Shown here: piece by piece, positions 1 to 46,355 of the stretch
How positions within the stretch are numbered: the first letter of the stretch is position 1
Layout: each line of letters opens with the position of its first letter
Source of the DNA: a virus
IMG/VR virus record: IMGVR_UViG_3300030101_001156
Location: 1 to 46,355 of that record
DNA length: 46,355 nucleotides
Strand: one strand, 5' to 3'
The notes under the pieces: model-generated
Seen by the model: only the letters and a program-made list of their open reading frames with translations
Told to the model about the DNA's origin: nothing
Databases searched by the model: none
Made by a program: the position numbers and the translations under genes

Positions 1-1464
1 TTTACTCGTAAGAAGATACGTGAGCGTGAGGAAATGGATGACGTTGAAGGACTAGACACAACTATAGACTGGAAAAATACAGGTGATAATAGTTATGACG
101 GTGAAAAGTTAAATTTACTAGTTCACGATGAAAGCGGTAAATGGGAGAGGCCTGATAATATAAGAAATAATTGGAGGGTTACAAAAACTTGTTTAAGATT
201 AGGTAGTAGGGTTGTAGGCAAATGTATGATGGGTAGTACTAGTAACTCGCTTGATAAAGGTGGTGACAATTTTAAAGATTTATATAATAACTCTGATGTA
301 ACAAAACGTAATCGTAATGGACAAACTAAATCTGGCTTATATTCTCTTTTTATTCCTATGGAATGGAACTACGAAGGGTTTATTGATGAATACGGTCAAC
401 CTGTTTTTAATACACCTAAAAAACCTGCGATTGATCCGCAAGGAATAGAAATAGATTATGGTGTAATTGATCATTGGGATAATGAAGCTGAAGGATTAAA
501 AGATGATCAAGACGCTTTAAATGAATTTTATCGTCAGTTTCCAAGAACTGAAGAGCACGCTTTTAGAGATGAAACAAAAAATAGTTTATTTAATCTTATA
601 AAAATATATGAGCAAATAGATTATAATGAAGGTAACAGAAACTCTTCAGTGATAACACCTGGTAATTTTCAATGGTTAAATGGTAAAAAAGATACGTTAG
701 TTACTTTTAATCCAGATCCAAATGGTAGATTTAAAATAAGTTGGGTACCAGGAATAAAATTACAAAATAACGTTATTATAAAAAATGGCGTAAAATATCC
801 AGGTAATGAACACATAGGGGCATTTGGTTGTGACTCATATGATATATCTGGAACAGTAGATAAACGAGGATCAAAGGGAGCTTTGCATGGATTAACAAAG
901 TTTTCAATGGAAGACGCTCCGGCAAACACTTTTTTTCTTGAATATATAGCAAGACCACAAACTGCTGAAATATTTTTTGAAGACGTTTTAATGGCATTAG
1001 TATTTTACGGTATGCCAATACTTGCGGAAAATAATAAACCAAGATTATTATACTATTTAAGAAGAAGAGGCTATAGAGCTTTCAGTATGAATAGACCAGA
1101 TAAAGTTTGGAATAAATTATCTGTTACTGAAAAAGAAGTAGGTGGTATGCCAAACTCTAGTGAAGATATAAAACAAGCTCACGCCGCTGCAATCGAAATG
1201 TATATTAATGACCATGTTGGTTTATTAAAAGATGATACGTATGGCACTATGTATTTTAATAGTACATTAAATGACTGGTCTAAATTTGATATAAATAGAA
1301 GAACGAAACACGATGCTTCAATAAGTTCAGGACTAGCAGTCATGGCTTGTAATAGGCATCTATACCGACCTAATCCAAAACAAAATAAAAAACCATTAAA
1401 TTTAAATATATCTAAATATAACAATAAAGGATTTTCATCTAAGATAATTAAAAATAATATATGA
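1..1464 (+). CDS. terL: Terminase large subunit, C-terminal part (5' truncated)
   Basis: The frame is open from base 1, so the gene begins outside the window; the first ATG at 34 is internal. TerL cuts concatemeric phage DNA and pumps it into the prohead. The Walker A and B ATPase motifs lie upstream of the window. What remains is the end of the ATPase linker (GSTSNSLDKGGDNFKDLY, then TKSGLYSLFIP) and the RNase H-like nuclease domain: an acidic GCDSYD strand near codon 278, FFEDVLMALVFYG followed by PILAENNKPRLLYYLRRRGY, and a last acidic segment KHDASISSGLAVMA. These are the spaced carboxylates expected for TerL nucleases. The stop overlaps the portal start by 4 bases (ATGA), which suggests translational coupling. 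The nuclease-domain call is secure; the packaging type (cos or pac) cannot be told. Confidence 0.9.
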   Translation, partial: FTRKKIREREEMDDVEGLDTTIDWKNTGDNSYDGEKLNLLVHDESGKWERPDNIRNNWRVTKTCLRLGSRVVGKCMMGSTSNSLDKGGDNFKDLYNNSDVTKRNRNGQTKSGLYSLFIPMEWNYEGFIDEYGQPVFNTPKKPAIDPQGIEIDYGVIDHWDNEAEGLKDDQDALNEFYRQFPRTEEHAFRDETKNSLFNLIKIYEQIDYNEGNRNSSVITPGNFQWLNGKKDTLVTFNPDPNGRFKISWVPGIKLQNNVIIKNGVKYPGNEHIGAFGCDSYDISGTVDKRGSKGALHGLTKFSMEDAPANTFFLEYIARPQTAEIFFEDVLMALVFYGMPILAENNKPRLLYYLRRRGYRAFSMNRPDKVWNKLSVTEKEVGGMPNSSEDIKQAHAAAIEMYINDHVGLLKDDTYGTMYFNSTLNDWSKFDINRRTKHDASISSGLAVMACNRHLYRPNPKQNKKPLNLNISKYNNKGFSSKIIKNNI

Positions 1465-3851
1465 GACAAGAACACTCTATACACTTTCCTTCACAGGCGG
1501 TTAGCGACATGGAGAAGCTAAGTGAAGATTATGGTTTAAAAGTAGCGAGAGCTATAAGACATGAATGGTTTTCAGGAACTACATCTAAATATAATAGTCA
1601 TAAACATAATTTTCATAATCTTAGACTGTACGCTAGAGGCGAGCAATCAATACAAAAATATAAAAATGAACTATCTATTAATGGTGATTTATCTTATCTT
1701 AATTTAGACTGGAAGCCTGTGCCAGTTATTCCAAAATTTGTAGATATAGTAGTTAATGGTATGGCTCAAAGAAACTACGAAATAAATTGCTTTTCTCAAG
1801 ATGAATTTGGCGTTCAAAAAAGAACTGAATATATGGAGTCTATATTACGAGACATAGAAGCTAAAAAGTTTAATGATATAGCAATGGAGCAGTTTGGCGT
1901 TGATTTATATGAAAACGACAAAGAAAAAATACCTCAAGATCAAGATGAGTTAAAATTACACATGCAACTTGACTTTAAACAAGCTGTAGAGCTAGCTGAA
2001 GAACAAGCATTAAGCGTTTTATTAGAAAACAGTGATTATGATTTAATTAGACGTAGAGTACTTTACGATTTAACTGTACTAGGTATTGGTGCAACAAAAA
2101 CAACATTTGATTTTAGCGCTGGAGCTAGAGCACAATATGTAGATCCAGCTGACTTAGTTTATTCACACACTGAGTCACCGTATTTTGAAGACGTTTATTA
2201 TATAGGTGAAGTAAAAGAATTACCTATAAATGAATTAGTAAAAGAATTTCCAGAGCTATCAGAAGATGAAATAAAAGACTTAGTAGATAAATACGCATAT
2301 CCGCTAGACTACGTAACAAACAGGGATAAAAATAAAGTTCAAGTTTTATATTTTAACTATAAAACCCATATGAACAATGTTTATAAATTAAAAAAGACTG
2401 GTACTGGTGCTCAAAAAATAATTGAAAAAGACGATTCATTTAATCCACCTGAAGATAAAACTGGTGATTTTGAAAAATTAGAAAGAGTTGTAGAAACATT
2501 ATATGAAGGAGTTTATATTATTGGTGCTGATGCATTATTAAAATGGAGAATGTGTCCTAACATGATGAGAACTGACTCTGACTTTAGTAAAGTTAAAATG
2601 AACTACCAAATGGTAGCGCCAAGAATATATGAAGGTAGAATAGAATCTATTGTTAGTAGAATAACAACTTTTGCCGACATGATACAGTTAACTCATTTAA
2701 AGTTGCAACAAGTCATGGCTCGTATGGTGCCTGATGGTGTTTACTTAGATGCTGATGGTTTAGCTGAAATAGATTTAGGTAATGGAACAAACTATAATCC
2801 ACAAGAAGCTTTAAACATGTTTTTTCAAACTGGTAGCGTTATTGGTAGAAGTTTTACGTCAGAAGGAGATATGAACCCAGGTAAAGTACCTATACAGCAA
2901 ATAAGTAATGGTGTAAATGGTGGTAAATTACAAAGTTTAATATCTACATACAACTACTACATGCAGATGATCCGTGACGTAACTGGTTTAAACGAAGCTA
3001 GAGATGGTAGTACTCCAGACAAAAACGCTTTGGTAGGCGTACAAAAGTTAGCAGCGGCTAATTCTAATACTGCTACTAGACACATACTACAGTCTATGTT
3101 ATTTATAACAGCTGAAGTTGCTGAGTGTTTGTCTCTACGTATATCTGATATAATAGAATACTCACCAACTAAAGATGCTTTCATAAGAGCTCTAGGTTCT
3201 CATAACGTAGCAACGTTAGATGAAATGAAAAACTTACATTTATACGACTTTGGTATATTTATAGAACTAATGCCAGATGAAGAAGATAAAGCTAGATTAG
3301 AAAATAATATACAAGCAGCATTAAATCAAGGTACTATTGATTTAGATGATGCTATAGATTTACGTAATGTTAGAAATGTAAAATTAGCTAATCAACTTTT
3401 AAAAATGAAAAGAAAAGCTAAAGCTGCTAGAGATGCTAAAACACAACAAGCTAATATGGCAGCTCAAGCACAAGCTAATGCTCAACAACAGCAAGCAGCA
3501 GCTCAAGCAGAAATAACTAAAGCAAACGCTAAAACTGATGCAGAGGCTAAATTAGAAGAAACAAGAAACCAATTAAAAATTAATTATTTACAACAAGAGG
3601 TTGCTTCTAAAAAACAATTAATGCAATTTGAGTTTGATTTAAATGCTAAATTAGAACAAATGCGAAGTGGATCAGATAATGTTAAAGAAAATAAAAGAGA
3701 AGATAGAAAAGACGCAAGAGTTGACAGGCAGGCTAAACATCAAATGAATATGATAGAACAAAGAAAGCAGGGTGATTCTGTTAATAAATTTGAATCATCA
3801 GGTAATGATATACTTAGTGGAGGTGCAAACATGGAAAAGTTTGGCCTCTAA
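1461..3851 (+). CDS. Portal protein
   Basis: A 796-residue protein directly after terL, overlapping it by 4 bases, in the position and size range of portal proteins of large podovirus-like phages. Portals form the dodecameric ring at the capsid vertex through which DNA passes. The N-terminal 450 residues have the mixed alpha/beta pattern of portals (RLYARGEQSI, WKPVPVIPKFVDIVVNGMA, then DPADLVYSHTESPYFEDVYYIGEV). A helix-rich middle (RDVTGLNEARDGSTP, near residue 510) fits the stem and wing. The last 150 residues are a Lys/Gln/Ala-rich coiled coil (near 655-760) that would make the barrel and could project into the capsid. No catalytic motif is expected. The call rests on position, length and fold pattern. 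Confidence 0.82.
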   Translation: MRQEHSIHFPSQAVSDMEKLSEDYGLKVARAIRHEWFSGTTSKYNSHKHNFHNLRLYARGEQSIQKYKNELSINGDLSYLNLDWKPVPVIPKFVDIVVNGMAQRNYEINCFSQDEFGVQKRTEYMESILRDIEAKKFNDIAMEQFGVDLYENDKEKIPQDQDELKLHMQLDFKQAVELAEEQALSVLLENSDYDLIRRRVLYDLTVLGIGATKTTFDFSAGARAQYVDPADLVYSHTESPYFEDVYYIGEVKELPINELVKEFPELSEDEIKDLVDKYAYPLDYVTNRDKNKVQVLYFNYKTHMNNVYKLKKTGTGAQKIIEKDDSFNPPEDKTGDFEKLERVVETLYEGVYIIGADALLKWRMCPNMMRTDSDFSKVKMNYQMVAPRIYEGRIESIVSRITTFADMIQLTHLKLQQVMARMVPDGVYLDADGLAEIDLGNGTNYNPQEALNMFFQTGSVIGRSFTSEGDMNPGKVPIQQISNGVNGGKLQSLISTYNYYMQMIRDVTGLNEARDGSTPDKNALVGVQKLAAANSNTATRHILQSMLFITAEVAECLSLRISDIIEYSPTKDAFIRALGSHNVATLDEMKNLHLYDFGIFIELMPDEEDKARLENNIQAALNQGTIDLDDAIDLRNVRNVKLANQLLKMKRKAKAARDAKTQQANMAAQAQANAQQQQAAAQAEITKANAKTDAEAKLEETRNQLKINYLQQEVASKKQLMQFEFDLNAKLEQMRSGSDNVKENKREDRKDARVDRQAKHQMNMIEQRKQGDSVNKFESSGNDILSGGANMEKFGL

Positions 3852-3878
3852 ATTTTTAATATTTTATAAAATTTTATT

Positions 3879-5033
3879 ATGACAGAAGAAAACAAAGAAG
3901 TTATTGAAGAGATAACTGAAGAAAATAAAGAACAACCTATTGAAGAAGTTATAGAAGATGCTATAGACGAATCTAAATTTAATAGCGCTGATGATCCAGA
4001 TGTTATTAAAGTAGATTTAGATGCGCCTTTACCTGAACAAAAAGTTGTTGAAGATAAAAAAGAAAACATAGAAGAAACAAAAGAAGAAGTAGTAGAAGAA
4101 GTAACTGAACAACCAATTATAGAAGAAGTTACTGAAGAAGAAAAAGCAGAAGAGATTGTAGAGGCAGTAGAAGAAGCTGTTGAAGAAGCAGTAGCTACTG
4201 GAAAACAATTACCAGAAAATATACAAAAGCTTGTAGATTTTATGGAAGAAACTGGAGGTAATATAAACGACTATGTACAATTAAACAGAGATGTTTCTAA
4301 AATGGATGACTCTGATGTATTAGATGAGTATTACAGATCAACAAAACCTCATTTAACAGCAGATGAAAGAAACTTCTTAATGGAAGATACATTTAGTTAC
4401 GACGATGAAATAGACGATGATAAAACTAAACGTAAAAAGAAAATAGCCCTTAAAGAGCAAGTTGCCGAGGCTAGAGCCTACTTAGACAGGCAAAAGTCTA
4501 AATATTACGAAGAAATTAAAGCTGATAGTAGATTAACAGAAGATCAACAAAAAGCTATTAATTTCTACAATGAATCTGAAAAGCAGAAAGAAGAAAACAA
4601 TAAAAGCAAAAGAACTTTTTTAAATAAAACTGATAGTTTCTTTGGACAAAATTTCAAAGGTTTTGAATATAATGTTGGAGATAAAAAATATCGTTTTAAT
4701 GTTAAAGATGTAGATAAAGTAAAAAAATCTCAAAGTAATATCAATAATTTTGTTAGTAAGTTTACTAATAAAGAAAATTCAATTATTGAAGATACAGCGG
4801 GTTATCATAAATCTTTGTTTACAGCTATGAACCCAGATGCTATAGCTAAGCATTTTTATGAGCAAGGCAAAGCAGATGCGATTAAAAGTCAGGTTGCTAA
4901 AGATAAAAATATTGATTTAAATCCTAGAAAAATGCACGGCGAAACTAATGTTGGTGGTGTTAAGTTTAAAGTTTTAGGTCAATCTTCTTCTGATATGAAA
5001 AACAGATCATTTAAAATTAGAAAGAAAAGTTAA
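3879..5033 (+). CDS. Acidic scaffold-like head assembly protein
   Basis: A 384-residue protein between portal and capsid genes. The first ~110 residues are extremely acidic and repetitive (EEVTEQPIIEEVTEEEKAEE), predicted as coiled coil. The middle is a charged helical segment (KTKRKKKIALKEQVAEARAYL). The C-terminal third is basic and ends in SFKIRKKS. An acidic helical body with a basic capsid-binding tail, encoded immediately upstream of the major capsid gene, is the usual arrangement of scaffolding proteins that template prohead assembly and then leave or are digested. No protease motif is seen, so it is not an obvious self-cleaving scaffold. It could instead be a head decoration or minor head protein. 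The start follows an A/T-only leader without a Shine-Dalgarno sequence. Confidence 0.6.
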   Translation: MTEENKEVIEEITEENKEQPIEEVIEDAIDESKFNSADDPDVIKVDLDAPLPEQKVVEDKKENIEETKEEVVEEVTEQPIIEEVTEEEKAEEIVEAVEEAVEEAVATGKQLPENIQKLVDFMEETGGNINDYVQLNRDVSKMDDSDVLDEYYRSTKPHLTADERNFLMEDTFSYDDEIDDDKTKRKKKIALKEQVAEARAYLDRQKSKYYEEIKADSRLTEDQQKAINFYNESEKQKEENNKSKRTFLNKTDSFFGQNFKGFEYNVGDKKYRFNVKDVDKVKKSQSNINNFVSKFTNKENSIIEDTAGYHKSLFTAMNPDAIAKHFYEQGKADAIKSQVAKDKNIDLNPRKMHGETNVGGVKFKVLGQSSSDMKNRSFKIRKKS

Positions 5034-5054
5034 ACAATTTAAAACAAATTTATT

Positions 5055-6536
5055 ATGGCAATTAATCCTGGCGATAATTTGAATAGCGTACCTGCTCACA
5101 TAAAGCAGACGTTGTCTACAAATTATATAGATTTTACGAGCGCTGACACTAAAGGTTGGGCTCAACAATACCTGCCTGACTTAATGGAACAAGAAGCTGA
5201 AGTTTTCGGACCGAGAACTATATCAGGCTTTTTGTCACAAGTTGGGGCAGAAGAGGCTATGACAGCTGATCAAGTTGTGTGGTCTGAACAAGGTAGATTA
5301 CATTTATCTTATAAAGGTAAAATGACTAACTCTACTACATTTAAAGTACAGTCTGATATTGACGGTGCTGATTCTGATAATGATGGTATATCTAATACTC
5401 ACACAGGAGAAGTAAGACACGGTATTAGAATTAATGATACTATTATTTTAGCTGATGCTAATGGCGTTACTAGATGTTTAGTTGTTAATGTAGCAACAGA
5501 TGATATTACTGTAGCTCCATATGATGGGTCTACTATTACAGCTTTGAACACTGATCAAACAACTACTTGTTTAGTTTATGGTTCTGAGTTTGGTAAAGGT
5601 AAAACATATGGTAATGCTACAGCTGGTGCTGCTGATACTAGAGGCGCAAACGAACCAAGATTTAAATCTTTTACTAACAAACCAATTATTATGAAAGATT
5701 ACTACGAAGTATCTGGATCAGACGCTTCAAGAATTGGTTGGGTTGAAGTTTCAGCTGAACAAGGTCAATCTGGTTATCTTTGGTACTTAAAAGCCGAAGC
5801 AGATACAAGAGCGAGGTTTACTGACTACATTGAAATGTCTATGCTTGAATCAGAAACAGGTAATACTGGTGGTAGTGCTGATGTAGAAATAAATGGTAAT
5901 GGTAATGCGTTTGGTACTGAAGGTTTATTCGCTGCTATTGAATCAAGAGGTAATGTTACTACTGGTGTAACTGGTGTTAACGCTGCTACTGATTTAGCTG
6001 AGTTTGACGCTATACTAGCTGAGTTTGATAAACAAGGTGCTATTGAAGAATACATGATGTTTATAAACAGAAATACTAGTTTAGCAATGGACGATATGTT
6101 GGCTTCGATGAACTCTTACGGAGCTGGAGGTACTTCTTACGGAGTATTCGACAACGATGAAGACATGGCGTTAAATTTAGGATTCTCAGGATTTAGAAGA
6201 GGTTCTTATGACTTCTACAAATCTGACTTTAGATACTTAAATGACAAAGCTACAAGAGGTGGTATTAATGACGCTGCTGGAGCTCAAGCTATCAGAGGTG
6301 TTATGATACCAGCTGGTGTTTCAACTGTTTATGACCAACAAATGGGTAAAAACATGAAGAGACCTTTCTTACACGTAAGATTTAGATCTTCAGGAACTGA
6401 TGACCGAAGAATGAAAACTTGGGTTACTGGTTCTGTTGGAGCTGCTACTTCTGCTTTAGATGCAATGCAGTTACACTTCCTAACTGAAAGATGTTTGATT
6501 ACACAAGGTGCAAACAACTTTATGTTAATGAAGTAA
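5055..6536 (+). CDS. Major capsid protein
   Basis: A 493-residue protein in the canonical place after portal and scaffold, followed by a strong terminator as expected for the most highly expressed head gene. The N-terminal ~90 residues (DTKGWAQQYLPDLMEQEAEV, then GPRTISGFLSQVGAEEAMTA) fit the N-arm and first helices of an HK97-like capsid subunit. Residues ~95-210 form a Thr/Asp-rich insertion carrying a calcium-type loop, D106-S-D108-N-D110-G. The C-terminal half contains RHGIRINDTI, QGQSGYLWYLKAEADTRARF and a closing segment TERCLITQGANNFMLMK. HK97 fold is inferred from position and length, not from a diagnostic motif. Codon use is regular and GC slightly higher than in neighbours, consistent with high expression. 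Confidence 0.82.
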   Translation: MAINPGDNLNSVPAHIKQTLSTNYIDFTSADTKGWAQQYLPDLMEQEAEVFGPRTISGFLSQVGAEEAMTADQVVWSEQGRLHLSYKGKMTNSTTFKVQSDIDGADSDNDGISNTHTGEVRHGIRINDTIILADANGVTRCLVVNVATDDITVAPYDGSTITALNTDQTTTCLVYGSEFGKGKTYGNATAGAADTRGANEPRFKSFTNKPIIMKDYYEVSGSDASRIGWVEVSAEQGQSGYLWYLKAEADTRARFTDYIEMSMLESETGNTGGSADVEINGNGNAFGTEGLFAAIESRGNVTTGVTGVNAATDLAEFDAILAEFDKQGAIEEYMMFINRNTSLAMDDMLASMNSYGAGGTSYGVFDNDEDMALNLGFSGFRRGSYDFYKSDFRYLNDKATRGGINDAAGAQAIRGVMIPAGVSTVYDQQMGKNMKRPFLHVRFRSSGTDDRRMKTWVTGSVGAATSALDAMQLHFLTERCLITQGANNFMLMK

Positions 6537-6547
6537 GACTATTTATT

Positions 6548-6584
6548 TATAAGGGCGGTCTAGTATCGCCCTTATATTTTTATT
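6548..6584 (+). terminator. Rho-independent terminator after capsid gene
   Basis: TAAGGGCG (6550-6557) pairs with CGCCCTTA (6567-6574) around a 9-base loop and is followed by a T-rich tract, TATTTTTATT. It lies 12 bases after the capsid stop and 30 bases before the next start, so it would trim readthrough from the head operon. Confidence 0.85.
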
Positions 6585-6605
6585 AATTATATTATATATT
6601 ATATT

Positions 6606-7436
6606 ATGGCAAAGAAAAAAATAACTAAGGTTGAAGAACCTATAGTTGAAGAAACAGTGGTCGTAGAAGAACGACCTAAGGTTAAAGCTCCTGAAGTAAA
6701 AGCTAAACCAAAAAATACTTGGGAGGTAAAAGATAGAATGTATTATTTAAAAGGAAGAAAAAAACCTTTATCAAGATCTATAAAGTCCGCTAATCTTTTT
6801 TGGTTTGATGAAGAAAAAGGATACGAAAGAGAAATAAAATATTGTCAAAATCAAAGAACTTGTTTTGTAGATGAAATGAAAGGAGATCAAAGATTAGAGC
6901 ACGTTGTATTTAGAAGTGGTAGTTTATTTGTACCAAAAGAACAAGTAACTCTTCAAAAGTTTTTATCTTTATACCACCCGCACAATGGTAATATTTTTTA
7001 TGAACACAAACCAGTTCAAATAGCTGAAAATCAATTAGACTGGTTGGAATTTGAAGTAGAAGCTTTAAGTTTAGCAAAAGATTTAGATATAGATATCGCT
7101 GAAGCAATAATGCGAGTTGAAATTGGATCTGAGGTAAATAACTTAAGTTCCAAAGAACTAAAAAGAGATTTACTATTATTTGCTAAACGTAATCCTAAAT
7201 TATTTATAGAATTAGTTAGCGATGACAACGTTCAACTTAGAAACTTTGGTATTAAAGCTGTCGAAGCTAAGATAATAAAATTGTCTCAAGATCAAAGACA
7301 TTTTATGTGGGGATCAAATGATAGAAAAATAATGACGGTTCCTTTTGATGAGCATCCATATACAGCATTAGCTCATTGGTTTAAGACTGATGAAGGTATG
7401 GAAGTTTATTCTAATATAGAAAAAAGAATGAACTAA
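6606..7436 (+). CDS. Conserved phage head protein of unknown function
   Basis: A 276-residue protein flanked on both sides by terminators, hence a nearly monocistronic gene within the structural block. The first 45 residues are a low-complexity Lys/Glu/Val/Pro arm (EETVVVEERPKVKAPEVKAK), probably flexible. The rest is a globular alpha/beta protein with the segments LFWFDEEKGYEREIKYCQNQ, FRSGSLFVPKEQVTLQKFLS, EAIMRVEIGSEVNNLSSKEL and NDRKIMTVPFDEHPYTALAH. Its position between capsid and connector genes, and the persistence of this kind of protein in marine phages of similar layout, suggest a structural or head-completion role. No catalytic motif is recognised. The start is preceded by a pure A/T leader. 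Confidence 0.55.
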   Translation: MAKKKITKVEEPIVEETVVVEERPKVKAPEVKAKPKNTWEVKDRMYYLKGRKKPLSRSIKSANLFWFDEEKGYEREIKYCQNQRTCFVDEMKGDQRLEHVVFRSGSLFVPKEQVTLQKFLSLYHPHNGNIFYEHKPVQIAENQLDWLEFEVEALSLAKDLDIDIAEAIMRVEIGSEVNNLSSKELKRDLLLFAKRNPKLFIELVSDDNVQLRNFGIKAVEAKIIKLSQDQRHFMWGSNDRKIMTVPFDEHPYTALAHWFKTDEGMEVYSNIEKRMN

Positions 7437-7456
7437 GTTAATTAATTAACAAAACT

Positions 7457-7488
7457 ATAGCCACCTTAACGGGTGGCTATTTTTATTT
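7457..7488 (+). terminator. Rho-independent terminator
   Basis: ATAGCCACC (7457-7465) and GGTGGCTAT (7472-7480) form a perfect 9-bp stem with a 6-base loop, TTAACG, followed directly by TTTTATTT. It sits about 20 bases after the preceding stop codon and 24 bases before a promoter-like repeat. Confidence 0.92.
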
Positions 7489-7511
7489 AGGGGCTAACCT
7501 TCCACTTTATT

Positions 7512-7531
7512 ATGTAACTATAATATAGTAA
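7512..7531 (+). promoter_or_regulatory. 20-bp promoter-like repeat, copy 1
   Basis: ATGTAACTATAATATAGTAA occurs here and again, identical over all 20 bases, at 19491-19510. Both copies lie in short intergenic gaps just upstream of a structural gene, here 13 bases before an ATG and directly after a terminator. The TATAATA core resembles a -10 box. A phage-specific or sigma-dependent middle/late promoter is the most likely reading; an operator is the alternative. Confidence 0.65.
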
Positions 7532-7544
7532 AATATATTGTAAA

Positions 7545-8309
7545 ATGGTAAATATAAATAGTGTATATCAAAAAGTTTTAGCTTTAGCGAATAAAGAGCA
7601 GAGAGGATATATAACACCCCAAGAGTTTAACTTGTTTGCAGATAAAGCTCAATTAGAAATATTTGAAAATTATTTTCATCAAATTAAAATGACTGAAATG
7701 AAACCTAAAACTCAAACTACTTATTCTGATGAACTCGAAATGTTAGAAGAAAAATTACATGCGTTTCATGTAGATGAATTTGTTAGTTACGATACTACAA
7801 ATAATAATTTACCTTTACCCACGGTAGATGGTAATAATAATGTTTATAAAATAATAGGTATAAGTAGAGGTAATGATAAGGTTACGCAAGTAAATAAAAG
7901 TCAAGTATCCTATACTGAAAACCACCCACTATTAAAAGCAAATAAAAAAAGATCTGTATTTGTTAGAGAAGACTCTGGCATCGTTTCAATACATCCAGCG
8001 CCCACACAAACAGATTATAACTTTAACACCATCACTCAATCTAATACTGAGCCAAACGATACTGAAAGATTTGAAGTAAGCTACTATAAAAAGCCTATAC
8101 CTCCTAACTGGACATACACAGTTATTCAACAAAAAGCGTTATTCAATGCTAGTTCTCCTAGTTTAAGACATTTTGAATTACATTTTTCAGAAGAAGAAAA
8201 CTTAGTATATAAAATACTTATGTTAGCTGGGCTAACAATAAAACAACCTGATGTACAGCAAAGTGCTGCAGCTGGTATAGAAATGAAAAAACGAGAACAA
8301 AATAGTTAA
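7545..8309 (+). CDS. Head-tail connector / neck protein candidate
   Basis: A 254-residue protein that opens the gene set after the promoter-like repeat. Its N-terminal helix (NSVYQKVLALANKEQRGYIT, then PQEFNLFADKAQLEIFENYF) is of the kind seen in adaptor proteins that dock beneath the portal. The middle contains beta segments and LFNASSPSLRHFELHFSEEE; the C-terminus is a basic helix. The next gene starts 2 bases after its stop and also looks like a connector, so the two probably form successive rings of the neck. No enzyme motif is visible. An adaptor role is inferred from order and length rather than a recognised domain. Confidence 0.5.
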   Translation: MVNINSVYQKVLALANKEQRGYITPQEFNLFADKAQLEIFENYFHQIKMTEMKPKTQTTYSDELEMLEEKLHAFHVDEFVSYDTTNNNLPLPTVDGNNNVYKIIGISRGNDKVTQVNKSQVSYTENHPLLKANKKRSVFVREDSGIVSIHPAPTQTDYNFNTITQSNTEPNDTERFEVSYYKKPIPPNWTYTVIQQKALFNASSPSLRHFELHFSEEENLVYKILMLAGLTIKQPDVQQSAAAGIEMKKREQNS

Positions 8310-8311
8310 TT

Positions 8312-9196
8312 ATGGGATTATTAGACGGCACAAATCAATCATCATATTATAATTCAAGTAATAGCGCTAATTATGGAAACTATCAGTTTGTTACGCTAGA
8401 GAATATTATAAATGCCTTTATGTATATATACGTAGGTGAAGGAAAAATAATATCAAAAGCAAATAGAACTGATGTGCAGTTTCATGCTATGCGCGCTATA
8501 CAAGAATTAACATATGATATTTTAAAATCTTTTAAGTCTCAAGAAATAGAAGTACCTAATACTTTATCGATGATACTTCCTCAAGATTATGTTAACTATA
8601 TTAAAGTTGTTAGAGTTGGTAATGATGGATTAGAAAGAACTTTATATCCAGCTAATAGAACTTCAGATCCTTTCGCTATATCTCAAGATACTGATGGTAA
8701 TTACCAATTTACAGATAATAATTTAACAGAACAAACCCCAAGTAACACCGCTACAAGTTTTAAAAGCGAAACGCCTGTTAATTATCAAATGTACGATGTT
8801 AACTATGCTTCTGATATAGAGATATCTGTTGAAGGCAGAAGATATGGTTTAGAGCCAAGCCATGCTCAAATTAACGGAAGTTATTTTATAGATAATCTAA
8901 GAGGATTAATAAAGTTTGGTTCAGCTTTAGCTGGCGAAACAGTAACACTTCATTATGTTAGTGATGGATTAGGCACTGATTCTGAAATGGTCGTTCATAA
9001 GTTTTGTGAAGAAGCTTGTTATAAGCATATAATGTATGGTATATTATCTACAAGATCTAATATACCAGAATATATAGTTCAAAGATACAAAAAAGAAAGA
9101 TTTGCTGAAACTAGAAAAGCAAAAATAAGATTGTCAAATATTAAGATAGAAGAATTTACTCAAGTACTTAGAGGTATGGGTAAGCAAATTAAGTAA
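8312..9196 (+). CDS. Tail tubular / ring protein A-like
   Basis: A 294-residue protein between the connector and the giant tail protein. Its pattern is that of gp11/tail-tubular-A type ring proteins: a helical N-terminal part (QFHAMRAIQELTYDILKSFK), then SLSMILPQDYVNYIKVVRVG-like beta segments (LSMILPQDYVNYIKVVRVG), a long central beta insertion, and a helical C-terminus (EEACYKHIMYGILSTRSNIP). Such proteins form the short tail tube below the portal adaptor in podovirus-like virions. The stop is 2 bases before the next ATG, so it is co-translated with the tail protein. No catalytic residues are apparent. Confidence 0.55.
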   Translation: MGLLDGTNQSSYYNSSNSANYGNYQFVTLENIINAFMYIYVGEGKIISKANRTDVQFHAMRAIQELTYDILKSFKSQEIEVPNTLSMILPQDYVNYIKVVRVGNDGLERTLYPANRTSDPFAISQDTDGNYQFTDNNLTEQTPSNTATSFKSETPVNYQMYDVNYASDIEISVEGRRYGLEPSHAQINGSYFIDNLRGLIKFGSALAGETVTLHYVSDGLGTDSEMVVHKFCEEACYKHIMYGILSTRSNIPEYIVQRYKKERFAETRKAKIRLSNIKIEEFTQVLRGMGKQIK

Positions 9197-9198
9197 TT

Positions 9199-12100
9199 AT
9201 GCCAGAGTTAAAACACAATTTTACGGGTGGCAAAATGAACAAAGATCTTGATGAGAGACTTGTTCCTAATGGCCAATATAGAGACGCTTTAAACATACAG
9301 GTTAGAACTACTGATGGCGATGGCCGAGGAATTGGTGATTCTGGTACAGTGCAAAATATTGAAGGTAATGAGAATATAGCCGAAGCGTATTTAACTACAG
9401 GTTATAACTATGAAAAAGATTGGAATACAACTAGATTTGTTGGAAGTATCGCAAACGAAAAAGATGATAAAGCTTATTTTTTCGCTGCAGCGCCAACACC
9501 AACGCACGAACACGGCGATTGGACAGCTGCTATACTTAACGTTTTTGAAGGTGTAAATTTAATATCTAGTAATCAAATAAACGAAGATGATTTTCCTCCA
9601 GATAATTATATAACATCTATAGCTGAGATTATACCTGAGGTTTCTAGTCCACAAAATTTCAACGCTAATGAAAATTACTACGACGCGTTAGTTCAGCAAC
9701 TGTACGTAGAGTCCCAAAGTCCTTATATTAAAGATACAAAAAAACATTGGATAGATAGTATTGTACAAGTAAATGCTAAAGAAGAATCGTACAGAAATTT
9801 ATTTGTTGATAAGTTTGCTGTAACTGGTAGATGGATAGATGTTGTAGGTGGAGAAGATATGTTACCTGAAAACTTTGGTCCTAACTCTGATTACCCTTTA
9901 ACACCTGGTTTTACTGAGCTACTTGTAATGGATGGATCTCACTATAGAATAGGCATGAAAGTTAGGTTTGTAAATAACATGGGTCAAGAAATGTTATTTG
10001 CTAACGGAGTGGATTCTGAAGACGGTATTGGCGTAGAAATAATCAACATACAAGGTAATGTACTATCTCTAGCTACAGCGCAACAAGCAGATATATACGG
10101 TCAAGCCGCTGGTTATTTAGAAAAAGTTTCTTGGCAAAGCGCTTTTCTATTTCAATATCCAGAAAGAGTATTAGAGTTTGATCCCTTTAAATTAATATCT
10201 AGTATAAATATAATTGATGACTTATTATTTTGGACAGATGGTTATAACGAGCCTAAAAAAATAAATATAGAAAGATCAAGAGAAGGCACGCAGGAGATAT
10301 ATGTTGGCGTGCCTGATCATACTAAGTTATTTGTTAGTGATAATGAAGAGGGTGTGCCTGATTTAGTTGAGGTTGAGGACATGGAGTGGAGCATAGATAC
10401 TTCAGATATAAAAAGAGAACATATAACAGTTATAAGGCAGGCGCCCACTACAGCGCCTACTTTATTTATGAGAGATTCTAATAGAGATGGTATTATTAAC
10501 TTTAACATAAACTATGTTTTTATTGATGGCGAAAATTATGATCCAGCCTTCCCAGAAACTGGAGATGAAAGAATAGTTACGCTTGATCAAAATTATGACA
10601 TTCAAGAAGGTGATATATTAAAATTTACTAGCGCTGATAACGTTTTAGACCCTGTAATAATTTCTGTTAGAGTTATAGAAATATTTGGTGAACTAGTTCA
10701 AGGTGGCGTTAAGGTTGAAATACTAACCGTAGATCCAGAATTATCTGTATATAATCCATCTGAGTGGAACGTTGAATTAGAACAAGAAAACGCTTTATTT
10801 GAAACTAAATTTGGTAGAGTGGGTTATAGATATAAGTATGAAGATGGTGAATATTCTACTTTTTCACCTTGGTCTGAATTAGCTTTTTTACCGGGAAATT
10901 TTTCATACACACCTAGTCAAGGTTTTAACAATGGTATGGAAAACCAACTTAGACATTTGGTAATTAAAGACTTTATACCAGATGACTCTATTAGACCTAA
11001 TGATGTTAAAGCGATAGACTTGTTGTGGAAGACTACTGATGATCAAAGTGTTTATATTATAAAAACTGTAACAAGAGGTAGAAGTAACGAGTGGAAAAAC
11101 TTTGACGATTTAGAACTTGAAAACTATGGTAAAACTACCATAACATCAGAGATGATAAATAAAGTTTTATCTTCAGACCAATTATTTAGATCTTGGGATA
11201 ACGTGCCTAAAAGTGCTATTACTCAAGAAATAACAGCTAATAGACTTGTTTATGGTAATTACAAACAAGGTTATAATATAAATAAAGATGTATCATTAAT
11301 ACAAAATGTTATATCAACTCCAGTAAACTTTCCTACACCTAAAAAATCTGTTAAGTCAATTAGAAATTATAAATGGGGAGTCGTTTTAGGCGATAGATAT
11401 GGTAGAGAAACTTCTGTTTTAGTAGATGGTTATGAATCAGGAACTAATCAAGTTATTACTGGGGATATAACTGTTGATAAATCTTTATCAAGTTTTCAAA
11501 ATAAATTTAAATTAAAACAAGACTGGCAGTTCCCTCCTAATAGTATATTAAAATGGGCTGAGTATGCTAAGTATTACGTAAAAGAAACCTCTAATGAATA
11601 CTATAATTTAATATTAGACAGATGGTATGATTCAGGAGATGGTAACATTTGGCTGTCTTTTCCTTCTGTAGATAGAAATAAAGTTGATGAGGAAACGTAC
11701 TTGATTTTAAAAAACGCGCATGGAAACCAAAATCCTGTATCAGTAAAAGCAAAATATAAAATTTTAGCTATTGAAAGCGAAGCTCCAGATTTTATTAAAA
11801 CAAATTTTAATACATATGAAAGAGTAGAAATAGATCAGTTAGGTATATACGGTATTGACAGCGGTGATGCTGATAATAGTGAGGCGGTTCTTGGGGAAAT
11901 AACAAACGGGATACCAGCTTCTTTAATTAATAAAAATGTTATTAGAACAACAAATAATAACTGGGAAGATGTAGGTATACAAAACGACGATGCTAAAGGT
12001 CAGTTGGAAATGAGGATTGTTGGTTTACAAGCGTTTTATAATATAGAGGCATATAGTCCTTGGAGGGATGTATCTAGATTAAAAACAACTGGTAGTAGAA

Positions 12101-15100
12101 AAGGAGCTGATATAAGTAAAGTATTTGAAAGTGATGATGTAAATATGTATCTCAAGCTAGATGCTTTATTACCTGAAGGTTCTACTTTGTCGCAAGCTGC
12201 TGTTGATGATGATAATGCTGAAGATGACTACATAAAATACTACATGGAATTTAGGGATAAGGTTGTTGAAAACCACCCACAATTTGATGGTAGATTTTTT
12301 GTTAAAATAGAAAAGGACAATATATTAGAAGAACAAGTTTTAAATCAATTCGGTGGTGATTACGTAAATGATGGTGCTGCTGTTAATATAGCTTATATAG
12401 CTAATCTTCAATATAACCCAGCTCAAGCCGGCGACGCTGGTAGCTTTGGTGGTCAATCATGGGACGATTATGGTGATAATACGGACTTCACTGATTCTAC
12501 CATAGGTCTTGGTGTTGGTACAGAGTTTGTTGATGGCGCTTGGAGAGTACCTTTTCCAAACCCTCAAAATAATATAAATAACAACGACGTTGGTCCTAGC
12601 GGTATTGTTTCCGCATATTCTACGAACCATTGGAGTGATGTTACTTGGAATTATATAGATTATGACAATAACCCGTTTAATTTACACACTGATGCTGTTA
12701 GTAGTTTTGGACCAGGAGACCCAGTGGCAACAGAAAATTTTTGGAACTGGTGGTTAAACCAAGGTGAAGGAGTAAACCCTGCTAGAACAGCAAATATATT
12801 TTTAGATTCAGCTCCGGCTTATGATAACTTTTTTATTAGTAGAACTCTTGATATAACATATTCTTCATTTGATAACTGGGAAGGTGGTGGAACCTACACT
12901 TTTAATGAAGGATTAGATTTATTTGGCTTACCAGTAAACAGTTTTTATATAGGCACAAAAGATAACTATGAGCAAACAGGTAATCCAAATCAACTTAGTA
13001 TAGCTGGTGGTGATTTACTAATGCCCGTTAGTTTAGGACAAAGAGGTATATTTGGACCTGAAGAAAATTTTTGGCCAGCTAATCATGCTGGATTTAGTGG
13101 TGGCACTGAAAGTTGTACTAGTTATCACCCGTCTGGACTAACACAAGGTTTAGCACAAGATGGTGAGTTAGGTCAAATGACGCTTTCCATGATAGGTAAC
13201 GATACTGGATTTGGTAACGGGCCAGAACAAGTATTTAAAGCTAGAATGCAAACGCCGGGTACTTATTTTAGATTTACTGGCGATCCATTAGGTAACGTAT
13301 ACAAAGTAATTACTAATAGAGAAAACGTCCCAAAAAGACATTTAAGCGGTATTGATAACGGGCAGGGTATAGATCACGCGTTTGTTAAAGATATAGAAGG
13401 CCCTATAGAAGTAGATAGTATAAACTTTCCAGATGATAATGTTAATAACCTTACTAGAAAAAGGCACTCAATAATAGTTAGGTTTCTTAGGGTAGAAGCC
13501 GGCATTGATTTAGATGGCACTGGTGTACAGCCAGATCAGTGGGACCCAAGAGGTCAAGTAAAGCACAACGGTTTAGGTCACTTTGGAATACAATTTTTAT
13601 TACCAACTACTAACGGCGAATTATTAGAAGATGAAATATTATCTAACGGAGCTTGTTTTGAAACAGAGCCTAAAGAAGATTTAGATGTAGATATATACTA
13701 CGAGGCTAGTAATGCTATACCAATGCGACTTAAAAAAGATAATATAAAGTCATTTGTTGATTCAAATTTCTCACCTAATGACGCTAGTAAAGTTGGCGTT
13801 GATAGCAGGGAACTAATCGCAACTGACGTTAATGGTAATAACATTTTAGAACCAGTAAATTTAGATGCTGAAGATTATTATCTTAGAGTAAGTTCTAACG
13901 TTGGTAATACAACATATCCTTTATTTGAAAATCCTTTTATTTACACAACTATTGGCAACGATATTATAAATTTAAAAAATATAACAAGTGTCGCTAGTAG
14001 TCAAGAGGTTATAGATATGCCTTACATGGCAAAATATCAAATAGTTGTGGAAGATACTTTATTTGGTACACTTCAAACAAACGAGGCTGTAAAAATAAAA
14101 GGCGTTACTATAGGTGATATAATATCTTTTACAAACTCAAGTGGTCTTGTGACTAGAACTCAAGTGTTAGATCACGTGCTACCTATAGATTCGACTGGTG
14201 AGTACGTGTGGGATGTCAACGCTTTTGATTTTACAGCTTATAATTCTTTTGATACAAGTAGACCAACAACTAGATACACTGTAAGTGATTGTGAAGAAAC
14301 AGAGTTTGTTACAAATCCTGTAACATCAACTATATTAAAGTTTGATAGTCAAGGGCAGTTAAATCAAATTATGAATAACCTAGAGGTAGGTATGGAGGTG
14401 ATAGGTGATCATGTAGAAAAAGGAACATTTATTAGAAAACTAGAACCAGTTAATCCTATTATAATATTTGGTCAGCATAAAATTCACTTAAATAGACCGC
14501 TTTTAAACACTGTTGAATTACCAACAAGTTTTACATTTATTAAAACAACTGGATGGTATCAAATAGATACAGACGTATACAAGTATCCTGTTGAATTACC
14601 TTGGTTTAATTGTTATTCTTTTGGTAATGGTGTAGAATCTGATAGAATAAGAGATGATTTTAACGCGCCTCAAATAGATAATGGTATAAAGGTTAGTTCG
14701 GTGTTTTTAGAGTATGCCGAGGAACACATAGGATCAGGTTTAATACACTCTTCAGAATTATTTAACGCTACGTCTAGCGTAAATGGCTTGAACCAATTTA
14801 GTATGGCTCAAAAAATAACTAAAAATTTAAATCCAATATATGGCTCTATACAAAGATTAAAAACTAGAGACACTGATGTTGTTACTTTTTGCGAAGATAA
14901 AGTATTAAAAGTTTTAGCAAATAAAGACGCTATATTTAACGCAGATGGTAACACTCAACTTACAGCAACCAATAGAGTGTTAGGGCAAACAATACCATTT
15001 GCTGGTGATTACGGTATATCTAAAAATCCAGAGTCATTGGCGGTAGATAATTATCGTATGTATTTTACTGATAAGCAAAGGGGTGCTGTTATGAGATTAT

Positions 15101-17208
15101 CACAAGATGGGTTAACACCTATATCTAACGTTGGTATGAAATCTTATTTTAGAGAGTTTTTACCTAAATGCGAAAATTTAGTTGGTACATTTGATGTTGT
15201 AAAAGGTGAATATAATCTAAAGCTAGGTATAAATGAAATTAATCAAACGGAAACTATTTGTAATGAAACTGGTTGTAGTGCGGTAGCCGAGCCGATAACG
15301 TTATCATTTAATGAGGGTGGTAAAGGTTGGGTAAGCTTTAAATCTTTTATGCACTCTTGCGGTGCTTCTGTAACTGGTAAATATATCACGGCGCCTACAA
15401 ATAAGCACGTGGTTACACATAAAATATGGAAGCATAATTCTAAAGATTCTAATAGAAATAATTTTTATGGAGAAGGTTATACCTCTACTATAGACGTTTT
15501 ATTTAATGATCAACCAGATTCTATTAAGCTATTTAAAACAATGGGGTACGAGGGCACTAAAGCTAGAATACTTACTGATACACAAGATAATAATTATTAT
15601 AATTTACAAAATGGTCCAGGTTGGTATATTAGTAGTATTATAACCGACTCTCAAACTGGTAGGGTTCCAGAGTTTATAAATAAAGAAAATAAATTTTATA
15701 ATTATATTGTTGGCGAAGAAACAACAGTTGACGATATGGACACTAGTGATTTTTCTGTTCAAGGCATAGGTTATCCTTTACAAATTGGCGCAACAACAGA
15801 AACGTCTACAACCCAGACTACATTTACAACAACGGGTGGTGTTAATACTGGTGGGCCAACTACCCCTGAGGACAATATTAATACTGATACTGATACTGAC
15901 AGCGGCAGTGGTGTTGATAACACTGGTAGCGATGGTATTGTTAGCAACACTGATAGTGATGGTGATGGAGTTGTTGTTGGTAGTGACAGTGAGTCTACTG
16001 ACGGTCAAGATGATACGGTGGTAGAAGTTGAAATAGAAAACGAAGAAACAATTGATGCAAACGCTCTTCATATAGACGAAGTAATTGTTATGCAAGGCAC
16101 CGCGATGGGTGGTGATGTTAGATATAATATATTAGCAAAAGTATCAGGTGGTAGCGGTGATTATAGATTTAAACTTTCAGTTAGAGGAACAGAACTGTTA
16201 CCAAGCGGACTATTAAGTACAATTATCAATCCTTTTCCAAATGGAGTAAATTATAATACTGAAACTGCTATTCAAAACGCAGAGCCGAACTGGGCCACCA
16301 GCCCCGGCTCTGGAACGTTTTATGATCCACCACAAGTTGGTTCGTGGGATACCGGTGGTTCTGATTATGAGTTTGTTACGACCGTGGTAGATGGGGTAAG
16401 TAATAACGTGCCATTTTATCATATAGTTGATTCCTCAGGAATGGTTCCATTTAATTTTGATTGGAGTTGGGGTGAGTATCAATTTGCTAGTCACACTCAG
16501 TTCCCAATGGGTCTTCGACCTAATGAATCCGAATTAAGCTACGGTATTGGTAGCACTAACGCACTTACATACTCGCTTACGGTATTTGATAACGCTGATG
16601 TTGGATCTGTTACAGGGACGTTCCTTGAGGGATTTGGGTTCCCGGTACATCTTGACGCCGACGGTAACTACGCGCAACCTTCACATACTATATGTTTTGT
16701 TGAAAATGAAGAGAACTACATAGCTCCAACACCAATTGAGATACCTGGTTTTCCATCTAATGCAAGTAATTTTTTAACTGACGGATTTTTCCAATACACT
16801 CAATTAACTGTTCTCTTTCAGCAATCAGCAGGTGAAGGTGTTAGTTATTATAGTCTTAATATAAACAATATCAACTTTAACGTTAACGATCAAGGCACAG
16901 GTGCGTTAAACGATCCTTGCCCATGTAACGAGCTAGATGAGTTTATACAACAAAACAATGTTACAATACAACTTTTATATCCAAGTGGAAGCGTTGCTAC
17001 TATACACTCTCCAGAAATGGGGCAACCTAATTTAAGTGTTGGTTATTTAACTGCTGGCCAATACCAACTTAGATTGTCTACTATAGACGTATCTTGGTGG
17101 GAAGATTATCAATATTATGATTTTACAATAGAGGAAGTTGGTAATCCTGGTAATCAAAGTGGCGTTATCGCGTGGTTGCAGGCTACCTTTTTAACTCCAT
17201 CAATATAA
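9199..17208 (+). CDS. Giant tail (stabilisation-type) protein, 2669 residues
   Basis: A very long structural protein. It opens with FTGGKMNKDLDERLVPNGQY then RDALNIQV, the typical start of large tail-stabilisation proteins of marine and crAss-like podovirus-type phages. Further conserved segments are DDLLFWTDGYNEPKKINIER (near 340-360), VGYRYKYEDGEYSTFSPWSE (near 540) and a repeat-type beta domain near 1875-1965 (YGSIQRLKTRDTDVVTFCED; AGDYGISKNPESLAVDNYRM; YFTDKQRGAVMRLSQDGLTP), where a beta-propeller-like fold is plausible. Residues ~2198-2288 are a Thr/Asp/Gly/Ser linker. The last ~380 residues are a separate beta-rich domain with different base composition, a good candidate for a host-contact or receptor domain. 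Role: tail hub or needle complex, inferred from family resemblance and place in the structural operon. Confidence 0.65.
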   Translation: MPELKHNFTGGKMNKDLDERLVPNGQYRDALNIQVRTTDGDGRGIGDSGTVQNIEGNENIAEAYLTTGYNYEKDWNTTRFVGSIANEKDDKAYFFAAAPTPTHEHGDWTAAILNVFEGVNLISSNQINEDDFPPDNYITSIAEIIPEVSSPQNFNANENYYDALVQQLYVESQSPYIKDTKKHWIDSIVQVNAKEESYRNLFVDKFAVTGRWIDVVGGEDMLPENFGPNSDYPLTPGFTELLVMDGSHYRIGMKVRFVNNMGQEMLFANGVDSEDGIGVEIINIQGNVLSLATAQQADIYGQAAGYLEKVSWQSAFLFQYPERVLEFDPFKLISSINIIDDLLFWTDGYNEPKKINIERSREGTQEIYVGVPDHTKLFVSDNEEGVPDLVEVEDMEWSIDTSDIKREHITVIRQAPTTAPTLFMRDSNRDGIINFNINYVFIDGENYDPAFPETGDERIVTLDQNYDIQEGDILKFTSADNVLDPVIISVRVIEIFGELVQGGVKVEILTVDPELSVYNPSEWNVELEQENALFETKFGRVGYRYKYEDGEYSTFSPWSELAFLPGNFSYTPSQGFNNGMENQLRHLVIKDFIPDDSIRPNDVKAIDLLWKTTDDQSVYIIKTVTRGRSNEWKNFDDLELENYGKTTITSEMINKVLSSDQLFRSWDNVPKSAITQEITANRLVYGNYKQGYNINKDVSLIQNVISTPVNFPTPKKSVKSIRNYKWGVVLGDRYGRETSVLVDGYESGTNQVITGDITVDKSLSSFQNKFKLKQDWQFPPNSILKWAEYAKYYVKETSNEYYNLILDRWYDSGDGNIWLSFPSVDRNKVDEETYLILKNAHGNQNPVSVKAKYKILAIESEAPDFIKTNFNTYERVEIDQLGIYGIDSGDADNSEAVLGEITNGIPASLINKNVIRTTNNNWEDVGIQNDDAKGQLEMRIVGLQAFYNIEAYSPWRDVSRLKTTGSRKGADISKVFESDDVNMYLKLDALLPEGSTLSQAAVDDDNAEDDYIKYYMEFRDKVVENHPQFDGRFFVKIEKDNILEEQVLNQFGGDYVNDGAAVNIAYIANLQYNPAQAGDAGSFGGQSWDDYGDNTDFTDSTIGLGVGTEFVDGAWRVPFPNPQNNINNNDVGPSGIVSAYSTNHWSDVTWNYIDYDNNPFNLHTDAVSSFGPGDPVATENFWNWWLNQGEGVNPARTANIFLDSAPAYDNFFISRTLDITYSSFDNWEGGGTYTFNEGLDLFGLPVNSFYIGTKDNYEQTGNPNQLSIAGGDLLMPVSLGQRGIFGPEENFWPANHAGFSGGTESCTSYHPSGLTQGLAQDGELGQMTLSMIGNDTGFGNGPEQVFKARMQTPGTYFRFTGDPLGNVYKVITNRENVPKRHLSGIDNGQGIDHAFVKDIEGPIEVDSINFPDDNVNNLTRKRHSIIVRFLRVEAGIDLDGTGVQPDQWDPRGQVKHNGLGHFGIQFLLPTTNGELLEDEILSNGACFETEPKEDLDVDIYYEASNAIPMRLKKDNIKSFVDSNFSPNDASKVGVDSRELIATDVNGNNILEPVNLDAEDYYLRVSSNVGNTTYPLFENPFIYTTIGNDIINLKNITSVASSQEVIDMPYMAKYQIVVEDTLFGTLQTNEAVKIKGVTIGDIISFTNSSGLVTRTQVLDHVLPIDSTGEYVWDVNAFDFTAYNSFDTSRPTTRYTVSDCEETEFVTNPVTSTILKFDSQGQLNQIMNNLEVGMEVIGDHVEKGTFIRKLEPVNPIIIFGQHKIHLNRPLLNTVELPTSFTFIKTTGWYQIDTDVYKYPVELPWFNCYSFGNGVESDRIRDDFNAPQIDNGIKVSSVFLEYAEEHIGSGLIHSSELFNATSSVNGLNQFSMAQKITKNLNPIYGSIQRLKTRDTDVVTFCEDKVLKVLANKDAIFNADGNTQLTATNRVLGQTIPFAGDYGISKNPESLAVDNYRMYFTDKQRGAVMRLSQDGLTPISNVGMKSYFREFLPKCENLVGTFDVVKGEYNLKLGINEINQTETICNETGCSAVAEPITLSFNEGGKGWVSFKSFMHSCGASVTGKYITAPTNKHVVTHKIWKHNSKDSNRNNFYGEGYTSTIDVLFNDQPDSIKLFKTMGYEGTKARILTDTQDNNYYNLQNGPGWYISSIITDSQTGRVPEFINKENKFYNYIVGEETTVDDMDTSDFSVQGIGYPLQIGATTETSTTQTTFTTTGGVNTGGPTTPEDNINTDTDTDSGSGVDNTGSDGIVSNTDSDGDGVVVGSDSESTDGQDDTVVEVEIENEETIDANALHIDEVIVMQGTAMGGDVRYNILAKVSGGSGDYRFKLSVRGTELLPSGLLSTIINPFPNGVNYNTETAIQNAEPNWATSPGSGTFYDPPQVGSWDTGGSDYEFVTTVVDGVSNNVPFYHIVDSSGMVPFNFDWSWGEYQFASHTQFPMGLRPNESELSYGIGSTNALTYSLTVFDNADVGSVTGTFLEGFGFPVHLDADGNYAQPSHTICFVENEENYIAPTPIEIPGFPSNASNFLTDGFFQYTQLTVLFQQSAGEGVSYYSLNINNINFNVNDQGTGALNDPCPCNELDEFIQQNNVTIQLLYPSGSVATIHSPEMGQPNLSVGYLTAGQYQLRLSTIDVSWWEDYQYYDFTIEEVGNPGNQSGVIAWLQATFLTPSI
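15790..16060 (+). repeat. Thr/Asp/Gly-rich low-complexity linker in the giant tail protein
   Basis: The DNA is a degenerate run of ACT/GAT/GGT codons encoding TDTDTDSGSGVDNTGSDGIV and DSDGDGVVVGSDSESTDGQD. It joins the conserved body of the tail protein to its C-terminal domain. The DxDxDG units look like calcium-binding loops. The degenerate repeats also open long spurious frames on both strands. Confidence 0.75.
16280..16312. other. Strong GC hairpin inside the tail gene
   Basis: CAGAGCCG (16280-16287) and CGGCTCTG (16305-16312) are perfect inverted repeats; nested inside are CTGG (16290-16293) and CCAG (16298-16301). It is far richer in G and C than the surrounding genome and lies inside a coding region at the start of the C-terminal domain. 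It is not followed by a T tract, so it is not a terminator. Confidence 0.5.
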
Positions 17209-17218
17209 ATATTATACA

Positions 17219-19006
17219 ATGGCTAATTATACTACAACTAATTTTAGAATACATAATAAAAAAGGAAGTTCTTCTTTTCTTGGAAATTTAAATAGTACTA
17301 GTGGATCTATGAGAATTATTCCAAACGGTAGGCACGTTGTTTCAGCTTCTGACTTTTCAATAAGACAATCTAATATACCTAGCATAATGTCTTCTGTTGT
17401 TTTTTCAGACATAACAACCGCTGGAGAGATTGGTAATGAAGTGCTAGTTACTTTTACATTTTCAGATACTTTTGTTGCTAATAAAAACATTAAAGTATCA
17501 TTAAAAATAGATGGTGACGCAAAGCCTTTTGATATTGAAAAAATAAATATAAACACTAGAGTTGTTTTAATAGATAATAAAAATAAAAATAAAAATGGTT
17601 CTTCTACTGTGTCATCAGTTGATGGGTATAGTTTAAGTACAGAAACTGAAACTGGTGTTGACGGTTTATTTGATATAATTACTAATGAGATAATAGGTTC
17701 GCCTAAAAAAAATAAATTAAAAAAAATAAGTACACTTAGAGTTGACGCTAACGACGGTTACAGGTTTTTAAATAAGCCTTCTTTAAAATTATCCCAATCA
17801 GAATCTATAATTAAACTCAAAAAAACAAAAGCTTATTTAGATTCAAATAAAAATATAATTGGATATGATTTTGATATAATGCAAAAAAGTAATAATAACA
17901 TTACTTTAAATGATATTGTTTACCTAAATTACAATGCCGTTGCTATTCCTGCGTTAGTTAAAGAAATAAGAGGTGTTGTAATTGACAGTGATGAAATAAC
18001 AGACTTAGAACAAACAAAGACAATAAAGGTATTTGGAAATTTAAATGCTAAAGTAAAATTAACAATAACCAAACAAAGTGATGGGACTAGTATATTAGAT
18101 GCTAAAAATGTTAACTCAACAGTGCTAACGCCAAGTGGCATTATTGATTGCGCTTTATTAAATTTTGATTCTAAAAGCGCTAGAAGTTTTAAAATAAAAC
18201 AAAAATTTCCAGCGCCAATATCAGCTGAGACAACATTAAGTAATCCAATGAGTAGCAGCACGACAATGGATGTTACTAGTAAAACTGGTATATCAGTTGG
18301 TGACAAAGTAATATCAGGTAAAATTAATAGAGGTAGGGCTATTAAAGTTGCTACTATTAATCCTAGTCACGAAAGAATTACGGTTACTGAAAGCTTAACG
18401 CTAGCAAATAGCACACCAGTTTCTTTTGCTAGAAAAGAAGAAAAATACTTTATAAACTTATATCCATTAGAAGATACAACATTAGGAAGTAATATACCAA
18501 CATCGGAGCCTAGATATACTATAACTCAAAGAGTAAGACCAGTACTTACTTTAAAAGCAACCTCAACCCATGCTACTGCTAATCCTGCTGACATAGTGTA
18601 CGTTGGTAAAGCTAATAAAAGGTACAGTGACATGGGTTATACTAGAGGCGCTATTGGTAGCACAGCAACATTAACTGAAAGAACTGACTACTTTAAAATA
18701 ACATATACATTTACAGCATCGACCGGTAATTGGACAACTAGTGGTAAGTCGGCTGTAACCTGGTCAAGTACAGATCAATCAGCTTCTAGGTGGACAAACT
18801 CCGTGCATGCTGACACTATACCCGCCCACGGAGGCACTATAGTAGCTGGTAATGGTGGTACTCATATAGAAATATCTAATATAAATGTAGCAGGTATGGG
18901 CACCGGGACGGCTACGTTAACAGCTAATGTTTTAGTTAAAAAGTTTGGCAACGAAGATGTTACTATGATATTCGATGCTGATAACTGCTTTGAAGATGGA
19001 GCGTAA
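17219..19006 (+). CDS. Structural (tail-associated) protein of unknown function
   Basis: A 595-residue, beta-rich, Thr/Ser/Asn/Lys-rich protein without enzyme motifs, starting 11 bases after the giant tail gene. The N-terminus (NYTTTNFRIHNKKGSSSFLG) and an early segment (DFSIRQSNIPSIMSSVVFSD) look like a virion-anchor region. The middle alternates short beta strands typical of tail spike, fibre or baseplate-like proteins. The C-terminal ~100 residues (NTIPAHGG-like stretch HADTIPAHGGTIVAGNGGTH) form a glycine-rich beta segment. It probably assembles with the giant tail protein. Which virion part it forms cannot be read from sequence. Confidence 0.5.
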   Translation: MANYTTTNFRIHNKKGSSSFLGNLNSTSGSMRIIPNGRHVVSASDFSIRQSNIPSIMSSVVFSDITTAGEIGNEVLVTFTFSDTFVANKNIKVSLKIDGDAKPFDIEKININTRVVLIDNKNKNKNGSSTVSSVDGYSLSTETETGVDGLFDIITNEIIGSPKKNKLKKISTLRVDANDGYRFLNKPSLKLSQSESIIKLKKTKAYLDSNKNIIGYDFDIMQKSNNNITLNDIVYLNYNAVAIPALVKEIRGVVIDSDEITDLEQTKTIKVFGNLNAKVKLTITKQSDGTSILDAKNVNSTVLTPSGIIDCALLNFDSKSARSFKIKQKFPAPISAETTLSNPMSSSTTMDVTSKTGISVGDKVISGKINRGRAIKVATINPSHERITVTESLTLANSTPVSFARKEEKYFINLYPLEDTTLGSNIPTSEPRYTITQRVRPVLTLKATSTHATANPADIVYVGKANKRYSDMGYTRGAIGSTATLTERTDYFKITYTFTASTGNWTTSGKSAVTWSSTDQSASRWTNSVHADTIPAHGGTIVAGNGGTHIEISNINVAGMGTGTATLTANVLVKKFGNEDVTMIFDADNCFEDGA

Positions 19007-19021
19007 ATAATACAAATAATT

Positions 19022-19480
19022 ATGTCAATAATACTACAATTTCCAAGATCACAATATCCTTCGCTGCAAGTTGGTGATATAGGATACTATGCTGTAATGA
19101 ATAGTCAAGAACTATTAGATGGCTCTGGTAACCCAACGGGTGAATTTACCGTAACACAAACAGGTGGATTTCAAACAAATGACGATAATGAAGATTTTAT
19201 TGAAATAGGTGCTGTTATATCCATAGACAATACTACGTCTTTATCAGATGGAACTTTAACTACTAGTGTAGAGTTTGATATTGACTCTTTTGTAGAAGAA
19301 CCAACGTTAATAGATTTTATATTTTTTGCTAAAAATGATAAATCTATTGGTGGTGTTGCTACAAATATAAATAAAACATCTTTATTAGGTTATTATGCTA
19401 AAGCTAAATTTATAAACACTGATTCTAATAAAGCTGAAATGTTTACAGCTAATTCAGAGGTAACAGAAAGTAGTAAATAG
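19022..19480 (+). CDS. Small beta-rich structural protein
   Basis: A 152-residue acidic protein, start 16 bases after the preceding stop with a taattATG leader. It opens MSIILQFPRSQYPSLQVGDI and has a central beta region and a conserved-looking end, SLLGYYAKAKFINTDSNKAE followed by MFTANSEVTESSK. No signal peptide, membrane span or catalytic motif. It is the last gene before the second copy of the 20-bp promoter-like repeat, so it probably closes a tail transcription unit. A role as a minor tail protein is inferred from context only. Confidence 0.5.
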   Translation: MSIILQFPRSQYPSLQVGDIGYYAVMNSQELLDGSGNPTGEFTVTQTGGFQTNDDNEDFIEIGAVISIDNTTSLSDGTLTTSVEFDIDSFVEEPTLIDFIFFAKNDKSIGGVATNINKTSLLGYYAKAKFINTDSNKAEMFTANSEVTESSK

Positions 19481-19490
19481 TAGGCAAAAA

Positions 19491-19510
19491 ATGTAACTAT
19501 AATATAGTAA
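19491..19510 (+). promoter_or_regulatory. 20-bp promoter-like repeat, copy 2
   Basis: ATGTAACTATAATATAGTAA, identical to 7512-7531. It begins 11 bases after a stop codon and ends 18 bases before the internal virion protein start. The exact conservation of 20 intergenic bases 12 kb apart in otherwise drifting A/T-rich spacers implies a protein-binding function, most simply a promoter for the ejection-protein genes downstream. Confidence 0.65.
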
Positions 19511-19527
19511 TAATTTAAACAACTAAT

Positions 19528-20322
19528 ATGGCAGAAGAAAATCAACAAGAAGGAGGTGGCTATGGTTTTATGAATTTTTTAAATCAAGCTGCTACACCTA
19601 TAGGTATGGGTTTATCTATAGGCTCAAGTATATTTGGTGCTATATCAGCAAATAAAGAACAAAAAAGAGCAGCTAGAAAAAGAAAAAGAGAAGAGGCTAA
19701 AATGAAAGAGATGGAGGATATATATAAAAATCTTGATACTAGCAACCCATATCTTAATTTAGAAAACACAATGGAAGATTTAACCATTGACCAAAAACAA
19801 GCAGACTTTGAAAGACAATCATTTCAACAAACACAAGCTAACATAATGACTAATTTAGCTGGAGCTGCTGGAGGTAGTGGTATAGCTAATCTAGCTCAAT
19901 CACTAGCTCAACAAGGCCAAATAGCTGCTCAAAAACAAGCAGCTAGTATAGGTCAACAAGAGAGAGCTAATCAAATGGCTAGACAGCAAATGGCTGGGCA
20001 AATACAATTACAAGAAAGACAAGGTGAAATAATGTCTAGGGATTTAAAAAGAGAACAAACTAGTACTTTATTAGGCATGGCTCAACAAAGAACCGCTGCC
20101 GCAGCACAACAAGAGGGCGCTGCTAAGCAGGCTAAGGTAGATGCTATAACAAGTGGTTTAACAGGTGCCGCTCAAATGTTTGCTGGATTTGGTGGGGACT
20201 CAGTTCAACCTGGTGGTATATTTGGAGAATCAGGGGCCAGCGCAAGCGGGAGTACTGGTGGAGTTCCTAATACACAAAAATATTTAAACACGGGCGCTTT
20301 AAATCCAAATTACGAAGAATAA
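19528..20322 (+). CDS. Internal virion (ejection) protein, gp14-like
   Basis: A 264-residue protein with an N-terminal Gly-rich amphipathic segment (ATPIGMGLSIGSSIFGAISA, near 19-40) followed by a basic helix (KEQKRAARKRKREEAKMKEM). A long Gln/Ala-rich helical region (near 90-215) follows, with NLAGAAGGSGIANLAQSLAQ and QGQIAAQKQAASIGQQERAN. This pattern, a Gly-zipper-like hydrophobic segment plus Gln/Ala-rich coiled helices, is that of short internal virion proteins that leave the head with the DNA and help open a channel across the cell envelope (T7 gp14-type). It is the first gene after the promoter-like repeat and sits upstream of the giant ejection protein, in the order seen in many podovirus-type genomes. 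Confidence 0.65.
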   Translation: MAEENQQEGGGYGFMNFLNQAATPIGMGLSIGSSIFGAISANKEQKRAARKRKREEAKMKEMEDIYKNLDTSNPYLNLENTMEDLTIDQKQADFERQSFQQTQANIMTNLAGAAGGSGIANLAQSLAQQGQIAAQKQAASIGQQERANQMARQQMAGQIQLQERQGEIMSRDLKREQTSTLLGMAQQRTAAAAQQEGAAKQAKVDAITSGLTGAAQMFAGFGGDSVQPGGIFGESGASASGSTGGVPNTQKYLNTGALNPNYEE

Positions 20323-20335
20323 TAAATAATATAGT

Positions 20336-21856
20336 ATGGCAGATTCACAATTAATACAAGGAGCAAAAGACGTAGCTCAAGCAAAGAATACCGGTAGATT
20401 AGCGGCAGCGGAAGGCGCAACTAAAGTTGGTGCTTATTTAGCTGAGGGTATAGGTGATTTAGTACAAAAAAGAAATAAAAAGTTTAATGAGTTAATGGAG
20501 GCTGAGTTAGAAGCCCAAGGCAAAGGACTGAGCGATAAAGAGTATCAAGAACTTGTTAGAAGACTTCAAAAGAAAAGAGCTGGCTATGTATATCTAAACA
20601 AAAGAGGTAGGGTGCAAGCTGAAAAAGATTTAGAAGAAGAGGGTGATAAGATAATAGAAGACAAAAAAGATAAAGATGAAGTTTGTGAGACATGTGTTGA
20701 TGACTGCGAAGATTTACCACAAAATGTAAAAGATTGCGTAGAAAAATGCTGCGACGAAGAAAATAAAGAGACAGATGAAAATGGTGATATAATATATAGA
20801 GTAGACTTTGCTATTCAAAATAATGCTGATGAAGTTTTTTTATATGACGAAGACGGTAATCCTAAATATTTAGACAAAGATGGTGACCACAGGTTAGCTA
20901 CATATAGAGAAGCTTGGAACGACCCTGCCGTATTTAGAGTATCTGAGGATGGAAAGTGGAAATACAGCAAATATCATAAGTATCCTAATACACCAGACGG
21001 TTTTAAAAAATATGAAGCTAAATCTGAAGCTTGGTATCAAGAGCAACTTATTGGTAAAAATCCTGAAACAACAGATGATTTAACAACTATGGAAGAGGAA
21101 GGTGATAACCCACTTAGAGGAATATTAATGCCAGGTGGTAAAGGTGATGACTATATAACTAGCCCAGAGAAAGAAAAATTTATGACTCAAGATGAGCTAG
21201 ACTTAGCTAACTCACCTAATAAAATGTTGTCACCTATGAAAATGGTTTCTCCATTTAGAAAACAACAAGAACAGCCTAGCGCTAGCGGTCAAGATACAAA
21301 GAAAAAATCTAGTAAAGTTACTGGAGATGGTAAGTATATGACTATGAAAGATATTAAAAAGCTGGTAGACAAACATAAGATAGATAGAGATAGTCAAAAT
21401 AAAATAAGAACTATAATAGAAAAAGAAGTTTCTAACGCCGACGCATTTGTTGCTGGTGATGAAAGAAAGTCTTTTAATAGAGAGGCGGTAAAAATGAACT
21501 TTATGAATAATGTTTTAAATTCTGAAAGCGCTAACTTAAGTTCACTTGCTACACATAAGCATTGGGGAGCAACATCTTGGAAACAAGATTTAACTGAGGC
21601 TTTAGTAAAAGGTAATTATGAAGATTTAGGTATAACAACTCAACAAGCTAAATCTCAAGACCCAACACCTAAGACGCCTATAACAGGTAGAGACGCTGTT
21701 CTAATAGTTCAAGGTATAATGAAAAACCAAAAATTACTAAAAGAAACTTTAGCAGAATACTATACACAGTATGCAGAAAACAATTACAACGCCAAAGTTG
21801 GTAATGTAAGTAAAACAAAACGTCAAGTAAAAGATGACGAGAACGAGTTTGCTTAA
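20336..21856 (+). CDS. Probable internal virion protein with acidic Cys cluster
   Basis: A 506-residue, highly charged protein between the gp14-like and giant ejection proteins, so probably also packaged. The N-terminal ~110 residues are helical and mixed-charge. Residues 117-139 hold six cysteines (C117, C120, C124, C134, C138, C139) in an acidic context, unusual for this phage. Next come Asp-rich segments (YDEDGNPKYLDKDGDHRL), a LSPMKMVSPF motif near 300, and a helical C-terminal half (KDIKKLVDKHKIDRDSQNKI; NNVLNSESANLSSLATHKHW). The TATA-like bases before the start overlap an ATAATATAGTA string resembling the end of the promoter repeat, but this is probably coincidental. Function is not recognised. 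Confidence 0.5.
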   Translation: MADSQLIQGAKDVAQAKNTGRLAAAEGATKVGAYLAEGIGDLVQKRNKKFNELMEAELEAQGKGLSDKEYQELVRRLQKKRAGYVYLNKRGRVQAEKDLEEEGDKIIEDKKDKDEVCETCVDDCEDLPQNVKDCVEKCCDEENKETDENGDIIYRVDFAIQNNADEVFLYDEDGNPKYLDKDGDHRLATYREAWNDPAVFRVSEDGKWKYSKYHKYPNTPDGFKKYEAKSEAWYQEQLIGKNPETTDDLTTMEEEGDNPLRGILMPGGKGDDYITSPEKEKFMTQDELDLANSPNKMLSPMKMVSPFRKQQEQPSASGQDTKKKSSKVTGDGKYMTMKDIKKLVDKHKIDRDSQNKIRTIIEKEVSNADAFVAGDERKSFNREAVKMNFMNNVLNSESANLSSLATHKHWGATSWKQDLTEALVKGNYEDLGITTQQAKSQDPTPKTPITGRDAVLIVQGIMKNQKLLKETLAEYYTQYAENNYNAKVGNVSKTKRQVKDDENEFA

Positions 21857-21879
21857 TAGCAAACAAATATTAATAACGG

Positions 21880-21896
21880 GTAACTAACGATACAGT
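21880..21896 (+). promoter_or_regulatory. Possible diverged promoter-like element before giant ejection gene
   Basis: GTAACTAACGATACAGT directly precedes the ATG at 21897. It keeps GTAACTA and the ATAnAGT end of the 20-bp repeat but has an altered centre. A promoter this close would give a nearly leaderless message, so confidence is low. Confidence 0.25.
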
Positions 21897-24800
21897 ATGA
21901 ATAAAAGATATAAATTCACCATGGATGGTGTGGTAAAATATAGAAACGTTGCTCCTGGTAAGGAGGACGCTTTCTTTGAAAAGTATGGGCAATACAATCC
22001 TGTACTAGTAACAGAAAATCCAACTACAAAATCTTTCATGTCCACTCCTAAATCAGAACTAACTGAAGATGATTTAGTTAAAATAGAAGAGTGGGTTAGC
22101 TCATTAAAAACACAAGAGCCGGGAAAGGATATAGGGGTGGAACAACCCCAAACTCAAGAGACGGATCTGTCTCAAGAAGATCAGCAAAAAATAGAAGGGA
22201 ATACGGAATTAGATTTGGTAAAATCTTCTTCGGAATTACTATCGAACACAGTAGATAATAAATTTGGAATTGGAGGGTTTGGTTCTTTAGTAAATAATTT
22301 AGATATAGATTCTGTAAAAACAAATAATATAAACGCTTTACAAAAAGATTTATTTTCAAATTATAGAGAATTAGAAAAAGATATACTTATAAAAGATAGT
22401 TTAATTTTTGAGCAATATAAAAATAATGACTTGCCAATTGATAAATATGGAAAGTATGAAAAAGATTTATTTGCTGATACAAATGAAGATCTTAACAATT
22501 TGTATAACGAAGACAAACAGTTAATAGATTTTAATAATATAAATTTAGGTGAGTACAAATTTAAATCTGAAGAAGAATACGATAGATTTATGCGAAATAG
22601 ATCTATTAATAATAAAAATATAATTAAAGGTAAAACAATTGACTATGGGTACGAAGGACCATATTCAATTAATCACATGTCTATTTATGATATAAACAAA
22701 GACGGTGTAGTGACAAAAGCTGAAGAAACAGAGTATAATAGAAGGCAACAGTTTAACAGGGAGCGTAATAATAAAATATCTAAATATTATGAAGAGTTAG
22801 AAAAAGGCCCAAACAAGTTGCAACAAATTGGTGATAATTGGGATTCAATTGTTAACAATTATAAAGAGCTTGATGAAACAGAATCAGAGTTAGTTGAAAG
22901 CATCGGAAAAAAAGACAAAGCGGTTATTTTTTATAACGGAGCCACAGATACTTATCATTGGGTTAAAAGTCACGCTCAATCAGGCTTTTATGAATATTGG
23001 AAAAATAAAGATGAAGCTAATCACCATCCAAATGACAAGTGGTTTACTAGTGACATATATTATAAAAAAAGTGGTAGCGGTGAAATTTTAGGTAACGGAA
23101 ATTTTCGTGTGCATGGAGGAATCGTTTACCCTAAAGATATTTATACAGGAAAAGGAGTTGTTGCTGGCGACGACTATAGTAATATTTCTTTTATTATTCA
23201 GCAAAATGAAAAAGTACAAAAATCTCTTTCTGTTGGTAATTGGAAAGAAGGTTTAAATACTGGTCAAATAAGCTACGAGTTAGAAAGAATGAATAATTAT
23301 ACTTATTTTAATTCTTCGTATATAATGGATCGAGATATTGATGAAGAGCGTTATAATTCTGAAACTTTTAGAATTAGCGCAGACGAATATATAGAAATAA
23401 ATACTAAACTTTATAATGAAAACGCGAAAATATATGAAGAGCAAGTAACGCCTATTATAGATGAGTATATTAATAACTACTATAGTGAGCCAGAGTATAT
23501 AGAAAAAGTAAATAATATAGTAAAAGAAATAACGCCACAAATACTTGAGCAATTAAAACCAGAATTTGGCGAAGTAATTCAATTAGAAGATGGTACTATA
23601 ACAACTCAAGAAATAACAAATAAATTTAAAGAGCAAGCAGAAGAGTTGCACGCTGTTTATTCGGGTTTAGTTTTAACGTTACCAACCGATGCTGATGGTT
23701 ATCCTACTGAAGCTAGTATAAAAAAATTACAAAAAGAATACAACAAAGAATTAAGCGAATTATTTGAGGGTTTACACGCTGATATATTTACTGAGTATAA
23801 TAATAATATAACTAAATCTTTAGAAAATAATCCTTATATAATAGAGCGACAAGCTACTTTGCAAAAAGAGTTAGAATTAGAATCAGAAAAATTGTGGCAA
23901 GAATTTCTTAAAAATAATAATCAAGGTTATAGTTTGTGGGAGATTAGTAAATTAGAAGAAATAGCTAATCAACTTGACAAAGCTGGGTTCGCGAGAATGG
24001 ATAACTTGCAAATGCAAGATAGATTTTTAATGTTAGAATACTATTTAAAAGGGGCGTTAAAACAAGCTGAAAGAGAAAACCCTGACAAGTTTGCGGACCC
24101 TCAAATTAGAGCAAGATATATAGAAGAATACTACGATTATTTTTACGATAAGCTAGCCGTCATGGCTACGCGACATGATGAGCACATACAGAATAATGAT
24201 TTTTGGATTAAACTACAAGCTCAAGAAATGAATTTAGACGCTGAGTTTGGTTATAACCGTGTTTACGAAGACAGGTTTGGAAACGAACAGATGAAAGGTG
24301 TTACAGTTTATTATCCTAAAGATAAAGGTAATAAGTACAACACGGGCCAACTTTATGCAGATGGAACTAGTAATCAACCTACTGTTATATACGAAAGTAA
24401 TATTATGTATTACTTATATTCCGACTCAGACTTTTGGAAAAAAGAAAGAAACAAATACCCAAACGATCCAATCAAGCAATATGAATATGCCGCTGAAAAA
24501 TACGGTGTTACTGAAACTTCTACAGCCTGGGCAAAACAAGTTGTTCAAGATGGTGGTAGATACTATAGAATGGTAACTAGTAAATCTGGTAAATGGCATG
24601 AAATAGAAGGTGGTTTTGATCCAAGTAAAAATTTAGAGATAGCTACAGAATTGTTAGGCAGAAGATGGGTTAGAGGAACCGGCAACAATGATAGCTTTAT
24701 AAGTCAAAAAAAATTAATAAAAGAAATGTCTATTGGCATATTAGAAGCTCCAACTTCTTTATCGGACTTAGGTGATAGTAGACTAGGAAGATTTTGGAAC

Positions 24801-27800
24801 GGTTTTACTAGCGGTCCAGGTCATGAGTGGATGCCATTTTTTGGTTGGGTACCAGAGGCTAAAAGAAAAGATAAAATAAAACAAATAGTTGATAAAGATC
24901 CTAGCGAAAGAACAGAGTTAGAAGATCAAATACTAACAATATACGGAATGAAACAGCAGGTAGATCAGCAAGTTAGTGAACTATCTTCTTGGTACAATGG
25001 TGGTAGAATAGCTAAAAAATCTGTACCATTTGTTCTAGAGTTTATTGGAACCGGTGGTGTAGGTAAAATGGTATCAACTGGTATTAAGACTAGTATAAAG
25101 AAAAGCGTAACAGCAAAGCTTGCTAATATAACTGTAGATAAAACTGGTAAACTAGTTTTAAGCAATGGTATGAAGTTGTCTACCGGATATAAAATGACTG
25201 ATAAGGCTATTGATTTCACAGCCTTTGTTATGGGTGTTAACGCTAGGGCTAGCACGGGTGGGTTGGGCCATACTATAAACAATACTGTAGGTAGAATGAC
25301 AGACGAGGTGATTTGGACATTAAGTACTGATCAAGATGGATTAATACAAGGCATAGATGCTATTACCGCCTCTGATCCACAAGGTATTGAGTTAGGTCTT
25401 AAAAAAGGCGAAGCATTTACTGAGGCTTTTTCTAGATCATATGGTATGACATTTGGTGAATACATGACTGAATCTATAGGGTTTTTATTACCTGGTATGG
25501 GAAGAAGTATGCTTAATATACCAGGTATAGTTAAGAAAGGTGGCACTAGATATGGTGATGTAATTTTTGATAGCGATGTATATAAAAGGCTTACGCTAGC
25601 TCATTTTATGAGAGAAAAAGGTTTTACAACTACAGCAGAAGTTACAGAGTGGATGGGCAAAAACGCTGGTTGGCACGGTGTGTTTGGGGAATTAGGTGAA
25701 GAATATATTAATATACCTTGGCAAAACTTAATGGAAGGACACGGCACTCCATTGCTAGCGGGTTTTCTTGAATATGATATAAATGGTAATGCAATTGGCA
25801 TGGACTGGGATTCTCAGCAAGAAATGTGGATAGGTATTGGTAGTATGGCGTTTGCTTTTAGCGGTACTGGTTTGGCTGTTAGTAAAGTAACTGGGGCTCA
25901 AGGTAAATACTATGAGGTTAGTCTTAATAAAAAAACAGCATTAAGGTTTAATTCAAAAAAAGCTCTTGATAGATATTTAAAAAGATTAGAAAGCGATGGA
26001 TTTTTTAATAATCCTAATAATCAAATACACTTAAAAACATATAACGACTATGCGGCCGCCGATGAATATAGAACTTTACTTGAAACGTATCGTTTAGCTG
26101 AATCATCAATGGCTGAGATAGATATACTAGAAGATGGTGGTAAGTTAAATGAAAATCAAAAGGGAGAGTTATTAACTATAAATAATAGGCTAGATGAACT
26201 TAATAGAAAAAGGTTTTTAACTGAAGCTGAAACTCTTGAGAAAAAAGAATTAGAATCTAGAAAAATAGAGTTAACTGGTGGTATAGAATTAAGACATACT
26301 ATTGAGGCTGATGGCACTAATAAGTTAACTACTGGCAAAACTATAGTAGCTAATGAAATAGATATATTATCTGTAGACGAAAAAGATGGTGGTCTTAACG
26401 AAGAGCAAAGATCAGAATTACTTTCTATTAATGATGAGTTAACTAAATTAAATAGCAAAAGAGGTAAACTAACAGAAGCTGAATTAAAAAGAAAGCGAGA
26501 ATTAGAAGTTGAGAAAAAGAAACTTATAGGTAATATTGAGAAAAAAATATTAGAAAGAAAAAGTAAAAGAGCTTACAACGAGCAGGTTAAAAAAGTAAAA
26601 GCTATTATAGAAAAGCAGGGGCTTACTGGTAAAATACAGATTACAGAAGAAAAAGGAGATAAAGAAACTAGGCAAAGCTTGTTAGAGTTATTTGGGTTAA
26701 CTGAAGAAAACGGAAAGTTCTTTGACATGCAAGGTAATGAAGTTACAAACATCGGCGTTAAGAAAGATAAAGATGGCAAAACAATAGATGAAGGACAGAG
26801 TATAGAAGATATATTTAAAGAACTACAAACAACGCATGGTTATTTTATACCAGCAGACATGTTAGGTAAAGGAGAGAAGAGCCACATAATAATAAACATG
26901 AGCGCTTCTTTTAAAAATCGTGGAGAAAATGTCGCGGCTCATGAATTTTTTCATTGGTACTTAAGTCAAGCGTTATCTAATACACCTGAATTAAAAATAG
27001 CATTAGGTGAATCGTTTAAAAGTTACTTAATGTCTATTGATCCCAAAGGTATTAGAGATAGTCAATTTAGACAAAGACTTGAAAACTATATAAATGAAGA
27101 CGCGGCCACTCAGTCTGAAGAAGCTATGGCCTTGTTCTTAGACGCTATAGCTAGTGGGGAACTTGCTTATAAAGAATCTTTAATGCAAAAGATAGGTACT
27201 ATTATAAAGCATTTGTTTAGAAGCATAGGTGTTGATATAACGTTAAATACTGGTAAAGATGTTTATGATTTTATAAAAGACTTTAATGATAGTATGCAGC
27301 GTGGTGATTTGTCAGCTAGTTTAATGAAGGCTTTAGAAAATAAAATAAAAGCTGGTGATCAAATGATAGAGCTTTCTAATAAAGTAAAGAAGTTTCAAAA
27401 AGAACAAAAAGAAGCTTTTGAGAAAAAGTTCAAAGAAGATCTTACTTTTAAATTTATACAAGCAGGTGTTGACGTAGACGACAAGACTATTGAAATGATA
27501 TTGAAAGCTTTTACAGACAATCCTACTAATAATGTTAAAAAATCTAAAACAGGTGGGTGGTCTACTGGAACTGAGATAGATCCAGTTGAAGTTAACGAGC
27601 AAGTTTATCAAGAGATTTTAAATAATGCTAAGAAGAATAATATACCTAATGATAAACTAAAAGACGCTGTAACACAAAGGATGCGTGATAAACTATTTGT
27701 AGCAAACATGGCTGCTGCTAATAAATATGCTGCTCAAGCTTACGCTAAAGGTAAGGCTGCTTTAAAAGGAACTGATTTTGTGGCAGCTACATTAGAAGAT

Positions 27801-30800
27801 TTACAGCAAGAGTTTTATGTAGAGCTAGTATTACTAACACAAAGATGGAACCCTAGCACAGGCGTTCCATTTGGTGCTTATGTTCAAATGCCAAAAGGTT
27901 TGCCTATAAAATATGGACAAGTATTAAATAGAGCTTTACAAAAAACAGGTTTAGTAACTCAATCACAAGCGGCACTTGAAGAAGCTGGCTATCAATTTAC
28001 TGACAACTCTACAGGTAGTACTAATAGTATATTACAAGAAGAGCAAGATAATAAGATATTAGTTAGAGATCAAATACTTAATTTACCAGATAATGTAATA
28101 GCTAATATAGAATCTGCTATTAAAAAGGCTAATATAAAATTAAAGAAAAAAGACGGTAGCGCTATATCGTATAAAGAAATAAAGCAAGAAGTTATAAAAG
28201 GAAAACTAAACGGTGTATTAGCAGATGTTGGTAACGCCTTTGGTATACCTACACAAAAGCTAGTTAAAAAATCTGATTTAAATAACGAACAAAGAACTAA
28301 TGCTAGAAATAAAATAGTAGAGTTAGCTAAGAATAATAATTTAATTGATTTGCTACCAGAAGCGCAAGACCAAAATGCTACATCGACAGAGATAGTAAGA
28401 ACTAAGTTTGGACAGTTTTATGAAAAGATAGCTGATAGAGCTTCCACAGCTGGAAAACAAACTGTTGGTGGTCAAAAAATATTTGCTAAAAGAACAGGTG
28501 GTCAAAAAGCTTTATATGCTAAAATGGATCAAGTTCCTAATCAAGATATATTAGATATATTCGGTATTAATCAAGATGGTTCTTTTCAAAGTGGAACAAG
28601 ATATGATGGTGCTATAAGAGAGTTTGCTATTCAATTAGCTACCGCTGCTGCTAATCAAGAGTTAAGATTAGATGCTGCTAGAAAAGGTGTTGATAAGAAA
28701 ACAATTGAAGATGTTGCTAGTGGTAAGTCTAGAATACTATTTGCTAAGAGTGCTAATGAATCTTTTGAGCAAGTTGATAATACAGAATCTTTAGTAGAAA
28801 GCAAACAAGGTAATAACGTACTAGCTCCTTTCGAATTAGACTTAGTTAAAAATGATGCTTTATTAAAAGGTAAGAATTTACGACCAATGCTGAGAATAAA
28901 GAAGGTAGAAGACGTAAAACCTTGGATAGACGAGCTTATAAAAATAGGATTTTTTAAAGCGTTTCCTATAGAATTTTTCTTTAATACAACCGCGAAAAAT
29001 GACTTACAACAAACACACCCTTATTCTATAAAATACAATACTACAAAAACGAATGCATCTATATTTACATCTAGCTCACAAAATTTAGGACTAAGTTCTA
29101 GCAGTGAAGCTTGGAAAGAGTTCCGCCTTCAAATACAAGAACTGTACGAGAACAATAAAGATAACAAAAATTTTTGGGGCAAGCCGTTTAAAGGTGTGGA
29201 TATGGGTAAAATGTTTTCACTTAGAGGTTCTTATGATAGCTTTTTTACTGTTAACAAAAGAATAACATTACCAAACGGCAAAAAGAAAACAATAAAAGTA
29301 TACAGCCCTAAAAAAGCTAGAGAAAGTAAAAAACAAATAGAATATTTTAATGATCAAGTTGGTAAAATTCACAAGCAGATGTGGATGCGTATACTTAATA
29401 TAGTAAAAAGTAATAGAAATAATGCAACTGGTATATCTATGTTTTTATCTTTTGTTGGTAATGATACCCAGCACTGGCATAAGCTTGGCGCTCAAATAGA
29501 AGGGTTTTCTACAAATATAAAAGGTAAAAGAGTAGAGTACGAGCATGCTATGCCGGCAACAAAAGCTTATTTGTATTTATTAAATGCGGCACTTGGTGAG
29601 GATATAAACTTTGAAGCGGCTTATAACTTTTTAATACAGAACTTTAAATTAATAGCCCTTGATAAATCTATGGACGATAAACTTCGTCTTGCTATAACAG
29701 AGGCTGGTTATAGTTTGCAGAAAGTAATGCCTGATAATTGGAGCGTTATTGATGGTAATTGGTGGGAAAGATATTTTAATACTATTGTTGAGGCTATAAA
29801 CGGAGGTATAGACCCTTCTACTATTGAAGACATTAACGGTGTTACGCTAGATGTTAAATATAATGTAAACGCTAGTGGTGGTATAATGAGGTCTAAAACT
29901 TCTTCTGATATAAAAACAACTAACAACTTAACTCAAGCTATTAGCAATAGAATAATGCAGAGCAAGACTGGTAAGACAAAAGGTATGTCAACATTTGATT
30001 TTGATGACACATTAGGTTTTACTAAGTCAGGTGTTAGAGTAACAATGCCTAATCCTGAAGGTACACCTAAACCAAAACGTAAAGTTATATTCTTAGCTGG
30101 TGGAGCTGGTAGTGGTAAAGGTAACGTAATTAATAAGCTAGGTCTAGAAGGTATGGGCTTTAAAATTGTAAACTCAGATATATCATTAGAGTGGTTAAAG
30201 AAAAACTCAGGACTACCTGCTGATATGCGAGACTTAACTAAAGAACAAAGAAGTACATTAGGTAAGTTAGGAGCTCAGGCTAGGAAAATAGCTAAACGTA
30301 AAATGATGAAGTACCAAGGTGAAGGTAACGGTGTTATTGTAGATGGTACTGGTGGTTCTGCAAAACAAATGCAAAAGCTCGTAGATGAGTTTCAAGCTAA
30401 AGGATATGATGTTAGTATGTTATTTGTAAATACTTCATTAGATGTAGCCTTAGAGCGTAATAGAGCTAGAAAAGAAAGATCATTGTTAGATGTCATAGTT
30501 AAACGTAATCACGAGGCTGTACAAAATAATAAGCCTACATTTAAAGAGATGTTTGGCAAAAGATTTATGGAGGTTAACACAGATAAGTTAACTCAAGAAA
30601 GCCCTATGCCAAAAACTCTTGTAAACAAGATGAACGACTTTGTTTCAGGTTATGAAAAGCGTAGAATAGATGCCACAGAGTTCGCGGAACAAGGAGCAGA
30701 GATATTAGAGCAAGGTGGCAAGTTTGACTTCTCAGAATTTAATGATGTAGTTGATGGAACTCCTGGGCCATTACTTGATAAGGCAAAAGAAAGAGCTGCT

Positions 30801-33407
30801 AAGTTTGGTACTAAAGACATGTTTGTTTTAACTGCTAGACCTCAAGCATCTGACAAAGCCATACATGAGTTTTTAAAATCACAAGGTTTAAATATACCTT
30901 TAAAAAATATAACCGGTTTAGCTAACAGTACTGGTGAAGCAAAAGCGAAATGGATGTTAGAAAAATTTGCTGAGGGTTATAATGATTTATATTTTGTAGA
31001 TGACGCTTTAGCTAATGTTGAAGCTGTAAGAGAAGTATTAGATCAACTAGATGTTAAATCTAAAGTTGTACAAGCTAGAGTTAAGTTTAGTAAAAATGCA
31101 AGCGTAGACTTTAATAAAATGCTTGAGCGTAAAAAAGGTATACCATTTGATGAGGTTATATCTGGACCTGAAGCTAAAAAAAGAGGTAGAGGCAAGGGTA
31201 GATGGGATTATTATATACCACCATCTGCAGAGGATTTTAAAGGTTTGTTATATTACTTTATAGGTAGAGGTAAACAAGGAGAAGAAGACTTAAAGTTTCT
31301 AGCAGAGTATCTTCTTAAACCATTTGCTAGGGGTATCAGAAGCTGGAACGCTTATAAACAAAGCATGGTTAACGATTTTAAAAATCTTAAGAAACGTTTT
31401 CCGAAAATAAAACTAAACAAAAAAATTAAAGGAACAGAGTTTACAAACGACACCGCTATTAGAGTTTATTTATGGGATAAGTCTGGGTTTGATATCGAAG
31501 GCTTGTCAGTTCAAAAACAAAAACAATTAGTAGACTATGTTAATAGTAATCCCGATATAAAGAAATTTGCTGACGCATTATCTATATTAAGTAAAAGAAA
31601 AGAAGGTTATTTACCACCTAGCGAAAATTGGATGATGGAAACTATACCTACTGATTTAAGAAATATAGTTGATAAAATAGGTAGAAAAGAATTTTTGCAA
31701 GAGTGGATTGAAAATAAAAACATAATATTAAGTAGACAAAACATAAATAAAATAGAAGCTGTTTATGGTTCTTGGTTTAGAGAAGCACTAGAAGATATAT
31801 TATTCCGTATGGAAAACGGTGGTAATAGAAAATCTGGTGGTAACAGAACTGTTAACTTCTTTACAGAGTGGATTAATGATTCTATTGGAGCTATCATGTT
31901 CTTTAATATGAGATCTGCTTTACTTCAAACTATATCTACAGTTAACTTTATAAATTGGGGTGATAACAATTTATTTAAAGCTGCTGGAGCTTTTGCTAAT
32001 CAACCTCAATTTTGGGCTGACTTTGTTATGTTGTTTAATTCTGATCAACTAAAACAAAGAAGAGGTGGTTTACAAACAGACGTATCAGCATCGGAACTAA
32101 CAAAATCGTTTGCTGAAAATGGTTATAGTCCTAGAACTTTATTAAGAGCCTTGCTACAGTTTGGTTTTACACCAACACAAATTGCAGATAGTTTTGCTAT
32201 AGCTTTTGGTGGTGCTAGTTTTTATAGAAACAGATATAATACTTACATAAAAAAAGGTATGACACCCGAACAAGCTAACGAACAAGCAATGTTAGACTTC
32301 CAGGAAATAGCAGAAGAAACACAACAGTCCTCAAGAGAAGATTTAATATCACAACAACAAGCTACATTATTAGGTAGGTTTGTTTTAGCTTTTCAAAACG
32401 TTACAATGCAATATGGTAGATTAACTAAGAAAGCTTTATCAGATCTTGTTAACAATAGAGGTGATATAAAAACTAATGTATCTAAAATACTTTACTATGG
32501 CCTTGTTCAAAACATTGTGTTCTCAGCTTTACAATCAGCGTTAGCATTTATAATGTGGGGAGATGATGAAGAAGAAATAAAAAATAAAACAGATAGAGTA
32601 GCTAACAACGTTTTAGATTCATTTTTAAGAGGTACGGGTTTATATGGAGCGTTAGTATCTACACTTAAAAACACAGTTATACAATGGAACCAACAACAAA
32701 AAGCTGAATACGGTAAAACAAGGGTTGAGAAAGTAGCGTTAGCAACACTTGATCTATCACCACCAATAGGTAGTAAAGTAAGAAAAATAGTAAACGCTTT
32801 TTATTCAGAGTACTACGATAAGGGCGTGTCTGATGAATTAGGGTTAAGAATTGAAAATCCTCAAGTTAGAAAGTGGGCTTACATAATTGAAGGCGCTACT
32901 AATATACCTTTAGCTAGATTAGTTAATAAAGCTAACAACTTAGAAGAAGCTGTAACAGGTAGTCATGAAACTTGGAAAAGAGTTATGATGGCTATGGGTT
33001 GGAGTATGTGGGAGCTTGGTGTTAAAGATGAAGAGCTTGAGGCCGCAAAAGAAACTGCTGAAACAAAAAGAGAAGAGAAAAGGAAAATAGAAAAAGAAAA
33101 AGAAAAAGAACAAAAGAAAAAAGAAAAAGAGTTAGAGAAAAAGAAAGAAGAACAAAGACTAAAAGATGAGGGTTACAAAAGCATTAGGTGCTCTGGTATA
33201 AAATCAAATGGAAAGAGATGTAGTATAATGTCACAACCTACTAAAGATAAAAAATTCTTATGTTATCACCACATGGCATTTACCGACGGCATGGATAGAG
33301 ATGGCGATGGTATTAAAGAATATAGATGTACTGGCATTAAAAAGAACGGTAAGAGATGTAAGAATAAAACAGAGAACGAGAATAAAAGATGTTATGCTCA
33401 CCAATAA
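21897..33407 (+). CDS. Giant multidomain ejection protein, 3836 residues
   Basis: Layout by residue: EF-hand loop D265-I-N-K-D-G to E276; long charged coiled coils (to ~900); hydrophobic Gly-rich region (~1030-1350) with FGELGEEYINIPWQNLMEG, a candidate channel segment; coiled coils (~1440-1570); zinc peptidase motif H1682-EFF-H1686 with possible third ligand E1741 or E1742; sigma-70 region 2-like segment (~1930-2010, DLQQEF at 1968); unknown domain (~2335-2620); HAD motif D2701-F-D2703-D-T; inserted P-loop kinase (GGAGSGKG 2735-2742); remaining HAD motifs T2979, K3016 or K3018, D3035-D3036; conserved helical domain with hydrophobic helices (~3300-3600); Lys/Glu coiled coil (~3690-3760); tandem Cys/His modules C3765-H3792 and C3811-H3835. 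It follows an internal virion gene, so ejection into the host with the DNA is likely. No RNA polymerase DxDGD motif was seen. Individual enzyme activities are inferences from motifs. Confidence 0.7.
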   Translation: MNKRYKFTMDGVVKYRNVAPGKEDAFFEKYGQYNPVLVTENPTTKSFMSTPKSELTEDDLVKIEEWVSSLKTQEPGKDIGVEQPQTQETDLSQEDQQKIEGNTELDLVKSSSELLSNTVDNKFGIGGFGSLVNNLDIDSVKTNNINALQKDLFSNYRELEKDILIKDSLIFEQYKNNDLPIDKYGKYEKDLFADTNEDLNNLYNEDKQLIDFNNINLGEYKFKSEEEYDRFMRNRSINNKNIIKGKTIDYGYEGPYSINHMSIYDINKDGVVTKAEETEYNRRQQFNRERNNKISKYYEELEKGPNKLQQIGDNWDSIVNNYKELDETESELVESIGKKDKAVIFYNGATDTYHWVKSHAQSGFYEYWKNKDEANHHPNDKWFTSDIYYKKSGSGEILGNGNFRVHGGIVYPKDIYTGKGVVAGDDYSNISFIIQQNEKVQKSLSVGNWKEGLNTGQISYELERMNNYTYFNSSYIMDRDIDEERYNSETFRISADEYIEINTKLYNENAKIYEEQVTPIIDEYINNYYSEPEYIEKVNNIVKEITPQILEQLKPEFGEVIQLEDGTITTQEITNKFKEQAEELHAVYSGLVLTLPTDADGYPTEASIKKLQKEYNKELSELFEGLHADIFTEYNNNITKSLENNPYIIERQATLQKELELESEKLWQEFLKNNNQGYSLWEISKLEEIANQLDKAGFARMDNLQMQDRFLMLEYYLKGALKQAERENPDKFADPQIRARYIEEYYDYFYDKLAVMATRHDEHIQNNDFWIKLQAQEMNLDAEFGYNRVYEDRFGNEQMKGVTVYYPKDKGNKYNTGQLYADGTSNQPTVIYESNIMYYLYSDSDFWKKERNKYPNDPIKQYEYAAEKYGVTETSTAWAKQVVQDGGRYYRMVTSKSGKWHEIEGGFDPSKNLEIATELLGRRWVRGTGNNDSFISQKKLIKEMSIGILEAPTSLSDLGDSRLGRFWNGFTSGPGHEWMPFFGWVPEAKRKDKIKQIVDKDPSERTELEDQILTIYGMKQQVDQQVSELSSWYNGGRIAKKSVPFVLEFIGTGGVGKMVSTGIKTSIKKSVTAKLANITVDKTGKLVLSNGMKLSTGYKMTDKAIDFTAFVMGVNARASTGGLGHTINNTVGRMTDEVIWTLSTDQDGLIQGIDAITASDPQGIELGLKKGEAFTEAFSRSYGMTFGEYMTESIGFLLPGMGRSMLNIPGIVKKGGTRYGDVIFDSDVYKRLTLAHFMREKGFTTTAEVTEWMGKNAGWHGVFGELGEEYINIPWQNLMEGHGTPLLAGFLEYDINGNAIGMDWDSQQEMWIGIGSMAFAFSGTGLAVSKVTGAQGKYYEVSLNKKTALRFNSKKALDRYLKRLESDGFFNNPNNQIHLKTYNDYAAADEYRTLLETYRLAESSMAEIDILEDGGKLNENQKGELLTINNRLDELNRKRFLTEAETLEKKELESRKIELTGGIELRHTIEADGTNKLTTGKTIVANEIDILSVDEKDGGLNEEQRSELLSINDELTKLNSKRGKLTEAELKRKRELEVEKKKLIGNIEKKILERKSKRAYNEQVKKVKAIIEKQGLTGKIQITEEKGDKETRQSLLELFGLTEENGKFFDMQGNEVTNIGVKKDKDGKTIDEGQSIEDIFKELQTTHGYFIPADMLGKGEKSHIIINMSASFKNRGENVAAHEFFHWYLSQALSNTPELKIALGESFKSYLMSIDPKGIRDSQFRQRLENYINEDAATQSEEAMALFLDAIASGELAYKESLMQKIGTIIKHLFRSIGVDITLNTGKDVYDFIKDFNDSMQRGDLSASLMKALENKIKAGDQMIELSNKVKKFQKEQKEAFEKKFKEDLTFKFIQAGVDVDDKTIEMILKAFTDNPTNNVKKSKTGGWSTGTEIDPVEVNEQVYQEILNNAKKNNIPNDKLKDAVTQRMRDKLFVANMAAANKYAAQAYAKGKAALKGTDFVAATLEDLQQEFYVELVLLTQRWNPSTGVPFGAYVQMPKGLPIKYGQVLNRALQKTGLVTQSQAALEEAGYQFTDNSTGSTNSILQEEQDNKILVRDQILNLPDNVIANIESAIKKANIKLKKKDGSAISYKEIKQEVIKGKLNGVLADVGNAFGIPTQKLVKKSDLNNEQRTNARNKIVELAKNNNLIDLLPEAQDQNATSTEIVRTKFGQFYEKIADRASTAGKQTVGGQKIFAKRTGGQKALYAKMDQVPNQDILDIFGINQDGSFQSGTRYDGAIREFAIQLATAAANQELRLDAARKGVDKKTIEDVASGKSRILFAKSANESFEQVDNTESLVESKQGNNVLAPFELDLVKNDALLKGKNLRPMLRIKKVEDVKPWIDELIKIGFFKAFPIEFFFNTTAKNDLQQTHPYSIKYNTTKTNASIFTSSSQNLGLSSSSEAWKEFRLQIQELYENNKDNKNFWGKPFKGVDMGKMFSLRGSYDSFFTVNKRITLPNGKKKTIKVYSPKKARESKKQIEYFNDQVGKIHKQMWMRILNIVKSNRNNATGISMFLSFVGNDTQHWHKLGAQIEGFSTNIKGKRVEYEHAMPATKAYLYLLNAALGEDINFEAAYNFLIQNFKLIALDKSMDDKLRLAITEAGYSLQKVMPDNWSVIDGNWWERYFNTIVEAINGGIDPSTIEDINGVTLDVKYNVNASGGIMRSKTSSDIKTTNNLTQAISNRIMQSKTGKTKGMSTFDFDDTLGFTKSGVRVTMPNPEGTPKPKRKVIFLAGGAGSGKGNVINKLGLEGMGFKIVNSDISLEWLKKNSGLPADMRDLTKEQRSTLGKLGAQARKIAKRKMMKYQGEGNGVIVDGTGGSAKQMQKLVDEFQAKGYDVSMLFVNTSLDVALERNRARKERSLLDVIVKRNHEAVQNNKPTFKEMFGKRFMEVNTDKLTQESPMPKTLVNKMNDFVSGYEKRRIDATEFAEQGAEILEQGGKFDFSEFNDVVDGTPGPLLDKAKERAAKFGTKDMFVLTARPQASDKAIHEFLKSQGLNIPLKNITGLANSTGEAKAKWMLEKFAEGYNDLYFVDDALANVEAVREVLDQLDVKSKVVQARVKFSKNASVDFNKMLERKKGIPFDEVISGPEAKKRGRGKGRWDYYIPPSAEDFKGLLYYFIGRGKQGEEDLKFLAEYLLKPFARGIRSWNAYKQSMVNDFKNLKKRFPKIKLNKKIKGTEFTNDTAIRVYLWDKSGFDIEGLSVQKQKQLVDYVNSNPDIKKFADALSILSKRKEGYLPPSENWMMETIPTDLRNIVDKIGRKEFLQEWIENKNIILSRQNINKIEAVYGSWFREALEDILFRMENGGNRKSGGNRTVNFFTEWINDSIGAIMFFNMRSALLQTISTVNFINWGDNNLFKAAGAFANQPQFWADFVMLFNSDQLKQRRGGLQTDVSASELTKSFAENGYSPRTLLRALLQFGFTPTQIADSFAIAFGGASFYRNRYNTYIKKGMTPEQANEQAMLDFQEIAEETQQSSREDLISQQQATLLGRFVLAFQNVTMQYGRLTKKALSDLVNNRGDIKTNVSKILYYGLVQNIVFSALQSALAFIMWGDDEEEIKNKTDRVANNVLDSFLRGTGLYGALVSTLKNTVIQWNQQQKAEYGKTRVEKVALATLDLSPPIGSKVRKIVNAFYSEYYDKGVSDELGLRIENPQVRKWAYIIEGATNIPLARLVNKANNLEEAVTGSHETWKRVMMAMGWSMWELGVKDEELEAAKETAETKREEKRKIEKEKEKEQKKKEKELEKKKEEQRLKDEGYKSIRCSGIKSNGKRCSIMSQPTKDKKFLCYHHMAFTDGMDRDGDGIKEYRCTGIKKNGKRCKNKTENENKRCYAHQ

Positions 33408-33410
33408 ACG

Positions 33411-33429
33411 TGTGATTATATTATAGAAT
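33411..33429 (+). promoter_or_regulatory. Possible weak relative of the promoter-like repeat
   Basis: TGTGATTATATTATAGAAT lies 4 bases after the giant gene's stop and 14 bases before the next small gene. It matches the 20-bp repeat at about two thirds of positions, keeping TGT, TAT, TATAG. In A/T-rich spacer DNA such similarity may be chance. Confidence 0.3.
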
Positions 33430-33443
33430 CAAAACTTTAAAAT

Positions 33444-33623
33444 ATGATAAACTGGATTAATTCTTGGAAAGCAGGTAATAAAAAAGAAATATATGAATTA
33501 ACTTTTAGATTAGGAACATGGACAATGTTTGAAGTAATGTTTTGTCCTTGTGCTAAGTGTAAAAACAAAAGCACGTGTCCTAGATTTAGATTTATGATTT
33601 TAAACTTTGGGTTTGAAATATAG
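33444..33623 (+). CDS. Small Cys-rich protein, 59 residues
   Basis: A short frame in the gap between the giant ejection gene and the tail fibre gene, stopping 3 bases before the fibre start. It begins MINWINSWKAGNKKEIYELT and has four cysteines as CPCAKCKNKSTC (C34, C36, C39, C45), a possible metal-binding knuckle, followed by a hydrophobic basic tail PRFRFMILNFGFEI. Coding potential is supported by the A/T leader, the fit between neighbouring genes with no other use of the space, and a second small protein at 41385 with a similar CPCPVC motif. Function unknown; it could bind zinc or form disulfides in the virion. Confidence 0.55.
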   Translation: MINWINSWKAGNKKEIYELTFRLGTWTMFEVMFCPCAKCKNKSTCPRFRFMILNFGFEI

Positions 33624-33626
33624 ATA

Positions 33627-35396
33627 ATGAAATGGATAGGTCAGCACATATGGAGCTTTATATCTAGGTTTAGATCAGACGTTTATTTAGAAAACGTAAC
33701 TGAATCTGCCCAAGATCACGTTGTCGGTATAGATGCTGATGGTAAATTATATAAACAAGACGTTGCTACCGGTGACATAACTGGTGTTACCGCTGGCAGC
33801 GGATTAACTGGAGGTGGCGATAGTGGTGGCGTAACAATAAACGTAGGAGCTGGAACTGGTATTGATGTAGTGGCTGATGCCGTGTCTGTAGATGTTTCAG
33901 ATTTTATGACTAACGGTTCAGATAATAGAGTTGTAACAGCTACTGGTACAGACGCTATGAACGCTGAGGCTAGTTTTACTTTTGATGGCAATGATATAAC
34001 TCTTGGTGCGGATAACGATACTGAAACTAAAATACAGAAACTAGCACATAGCGATAATCATGCTGGTCAAATTAGTATAATAGGCGCTAACGCTACGGCT
34101 GGTCAAACAGATAAACGTGGTGGTAGAATTGCTTTATATACAGGGCTTGCTACAGGTAGTTCACAGAACGGTGGTATAGATTTTTATACAGCATTAAGTC
34201 AAGGTTCAACTGGTAATTCATTAAGCTCTTACCAATTAAACCCAATGGCTTCTTTTTATTCTACAGCAGATAGTGGTGTATTTGATATGTATGAAGCGGC
34301 TGGGTCCACGTCTAACGATAGATTTAGAATAAACGTTGAAGCAGCGGGATCAACAACACTTTCTACTTTAGATGGGTCAGGCGGTGTTGCAGCGGTTTTA
34401 AACTTAGATGCTGATGGTTTAATTATTTTAGATTCTGCTAGAAATGGTAGTATATCCCTTAGAGATGCTGGCACAACTTACGGGTCCTTCGATACCGCTG
34501 CTAGTACTACTAATTTTCTTCTATATGAAGCGGGTGGAGCAAGCTTTAATGATTATTTTAAAATATCTATAGCTACTAAAGGTAACACTACAATAAGCAC
34601 TGTAGATGCTGCTGGCTCAGATGCTGATTTAACATTAGATATTGATGGTGATATAGAGTTAAATGCTGATGGGGGAACCATAGTATTTAAAGACGATACC
34701 GCTACACTAGCAACAATAGATACAAATGGTATAAGCTTTTTAGATAATACTGCGGCTGGAGTTAGATTTGAGGGCACAACAGATGATGCTCATAATACTG
34801 TTTTATTAGCTACCGACCCGACTGGAGCTAGAATATGTATGTTACCAGATGCTAGTGGAACTTTAGCTTTGCTTTCTAATATCGAAAAGCATGTGCATGT
34901 TCAAATAAAAGATTTTGGTAGTTATTTATTTTATTTATTTAATGATGATAGTTGGTATAGCGCTGGTAGCACGACGTTAGCTATATTAGGATCAAGTACC
35001 TCACCAGGTGATTTAAGTAGTAGTAATAGTAAGTACCAAGGAAGAATTGCTTCGTATACAGCACCAGCTGCTTGTACATTAAAAAAGCTTTGTTTTTCTT
35101 TTTACTGGACCTCTAGCGCTGTCAACTCAGCTGATATTGATTTTGCTTTCTCTAAGTTTACACCAATATCAAATGGTTCTTCAGCAACAATAACAATGAA
35201 TAGTATAACCGCTACTGATAACGACGGTTCTTATACTGAAAACGCACCGTACTATTTAACGTTTGATTTCTCTGGAGGTAATGCTAGTCTTTCAGCAGGA
35301 GATTCTTTTGCGTTTCACATGAGAACGACTGGAGGCTCTAGCTCACAGAGAATTTTAGTATACGGTCAAGCAATATTATCTGTAGAATTATCTTAA
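33627..35396 (+). CDS. Tail fibre / receptor-binding protein
   Basis: A 589-residue fibre-type protein. The N-terminus (MKWIGQHIWSFISRFRSDVY, then LENV) is a short amphipathic anchor, followed by a Gly/Thr/Val-rich beta shaft with the classic SGLTGGGDSGGVTINVGAG motif. Two imperfect ~50-residue repeats (near 218-270 and 297-350) share FxxYEAxGxxxNDxFxIxxxxxG, then TxSTxD. The C-terminal ~150 residues (ASYTAPAACTLKKLCFSFYW, then a beta-rich end SSQRILVYGQAILSVELS) look like a jelly-roll-type tip that would contact the host surface. Low charge and Asn/Asp/Gly/Ser/Thr abundance are typical of fibres. No enzyme or chaperone motif. Two small virion-type genes follow without gaps. Confidence 0.75.
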   Translation: MKWIGQHIWSFISRFRSDVYLENVTESAQDHVVGIDADGKLYKQDVATGDITGVTAGSGLTGGGDSGGVTINVGAGTGIDVVADAVSVDVSDFMTNGSDNRVVTATGTDAMNAEASFTFDGNDITLGADNDTETKIQKLAHSDNHAGQISIIGANATAGQTDKRGGRIALYTGLATGSSQNGGIDFYTALSQGSTGNSLSSYQLNPMASFYSTADSGVFDMYEAAGSTSNDRFRINVEAAGSTTLSTLDGSGGVAAVLNLDADGLIILDSARNGSISLRDAGTTYGSFDTAASTTNFLLYEAGGASFNDYFKISIATKGNTTISTVDAAGSDADLTLDIDGDIELNADGGTIVFKDDTATLATIDTNGISFLDNTAAGVRFEGTTDDAHNTVLLATDPTGARICMLPDASGTLALLSNIEKHVHVQIKDFGSYLFYLFNDDSWYSAGSTTLAILGSSTSPGDLSSSNSKYQGRIASYTAPAACTLKKLCFSFYWTSSAVNSADIDFAFSKFTPISNGSSATITMNSITATDNDGSYTENAPYYLTFDFSGGNASLSAGDSFAFHMRTTGGSSSQRILVYGQAILSVELS

Positions 35397-35406
35397 AATT
35401 ATAATT

Positions 35407-35718
35407 ATGGCATTAGGAGCAAAACAATCAGAAACAATACATGGTAAAACAGGAGGCGATAAAGCAAAGCTTCAAGCTAATTACGACGAGGGTCACATTC
35501 AAACCTTTGTTGATCTAGCTGAAGACGGACAACCAGAGTTAGGAGCCTTGATATTACAAATAGAAAAAATGCAAGAAGATATAGACGAACTAAGAAGATA
35601 TATAGTCAGTAATGAACTATTACAAGTTAGTGCTATTGGAGACGCTCTACCTAACTCTGGTAGAAATTTATCTAAAGGTAGTTTATATAATAATAAAGGA
35701 ATGTTAAGTATAGTATAA
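35407..35718 (+). CDS. Small coiled-coil virion protein
   Basis: A 103-residue protein between fibre and other small virion genes. It has an early basic/acidic segment (MALGAKQSETIHGKTGGDKA), a helical coiled coil (LILQIEKMQEDIDELRRYIV) and a Ser/Gly/Asn-rich tail. Its stop overlaps the next start as TAATG, so the two are translated together. Likely a fibre accessory or tail attachment protein from context; no domain recognised. Confidence 0.5.
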   Translation: MALGAKQSETIHGKTGGDKAKLQANYDEGHIQTFVDLAEDGQPELGALILQIEKMQEDIDELRRYIVSNELLQVSAIGDALPNSGRNLSKGSLYNNKGMLSIV

Positions 35719-36017
35719 TGGCATTATATAAAAACATAACAACAGCAGATACTTTTACTTTAATAAGTAAAGGTGGATCTAGATCTGGTGATATAAATAA
35801 AATTATAATCACCAACCATGATGATACGGATTCTTGTGTTGTGATAATTAAATTAAATAACGGTGCTGGTTCCCCACTTTTACACGTTATTAACGAAACA
35901 AATATACCAGCTAGAGCTTCTTTGGTATTAGAAGATGGTATAAAATTTGATTCTAGTAGGTATAAATTAGAAGCTCAGACGTTGTCTGCGGTGGATATAA
36001 CTATAATAGTAGAATAA
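35718..36017 (+). CDS. Small beta-sandwich-like tail protein
   Basis: A 99-residue, almost all-beta protein (SGDINKIIITNHDDTDSCVV; ETNIPARASLVLEDGIKFDS; ending SAVDITIIVE). This pattern, with a central hydrophobic strand, the phrase (I)PARASLVLEDG and a final short strand, is that of small tail-tip or adaptor proteins next to fibre genes in marine phages. It overlaps both neighbours by one base (TAATG at each end), so it is translated with the coiled-coil protein before it and the YkuD-like protein after it. Confidence 0.5.
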   Translation: MALYKNITTADTFTLISKGGSRSGDINKIIITNHDDTDSCVVIIKLNNGAGSPLLHVINETNIPARASLVLEDGIKFDSSRYKLEAQTLSAVDITIIVE

Positions 36018-36625
36018 TGAAACTAACAAAAGAAATAATTGAACAAGGAGTTAAAGGTAAAGGATTCAAATGGTTTGAGTCTGGTGATTATAACCTTAAC
36101 ATCGTAGGAATTAGAAACTCTAACACAGGGACCGAAGTAACAAATAGGTTTGACGATAAAATTACACTATCATTTAAATGTGATAACCAATGGGAATTTT
36201 ATTGTTATGATTGTACGACTGACCCCGGTAGGTATTGGGTGGAGAATATAATGAGAAAGGAAGGTGTGGCCGTCTTGAAGGAAGGGCAGTATCGTGGTTC
36301 TCATAAAATTAGATTACATCAAGGTAGGTATGAAGCGTTAGGGCAAAACGGTCCTGTTACAGTTTATAGAGATGCCAACAAAGATGATAAGTTTGATTTA
36401 AGCGATGACAATACACAGACAGGTTTGTTTGGAATTAATATACATAGAGCGACTAAATGGGGTGGTAAAAAATCTAGTCAAGTAGACAAATGGTCTGCTG
36501 GCTGTCAAGTGATAGCGGCTAATGATGATTGGCATGAGTTTATGGATATATGTAGGGTCGCTAAAGATAAATGGGGCAATAGCTTCACGTATACATTATT
36601 AGATAGTAAAGATTTAGATATATAA
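36017..36625 (+). CDS. YkuD-like (L,D-transpeptidase-fold) murein enzyme candidate
   Basis: A 202-residue protein with H143 followed after 16 residues by S160-A-G-C163, matching the L,D-transpeptidase signature (His, 14-17 residues, Ser/Thr, small residue, Gly, Cys). The context is FGINIHRATKWGG then DKWSAGCQVI. Residues 119-130 (DANKDDKFDLSD) look like a calcium loop, though the usual Gly is Asp. No signal peptide is seen, so it would act from the virion or from the cytoplasm after lysis. In phages this fold is found in peptidoglycan-active proteins; whether this one cuts or exchanges peptide links is unknown. It directly precedes the envelope cassette and is the best lysis or wall-penetration enzyme in the window. 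Confidence 0.6.
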   Translation: MKLTKEIIEQGVKGKGFKWFESGDYNLNIVGIRNSNTGTEVTNRFDDKITLSFKCDNQWEFYCYDCTTDPGRYWVENIMRKEGVAVLKEGQYRGSHKIRLHQGRYEALGQNGPVTVYRDANKDDKFDLSDDNTQTGLFGINIHRATKWGGKKSSQVDKWSAGCQVIAANDDWHEFMDICRVAKDKWGNSFTYTLLDSKDLDI

Positions 36626-36626
36626 A

Positions 36627-37670
36627 ATGAAACAAATAATAATATTATTTCTGTTAATTTGTACTGTAAGTACAGCACAGACAAAAGACTTCTTTAAATA
36701 CTCAACTTTCTACACATCGATGTCTATGAATACATCGTTTGTTGAAAGAGAGGATTACAGAGCTGTAAATAAAGGTTATGAAGACATAACTGAAATTAAC
36801 GCGTATGATTATAATTTAACTTTAGGACTGCGCAAAATAGCAAGATTTGATTATGAAACTAAGAGACAAACATGGTACACTGGAACTGAAAGAAATACTG
36901 CAGACAATGTTACTATTGGTAATGCTAATGGCTGGGAGTATTTGTTTAATTATTCTTTTATACGTAATCGTGGTGAAAAGTTTACTGAGCAAAATTTTTG
37001 GTTACGTTACCTCGGTGATTGGTTCGTTGCTAAAGCACAGTATACAGATAATGAAAGGGTAAATTTAAGGTATACATCTTTAGATTATAGATTTAGATTA
37101 AACAAAGGTAATTGGGATTTTACTATTGGGACTGTATTTAGAATACATCCAGTATATGGTATAAATCCTATAGAAGATTTTTGGGTACCAGGTTCTTCTA
37201 ACTTTCAAGACTTAGCGCAAGACTTTGGTTATGCACCCGAGCCTTGGGTACAAGGGCTTTATGTCGATCAAAACTGGTACGACGTTAGCAGCGGTGATTC
37301 TACGCTGGTAGCTACTTCTAACAATGAGTTCTTTAATCACTATTTTGGTGACGCCGTTGCTAGATATAATGAGCGAGAACTTGAAAAATTAGGTATGCAA
37401 AAAGAATTAAGCGCTGTTATTGGAGTTGCTTATTATAAGTACACGCCTAATTTTTGGCTACACACATGGTATAATTTTTTACCATACCATAAAGGATTAG
37501 ATGATTACTCGTATGAATACGAAGATAGTATGGCAGAGTGGGATGCTGGCATTATATTTGGAACTAAAATAACTAAAAGTTTAGGTTTATTTGTAGAAGG
37601 CGTACACATGAGATACTGGGGTAAAGAAATATACGAAGTAAAATTTGGGTTTAACTATTTAATATTTTAA
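36627..37670 (+). CDS. Exported outer-membrane beta-barrel-like protein
   Basis: A 347-residue protein with a clear signal peptide (MKQIIILFLLICTVSTAQ, predicted cut near residues 17-18) of the Bacteroidota style. The mature part is rich in Tyr, Trp, Phe and Asn arranged in alternating strands (WLRYLGDWFVAKAQYTDNER; NLRYTSLDYRFRLNKGNWDF; FWLHTWYNFLPYHKGLDDYS) and ends in an aromatic residue (FGFNYLIF), a feature of outer-membrane barrels. A phage gene for such a protein implies the phage changes the host surface, for example to block superinfection or alter a receptor. It could instead be a virion-attached protein. It starts 1 base after the YkuD-like gene. Confidence 0.6.
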   Translation: MKQIIILFLLICTVSTAQTKDFFKYSTFYTSMSMNTSFVEREDYRAVNKGYEDITEINAYDYNLTLGLRKIARFDYETKRQTWYTGTERNTADNVTIGNANGWEYLFNYSFIRNRGEKFTEQNFWLRYLGDWFVAKAQYTDNERVNLRYTSLDYRFRLNKGNWDFTIGTVFRIHPVYGINPIEDFWVPGSSNFQDLAQDFGYAPEPWVQGLYVDQNWYDVSSGDSTLVATSNNEFFNHYFGDAVARYNERELEKLGMQKELSAVIGVAYYKYTPNFWLHTWYNFLPYHKGLDDYSYEYEDSMAEWDAGIIFGTKITKSLGLFVEGVHMRYWGKEIYEVKFGFNYLIF

Positions 37671-37673
37671 GAT

Positions 37674-37916
37674 ATGGCATTTAAAATGGCGGGGTTTAGC
37701 GCTTTTACTAAACAAAACGACGATAAAAAAACTACTGTGGCTGGTCAATTTCTAACTAAAGTAGAAGGTGGGTATAAAGATAGAGATTCTAATAAAGTAT
37801 ATAAAGACCCTAAGGGATTTGTTACTGTAAACGAAGAAGGTCGGCCTCCAGACCACGATTTTATTTATAAAGGTAATACAATAATAGGTATTGATGTGCC
37901 AAAAAAAGGAGAATAA
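37674..37916 (+). CDS. Small MAFKM-type protein, 80 residues
   Basis: A small charged protein starting MAFKMAGFSAF, one of three genes here that share the 15-base start ATGGCATTTAAAATG. The rest is hydrophilic with short beta segments (GYKDRDSNKVYKDPKGFVTV; KGNTIIGIDVPKKGE). No signal peptide and no recognised fold. It lies inside the envelope cassette with 2-3 base gaps on either side. The shared N-terminus with basic virion-type proteins downstream suggests a structural role. Confidence 0.45.
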   Translation: MAFKMAGFSAFTKQNDDKKTTVAGQFLTKVEGGYKDRDSNKVYKDPKGFVTVNEEGRPPDHDFIYKGNTIIGIDVPKKGE

Positions 37917-37918
37917 CT

Positions 37919-38599
37919 ATGAAAAAATATATTATAATTTTATTTGCGTTTATAAGCTCGCTTGCTTATTCGCAATACGACTTTCAAGCTATATGTTTGG
38001 CTTGCGCAGAACAAGAAGGATTTTATTGCGGTGATGACCCAACAAACTGGACACAATACTCACCTAACGGTTGTGTGCAAAACTCTTGGATTAATGATGG
38101 TTGGGAAGATTGTGTAGATGCCGCGGATGAAAATGCCGAAGGCCCAACGCTACCAACAGAATGTTTACCCCCACCACCTCCACCTTGTGATACTATATAT
38201 ATAACAGAGTATGAAACGATATTTGATACTATACCTGAGTATATATATGAAATTATAATTGATACTGTAGAAGTAGAAGTATTTGTACCTGAATATATTT
38301 ATATAACTGATACTGTTACTATATACGAAGATGTATTAGATACTTTATTTGTTGATGTAATTGAATACGTAGATGTATTTGTTTATGATACTATTGTAGA
38401 AATAGAATACGTAGAGTTTATAGAGTACATTACAGAATATATAGACTGTGATACAGGTCTACCGTGTAGCTCTAACATAGATGAGCTTATAAATAAATCT
38501 AGTAAAAATAGTGTAATATATAATATTAACGGGCAGGCAATAAAAGAAAAAGAAGGATTGTACATTGAAGATGGTAAAATCAAATACAAACTAAAATAA
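37919..38599 (+). CDS. Secreted protein with Tyr-Asp-Thr repeats and type IX-like C-terminal tail
   Basis: A 226-residue protein with a signal peptide (MKKYIIILFAFISSLAYSQ), a Cys-rich, Trp-rich head (residues ~20-95, LACAEQEGFYCGDD; seven or more Cys), a PPPPPP hinge, and ~85 residues of acidic Tyr/Asp/Thr/Ile/Val repeat (EYETIFDTIPEYIYEIIIDT; YITDTVTIYEDVLDTLFVDV). Such DT repeats are common in surface proteins of Bacteroidota. The last ~25 residues (YNINGQ 201-206, GLYI 213-216, then DGKIKYKLK) resemble the end of Por/type IX secretion sorting tails, though shorter than a full domain. This suggests export to the host surface. It overlaps nothing and is followed 2 bases later by a membrane protein. 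Confidence 0.6.
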   Translation: MKKYIIILFAFISSLAYSQYDFQAICLACAEQEGFYCGDDPTNWTQYSPNGCVQNSWINDGWEDCVDAADENAEGPTLPTECLPPPPPPCDTIYITEYETIFDTIPEYIYEIIIDTVEVEVFVPEYIYITDTVTIYEDVLDTLFVDVIEYVDVFVYDTIVEIEYVEFIEYITEYIDCDTGLPCSSNIDELINKSSKNSVIYNINGQAIKEKEGLYIEDGKIKYKLK

Positions 38600-38601
38600 A
38601 A

Positions 38602-38946
38602 ATGGCAAAAGAACTTTCAGAAGAAAGCAAATTTCAAATAAGCGTTAAAACATTAGTCAGTATAGTGGTAGCTGTAGCTACTGTTATATCTGCTTATTTT
38701 GGTTTAATGGCTAGTATAAACTCTAAGTTTTCAGAACTTGAAGGTCAAGTAGAAAAAGCTTTAGAGTTACCTAAACCTGGTACTGGTACGTATACTATAG
38801 ACATGGGCGATCCAGCTGCTAGTAATACATGGCCACCAACTCGTATGGAATTTAATATGAAAGATCAAATGGCTCGTAATCAAATTGAAACATTAATAAA
38901 GGAGATAGACGAATTGAAAGAGGAAATAAAACTATTAAGACAATGA
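38602..38946 (+). CDS. Single-span membrane protein with C-terminal coiled coil
   Basis: A 114-residue protein with one membrane segment (VSIVVAVATVISAYFGLMAS, near 18-37) after a short charged N-terminus, then a Gly/Thr/Pro linker (KPGTGTYTIDMGDPAASNTW) and a helical coiled coil (QIETLIKEIDELKEEIKLLR). The size and topology would suit a holin, spanin-like connector or virion-membrane anchor, but no lysis signature identifies it. Its last four bases overlap the thioredoxin-like gene start (ATGA), so the two membrane proteins are made together and may interact. Confidence 0.55.
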   Translation: MAKELSEESKFQISVKTLVSIVVAVATVISAYFGLMASINSKFSELEGQVEKALELPKPGTGTYTIDMGDPAASNTWPPTRMEFNMKDQMARNQIETLIKEIDELKEEIKLLRQ

Positions 38947-39350
38947 AAAAGCAAATAGATATTTCTACTTGGTTGTATGTAGTCGTGCTGTTAATAGTAT
39001 ATTTATTAGGCACAACTAGTTTATTTTCTCAAGATTTTATTAATACAAATAATTTTAAAGATAAAATAGCTAAAGACGTTGTAGCTGTAGAGTTTTGGGC
39101 AGAGTGGAATCAAATGAATCAATTTAATGAATTAAATAAATTAAAAGGATGTAATGTATATCGAATCGATATTATGTCGTCTATGGACGTTCAAAATGAT
39201 TATAACGTTACAGCTATCCCAACGATTATTATATTTGATAACGGTATTGAAAAGGAACGCTTTAATCCTAACGTAATGTTTAAATTGGAAGCAGATAAAA
39301 AAACAGTGCAACATTCAGTTGACACTATAACACTAAATAAATTTCAATAA
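38943..39350 (+). CDS. Membrane-anchored thioredoxin-fold protein lacking the CxxC
   Basis: A 135-residue protein with an N-terminal membrane segment (WLYVVVLLIVYLLGTTSLF, near 10-28) and a thioredoxin-like domain: VEFWAEW then N56-Q-M-N59 where thioredoxin has Cys-Gly-Pro-Cys, and the cis-Pro motif AIP93TIIIFDNG. Only one Cys (C70) remains in the protein. It therefore cannot do thiol-disulfide exchange. It may be a binding module or chaperone, as redox-inactive thioredoxin folds often are; T7 uses thioredoxin as a processivity factor, but the membrane anchor argues against that here. It is translationally coupled to the upstream membrane protein. Confidence 0.65.
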   Translation: MKKQIDISTWLYVVVLLIVYLLGTTSLFSQDFINTNNFKDKIAKDVVAVEFWAEWNQMNQFNELNKLKGCNVYRIDIMSSMDVQNDYNVTAIPTIIIFDNGIEKERFNPNVMFKLEADKKTVQHSVDTITLNKFQ

Positions 39351-39352
39351 TT

Positions 39353-39820
39353 ATGGCATTTAAAATGAAAGCGGGTAAAAAAGGGCCCATGAAAAAAAAT
39401 TTTGGTAACATGGTGTCACCAATGGATAAAGCTTTAGTTGGTAATCAAAAAAACCTACCCGAACAACTTAAGAAAAAAATTGAAGCAGCACCAGAGTCTC
39501 CTAATAAAAAAGATTACAAAAGTGAAAAGGAAGCAAGAAGAGATAGTTACGGCATAAGACCTTCTAAAGGTGATAAAGATCTTGGTGATACTGCGCGAAG
39601 AATAGAAAGAGCTAGAAAAGATAAAAACTATAGTACTAAACTTGAATCAAAAAAGCCAGGTAAAATAGATGTAACTACCGAACGATCTACAGCTGTTGGG
39701 GGTAGATACAATATGGGAAGCACAAACCCAGAGCCACCAACAAGACAAGAAAGAAAAGAAAAAAGAAAAATGGCTAAAAGAAATAAGAAAATTTTAAGAA
39801 CTACAAAAGTTAAATCATAG
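39353..39820 (+). CDS. Small basic MAFKM-type protein, 155 residues
   Basis: A very basic protein (MAFKMKAGKKGPMKKNFGNM; VSPMDKALVG) rich in Lys, Arg, Glu and Ser with no hydrophobic core; most of it is likely disordered. It carries GPMKK and VSPMD, versions of a (S/G)PM motif repeated in its neighbours. The C-terminus is Lys/Arg-rich (RQERKEKRKMAKRNKKILRT). A nucleic-acid binding or capsid-interior role is plausible from composition. It starts 2 bases after the thioredoxin-like gene with a taattATG-type leader. Confidence 0.5.
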   Translation: MAFKMKAGKKGPMKKNFGNMVSPMDKALVGNQKNLPEQLKKKIEAAPESPNKKDYKSEKEARRDSYGIRPSKGDKDLGDTARRIERARKDKNYSTKLESKKPGKIDVTTERSTAVGGRYNMGSTNPEPPTRQERKEKRKMAKRNKKILRTTKVKS

Positions 39821-39828
39821 AATAAATT

Positions 39829-40152
39829 ATGGCCTACGTACAAAAAAGAAATCCAATACCTATGACTGGCTGCGGTAGACGTAGGTCAGAACAGATGAGT
39901 AATCCGTTTAAGTTAAGTAAAAAAGCTTTAAGTAAAGTTTCTACTCAATTAAAAAAAGCTAGTAAACTTCACGCTGATCAGGCTGGTAAAATAGATAAAG
40001 CTATGGAAGGTCCTATGAAAAAAATTAGTGGACCTTGTAAGTCTGCTGCTAAAAAGAAATTTAAAGTATGGCCTAGCGCTTATGCTTCGGGTTGGGGCGT
40101 AAGGTGTACTAAGGCTGGTGGGCCGGGTAGTATGGGTAAAAGTAAAAAGTAA
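39829..40152 (+). CDS. Small basic protein with KVWPSAYASG motif
   Basis: A 107-residue basic protein beginning MAYVQKRNPIPMTGCGRRRS. It contains SNPFKLSKKAL, MEGPMKKISGPCKSAAKKKF and then KVWPSAYASGWGVRCTKAGG. The KVWPSAYASG segment is a recognisable element of small, uncharacterised basic proteins in phages and large DNA viruses. Its start resembles that of the protein at 41068 (MAYIQSNNPFKKS). Three Cys (C15, C64 and C88 approximately) could bind metal or crosslink. The stop overlaps the PAP2 start (TAATG). DNA or virion binding is inferred from charge. Confidence 0.5.
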   Translation: MAYVQKRNPIPMTGCGRRRSEQMSNPFKLSKKALSKVSTQLKKASKLHADQAGKIDKAMEGPMKKISGPCKSAAKKKFKVWPSAYASGWGVRCTKAGGPGSMGKSKK

Positions 40153-40694
40153 TGTTTAAAGGTTTTAATATAGATAAATTTAAAAAAATGAAACCACCTT
40201 CTGATAATTCGTTTACAACAATGCAGGAGGTAAAGGACTTAAATAAAATACCTTTAAACAAATACACTGTTAAAAAATTTGATAACATAGAAAAAACTTT
40301 TTCTGACATAGCCTCTAAAAATAATGTAGCTAACTACGACGCTAAGTTAGTTGGCAATTTAATTGAGAAGTCAGCACCTATAGTAAAAAAATTAAAAAAC
40401 CATTTTAATAGACCTAGACCTAAAGTAATGGCTAGTAACTTAAGTATAAGTATGAAGCATTATGAAATGGACTCAATGAAAACCCCGTCATACCCAAGTG
40501 GTCATTCAACTCAAGGTGTTTTAATAGGTAATGTTCTAGCAGACAAACATCCTGAGGCGGCTAAACAATTTATAAAAGCTGGTAAAAATATTTCTGATAG
40601 TAGAAGAGTTGCTAAGGCTCACTATAAATCTGATAGCGTGATGGGTGAAAAGTTAGGACAAGCAATGTATCAACATATAAAAGGTAAAGTATAA
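40152..40694 (+). CDS. PAP2-type (class A acid) phosphatase
   Basis: A 180-residue protein with all three PAP2 motifs: K80-x6-R87-P88, P115-S-G-H118, and S150-R151-x5-H157-x3-D161. In this family the second His forms the phosphohistidine intermediate and the first acts as acid, with Lys and Arg binding phosphate. There is no membrane segment or signal peptide, unlike lipid phosphatases, so a soluble phosphatase acting on small phosphoesters or a virion-bound enzyme is likelier. It is coupled on both sides by TAATG overlaps with basic small proteins, which suggests it is a virion component or that its substrate is handled with them. Confidence 0.82.
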   Translation: MFKGFNIDKFKKMKPPSDNSFTTMQEVKDLNKIPLNKYTVKKFDNIEKTFSDIASKNNVANYDAKLVGNLIEKSAPIVKKLKNHFNRPRPKVMASNLSISMKHYEMDSMKTPSYPSGHSTQGVLIGNVLADKHPEAAKQFIKAGKNISDSRRVAKAHYKSDSVMGEKLGQAMYQHIKGKV

Positions 40695-41068
40695 TGGCAT
40701 TTAAAATGAACGGATTTTCTGGGTTTAAAGATGACTCGCCAATGAAATGTTGGAAGGGTTATGAACGTGTACCTGGCACAGCTAAAGGCTCGAAAGGTAG
40801 TTGCCGTAAATCTTCACCTATGAAAAAACAAAAAGGTGGTGGCACAACCAAGACTTGCTTACCAGCAGATAAGATACGTAGCATGAGTAAAGATAAAAGA
40901 CAAGAGCTAGTCAGTTCTAAAAAATCAGCTGGCGCTCAAGGTAAATATAAAAGATCATCTAAAACAAATGTTAAAGGCGCTCGTAAAAAAGGAGCAACAT
41001 TGAGAGACTGGTTTGAAAAAGAAGACTGGAGAAGAGTAGATGATCCCTCAAAAAAATGTGGAGAGTAA
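40694..41068 (+). CDS. Small basic MAFKM/SPMK protein, 124 residues
   Basis: Starts MAFKMNGFSGFKDDSPMKCW, then KGYERVPGTAKGSKGSC and SSPMKKQKGGGTTKTC: Lys/Gly/Ser-rich, positively charged, with Cys at C19, C37, C54 and C122 approximately. The repeated SPMK units and pairs of Cys suggest a basic DNA- or capsid-associated protein, possibly metal-binding. A helical end (ATLRDWFEKEDWRRVDDPSK) is the only part that looks ordered. The start overlaps the PAP2 stop and the stop overlaps the next start (TAATG). Confidence 0.5.
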   Translation: MAFKMNGFSGFKDDSPMKCWKGYERVPGTAKGSKGSCRKSSPMKKQKGGGTTKTCLPADKIRSMSKDKRQELVSSKKSAGAQGKYKRSSKTNVKGARKKGATLRDWFEKEDWRRVDDPSKKCGE

Positions 41069-41382
41069 TGGCTTATATACAATCAAATAATCCTTTTAAA
41101 AAATCAGCAGAACCAAGACGAACTATAGGTCCTGGTAAAAATTTTAATAAAGCAAACCCAACAGGAGTTGGTGCCGCTGCTGGAGGAGGCATGACTGAAA
41201 AGGGTGTAAAAGAATATAAGCGTAAAAACCCAGGAAGTAAATTGCAGACCGCTGTCACTACCCCGCCATCAAAGTTAAAGCCGGGTAGTAAAGCAGCTAA
41301 ACGTAGAAAATCTTTTTGCGCTAGATCTAAAGGTTGGACTGGCGAAAGAGGTAAAGCAGCTAGAAGAAGATGGAACTGTTAG
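41068..41382 (+). CDS. Small basic protein, 104 residues
   Basis: The start is placed at 41068, where TAATG couples it to the preceding stop; the upstream ATG at 41056 would add only MWRV. With this start it reads MAYIQSNNPFKKSAEPRRTI, like the MAYVQ start of the protein at 39829. The middle is Gly/Ala/Lys-rich and disordered. The end (RRKSFCARSKGWTGERGKAA, then RRRWNC) is a strongly basic Cys-flanked segment likely to bind nucleic acid. It may be a capsid-interior or DNA-condensing protein. No enzyme motif. Confidence 0.5.
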   Translation: MAYIQSNNPFKKSAEPRRTIGPGKNFNKANPTGVGAAAGGGMTEKGVKEYKRKNPGSKLQTAVTTPPSKLKPGSKAAKRRKSFCARSKGWTGERGKAARRRWNC

Positions 41383-41384
41383 TT

Positions 41385-41468
41385 ATGTGCCCGTGTCCTG
41401 TATGTATGACCGCTGCTATAGTCGGTTTATTAATTTTTAAGATATCAATAAAAAAAGGGAGCCGTTAA
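41385..41468 (+). CDS. Cys-rich single-span microprotein, 27 residues
   Basis: A short frame starting two bases after the previous stop behind the common A/T leader (gttATG). It reads MCPCPVCMTAAIVGLLIFKI and then a basic tail SIKKGSR. The CPCPVC cluster resembles CPCAKC in the small protein at 33444, and residues 8-20 are hydrophobic. Its stop codon lies in the loop of the terminator hairpin, so translation runs into the terminator stem. A start at 41370 (overlapping the previous gene) would add MELLV. Short and unproven. Confidence 0.45.
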   Translation: MCPCPVCMTAAIVGLLIFKISIKKGSR

Positions 41469-41484
41469 GCTCCCTTTATTATTT
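41451..41484. terminator. Bidirectional terminator between converging operons
   Basis: GGGAGC (41457-41462) and GCTCCC (41469-41474) make a 6-bp stem with loop CGTTAA. A run of A bases on the left gives a T tract for the minus strand and TTTATTATTT follows for the plus strand, so it can stop transcription both ways between the structural block and the nucleotide-metabolism operon. Confidence 0.85.
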
Positions 41485-41665
41485 AAGAATTGTTTTTCAT
41501 TTCTTGAACTTCAACTCTAATATTTTGGGCTATACCCTTTACATTTTGCATATGTTTCCTGACTCTAGTGCCAGCTGCTTTATTACCAGCGCTAAACTTA
41601 TCAGCTTCGTGTATTGCTATGCTAACTTCATCTTTCATTGTTTCCATTAAGTTTTCTAAATTCAT
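41483..41665 (-). CDS. Histone H1-like (Hc1-type) protein, 60 residues
   Basis: A 60-residue helical basic protein: MNLENLMETMKDEVSIAIHE, then a core with DKFSAGNKAAGTRVRKHMQN and GIAQNIRVEVQEMKNNS. The core AGNKAAGTRxRKxMQxxKxxAQxIRxEVQ is the pattern of the Hc1/histone H1-like family that is nearly universal in Bacteroidota, where the small proteins are thought to bind and compact DNA. It is the last gene of the minus-strand operon, 15 bases after the ribonucleotide reductase. The phage may use it to condense or protect DNA or to affect host chromatin. It is also the clearest host indicator in the window. Confidence 0.7.
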   Translation of the reverse strand: MNLENLMETMKDEVSIAIHEADKFSAGNKAAGTRVRKHMQNVKGIAQNIRVEVQEMKNNS

Positions 41666-41680
41666 ATCATAAAATTTTAA

Positions 41681-43546
41681 TTAATTAATTTCACAGTTAC
41701 CACCAGCACAAGCTAACTCGCCTGATAGATCTGTGTTATCATCAGTTTCTATTATTTTTGTTAAATCAACGTCAGATAATACCTTGGACATCTTATTGTA
41801 TTCAGCTTCGTTAATGTCCTCAAACGGAGCTTGCGTGTATGTACCACCATCATATGGTAATACTGATAACCCATTATAATAATCTCTATTACTCCACATC
41901 CACTCACCTGCTTTTTCCCACTCATCTTCTTTCAAAGATATCGTAGCTGATACATTGTGAGTATTACTACCACGTCTGTGACCAGGCTTAATCCACTCTT
42001 GAGCAACACGTTTAACTCTTTCAAGAGTATCAAACGGTGATTCAGTTCTAAGTATTGATTTAGTCGGAGCCTTTTGCGGTACAGATATAACCGCTGTATC
42101 GTGTGGTCTGAAGTATTCATCTTCAATTAATTCTGGATGTGACTTAGATAAATATTTATATATAGCCTCGTTTTTTCCTACGCGCATTCTACGTACATAA
42201 TAATCATTATGCCATGCATGAATACCCGAAGACGTTCCGAGGACCAGAGATGTCGTCCCTGCAGGTTTTACGGTTGTACATCTAGCTGATGTCTTTATTC
42301 CTATGATCTTTGCTACTCTCGCGTTTTCTTTTGTTACGATATTTGCAGCTTCCTTCATATCCATTTGGAGCACAGCGGCACTCCCTATTCCTGTCATTGA
42401 CACACCTATAAGAGCGTCTTTCTCTGTTGTCTCTTTCCATATTTCTCTAAGATAATGGAAGTCGGTGTATGCGGCTTGTAATGTTCCAATAAACGCTGCT
42501 GCCTTAACTCTGTTATTAAAATCTTCTTGATCTTCTATATCAGAGACATTTACTTCACATAAATTACAAAACTGAAACGGCCTTAGCGCTATCTCACAAC
42601 AAGGATTAGTTCCCCAGTCTTTGTCGTTATTAAGATATATACCAGGCTCGCCAGCCCCTGACAACTCAACTCTTTTCCATAAGTCCATAAAAAACTCTTT
42701 TGTTACTTTATGTCTCATTAAAACAGCCGAGTTATTAGCTCTACCTCTTTGTGGATTAGTTTCCCACCAATGACCTGACTTACAACCTATCATTTCATTA
42801 TCGCTAGCAGTAAACAAACTGATTAACGCAGCTCGTCTAATACCACCAGCTAATACAGCATCAGCTATATGGCATATGATATCGTGTACTTCAAGTGAAG
42901 TTAAAGCATCACCGTCTTCTTTTGATTGAAGTATACCTTCAACCTTAATTAAACATTCTTTTAATGGCTGTGGACCAGGTGCTTTACCACCTGATGTCAC
43001 TAGCCTAGCACCCTTTGGTCTGATACAAGTGTAATCAAAGTTTATCTTAGAGGCTTTCTTGCCACCAAGATAAGACTTGATTAATACTTTAACAGCATCA
43101 GACCAGCCTTCAATTGAATCGCCTATAACAAATCTCTTAGATCTTTTCATATAAGGTTTTGTTATTACAGGTAAGTCTTTAATGTGGTGCTGTTGAACCG
43201 AATAACCGACCCCACATCCTGAAAGTAATAGAAACATTATTTCATTAAAAGCTTCAATATCATCTACAGGTAAGTATGAACAGTTATATAATCTGTTAGG
43301 ACTTACTTGTATTGGTTTACCAGCAAATTGTAAACTACGCATTGACGGTAAAATCTTTTTATCAAATACATAGGTGTACGCATTTAATATATCGCTTTTT
43401 AATTGTGGGTAATTCTTGATATGCATCTCCAAATTTCTAGTAACTAGTTCGTCCCAAGTTTCTCTACGATTTAACTCAGGCATATATCTAGCGTACTTCA
43501 TATGTACTGTGATATCAGAAAGTATGTTTCTATTAATGTCTTTCAT
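41681..43546 (-). CDS. nrdJ: Class II (adenosylcobalamin-dependent) ribonucleoside-triphosphate reductase
   Basis: A 621-residue monomeric RTPR-type enzyme that reduces NTPs to dNTPs using adenosylcobalamin and a thiyl radical. Active-site residues are visible: N314-P-C316-C-E318 (radical Cys with flanking Asn and Glu), C89 and C327 (redox pair; C316 to C327 spacing of 11 equals C408 to C419 of the Lactobacillus leichmannii enzyme), and the C-terminal relay C613-AGGN-C618 (spacing as C731-C736). Other family segments include SGGKAPGPQPLKECL, LAGGIRRAALISL and TVKPAGTTSLVLGTSSGIHAWHNDYYV. It is shorter than the ~740-residue bacterial form. No glutaredoxin gene is in this operon, so reducing power would come from host thioredoxin. 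It needs cobalamin from the host. Confidence 0.92.
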   Translation of the reverse strand: MKDINRNILSDITVHMKYARYMPELNRRETWDELVTRNLEMHIKNYPQLKSDILNAYTYVFDKKILPSMRSLQFAGKPIQVSPNRLYNCSYLPVDDIEAFNEIMFLLLSGCGVGYSVQQHHIKDLPVITKPYMKRSKRFVIGDSIEGWSDAVKVLIKSYLGGKKASKINFDYTCIRPKGARLVTSGGKAPGPQPLKECLIKVEGILQSKEDGDALTSLEVHDIICHIADAVLAGGIRRAALISLFTASDNEMIGCKSGHWWETNPQRGRANNSAVLMRHKVTKEFFMDLWKRVELSGAGEPGIYLNNDKDWGTNPCCEIALRPFQFCNLCEVNVSDIEDQEDFNNRVKAAAFIGTLQAAYTDFHYLREIWKETTEKDALIGVSMTGIGSAAVLQMDMKEAANIVTKENARVAKIIGIKTSARCTTVKPAGTTSLVLGTSSGIHAWHNDYYVRRMRVGKNEAIYKYLSKSHPELIEDEYFRPHDTAVISVPQKAPTKSILRTESPFDTLERVKRVAQEWIKPGHRRGSNTHNVSATISLKEDEWEKAGEWMWSNRDYYNGLSVLPYDGGTYTQAPFEDINEAEYNKMSKVLSDVDLTKIIETDDNTDLSGELACAGGNCEIN

Positions 43547-43549
43547 TTA

Positions 43550-43687
43550 TTATTTTCTTTTTATTGTAGTTAAACAAAAATCTACGAATGGTAGATATAC
43601 TACGTGGTTATTTCTATTTCTTTCTCTGTATGTTCTCATACCAATAAGAACGCCGGGATAAAATCCCATACTAAATTCCCAATCCAT
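43550..43687 (-). CDS. Small conserved-looking protein, 45 residues
   Basis: A short frame filling the gap between the nuclease and reductase genes exactly, with a 1-base gap on one side and 3 on the other. It reads MDWEFSMGFYPGVLIGMRTY, RERNRNNHVVYLPFVDF and ends CLTTIKRK. The mixed hydrophobic/aromatic pattern with GFYPGVLIGMRTY and YLPFVDF suggests a small folded protein rather than random sequence. No function is recognised. Its place between reductase and nuclease in a tightly packed operon supports that it is expressed. Confidence 0.6.
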   Translation of the reverse strand: MDWEFSMGFYPGVLIGMRTYRERNRNNHVVYLPFVDFCLTTIKRK

Positions 43688-43688
43688 A

Positions 43689-44132
43689 TTATTTAATTTT
43701 AGTTATTAATTCTATTACATTGTCACACTCTTTTTGGTTCTGAGGTTTATATAGAGTTACATGCGGATAACATCTGTTAATAAATTTCTTGAACAACTTC
43801 CATCTTATTGGAAAACTTTCGTTCGCTCTACCCTTGCACTCAATTATAAACCCATTACCTATAAAATCAGGAGTGTATTTTATTGGTAAGATTTTTTTAT
43901 TTCCTCTGTTTTTAAATTCACCTTTACCGTTAGATTGCCTTTCGTAACTTGGTGTTTCAAAATCAAACCCGTCTATCAAAGTATATGTCTGTCCTTCATA
44001 CTCAGCTTTTATCTTAGCTTTCTTAAGAGCTTGATACATATACTTCTCTAGACCAGAGGCGAAGGTTATACCGTCACATATAACCTTCTTTGCCCTAACA
44101 GGTCCCCGTTTTTTATTCTTCCGATATCTCAT
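43689..44132 (-). CDS. PD-(D/E)xK endonuclease
   Basis: A 147-residue nuclease with the motif set E29 (GITFASGLEKYMY), D89 (KYTPDFIGNG) and E98-C-K100 (FIIECKGRANESFPIRWKLF). The acidic/lysine arrangement defines the PD-(D/E)xK core, and the FASGLE helix is typical of small phage resolvase or Holliday-junction-like nucleases. The basic N-terminus (MRYRKNKKRGPVRAKK) may bind DNA. It overlaps the previous gene by 20 bases, so its start at 44132 is inside that gene's end, a tight coupling. Likely roles are branch resolution or DNA degradation of the host chromosome to supply nucleotides, consistent with the operon. Confidence 0.72.
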   Translation of the reverse strand: MRYRKNKKRGPVRAKKVICDGITFASGLEKYMYQALKKAKIKAEYEGQTYTLIDGFDFETPSYERQSNGKGEFKNRGNKKILPIKYTPDFIGNGFIIECKGRANESFPIRWKLFKKFINRCYPHVTLYKPQNQKECDNVIELITKIK

Positions 44133-44394
44133 CTAAAATATCTTTAAGTTCCTCTTGTGCGGTTTGTATATATAAAATCGCATCCATAAGTTCCTCTTGA
44201 ATATCAACTAGGTATTTCATTAGACCTTTCATTTTTGTTGTTCGCTCTTCGTGAAGAGTCGTGCCGTATTTTCTATAACCTTCATTAGATCTGTCTCTAA
44301 ATTTTTGTACTACACGTTTTACAACAGGATCTCTAAATTCAACTTCCATATTTTTTAAAAACCCTTTAGCATTCATTATTTCTCTATCGCTCAT
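44113..44394 (-). CDS. Small helical protein, possibly MazG-like
   Basis: A 93-residue, all-helical protein: KRVVQKFRDRSNEGYRKYGT, TLHEERTTKMKGLMKYLVDI, then QEELMDAILYIQTAQEELKD. The pattern SNxGYxKYGTTL followed by QEELMDAILYIQ recalls the all-alpha NTP pyrophosphatase (MazG-type) helices with an EExxD acidic cluster, but a full ExxE plus ExxD set is not evident. It sits 1 base after the GIY-YIG/MazG fusion gene. Either a small NTP-handling protein or an accessory to it. Confidence 0.45.
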   Translation of the reverse strand: MSDREIMNAKGFLKNMEVEFRDPVVKRVVQKFRDRSNEGYRKYGTTLHEERTTKMKGLMKYLVDIQEELMDAILYIQTAQEELKDILDEISEE

Positions 44395-44395
44395 A

Positions 44396-45205
44396 TTAAT
44401 TATTTTTTACAAATGTTCCATTAATCATTTTACCTTTACGTTTAGCTATAGTATCATAAGCTGATTCAATACATTCTTCAATTGTTAAACCACTCAGTTC
44501 AGCTAAGTTAGTTAGTACAACAACCATATCACCAATACCGTCTTGTATTTCTAATGTATCATCTTTTAGTATAGCTCTACCAACTTCGCCAGCTTCTTCC
44601 ATTAATTTAACGTATTGAGTCTTCTGATCACCTTCATCATATATACCTCTGTGTTCAGCCCATTCTCTAATTAAATCAAAATGACTAGCTTGGCAACAGT
44701 CTTCTGGCTCAGCGCATTTTTCTCTAATTTTTCTGCAGCGATCATAAAATTTAGTTAATGCTTTATTGTATACATAGCATCTATTATCATTATACATAGA
44801 CGTTTTTGCATTAGTAACTATCCAATCAACTAAATCTTCATCTAACATAACGCTGCCTTCAACTGTATCCCAACTCATCTCAAGGTTGTCCATAAGATTA
44901 CCTTTCAATTTATTAATAGGACAAGGAAACGTAGTAGTTTGTTCTGTTACGTTTATATTCATAGTCTTTAAATTATTAAAATTATTATTATTAAGTTTAT
45001 TATAAGGAATACGGTCAATTCTATAACCATATTCTTCTTGAAGTTGTAGTTCTCTTTTAGATATATAATCTATATCGTTAGATTTTTCTAAAACTTCGTA
45101 TTCACCTGGCTCATAACCTTGTTGTTCAGTAACTCTATTATATAAGTCAGTTGTACAACCTATTTTTTTACCAGGTATGTGGTATAATATATATTCTTTA
45201 CTCAT
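44396..45205 (-). CDS. GIY-YIG-like domain fused to MazG-like NTP pyrophosphohydrolase
   Basis: A 269-residue two-domain protein. The N-terminal ~80 residues start SKEYILYHIPGKKIGCTTDL then YNRVTEQQG, with the IGCTTDLxxRV and downstream Glu that mark the GIY-YIG endonuclease superfold. The C-terminal ~110 residues (~155-269) are MazG-like: KLMEEAGEVGRAILKDDTL with E203/E204-E207 and E219, D222, D226, the all-alpha NTP-pyrophosphatase metal ligands, followed by the helix TIEECIESAYDTIAKRKGKM. A linker in between contains Cys residues (RKIREKCAEPEDCCQASH). The phosphatase part would clean unwanted NTPs from the phage dNTP pool. The GIY-YIG part is weaker. Start overlaps the TS-like gene by 8 bases. 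Confidence 0.65.
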   Translation of the reverse strand: MSKEYILYHIPGKKIGCTTDLYNRVTEQQGYEPGEYEVLEKSNDIDYISKRELQLQEEYGYRIDRIPYNKLNNNNFNNLKTMNINVTEQTTTFPCPINKLKGNLMDNLEMSWDTVEGSVMLDEDLVDWIVTNAKTSMYNDNRCYVYNKALTKFYDRCRKIREKCAEPEDCCQASHFDLIREWAEHRGIYDEGDQKTQYVKLMEEAGEVGRAILKDDTLEIQDGIGDMVVVLTNLAELSGLTIEECIESAYDTIAKRKGKMINGTFVKNN

Positions 45206-45851
45206 TTATTTTTTCTATTATATTATTATACAAATGTAAGTTATGTGCAAAGTGGTAATACTCACCTAGTCTTATTTCTAGTTTATCAGCAACCATTAAT
45301 TGCAGTTTTGAAAAACAATATTGGTCATTGCAGAAACCGTACCAGAGATCGTTAGAACGCATTGTAACACACATATTAAGTTTATTATTTAATATTGTAA
45401 ACTGTATAGCATATGTACAAGGAGTATCTTTATCATACTTTTCACGTTCTTTACCATCGAATATAGATATTGTAGCCTGCCTAGTATTAGGGTTTTTCTT
45501 TAACATATCGACTACCATATCTAATTGATAATGTCTTTGCCATTGATAACCGTAATTAGAGTTAACATAACCTTCTTCATTAGCCATGCGTTCCCATATT
45601 TCAGGTACTTTACCATATATCTTACCTAGCATTTTAACGTTTGGTAATCCAGTTAAATACCATTGCCACTCAGACTCAGCATAATTATATTTCCATTTAC
45701 GTTGGTCGCACTTAATCCAGTTGTCCATAGGGTTTACTATTGTAAAACCTACATTAAATAAAGCCTTAGTATTATCAAAGTCAACACCATAATCTAGTAT
45801 CTGTTTTTTATAATAACTAAATGCTTTGTCTGCGTTTTTAAATCTATTCAT
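45198..45851 (-). CDS. Thymidylate synthase-family protein with dCMP-type Asp
   Basis: A 217-residue protein of the ThyA fold: ESEWQWYLTG with catalytic Glu at 61 (TS E58 position), GYVNSNYGYQWQRH with Y100, TRQATISIFD (phosphate Arg kept, second Arg is Gln), the nucleophile C145 (TPCTYAIQF; the usual His after Cys is Thr), RSND 165-168, D176 in the slot of TS Asn177, and HLY 206-208. Asn177 reads uracil; in T4 dCMP hydroxymethylase it is Asp. The enzyme may thus hydroxymethylate or methylate deoxycytidylate or another pyrimidine nucleotide rather than dUMP. It is the central gene of an overlapping nucleotide operon. Confidence 0.75.
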   Translation of the reverse strand: MNRFKNADKAFSYYKKQILDYGVDFDNTKALFNVGFTIVNPMDNWIKCDQRKWKYNYAESEWQWYLTGLPNVKMLGKIYGKVPEIWERMANEEGYVNSNYGYQWQRHYQLDMVVDMLKKNPNTRQATISIFDGKEREKYDKDTPCTYAIQFTILNNKLNMCVTMRSNDLWYGFCNDQYCFSKLQLMVADKLEIRLGEYYHFAHNLHLYNNIIEKINE

Positions 45852-46191
45852 AACTTACTTTATTAATTGAACCTCTCCATATTTTTGAAGCTCTTTCTAT
45901 TTTTTCTGCTTTTACTTTCATTACATCTTTGTTAGTGCAGTACTTATTAAAATAATATTCAGAGTATTTATATACTTGTTCCATAACATCTTTTTTATCG
46001 TACACTTTAGGGTCTCTATTGTATTTATTATTTATTGTTATACCTATCCTCCACTCGTGTATACCGTTTTTATAATGATACTCTGGTCGTATATCTATAC
46101 CATTGTCTTCGCACCAAAAACATTTTACCAAATCACCACCTTGCCTAGTATGATGAGGGTAGTTTGTATTATCATTATCTAACTCTCCCAT
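45844..46191 (-). CDS. Hypothetical protein with CFWCE motif, 115 residues
   Basis: Starts MGELDNDNTNYPHHTRQGGD, then KCFWCEDNGIDIRPEYHYKN: a single CxxC-like motif with nearby His that might bind a metal. The remainder is mixed alpha/beta (GIHEWRIGITINNKYNRD; DKKDVMEQVYKYSEYYFNKY) and ends in a basic helix. It overlaps the TS-like gene by 8 bases and the previous, partial gene by 13 bases, so it is part of the operon. No function recognised. Confidence 0.5.
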   Translation of the reverse strand: MGELDNDNTNYPHHTRQGGDLVKCFWCEDNGIDIRPEYHYKNGIHEWRIGITINNKYNRDPKVYDKKDVMEQVYKYSEYYFNKYCTNKDVMKVKAEKIERASKIWRGSINKVSYE

Positions 46192-46355
46192 GGCAAAGGT
46201 TCTGATTCTGTTTCTGATATTATTGGTATGTAACTACCTGACTTAGGTTCCCAGTTAAAATGAGCTTCAGCTTGGTTTTCACCTAAGTTTTGAAATTTAA
46301 CTTTCAATACTTTAGCTTTAACCGTTTGAGCTTCATAGTCTCTGTGAACCAATAA
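46179..46355 (-). CDS. Hypothetical protein, C-terminal part (truncated by window edge)
   Basis: A frame open to the right edge, encoding 58 residues before the stop. It includes DYEAQTVKAKVLKVKFQNLG, NQAEAHFNWEPKSGSYIPII and ends SETESEPLPWES. The beta-strand pattern and acidic end are consistent with a small nucleic-acid-associated or unknown phage protein. Its stop lies inside the next gene (13-base overlap), so it belongs to the same operon. The N-terminus and function are unknown. Confidence 0.5.
   Translation of the reverse strand, partial: LLVHRDYEAQTVKAKVLKVKFQNLGENQAEAHFNWEPKSGSYIPIISETESEPLPWES

Follow-up and report, generated by a model that had tools for sequence, protein, structure and literature searches.

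The window analysed here is a stretch of 46,355 nucleotides of viral DNA and is contained in an incomplete virus record of 47,431 bp. Terminase, portal and capsid-type genes of this record match phages of Flavobacterium, Cellulophaga, Maribacter and Tenacibaculum, with Elemovirus, Pervagoviridae and Pachyviridae as the matched groups. In addition, a crassvirus muzzle domain was observed in the 2669-aa tail protein of the record. The locus under study is a giant open reading frame predicted to encode a multidomain virion or ejection protein (Table 1). Its gene is the last of the virion cluster, as is the case in phi40:1, elemo and phi19:3. Residues ca. 957-1275 of the giant protein match phi40:1 gp101 (E 2.7e-23), which is annotated as a virion protein verified by MS/MS, and the same stretch also matches structural proteins of elemo and phi19:3. 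Based on this homology, the giant is probably packaged in the virion of this phage and ejected together with the DNA. Storage of this kind is known from PhicrAss001, where capsid and tail hold cargo proteins, including polymerase parts, that are later ejected (PMC10172136). The giant further carries a Zeta_toxin/AAA_33 kinase match (Pfam) and a zincin-type motif with a possible role in self-processing. Wherever this motif could be matched in the giants of relatives, it sits upstream of the sigma-like domain described below.

Table 1. Features of the giant gene and promoter-like elements in the window (positions counted from the first nucleotide of the window).
Feature	Position	Strand	Basis and remarks
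Class B promoter-like element ATGTAACTATAATATAGTAA, copy 1 of 20-bp repeat	7512..7531	+	Upstream of ORF at 7545; exact repeat
Class B promoter-like element, copy 2 of 20-bp repeat	19491..19510	+	Upstream of ORF at 19528
Giant multidomain virion/ejection protein (predicted), 3836 aa	21897..33407	+	Open frame
Zincin-type metalloprotease motif HEFFH, residue 1682	26940..26954	+	Upstream of sigma-like domain; elemo giant has a zincin motif in its corresponding part
Sigma region 1.2-2.4-like domain	27546..27944	+	Pfam, hhalign with controls, AlphaFold and structure comparison; includes 27684-27926
Degenerate linker resembling sigma region 3.2	27945..28010	+	Profile of relatives; window copy eroded
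Clade-specific conserved domain LPEGxDxSGxATG ... DGAIR ... NQEIR	28020..28760	+	Alignments A1-A3
Variant class B element TGATTATATTATAGAATC	33413..33430	+	After giant gene; same place in relatives (G026 at 49141)

The original prediction had read positions 27684-27926 (plus strand) as a segment resembling sigma-70 region 2 and had named a profile search against sigma families and the presence of a region 2 helix bundle as two of the checks on this reading. The position is exact and corresponds to residues 1930-2010 of the giant ORF. The sigma resemblance was borne out by profile comparison and predicted fold and exceeds chance, while the limits of the segment had to be revised, as the true domain is longer (ca. 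27546-27944). Sigma70_r2 was the sole Pfam family out of 24,736 searched that matched the 81-aa piece at E<=1, with an E-value of 0.005 and 17 bits, which is below the curated cut-off of 24. When the whole 47-kb record was scanned with Sigma70_r2, one place only was found, namely this segment (E 3.5e-4). Using hhalign, a profile built from eight phage proteins of the window's subtype (A4) was then aligned to 84 bacterial sigma factors, of which 80 came from bacterial genomes and four from E. coli. This resulted in a score of 39.3 and a P-value of 2.2e-5 (range 2e-5 to 3.5e-5), and the match thus lies beyond the shuffles, the top score of 1000 column shuffles being 25.0. In the first shuffle run, 5 of 1000 shuffles scored 132-141 with alignments that ended at the last query column and were in some cases 4 columns long; these scores were judged to be an end-gap artefact and the run was repeated with ungapped end columns. 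Sliding windows over the whole giant also peaked at this segment when compared with the sigma factors (33.6, runner-up 22.5). The alignment between A4 and the sigma factors covers regions 1.2 to 2.3 in co-linear register and pairs LEDLQQEFYVEL with LDLIQEGNIGL and PFGAYV with KFSTYA. Further, independent evidence comes from a distant member of the family, which matches the sigma-like domain of PhyR in Pfam (E 0.0073). A PDB sequence search with a single domain sequence gave no match, the first alignment gave only weak dephospho-CoA kinase matches to its downstream part, and the domain found no match in bacterial genomes.

The region 2 helix bundle, the other half of the proposed check, is present in the predicted models. 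The AlphaFold model of the window segment had a mean pLDDT of 70, and a second model, obtained for a member of ca. 20% identity, showed block means of mostly 88-95 across its first 120 residues. Sigma factors were the leading rows when the window model was searched with Foldseek, with E-values for both models that were all 0.23 or worse. Using VIA-align, the window model was superimposed on SigA (Z 9.3, 101 residues) and on the isolated RpoS region 1.2-2 (5h6x; 94 of 96 residues, 2.8 A, Z 9.1), while T4 gp55 (7d7c chain F) and the model of the divergent member aligned over 119 residues (Z 6.0, rmsd 6.2); Z-scores of 6-9 for a helical bundle are by themselves no proof of a sigma relationship. 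The first 16 VIA rows of the second model were all sigma factors or sigma complexes, T4 gp55 included. Because sequence register, fold and two subfamilies agree, we conclude that the segment is, as judged from sequence comparison and modeling, a divergent homologue of sigma regions 1.2-2.4.

Inspection of the alignment indicated which sigma features are kept and which are lost. LEDLQQE in the window aligns with LDLIQE of RpoD, the acidic/Gln residues of region 2.2 through which sigma region 2 binds to the beta' clamp. The kept positions presumably correspond to D403, Q406 and E407 of sigma70, and the motif is partly altered in some relatives (QSG, VSG). FGAYVQMPKG stands in place of FSTYATWW in the window and the Trp pair of region 2.3-2.4, which serves primary sigma factors in -10 melting, is lost; we therefore do not claim primary-type (group 1) sigma status for the domain. 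Sigma region 3.0-3.1 is missing as well and, with both elements gone, promoter reading would differ from that of primary sigma factors. The linker that follows the domain reads SIDKPISExGTxADVIE in relatives and aligns with SLDxPIGxDxxLGDFIED of sigma region 3.2 (score 30.2-32.1, P 7e-4 to 1.4e-3, equalled by 0 of 250 shuffles). The second subtype is larger, and its region 2 has diverged in sequence, with the region 3.2-like motif following it. Within the clade-specific conserved domain, LxAVxxxFGVDxxRI (LxAVSxEFGVDPLRI in relatives) was compared with the region 4.2 helix-turn-helix and yielded P 0.006 and a score of 23.6 where shuffles reach 23.2, so that a region 4.2-like stretch may be assigned only marginally. 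The resulting motif order, 2 - 3.2 - (4), corresponds to a sigma factor minus region 3.0-3.1, with a weak region 4 part on which none of our conclusions is based.

Relatives were then collected, starting from 80 related viral contigs gathered via the portal protein. The giant gene was taken where the sequence sufficed, and giants of further relatives were added by alignment search and from extra records. The segment profile finds 31 of the collected giants, the last few weakly, and wider profiles reach more distant ones. In the giants of elemo, Callevirus, phi19:3, Panino and MW202828, no sigma-like domain was detected with the clade profile; Pfam likewise gave no sigma match in three of these five outside giants. 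Any of the five may still contain a more divergent domain. A stand-alone sigma gene, separate from the giant and encoding 250 aa, is found in 6 of 19 clade records (5 of 19 over the Pfam cut-off) and in 0 of 6 outside relatives examined. The idea that the virion domain is a recent copy of this stand-alone sigma was considered and dropped, being without support in hhalign (P 0.19).

Two classes of promoter-like elements could be distinguished, with the layout taken from three near-complete relatives of 67, 67 and 71 kb. Class A, which was observed in relatives only as the incomplete window record is without the early region, consists of TAAATACGA-N9-GATAAT (also GATAATA), usually with ACAAA upstream. 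In four genomes 26 sites were identified, with a spacing of 9 bp every time. All of them point in the early-gene direction and are found before early genes only, and shuffled genomes contained 0 sites (0 expected). Several sites lie so near to the ATG start codon that transcripts with almost no leader would result. The run of class A sites ends ahead of the stand-alone sigma gene. Of 29 records retrieved with the class A pattern as sole criterion, in most cases at two or more copies, 24 carried a portal related to that of this phage, which makes class A characteristic of the clade. The domain was not detectable in some class A-bearing records, due to divergence, truncation or real absence. The first class B element (TGTAAYTATA...) lies directly behind the stand-alone sigma gene and later ones precede virion operons; because of this position, class B looks like a middle/late promoter. 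The place of the 20-bp repeat is conserved in most relatives and its palindromic core varies (TATAATATA, TATATTATA or TATATAATA). This repeat (7512, 19491) had been suggested as a possible target of the sigma-like domain, an assignment that is not supported since the repeat belongs to class B, which begins after the stand-alone sigma gene. Going by this arrangement, it is more likely that the stand-alone sigma acts on the repeat, and class A is a better candidate target of the virion sigma-like domain.

We further asked how frequently the host-type promoter box occurs before genes. Flavobacterial sigmaA reads TAnnTTTG (PMC9723704). In four clade members this box preceded 0 of 95 gene starts, compared with about 4 expected, whereas it was enriched in elemo (12 of 22, 1.5 expected), phi40:1 (7 of 36, 1.3 expected), Panino (7 of 33, 1.9 expected) and the metagenomic genome MW202828 (8 of 20, 1.1 expected). 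The enriched relatives have neither a detectable sigma-like domain nor a stand-alone sigma gene. Its absence in the clade combined with its enrichment in relatives indicates that the clade gave up host-type promoters. The window and its relatives also show no Shine-Dalgarno sequences and a preference for A at -3, as do flavobacterial phages and unlike a Pelagibacter phage, which makes a Bacteroidota host likely.

Early genes without host-type promoters imply that a specificity factor must come from some source. As the gene of the phage sigma lies behind class A as well, a reader of class A should be present at time zero and, with class A needed before any phage protein exists, the sigma-like domain of the virion is the leading candidate. 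We infer the following mechanism. The giant would be packaged in the virion and enter the cell together with the DNA, after which the upstream zincin-type protease would perhaps free the sigma domain 2-like module. This module would bind the beta' clamp of the host core polymerase, like sigma region 2 does, and the module-bound polymerase would be directed to the class A promoters of the early genes (TAAATACGA-N9-GATAATA); host sigmaA with its TAnnTTTG box should not read these promoters. Recognition of the 9-bp TAAATACGA box may fall to a different portion of the giant or to a second ejected protein. Early operons would then yield the separate, ordinary sigma which would act on the class B promoters of replication and virion genes. 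We give an even chance to this course of events, i.e. ejection of the giant, steering of the host core to class A by its sigma-2-like module and class B transcription driven by the early-made sigma. The broader statement that a sigma factor carried in the virion reprograms the host polymerase before the first transcript, and that a two-step class A/class B cascade replaced host-type promoters, is put forward tentatively, with a confidence just under the halfway mark.

Other explanations for the domain and for class A have to be considered. The ejected domain might act as a sigma mimic or decoy that binds core polymerase or a host anti-sigma and thereby blocks transcription or frees host sigma, with another factor reading class A. 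Sigma mimicry is an established use of the fold, and the missing melting tryptophans and region 3.0-3.1 as well as the match of a distant member to the PhyR sigma-like family would fit such a role. PhyR, which titrates an anti-sigma, resembles our domain in its sigma-like fold and through the weak Pfam match in one member; its receiver domain, however, was not found here. We regard a mimic as unlikely, given that class A, lacking the host box, would be left without a reader and that relatives show stretches resembling region 3.2 and, marginally, region 4.2, which suggests whole-sigma ancestry. It is unlikely that class A is read by the host, be it via an alternative sigma or via recognition of GATAAT by host sigma, with the virion domain playing another or a non-transcriptional role. 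Start-site signals point to Bacteroidota, whose main box TAnnTTTG is depleted here and enriched in relatives, and retrieval by class A alone leads to this phage clade in 24 of 29 records. The rigid TAAATACGA-N9-GATAAT element with upstream ACAAA also differs from the consensus motifs of PMC9723704 that were compared. Points in favor of a host reader are the several ECF sigmas and a sigma54 carried by flavobacteria (PMC9723704), the resemblance of GATAATA to the general -10 box and the fact that the clade is uncultured and its Bacteroidota hosts are only likely.

Recruitment of a sigma-2 fold as a building block of the ejection apparatus, inert or in contact with DNA and unrelated to transcription, would be in line with the strong divergence between members and with the location of the domain between structural stretches of the giant. 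We consider this highly unlikely, as the beta'-facing D, Q and E positions are kept in the window and presence of the domain accompanies the clade-wide promoter switch and the stand-alone sigma. Profile, fold and motif order agree across independent subfamilies, with shuffle and sliding controls, which makes a chance or convergent helical bundle unrelated to sigma factors a very remote explanation, even though individual scores are modest and members show stray weak matches to several other Pfam families. The phage may also possess a divergent crAss-type virion RNA polymerase. The search for one covered two families and one motif: PF00623, representing RpoC-type RNA polymerase, was not found in the phage, PF00940 gave no match in its own control and so carries no weight, and a DxDGD motif scan of long ORFs gave two matches in tail-type proteins, none of them polymerase-like.

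The proposed virion sigma can be compared with a number of known systems. T4 gp55 is similar in that it is a sigma built around region 2 and redirects the polymerase of the host, and it provides precedent that such a sigma can work. It is made late in infection and acts with gp33 and the clamp, whereas the domain described here is embedded in a giant virion protein. Injection by phages has been described for RNA polymerases (N4, crAss-like phages, P23-45) and for enzymes modifying the host polymerase (T4 Alt). In case of N4 (Schitoviridae), the ejected virion RNA polymerase is a giant of about 3,500 aa that starts early transcription (PMC12633501); a whole polymerase is injected in that system, while here only a sigma-like specificity module was found and the host core would serve. 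The virion polymerases P23-45 gp96 and crAss-like phi14:2 gp66, with an AT-rich, phage-specific early motif in P23-45 (PMC10770324), are likewise cases in which a virion protein has a transcription function, either by fusion or in its own right, but they are polymerases and not sigma factors. Zincin motif, Zeta_toxin/AAA_33 kinase and sigma-like domain in one polypeptide give the giant the make-up of a polyvalent protein. Polyvalent proteins are multidomain proteins encoded near virion genes which contain zincin, kinase and other domains and are thought to be injected (Iyer et al. 2017, PMC5512222), and the giant is similarly multidomain and located at the end of the virion cluster. The word sigma is absent from the text of that paper (PMC5512222) and a sigma domain thus appears to be new to the polyvalent class.

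In the open-access literature, we found no published virion-delivered phage sigma factor. The candidate promoters, a rigid 24-bp element and a partly palindromic element, are sharply defined, which makes our claim directly testable. If true, a packaged sigma would be a third and much cheaper route to transcription takeover at time zero and a bacterial counterpart of tegument transcription activators such as herpesvirus VP16. It would also supply orthogonal sigma/promoter pairs for Bacteroidota and would explain how a marine phage group manages without host-type promoters.

The giant 3836-residue putative ejection protein of the window carries further domains besides its sigma region 2-like segment. 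HAD-phosphatase-like motifs are located on both sides of its P-loop kinase, FDFDDTL before and FVDDALANVEAV after it, and because the kinase is flanked in this way, a polynucleotide kinase-phosphatase arrangement is suggested. Relatives of the kinase region were found at 30-40% identity in phages of Pelagibacter, Methylophilales and Agrobacterium. In the giant structural protein of the flavobacterial-phage relative elemo (L094), residues 1323-1392 constitute a DUF3293 domain (Pfam, E 1e-12), and this domain was not among the Pfam matches of the window's giant at E<=1.

Related phages encode stand-alone sigma factors of ca. 250 residues comprising regions 2 to 4 (L139-L143 and L145), whose genes sit at the early/middle boundary, immediately 5' of the first class B promoter-like element. 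The conserved ATATAGACCAAAACC between this element and the ERF-like gene is possibly an extra signal. The early regions of G026, G007, G008 and G005 (L231-L246) contain the rigid 24-bp promoter-like class A element, TAAATACGA-N9-GATAAT, usually with ACAAA upstream and in 4-10 copies per genome. As a separate observation, the portal gene of the relative G039 (9692-12010) has one internal TAG in its reading frame, which may reflect a reassigned stop codon or a sequencing error.

Coordinates of features in the window and in related phages
Feature	Location	Details
2669-aa tail protein	window 9199-17208	C-terminal crassvirus muzzle domain, E 1.5e-6
Zeta-toxin/AAA_33-type P-loop kinase	window 30069-30530 (giant residues 2725-2878)	Pfam, E 1e-9
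Two Cys/His-rich repeats, RCSGIKSNGKRCS...CYHH	window 33180-33404 (C-terminal end of giant)	weak DUF5763 likeness (Pfam)
Class B copy after sigma gene	G026 64483; G007 4909; G008 64210	followed by conserved ATATAGACCAAAACC, then ERF-like gene

The muzzle domain in the window's tail protein links these flavobacterial phages to Crassvirales architecture.

Follow-up and report, generated by a model that had tools for sequence, protein, structure and literature searches.

A P-loop kinase is nested in the flap hairpin of a predicted HAD phosphatase within a giant protein of uncultured phages

The window analysed here comprises 46,355 nucleotides of IMG/VR virus record IMGVR_UViG_3300030101_001156, which is 47,431 bases long. 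A single open reading frame on the plus strand (21897..33407) encodes a giant protein of 3836 amino acids carrying both a kinase and a HAD phosphatase. In the window, the giant gene stands last in the structural module, 3' of the portal gene and of a phrog_14478 virion protein gene and 5' of an endolysin match; in MW202828 and similar relatives a giant gene likewise closes the structural block. Since the portal matches podoviruses of Flavobacterium, Cellulophaga, Tenacibaculum and Maribacter, the host is likely a member of the Bacteroidota; an unassigned spring-water podovirus is also matched, at 49% identity. The nested kinase/HAD is shared by a family of phages that have not been cultured and are represented by contigs of environmental viruses. 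The position of the giant gene is compatible, by analogy, with an ejected protein such as the N4 vRNAP (PMC12633501), and from gene position only we infer that the giant protein travels with the virion. Elsewhere in the window, the minus strand (41681-46191) encodes a nucleotide metabolism cluster comprising a class II-like ribonucleotide reductase, an endonuclease, a MazG-like pyrophosphatase and a thymidylate synthase.

The giant resembles the polyvalent proteins in being large and multi-domain and in having its gene beside structural genes, and zeta-like kinases are among the domains of that group (Iyer et al. 2017, PMC5512222, in the part consulted). It differs in that no HAD/kinase nesting appears among the domains given in that part of the source, and a Pfam search of the giant found none of the usual polyvalent marker domains. 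Three other stretches of the giant stand out. An HEFFH sequence (residues 1681-1691; window 26937-26969) resembles a zinc metallopeptidase motif and has no Pfam match; the region around it (~1642-1852) is shared at 23-31% identity with related giants whose HAD lacks the kinase, referred to below as empty giants. Residues 1960-2007 (window 27774-27917) look by eye like sigma-70 region 2 (DLQQEFYVELVLLTQRWNPSTGVPFGAYV), without Pfam support in a regional scan that covered part of the stretch. The C-terminus carries two C-x-GIK-x-NGKRC...C repeats (window 33189-33272 and 33327-33404) that are likely zinc-binding and weakly match DUF5763 (Pfam, E 0.44).

The nested region is made up of three parts, all on the plus strand. 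The N-terminal piece of the HAD (29985..30080) consists of strand 1 with motif I (D2701-F-D-D-T), found in every copy, and the first strand of a flap hairpin (~2712-2718); the two strands occupy residues 8-13 and 24-30 of an AlphaFold2 model. The inserted P-loop kinase follows (~2729-2927; 30081..30677), identified by its absence from empty relatives, by Pfam and by its fold. Its motifs are a Walker A loop (2735-2742), NxD (D2761), DGTG (2816-2819) and an RNxxRxxR lid (2854-2861). The 3' boundary of the insert is approximate and overlaps the returning flap strand (2919-2925), with which the C-terminal piece of the HAD begins (30651..31094). This piece, recognized by identity to the empty giants, conservation and the alpha/beta order of the model, contains LTAR motif II (T2979, R2981), motif III (K3016) and motif IV (D3035-D3036). 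A preliminary description of this DNA had listed the same motifs, among them GGAGSGKG, NSDISLEWL and VIVDGTGG, and every one was recovered at its position. It had also offered K3018 as a HAD catalytic lysine, which has to be withdrawn: the position varies (Q/L/E/M/K), leaving K3016 as the sole motif III lysine.

Both catalytic centres are intact. In a set of 87 insert-bearing sequences that includes some same-contig duplicates under two locus identifiers, every copy covering the position retains the HAD residues D2701, D2703, T2705, T2979, R2981, K3016, D3035 and D3036 and the kinase residues K2741, D2761, D2816-G-T-G, R2854, N2855, R2858 and R2861. The HAD thus has the DxD, T/S, K and DD signatures of its superfamily in Rossmann-like alpha/beta order, and the kinase has the Walker A loop, conserved acidic strand-2 residue and arginine-rich lid of the PNK/zeta/AAA_33 group. 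Both domains are under purifying selection: among close pairs, mean dN/dS is about 0.19 in the kinase and 0.12 in the C-terminal piece of the HAD, rough values because of partial saturation at synonymous sites.

Residues 2689-3066, searched against viral contigs, retrieved 47 loci, 37 of the long form with the kinase and 10 (L039-L048) in which the HAD lacks it. Two further searches of viral contigs used the short HAD (more than 460 relatives) and the kinase (481 relatives), and the best 80 of each were kept; the three locus sets overlap, some contigs occurring in more than one. Motifs I and II (LTAR) are separated by about 278 residues in insert-bearing copies versus about 78-79 in uninterrupted HADs, and the short spacing holds for 80/80 of the latter (the best 80 of more than 460). 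Of the best 80 of 481 kinase loci, 75 passed a stringent check that required Walker A to have HAD motif I upstream of it and motif II downstream. The five failures reflect altered motif letters or contig ends, and all 80 loci are either nested in the HAD site or cut by a contig end. By BLASTP, residues 2662-2728 and 2928-3835 of the window giant align with residues 1525-1592 and 1592-2492 of the empty giant at L040, so that 199 residues of the window protein (2729-2927) fall between two pieces that are contiguous in its relative. From about residue 2928 to the C-terminus, identity to empty giants is 44-50%. Pairwise alignment gave a median of 202 residues skipped in the window protein versus 3 in the empty protein, both pieces being found in 65 of 80 empty relatives. 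Natural empty sites, with 199-202 residues skipped between contiguous HAD pieces, bear out the earlier proposal that the kinase is nested in a HAD phosphatase.

Judged from the contiguous empty homologues, the HAD core appears to be completed across the insert. Two unrelated, sequential domains, the arrangement that would contradict nesting, are ruled out by those homologues and by the spacing, and chance motif matches by the same evidence together with conservation. The interruption falls in the hairpin that reads 'VRYTKPDG-TTGTLT' in the short form, immediately after motif I, which we take to be the flap in which HADs carry C1 caps. Sequence comparison and modelling together place a complete predicted P-loop kinase in this flap hairpin, at the C1-cap position, in a giant of polyvalent type. 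Since the G+C content of the insert (0.353) is no different from that of its flanks, there is no sign of fresh import. One locus (L047, 6001-6375) encodes a HAD whose flap is different and kinase-free (FDETLIIDGENFVV) and whose C-terminal half is near the kinase-bearing form; a contig end cuts this HAD.

The structure prediction that had been suggested as a check gave a concordant picture. An AlphaFold2 model of the nested region from 41 sequences (mean pLDDT 87.8, pTM 0.77) places the kinase between two strands (model residues 24-30 and 231-237), and the order of strands and helices fits a HAD. The modelled flanking strands are consistent with a single hairpin in which the kinase takes the place of the turn. 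The top Foldseek match is the polynucleotide kinase of Clostridium thermocellum (CthPnkp; E 1.8e-7), with zeta toxin next. T4 PNKP aligned over 357 columns and both domains, in sequential order and with a large rmsd, as would be expected if the domains are arranged differently. In VIA-align, whose rows cover mainly model residues 36-231 and so test the kinase rather than the HAD, the Z scores are 16.6 for CthPnk (over 166 residues, the closest solved fold), 15.5 for O-phosphoseryl-tRNA kinase, 13.8 for adenylate kinase, 13.7 for zeta and 13.6 for T4 PNKP.

With both domains in place, the best single guess at their function, and a tentative one, is PNKP-like end healing, with a small-molecule reading following it closely. 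In the latter, a zeta-like or other kinase with a nucleotide, nucleoside or UDP-sugar as acceptor would join a nucleotide or sugar phosphatase in reworking a host metabolite or defence signal; this is only slightly less probable than end healing. The evidence on the kinase divides between the two. Its best Pfam match is Zeta_toxin (6.6e-11, followed by AAA_33 at 1.7e-10), and zeta leads the PDB profile search as well (30.3 bits, versus 25.4 for CthPnk and 24.4 for T4 PNK). The zeta alignment, however, takes in only the first 115 positions, so that membership of the zeta family is no better supported, and bacterial PNK stands above zeta in the fold ranking. The [DE]GTG motif of strand 3 is shared with the zeta toxin/PezT kinases, DGTG being nearer to zeta EGTG than to the DTN of T4 PNK; the lid, in contrast, differs from theirs and is PNK/PSTK-like. 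Against T4 PNKP, hhalign returned a probability of 95% over the kinase, and phrog_505, one of two PHROG families matched by T4 PNKP, is matched by the kinase in 44 of 44 members. By sequence comparison, then, the kinase lies between zeta and PNK.

The acceptor site is where the kinase departs from PNK. In T4 PNK, R38 (in NRDDYR) is the acceptor-binding arginine. The general base position is kept here (D2761, corresponding to T4 D35), whereas the position of R38 is leucine in all 86 copies that cover it, giving DxxL-E-W within N-x-D-I-S-L-E-W in place of DxxR. This invariant leucine lowers the standing of the kinase as a polynucleotide kinase and favours the small-molecule reading; the kinase may have an acceptor different from that of PNK, and it may nonetheless work like a polynucleotide kinase. 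Some relatives outside the family also fit a small-molecule acceptor. In Morganella phage vB_Mm5 (L228, 2441-3767), a kinase relative is followed after 2 nt by a deoxyribonucleotidase HAD gene, a pairing as separate genes, and in Pelagibacter phage HTVC008M (L050, 3953-6402) the kinase gene overlaps the following one, which at its start resembles a HIGH-type nucleotidyltransferase. The zeta-like kinases of polyvalent proteins are proposed by Iyer et al. 2017 (PMC5512222) to act on cell-wall precursors. In the Silviavirus SA11 'RNA ligase' (L226, 3016-5298), kinase, calcineurin-like phosphatase and ligase follow the bacterial Pnkp layout; unlike the nested kinase, this protein keeps the DxxR acceptor motif.

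The full length of the short HAD matches phrog_415 (8.4e-5), a family annotated as polynucleotide kinase; the phosphatase half of T4 PNKP hits it too (3e-24). Since a control, the Morganella phage deoxyribonucleotidase, also matches phrog_415 (4e-4), the match is not specific to PNKP. In Pfam, the empty HADs match DUF2608 (48 of 49), HAD PF12710 (20 of 49, best 2.5e-4) and acid phosphatase B, which accords with a small-molecule substrate. A PDB profile search with the 49 empty HADs found no HAD and nothing relevant, and the empty-HAD profile did not align with the T4 phosphatase beyond motif I. These matches suggest that, apart from the insert, the HAD is a capless class III-like phosphatase. 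Since the HAD persists without the kinase in many relatives, it has a role of its own. The PNKP-like activities predicted by the preliminary description are no more than plausible: the kinase fold is nearest bacterial PNK and the two halves match both T4 PNKP families, but the acceptor arginine is gone, phrog_415 is unspecific and the HAD commonly occurs alone.

In the end-healing reading, the kinase and HAD would act as a bifunctional kinase-phosphatase, converting damaged ends (3'-phosphate, 5'-OH) to ligatable ones. An ATP-dependent DNA ligase (PF01068) is encoded by 11 of the 13 larger records that carry the insert and by 4 of the 8 empty ones, a difference too small for an association. 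PF09414 (RNA_ligase) matches occur in 3 of 22 records, all overlapping DNA ligase frames; searches of the larger related records turned up no dedicated RNA ligase separate from the DNA ligase, and no RtcB in 21 of them, the records being incomplete. PF09511 had no match in the related records, but neither did its control. If ends are the substrate, the common DNA ligase and the failure to find RtcB or an RNA ligase favour DNA ends over tRNA, and the healed ends would more likely be DNA ends destined for the phages' own ligase. A narrower form of the earlier suggestion, in which an ejected PNKP mends tRNA cut by host anticodon nucleases, is weakened accordingly; for all the precedent of T4 PNKP and the similarity in fold, it is now very improbable.

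A third reading dispenses with cooperation altogether: the HAD flap would be a permissive site for a mobile kinase module, the two domains having independent roles in a polyvalent protein. Among the loci retrieved, empty HADs equal or outnumber filled ones, and kinase relatives stand outside any HAD in HTVC008M, Methylophilales phage Melnitz and Agrobacterium phage Atu_ph07. The insert state has to change three times on a tree of 149 HADs computed with the insert left out, and at least two of these changes are forced by well-supported branches; the insert-bearing HADs form a clade of 65, a clade of 5 and L208 alone. Either this flap received the kinase module at least twice, or some lineages lost it or exchanged it through recombination. 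Independence is nevertheless unlikely. The best 80 of 481 kinase loci all use this one site unless a contig end truncates them, the 65-member clade has stably kept its insert with both halves under purifying selection, and the insert occupies the C1-cap position. Where a C1 cap covers the active site of a HAD, it usually influences how substrates get in. The insert-bearing records yielded no second copy of the kinase, and the empty phage records none at all, all of these records being incomplete. Inspection of the kinase relatives of PSS2, Atu_ph07, HTVC008M and Melnitz showed that in none of them does a HAD surround the kinase.

Returning to end healing, the nested enzyme would act early, since the giant would travel with the virion. 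A bolder version, which we regard as improbable, holds that the kinase is a working C1 cap and that a single two-site end-healing enzyme, injected with the phage DNA, repairs ends before phage gene expression. Were end healing true, phages would own two independent kinase-phosphatase repair architectures, one possibly delivered with the genome; were small-molecule action true, this would be an uncharacterised enzyme, widespread in phages, for takeover or counter-defence.

Compared with known systems, the arrangement is distinctive. T4 PNKP (PseT) likewise has one P-loop kinase and one HAD phosphatase per polypeptide, alignable in the core and the RNxxR lid, but its domains are sequential, kinase then HAD. 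Bacterial Pnkp partners its kinase with a calcineurin-type phosphatase and a ligase rather than a HAD. HAD enzymes with C1 caps share the insertion in the beta-hairpin right after motif I, but known C1 caps are small domains, helical or alpha/beta in type, rather than catalytically complete kinases; here a second catalytic domain occupies the cap position. In the PNK-HAD proteins described by a survey of jumbo phages (PMC7824862), the kinase precedes the HAD. The open-access literature searched contained no earlier account of a HAD with a kinase nested inside it, much relevant literature lying outside that scope; within it, the nesting is previously undescribed. The architecture itself is real and conserved. 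Hundreds of natural cases with and without the insert in viral contigs allow tests of the role of the cap kinase. Pieces of such phage giants (L217-L225) also occur in genome bins labelled Bacteroidetes, Maricaulis, Woesearchaeota and Ilumatobacteraceae; these pieces are probably mis-binned phage contigs.
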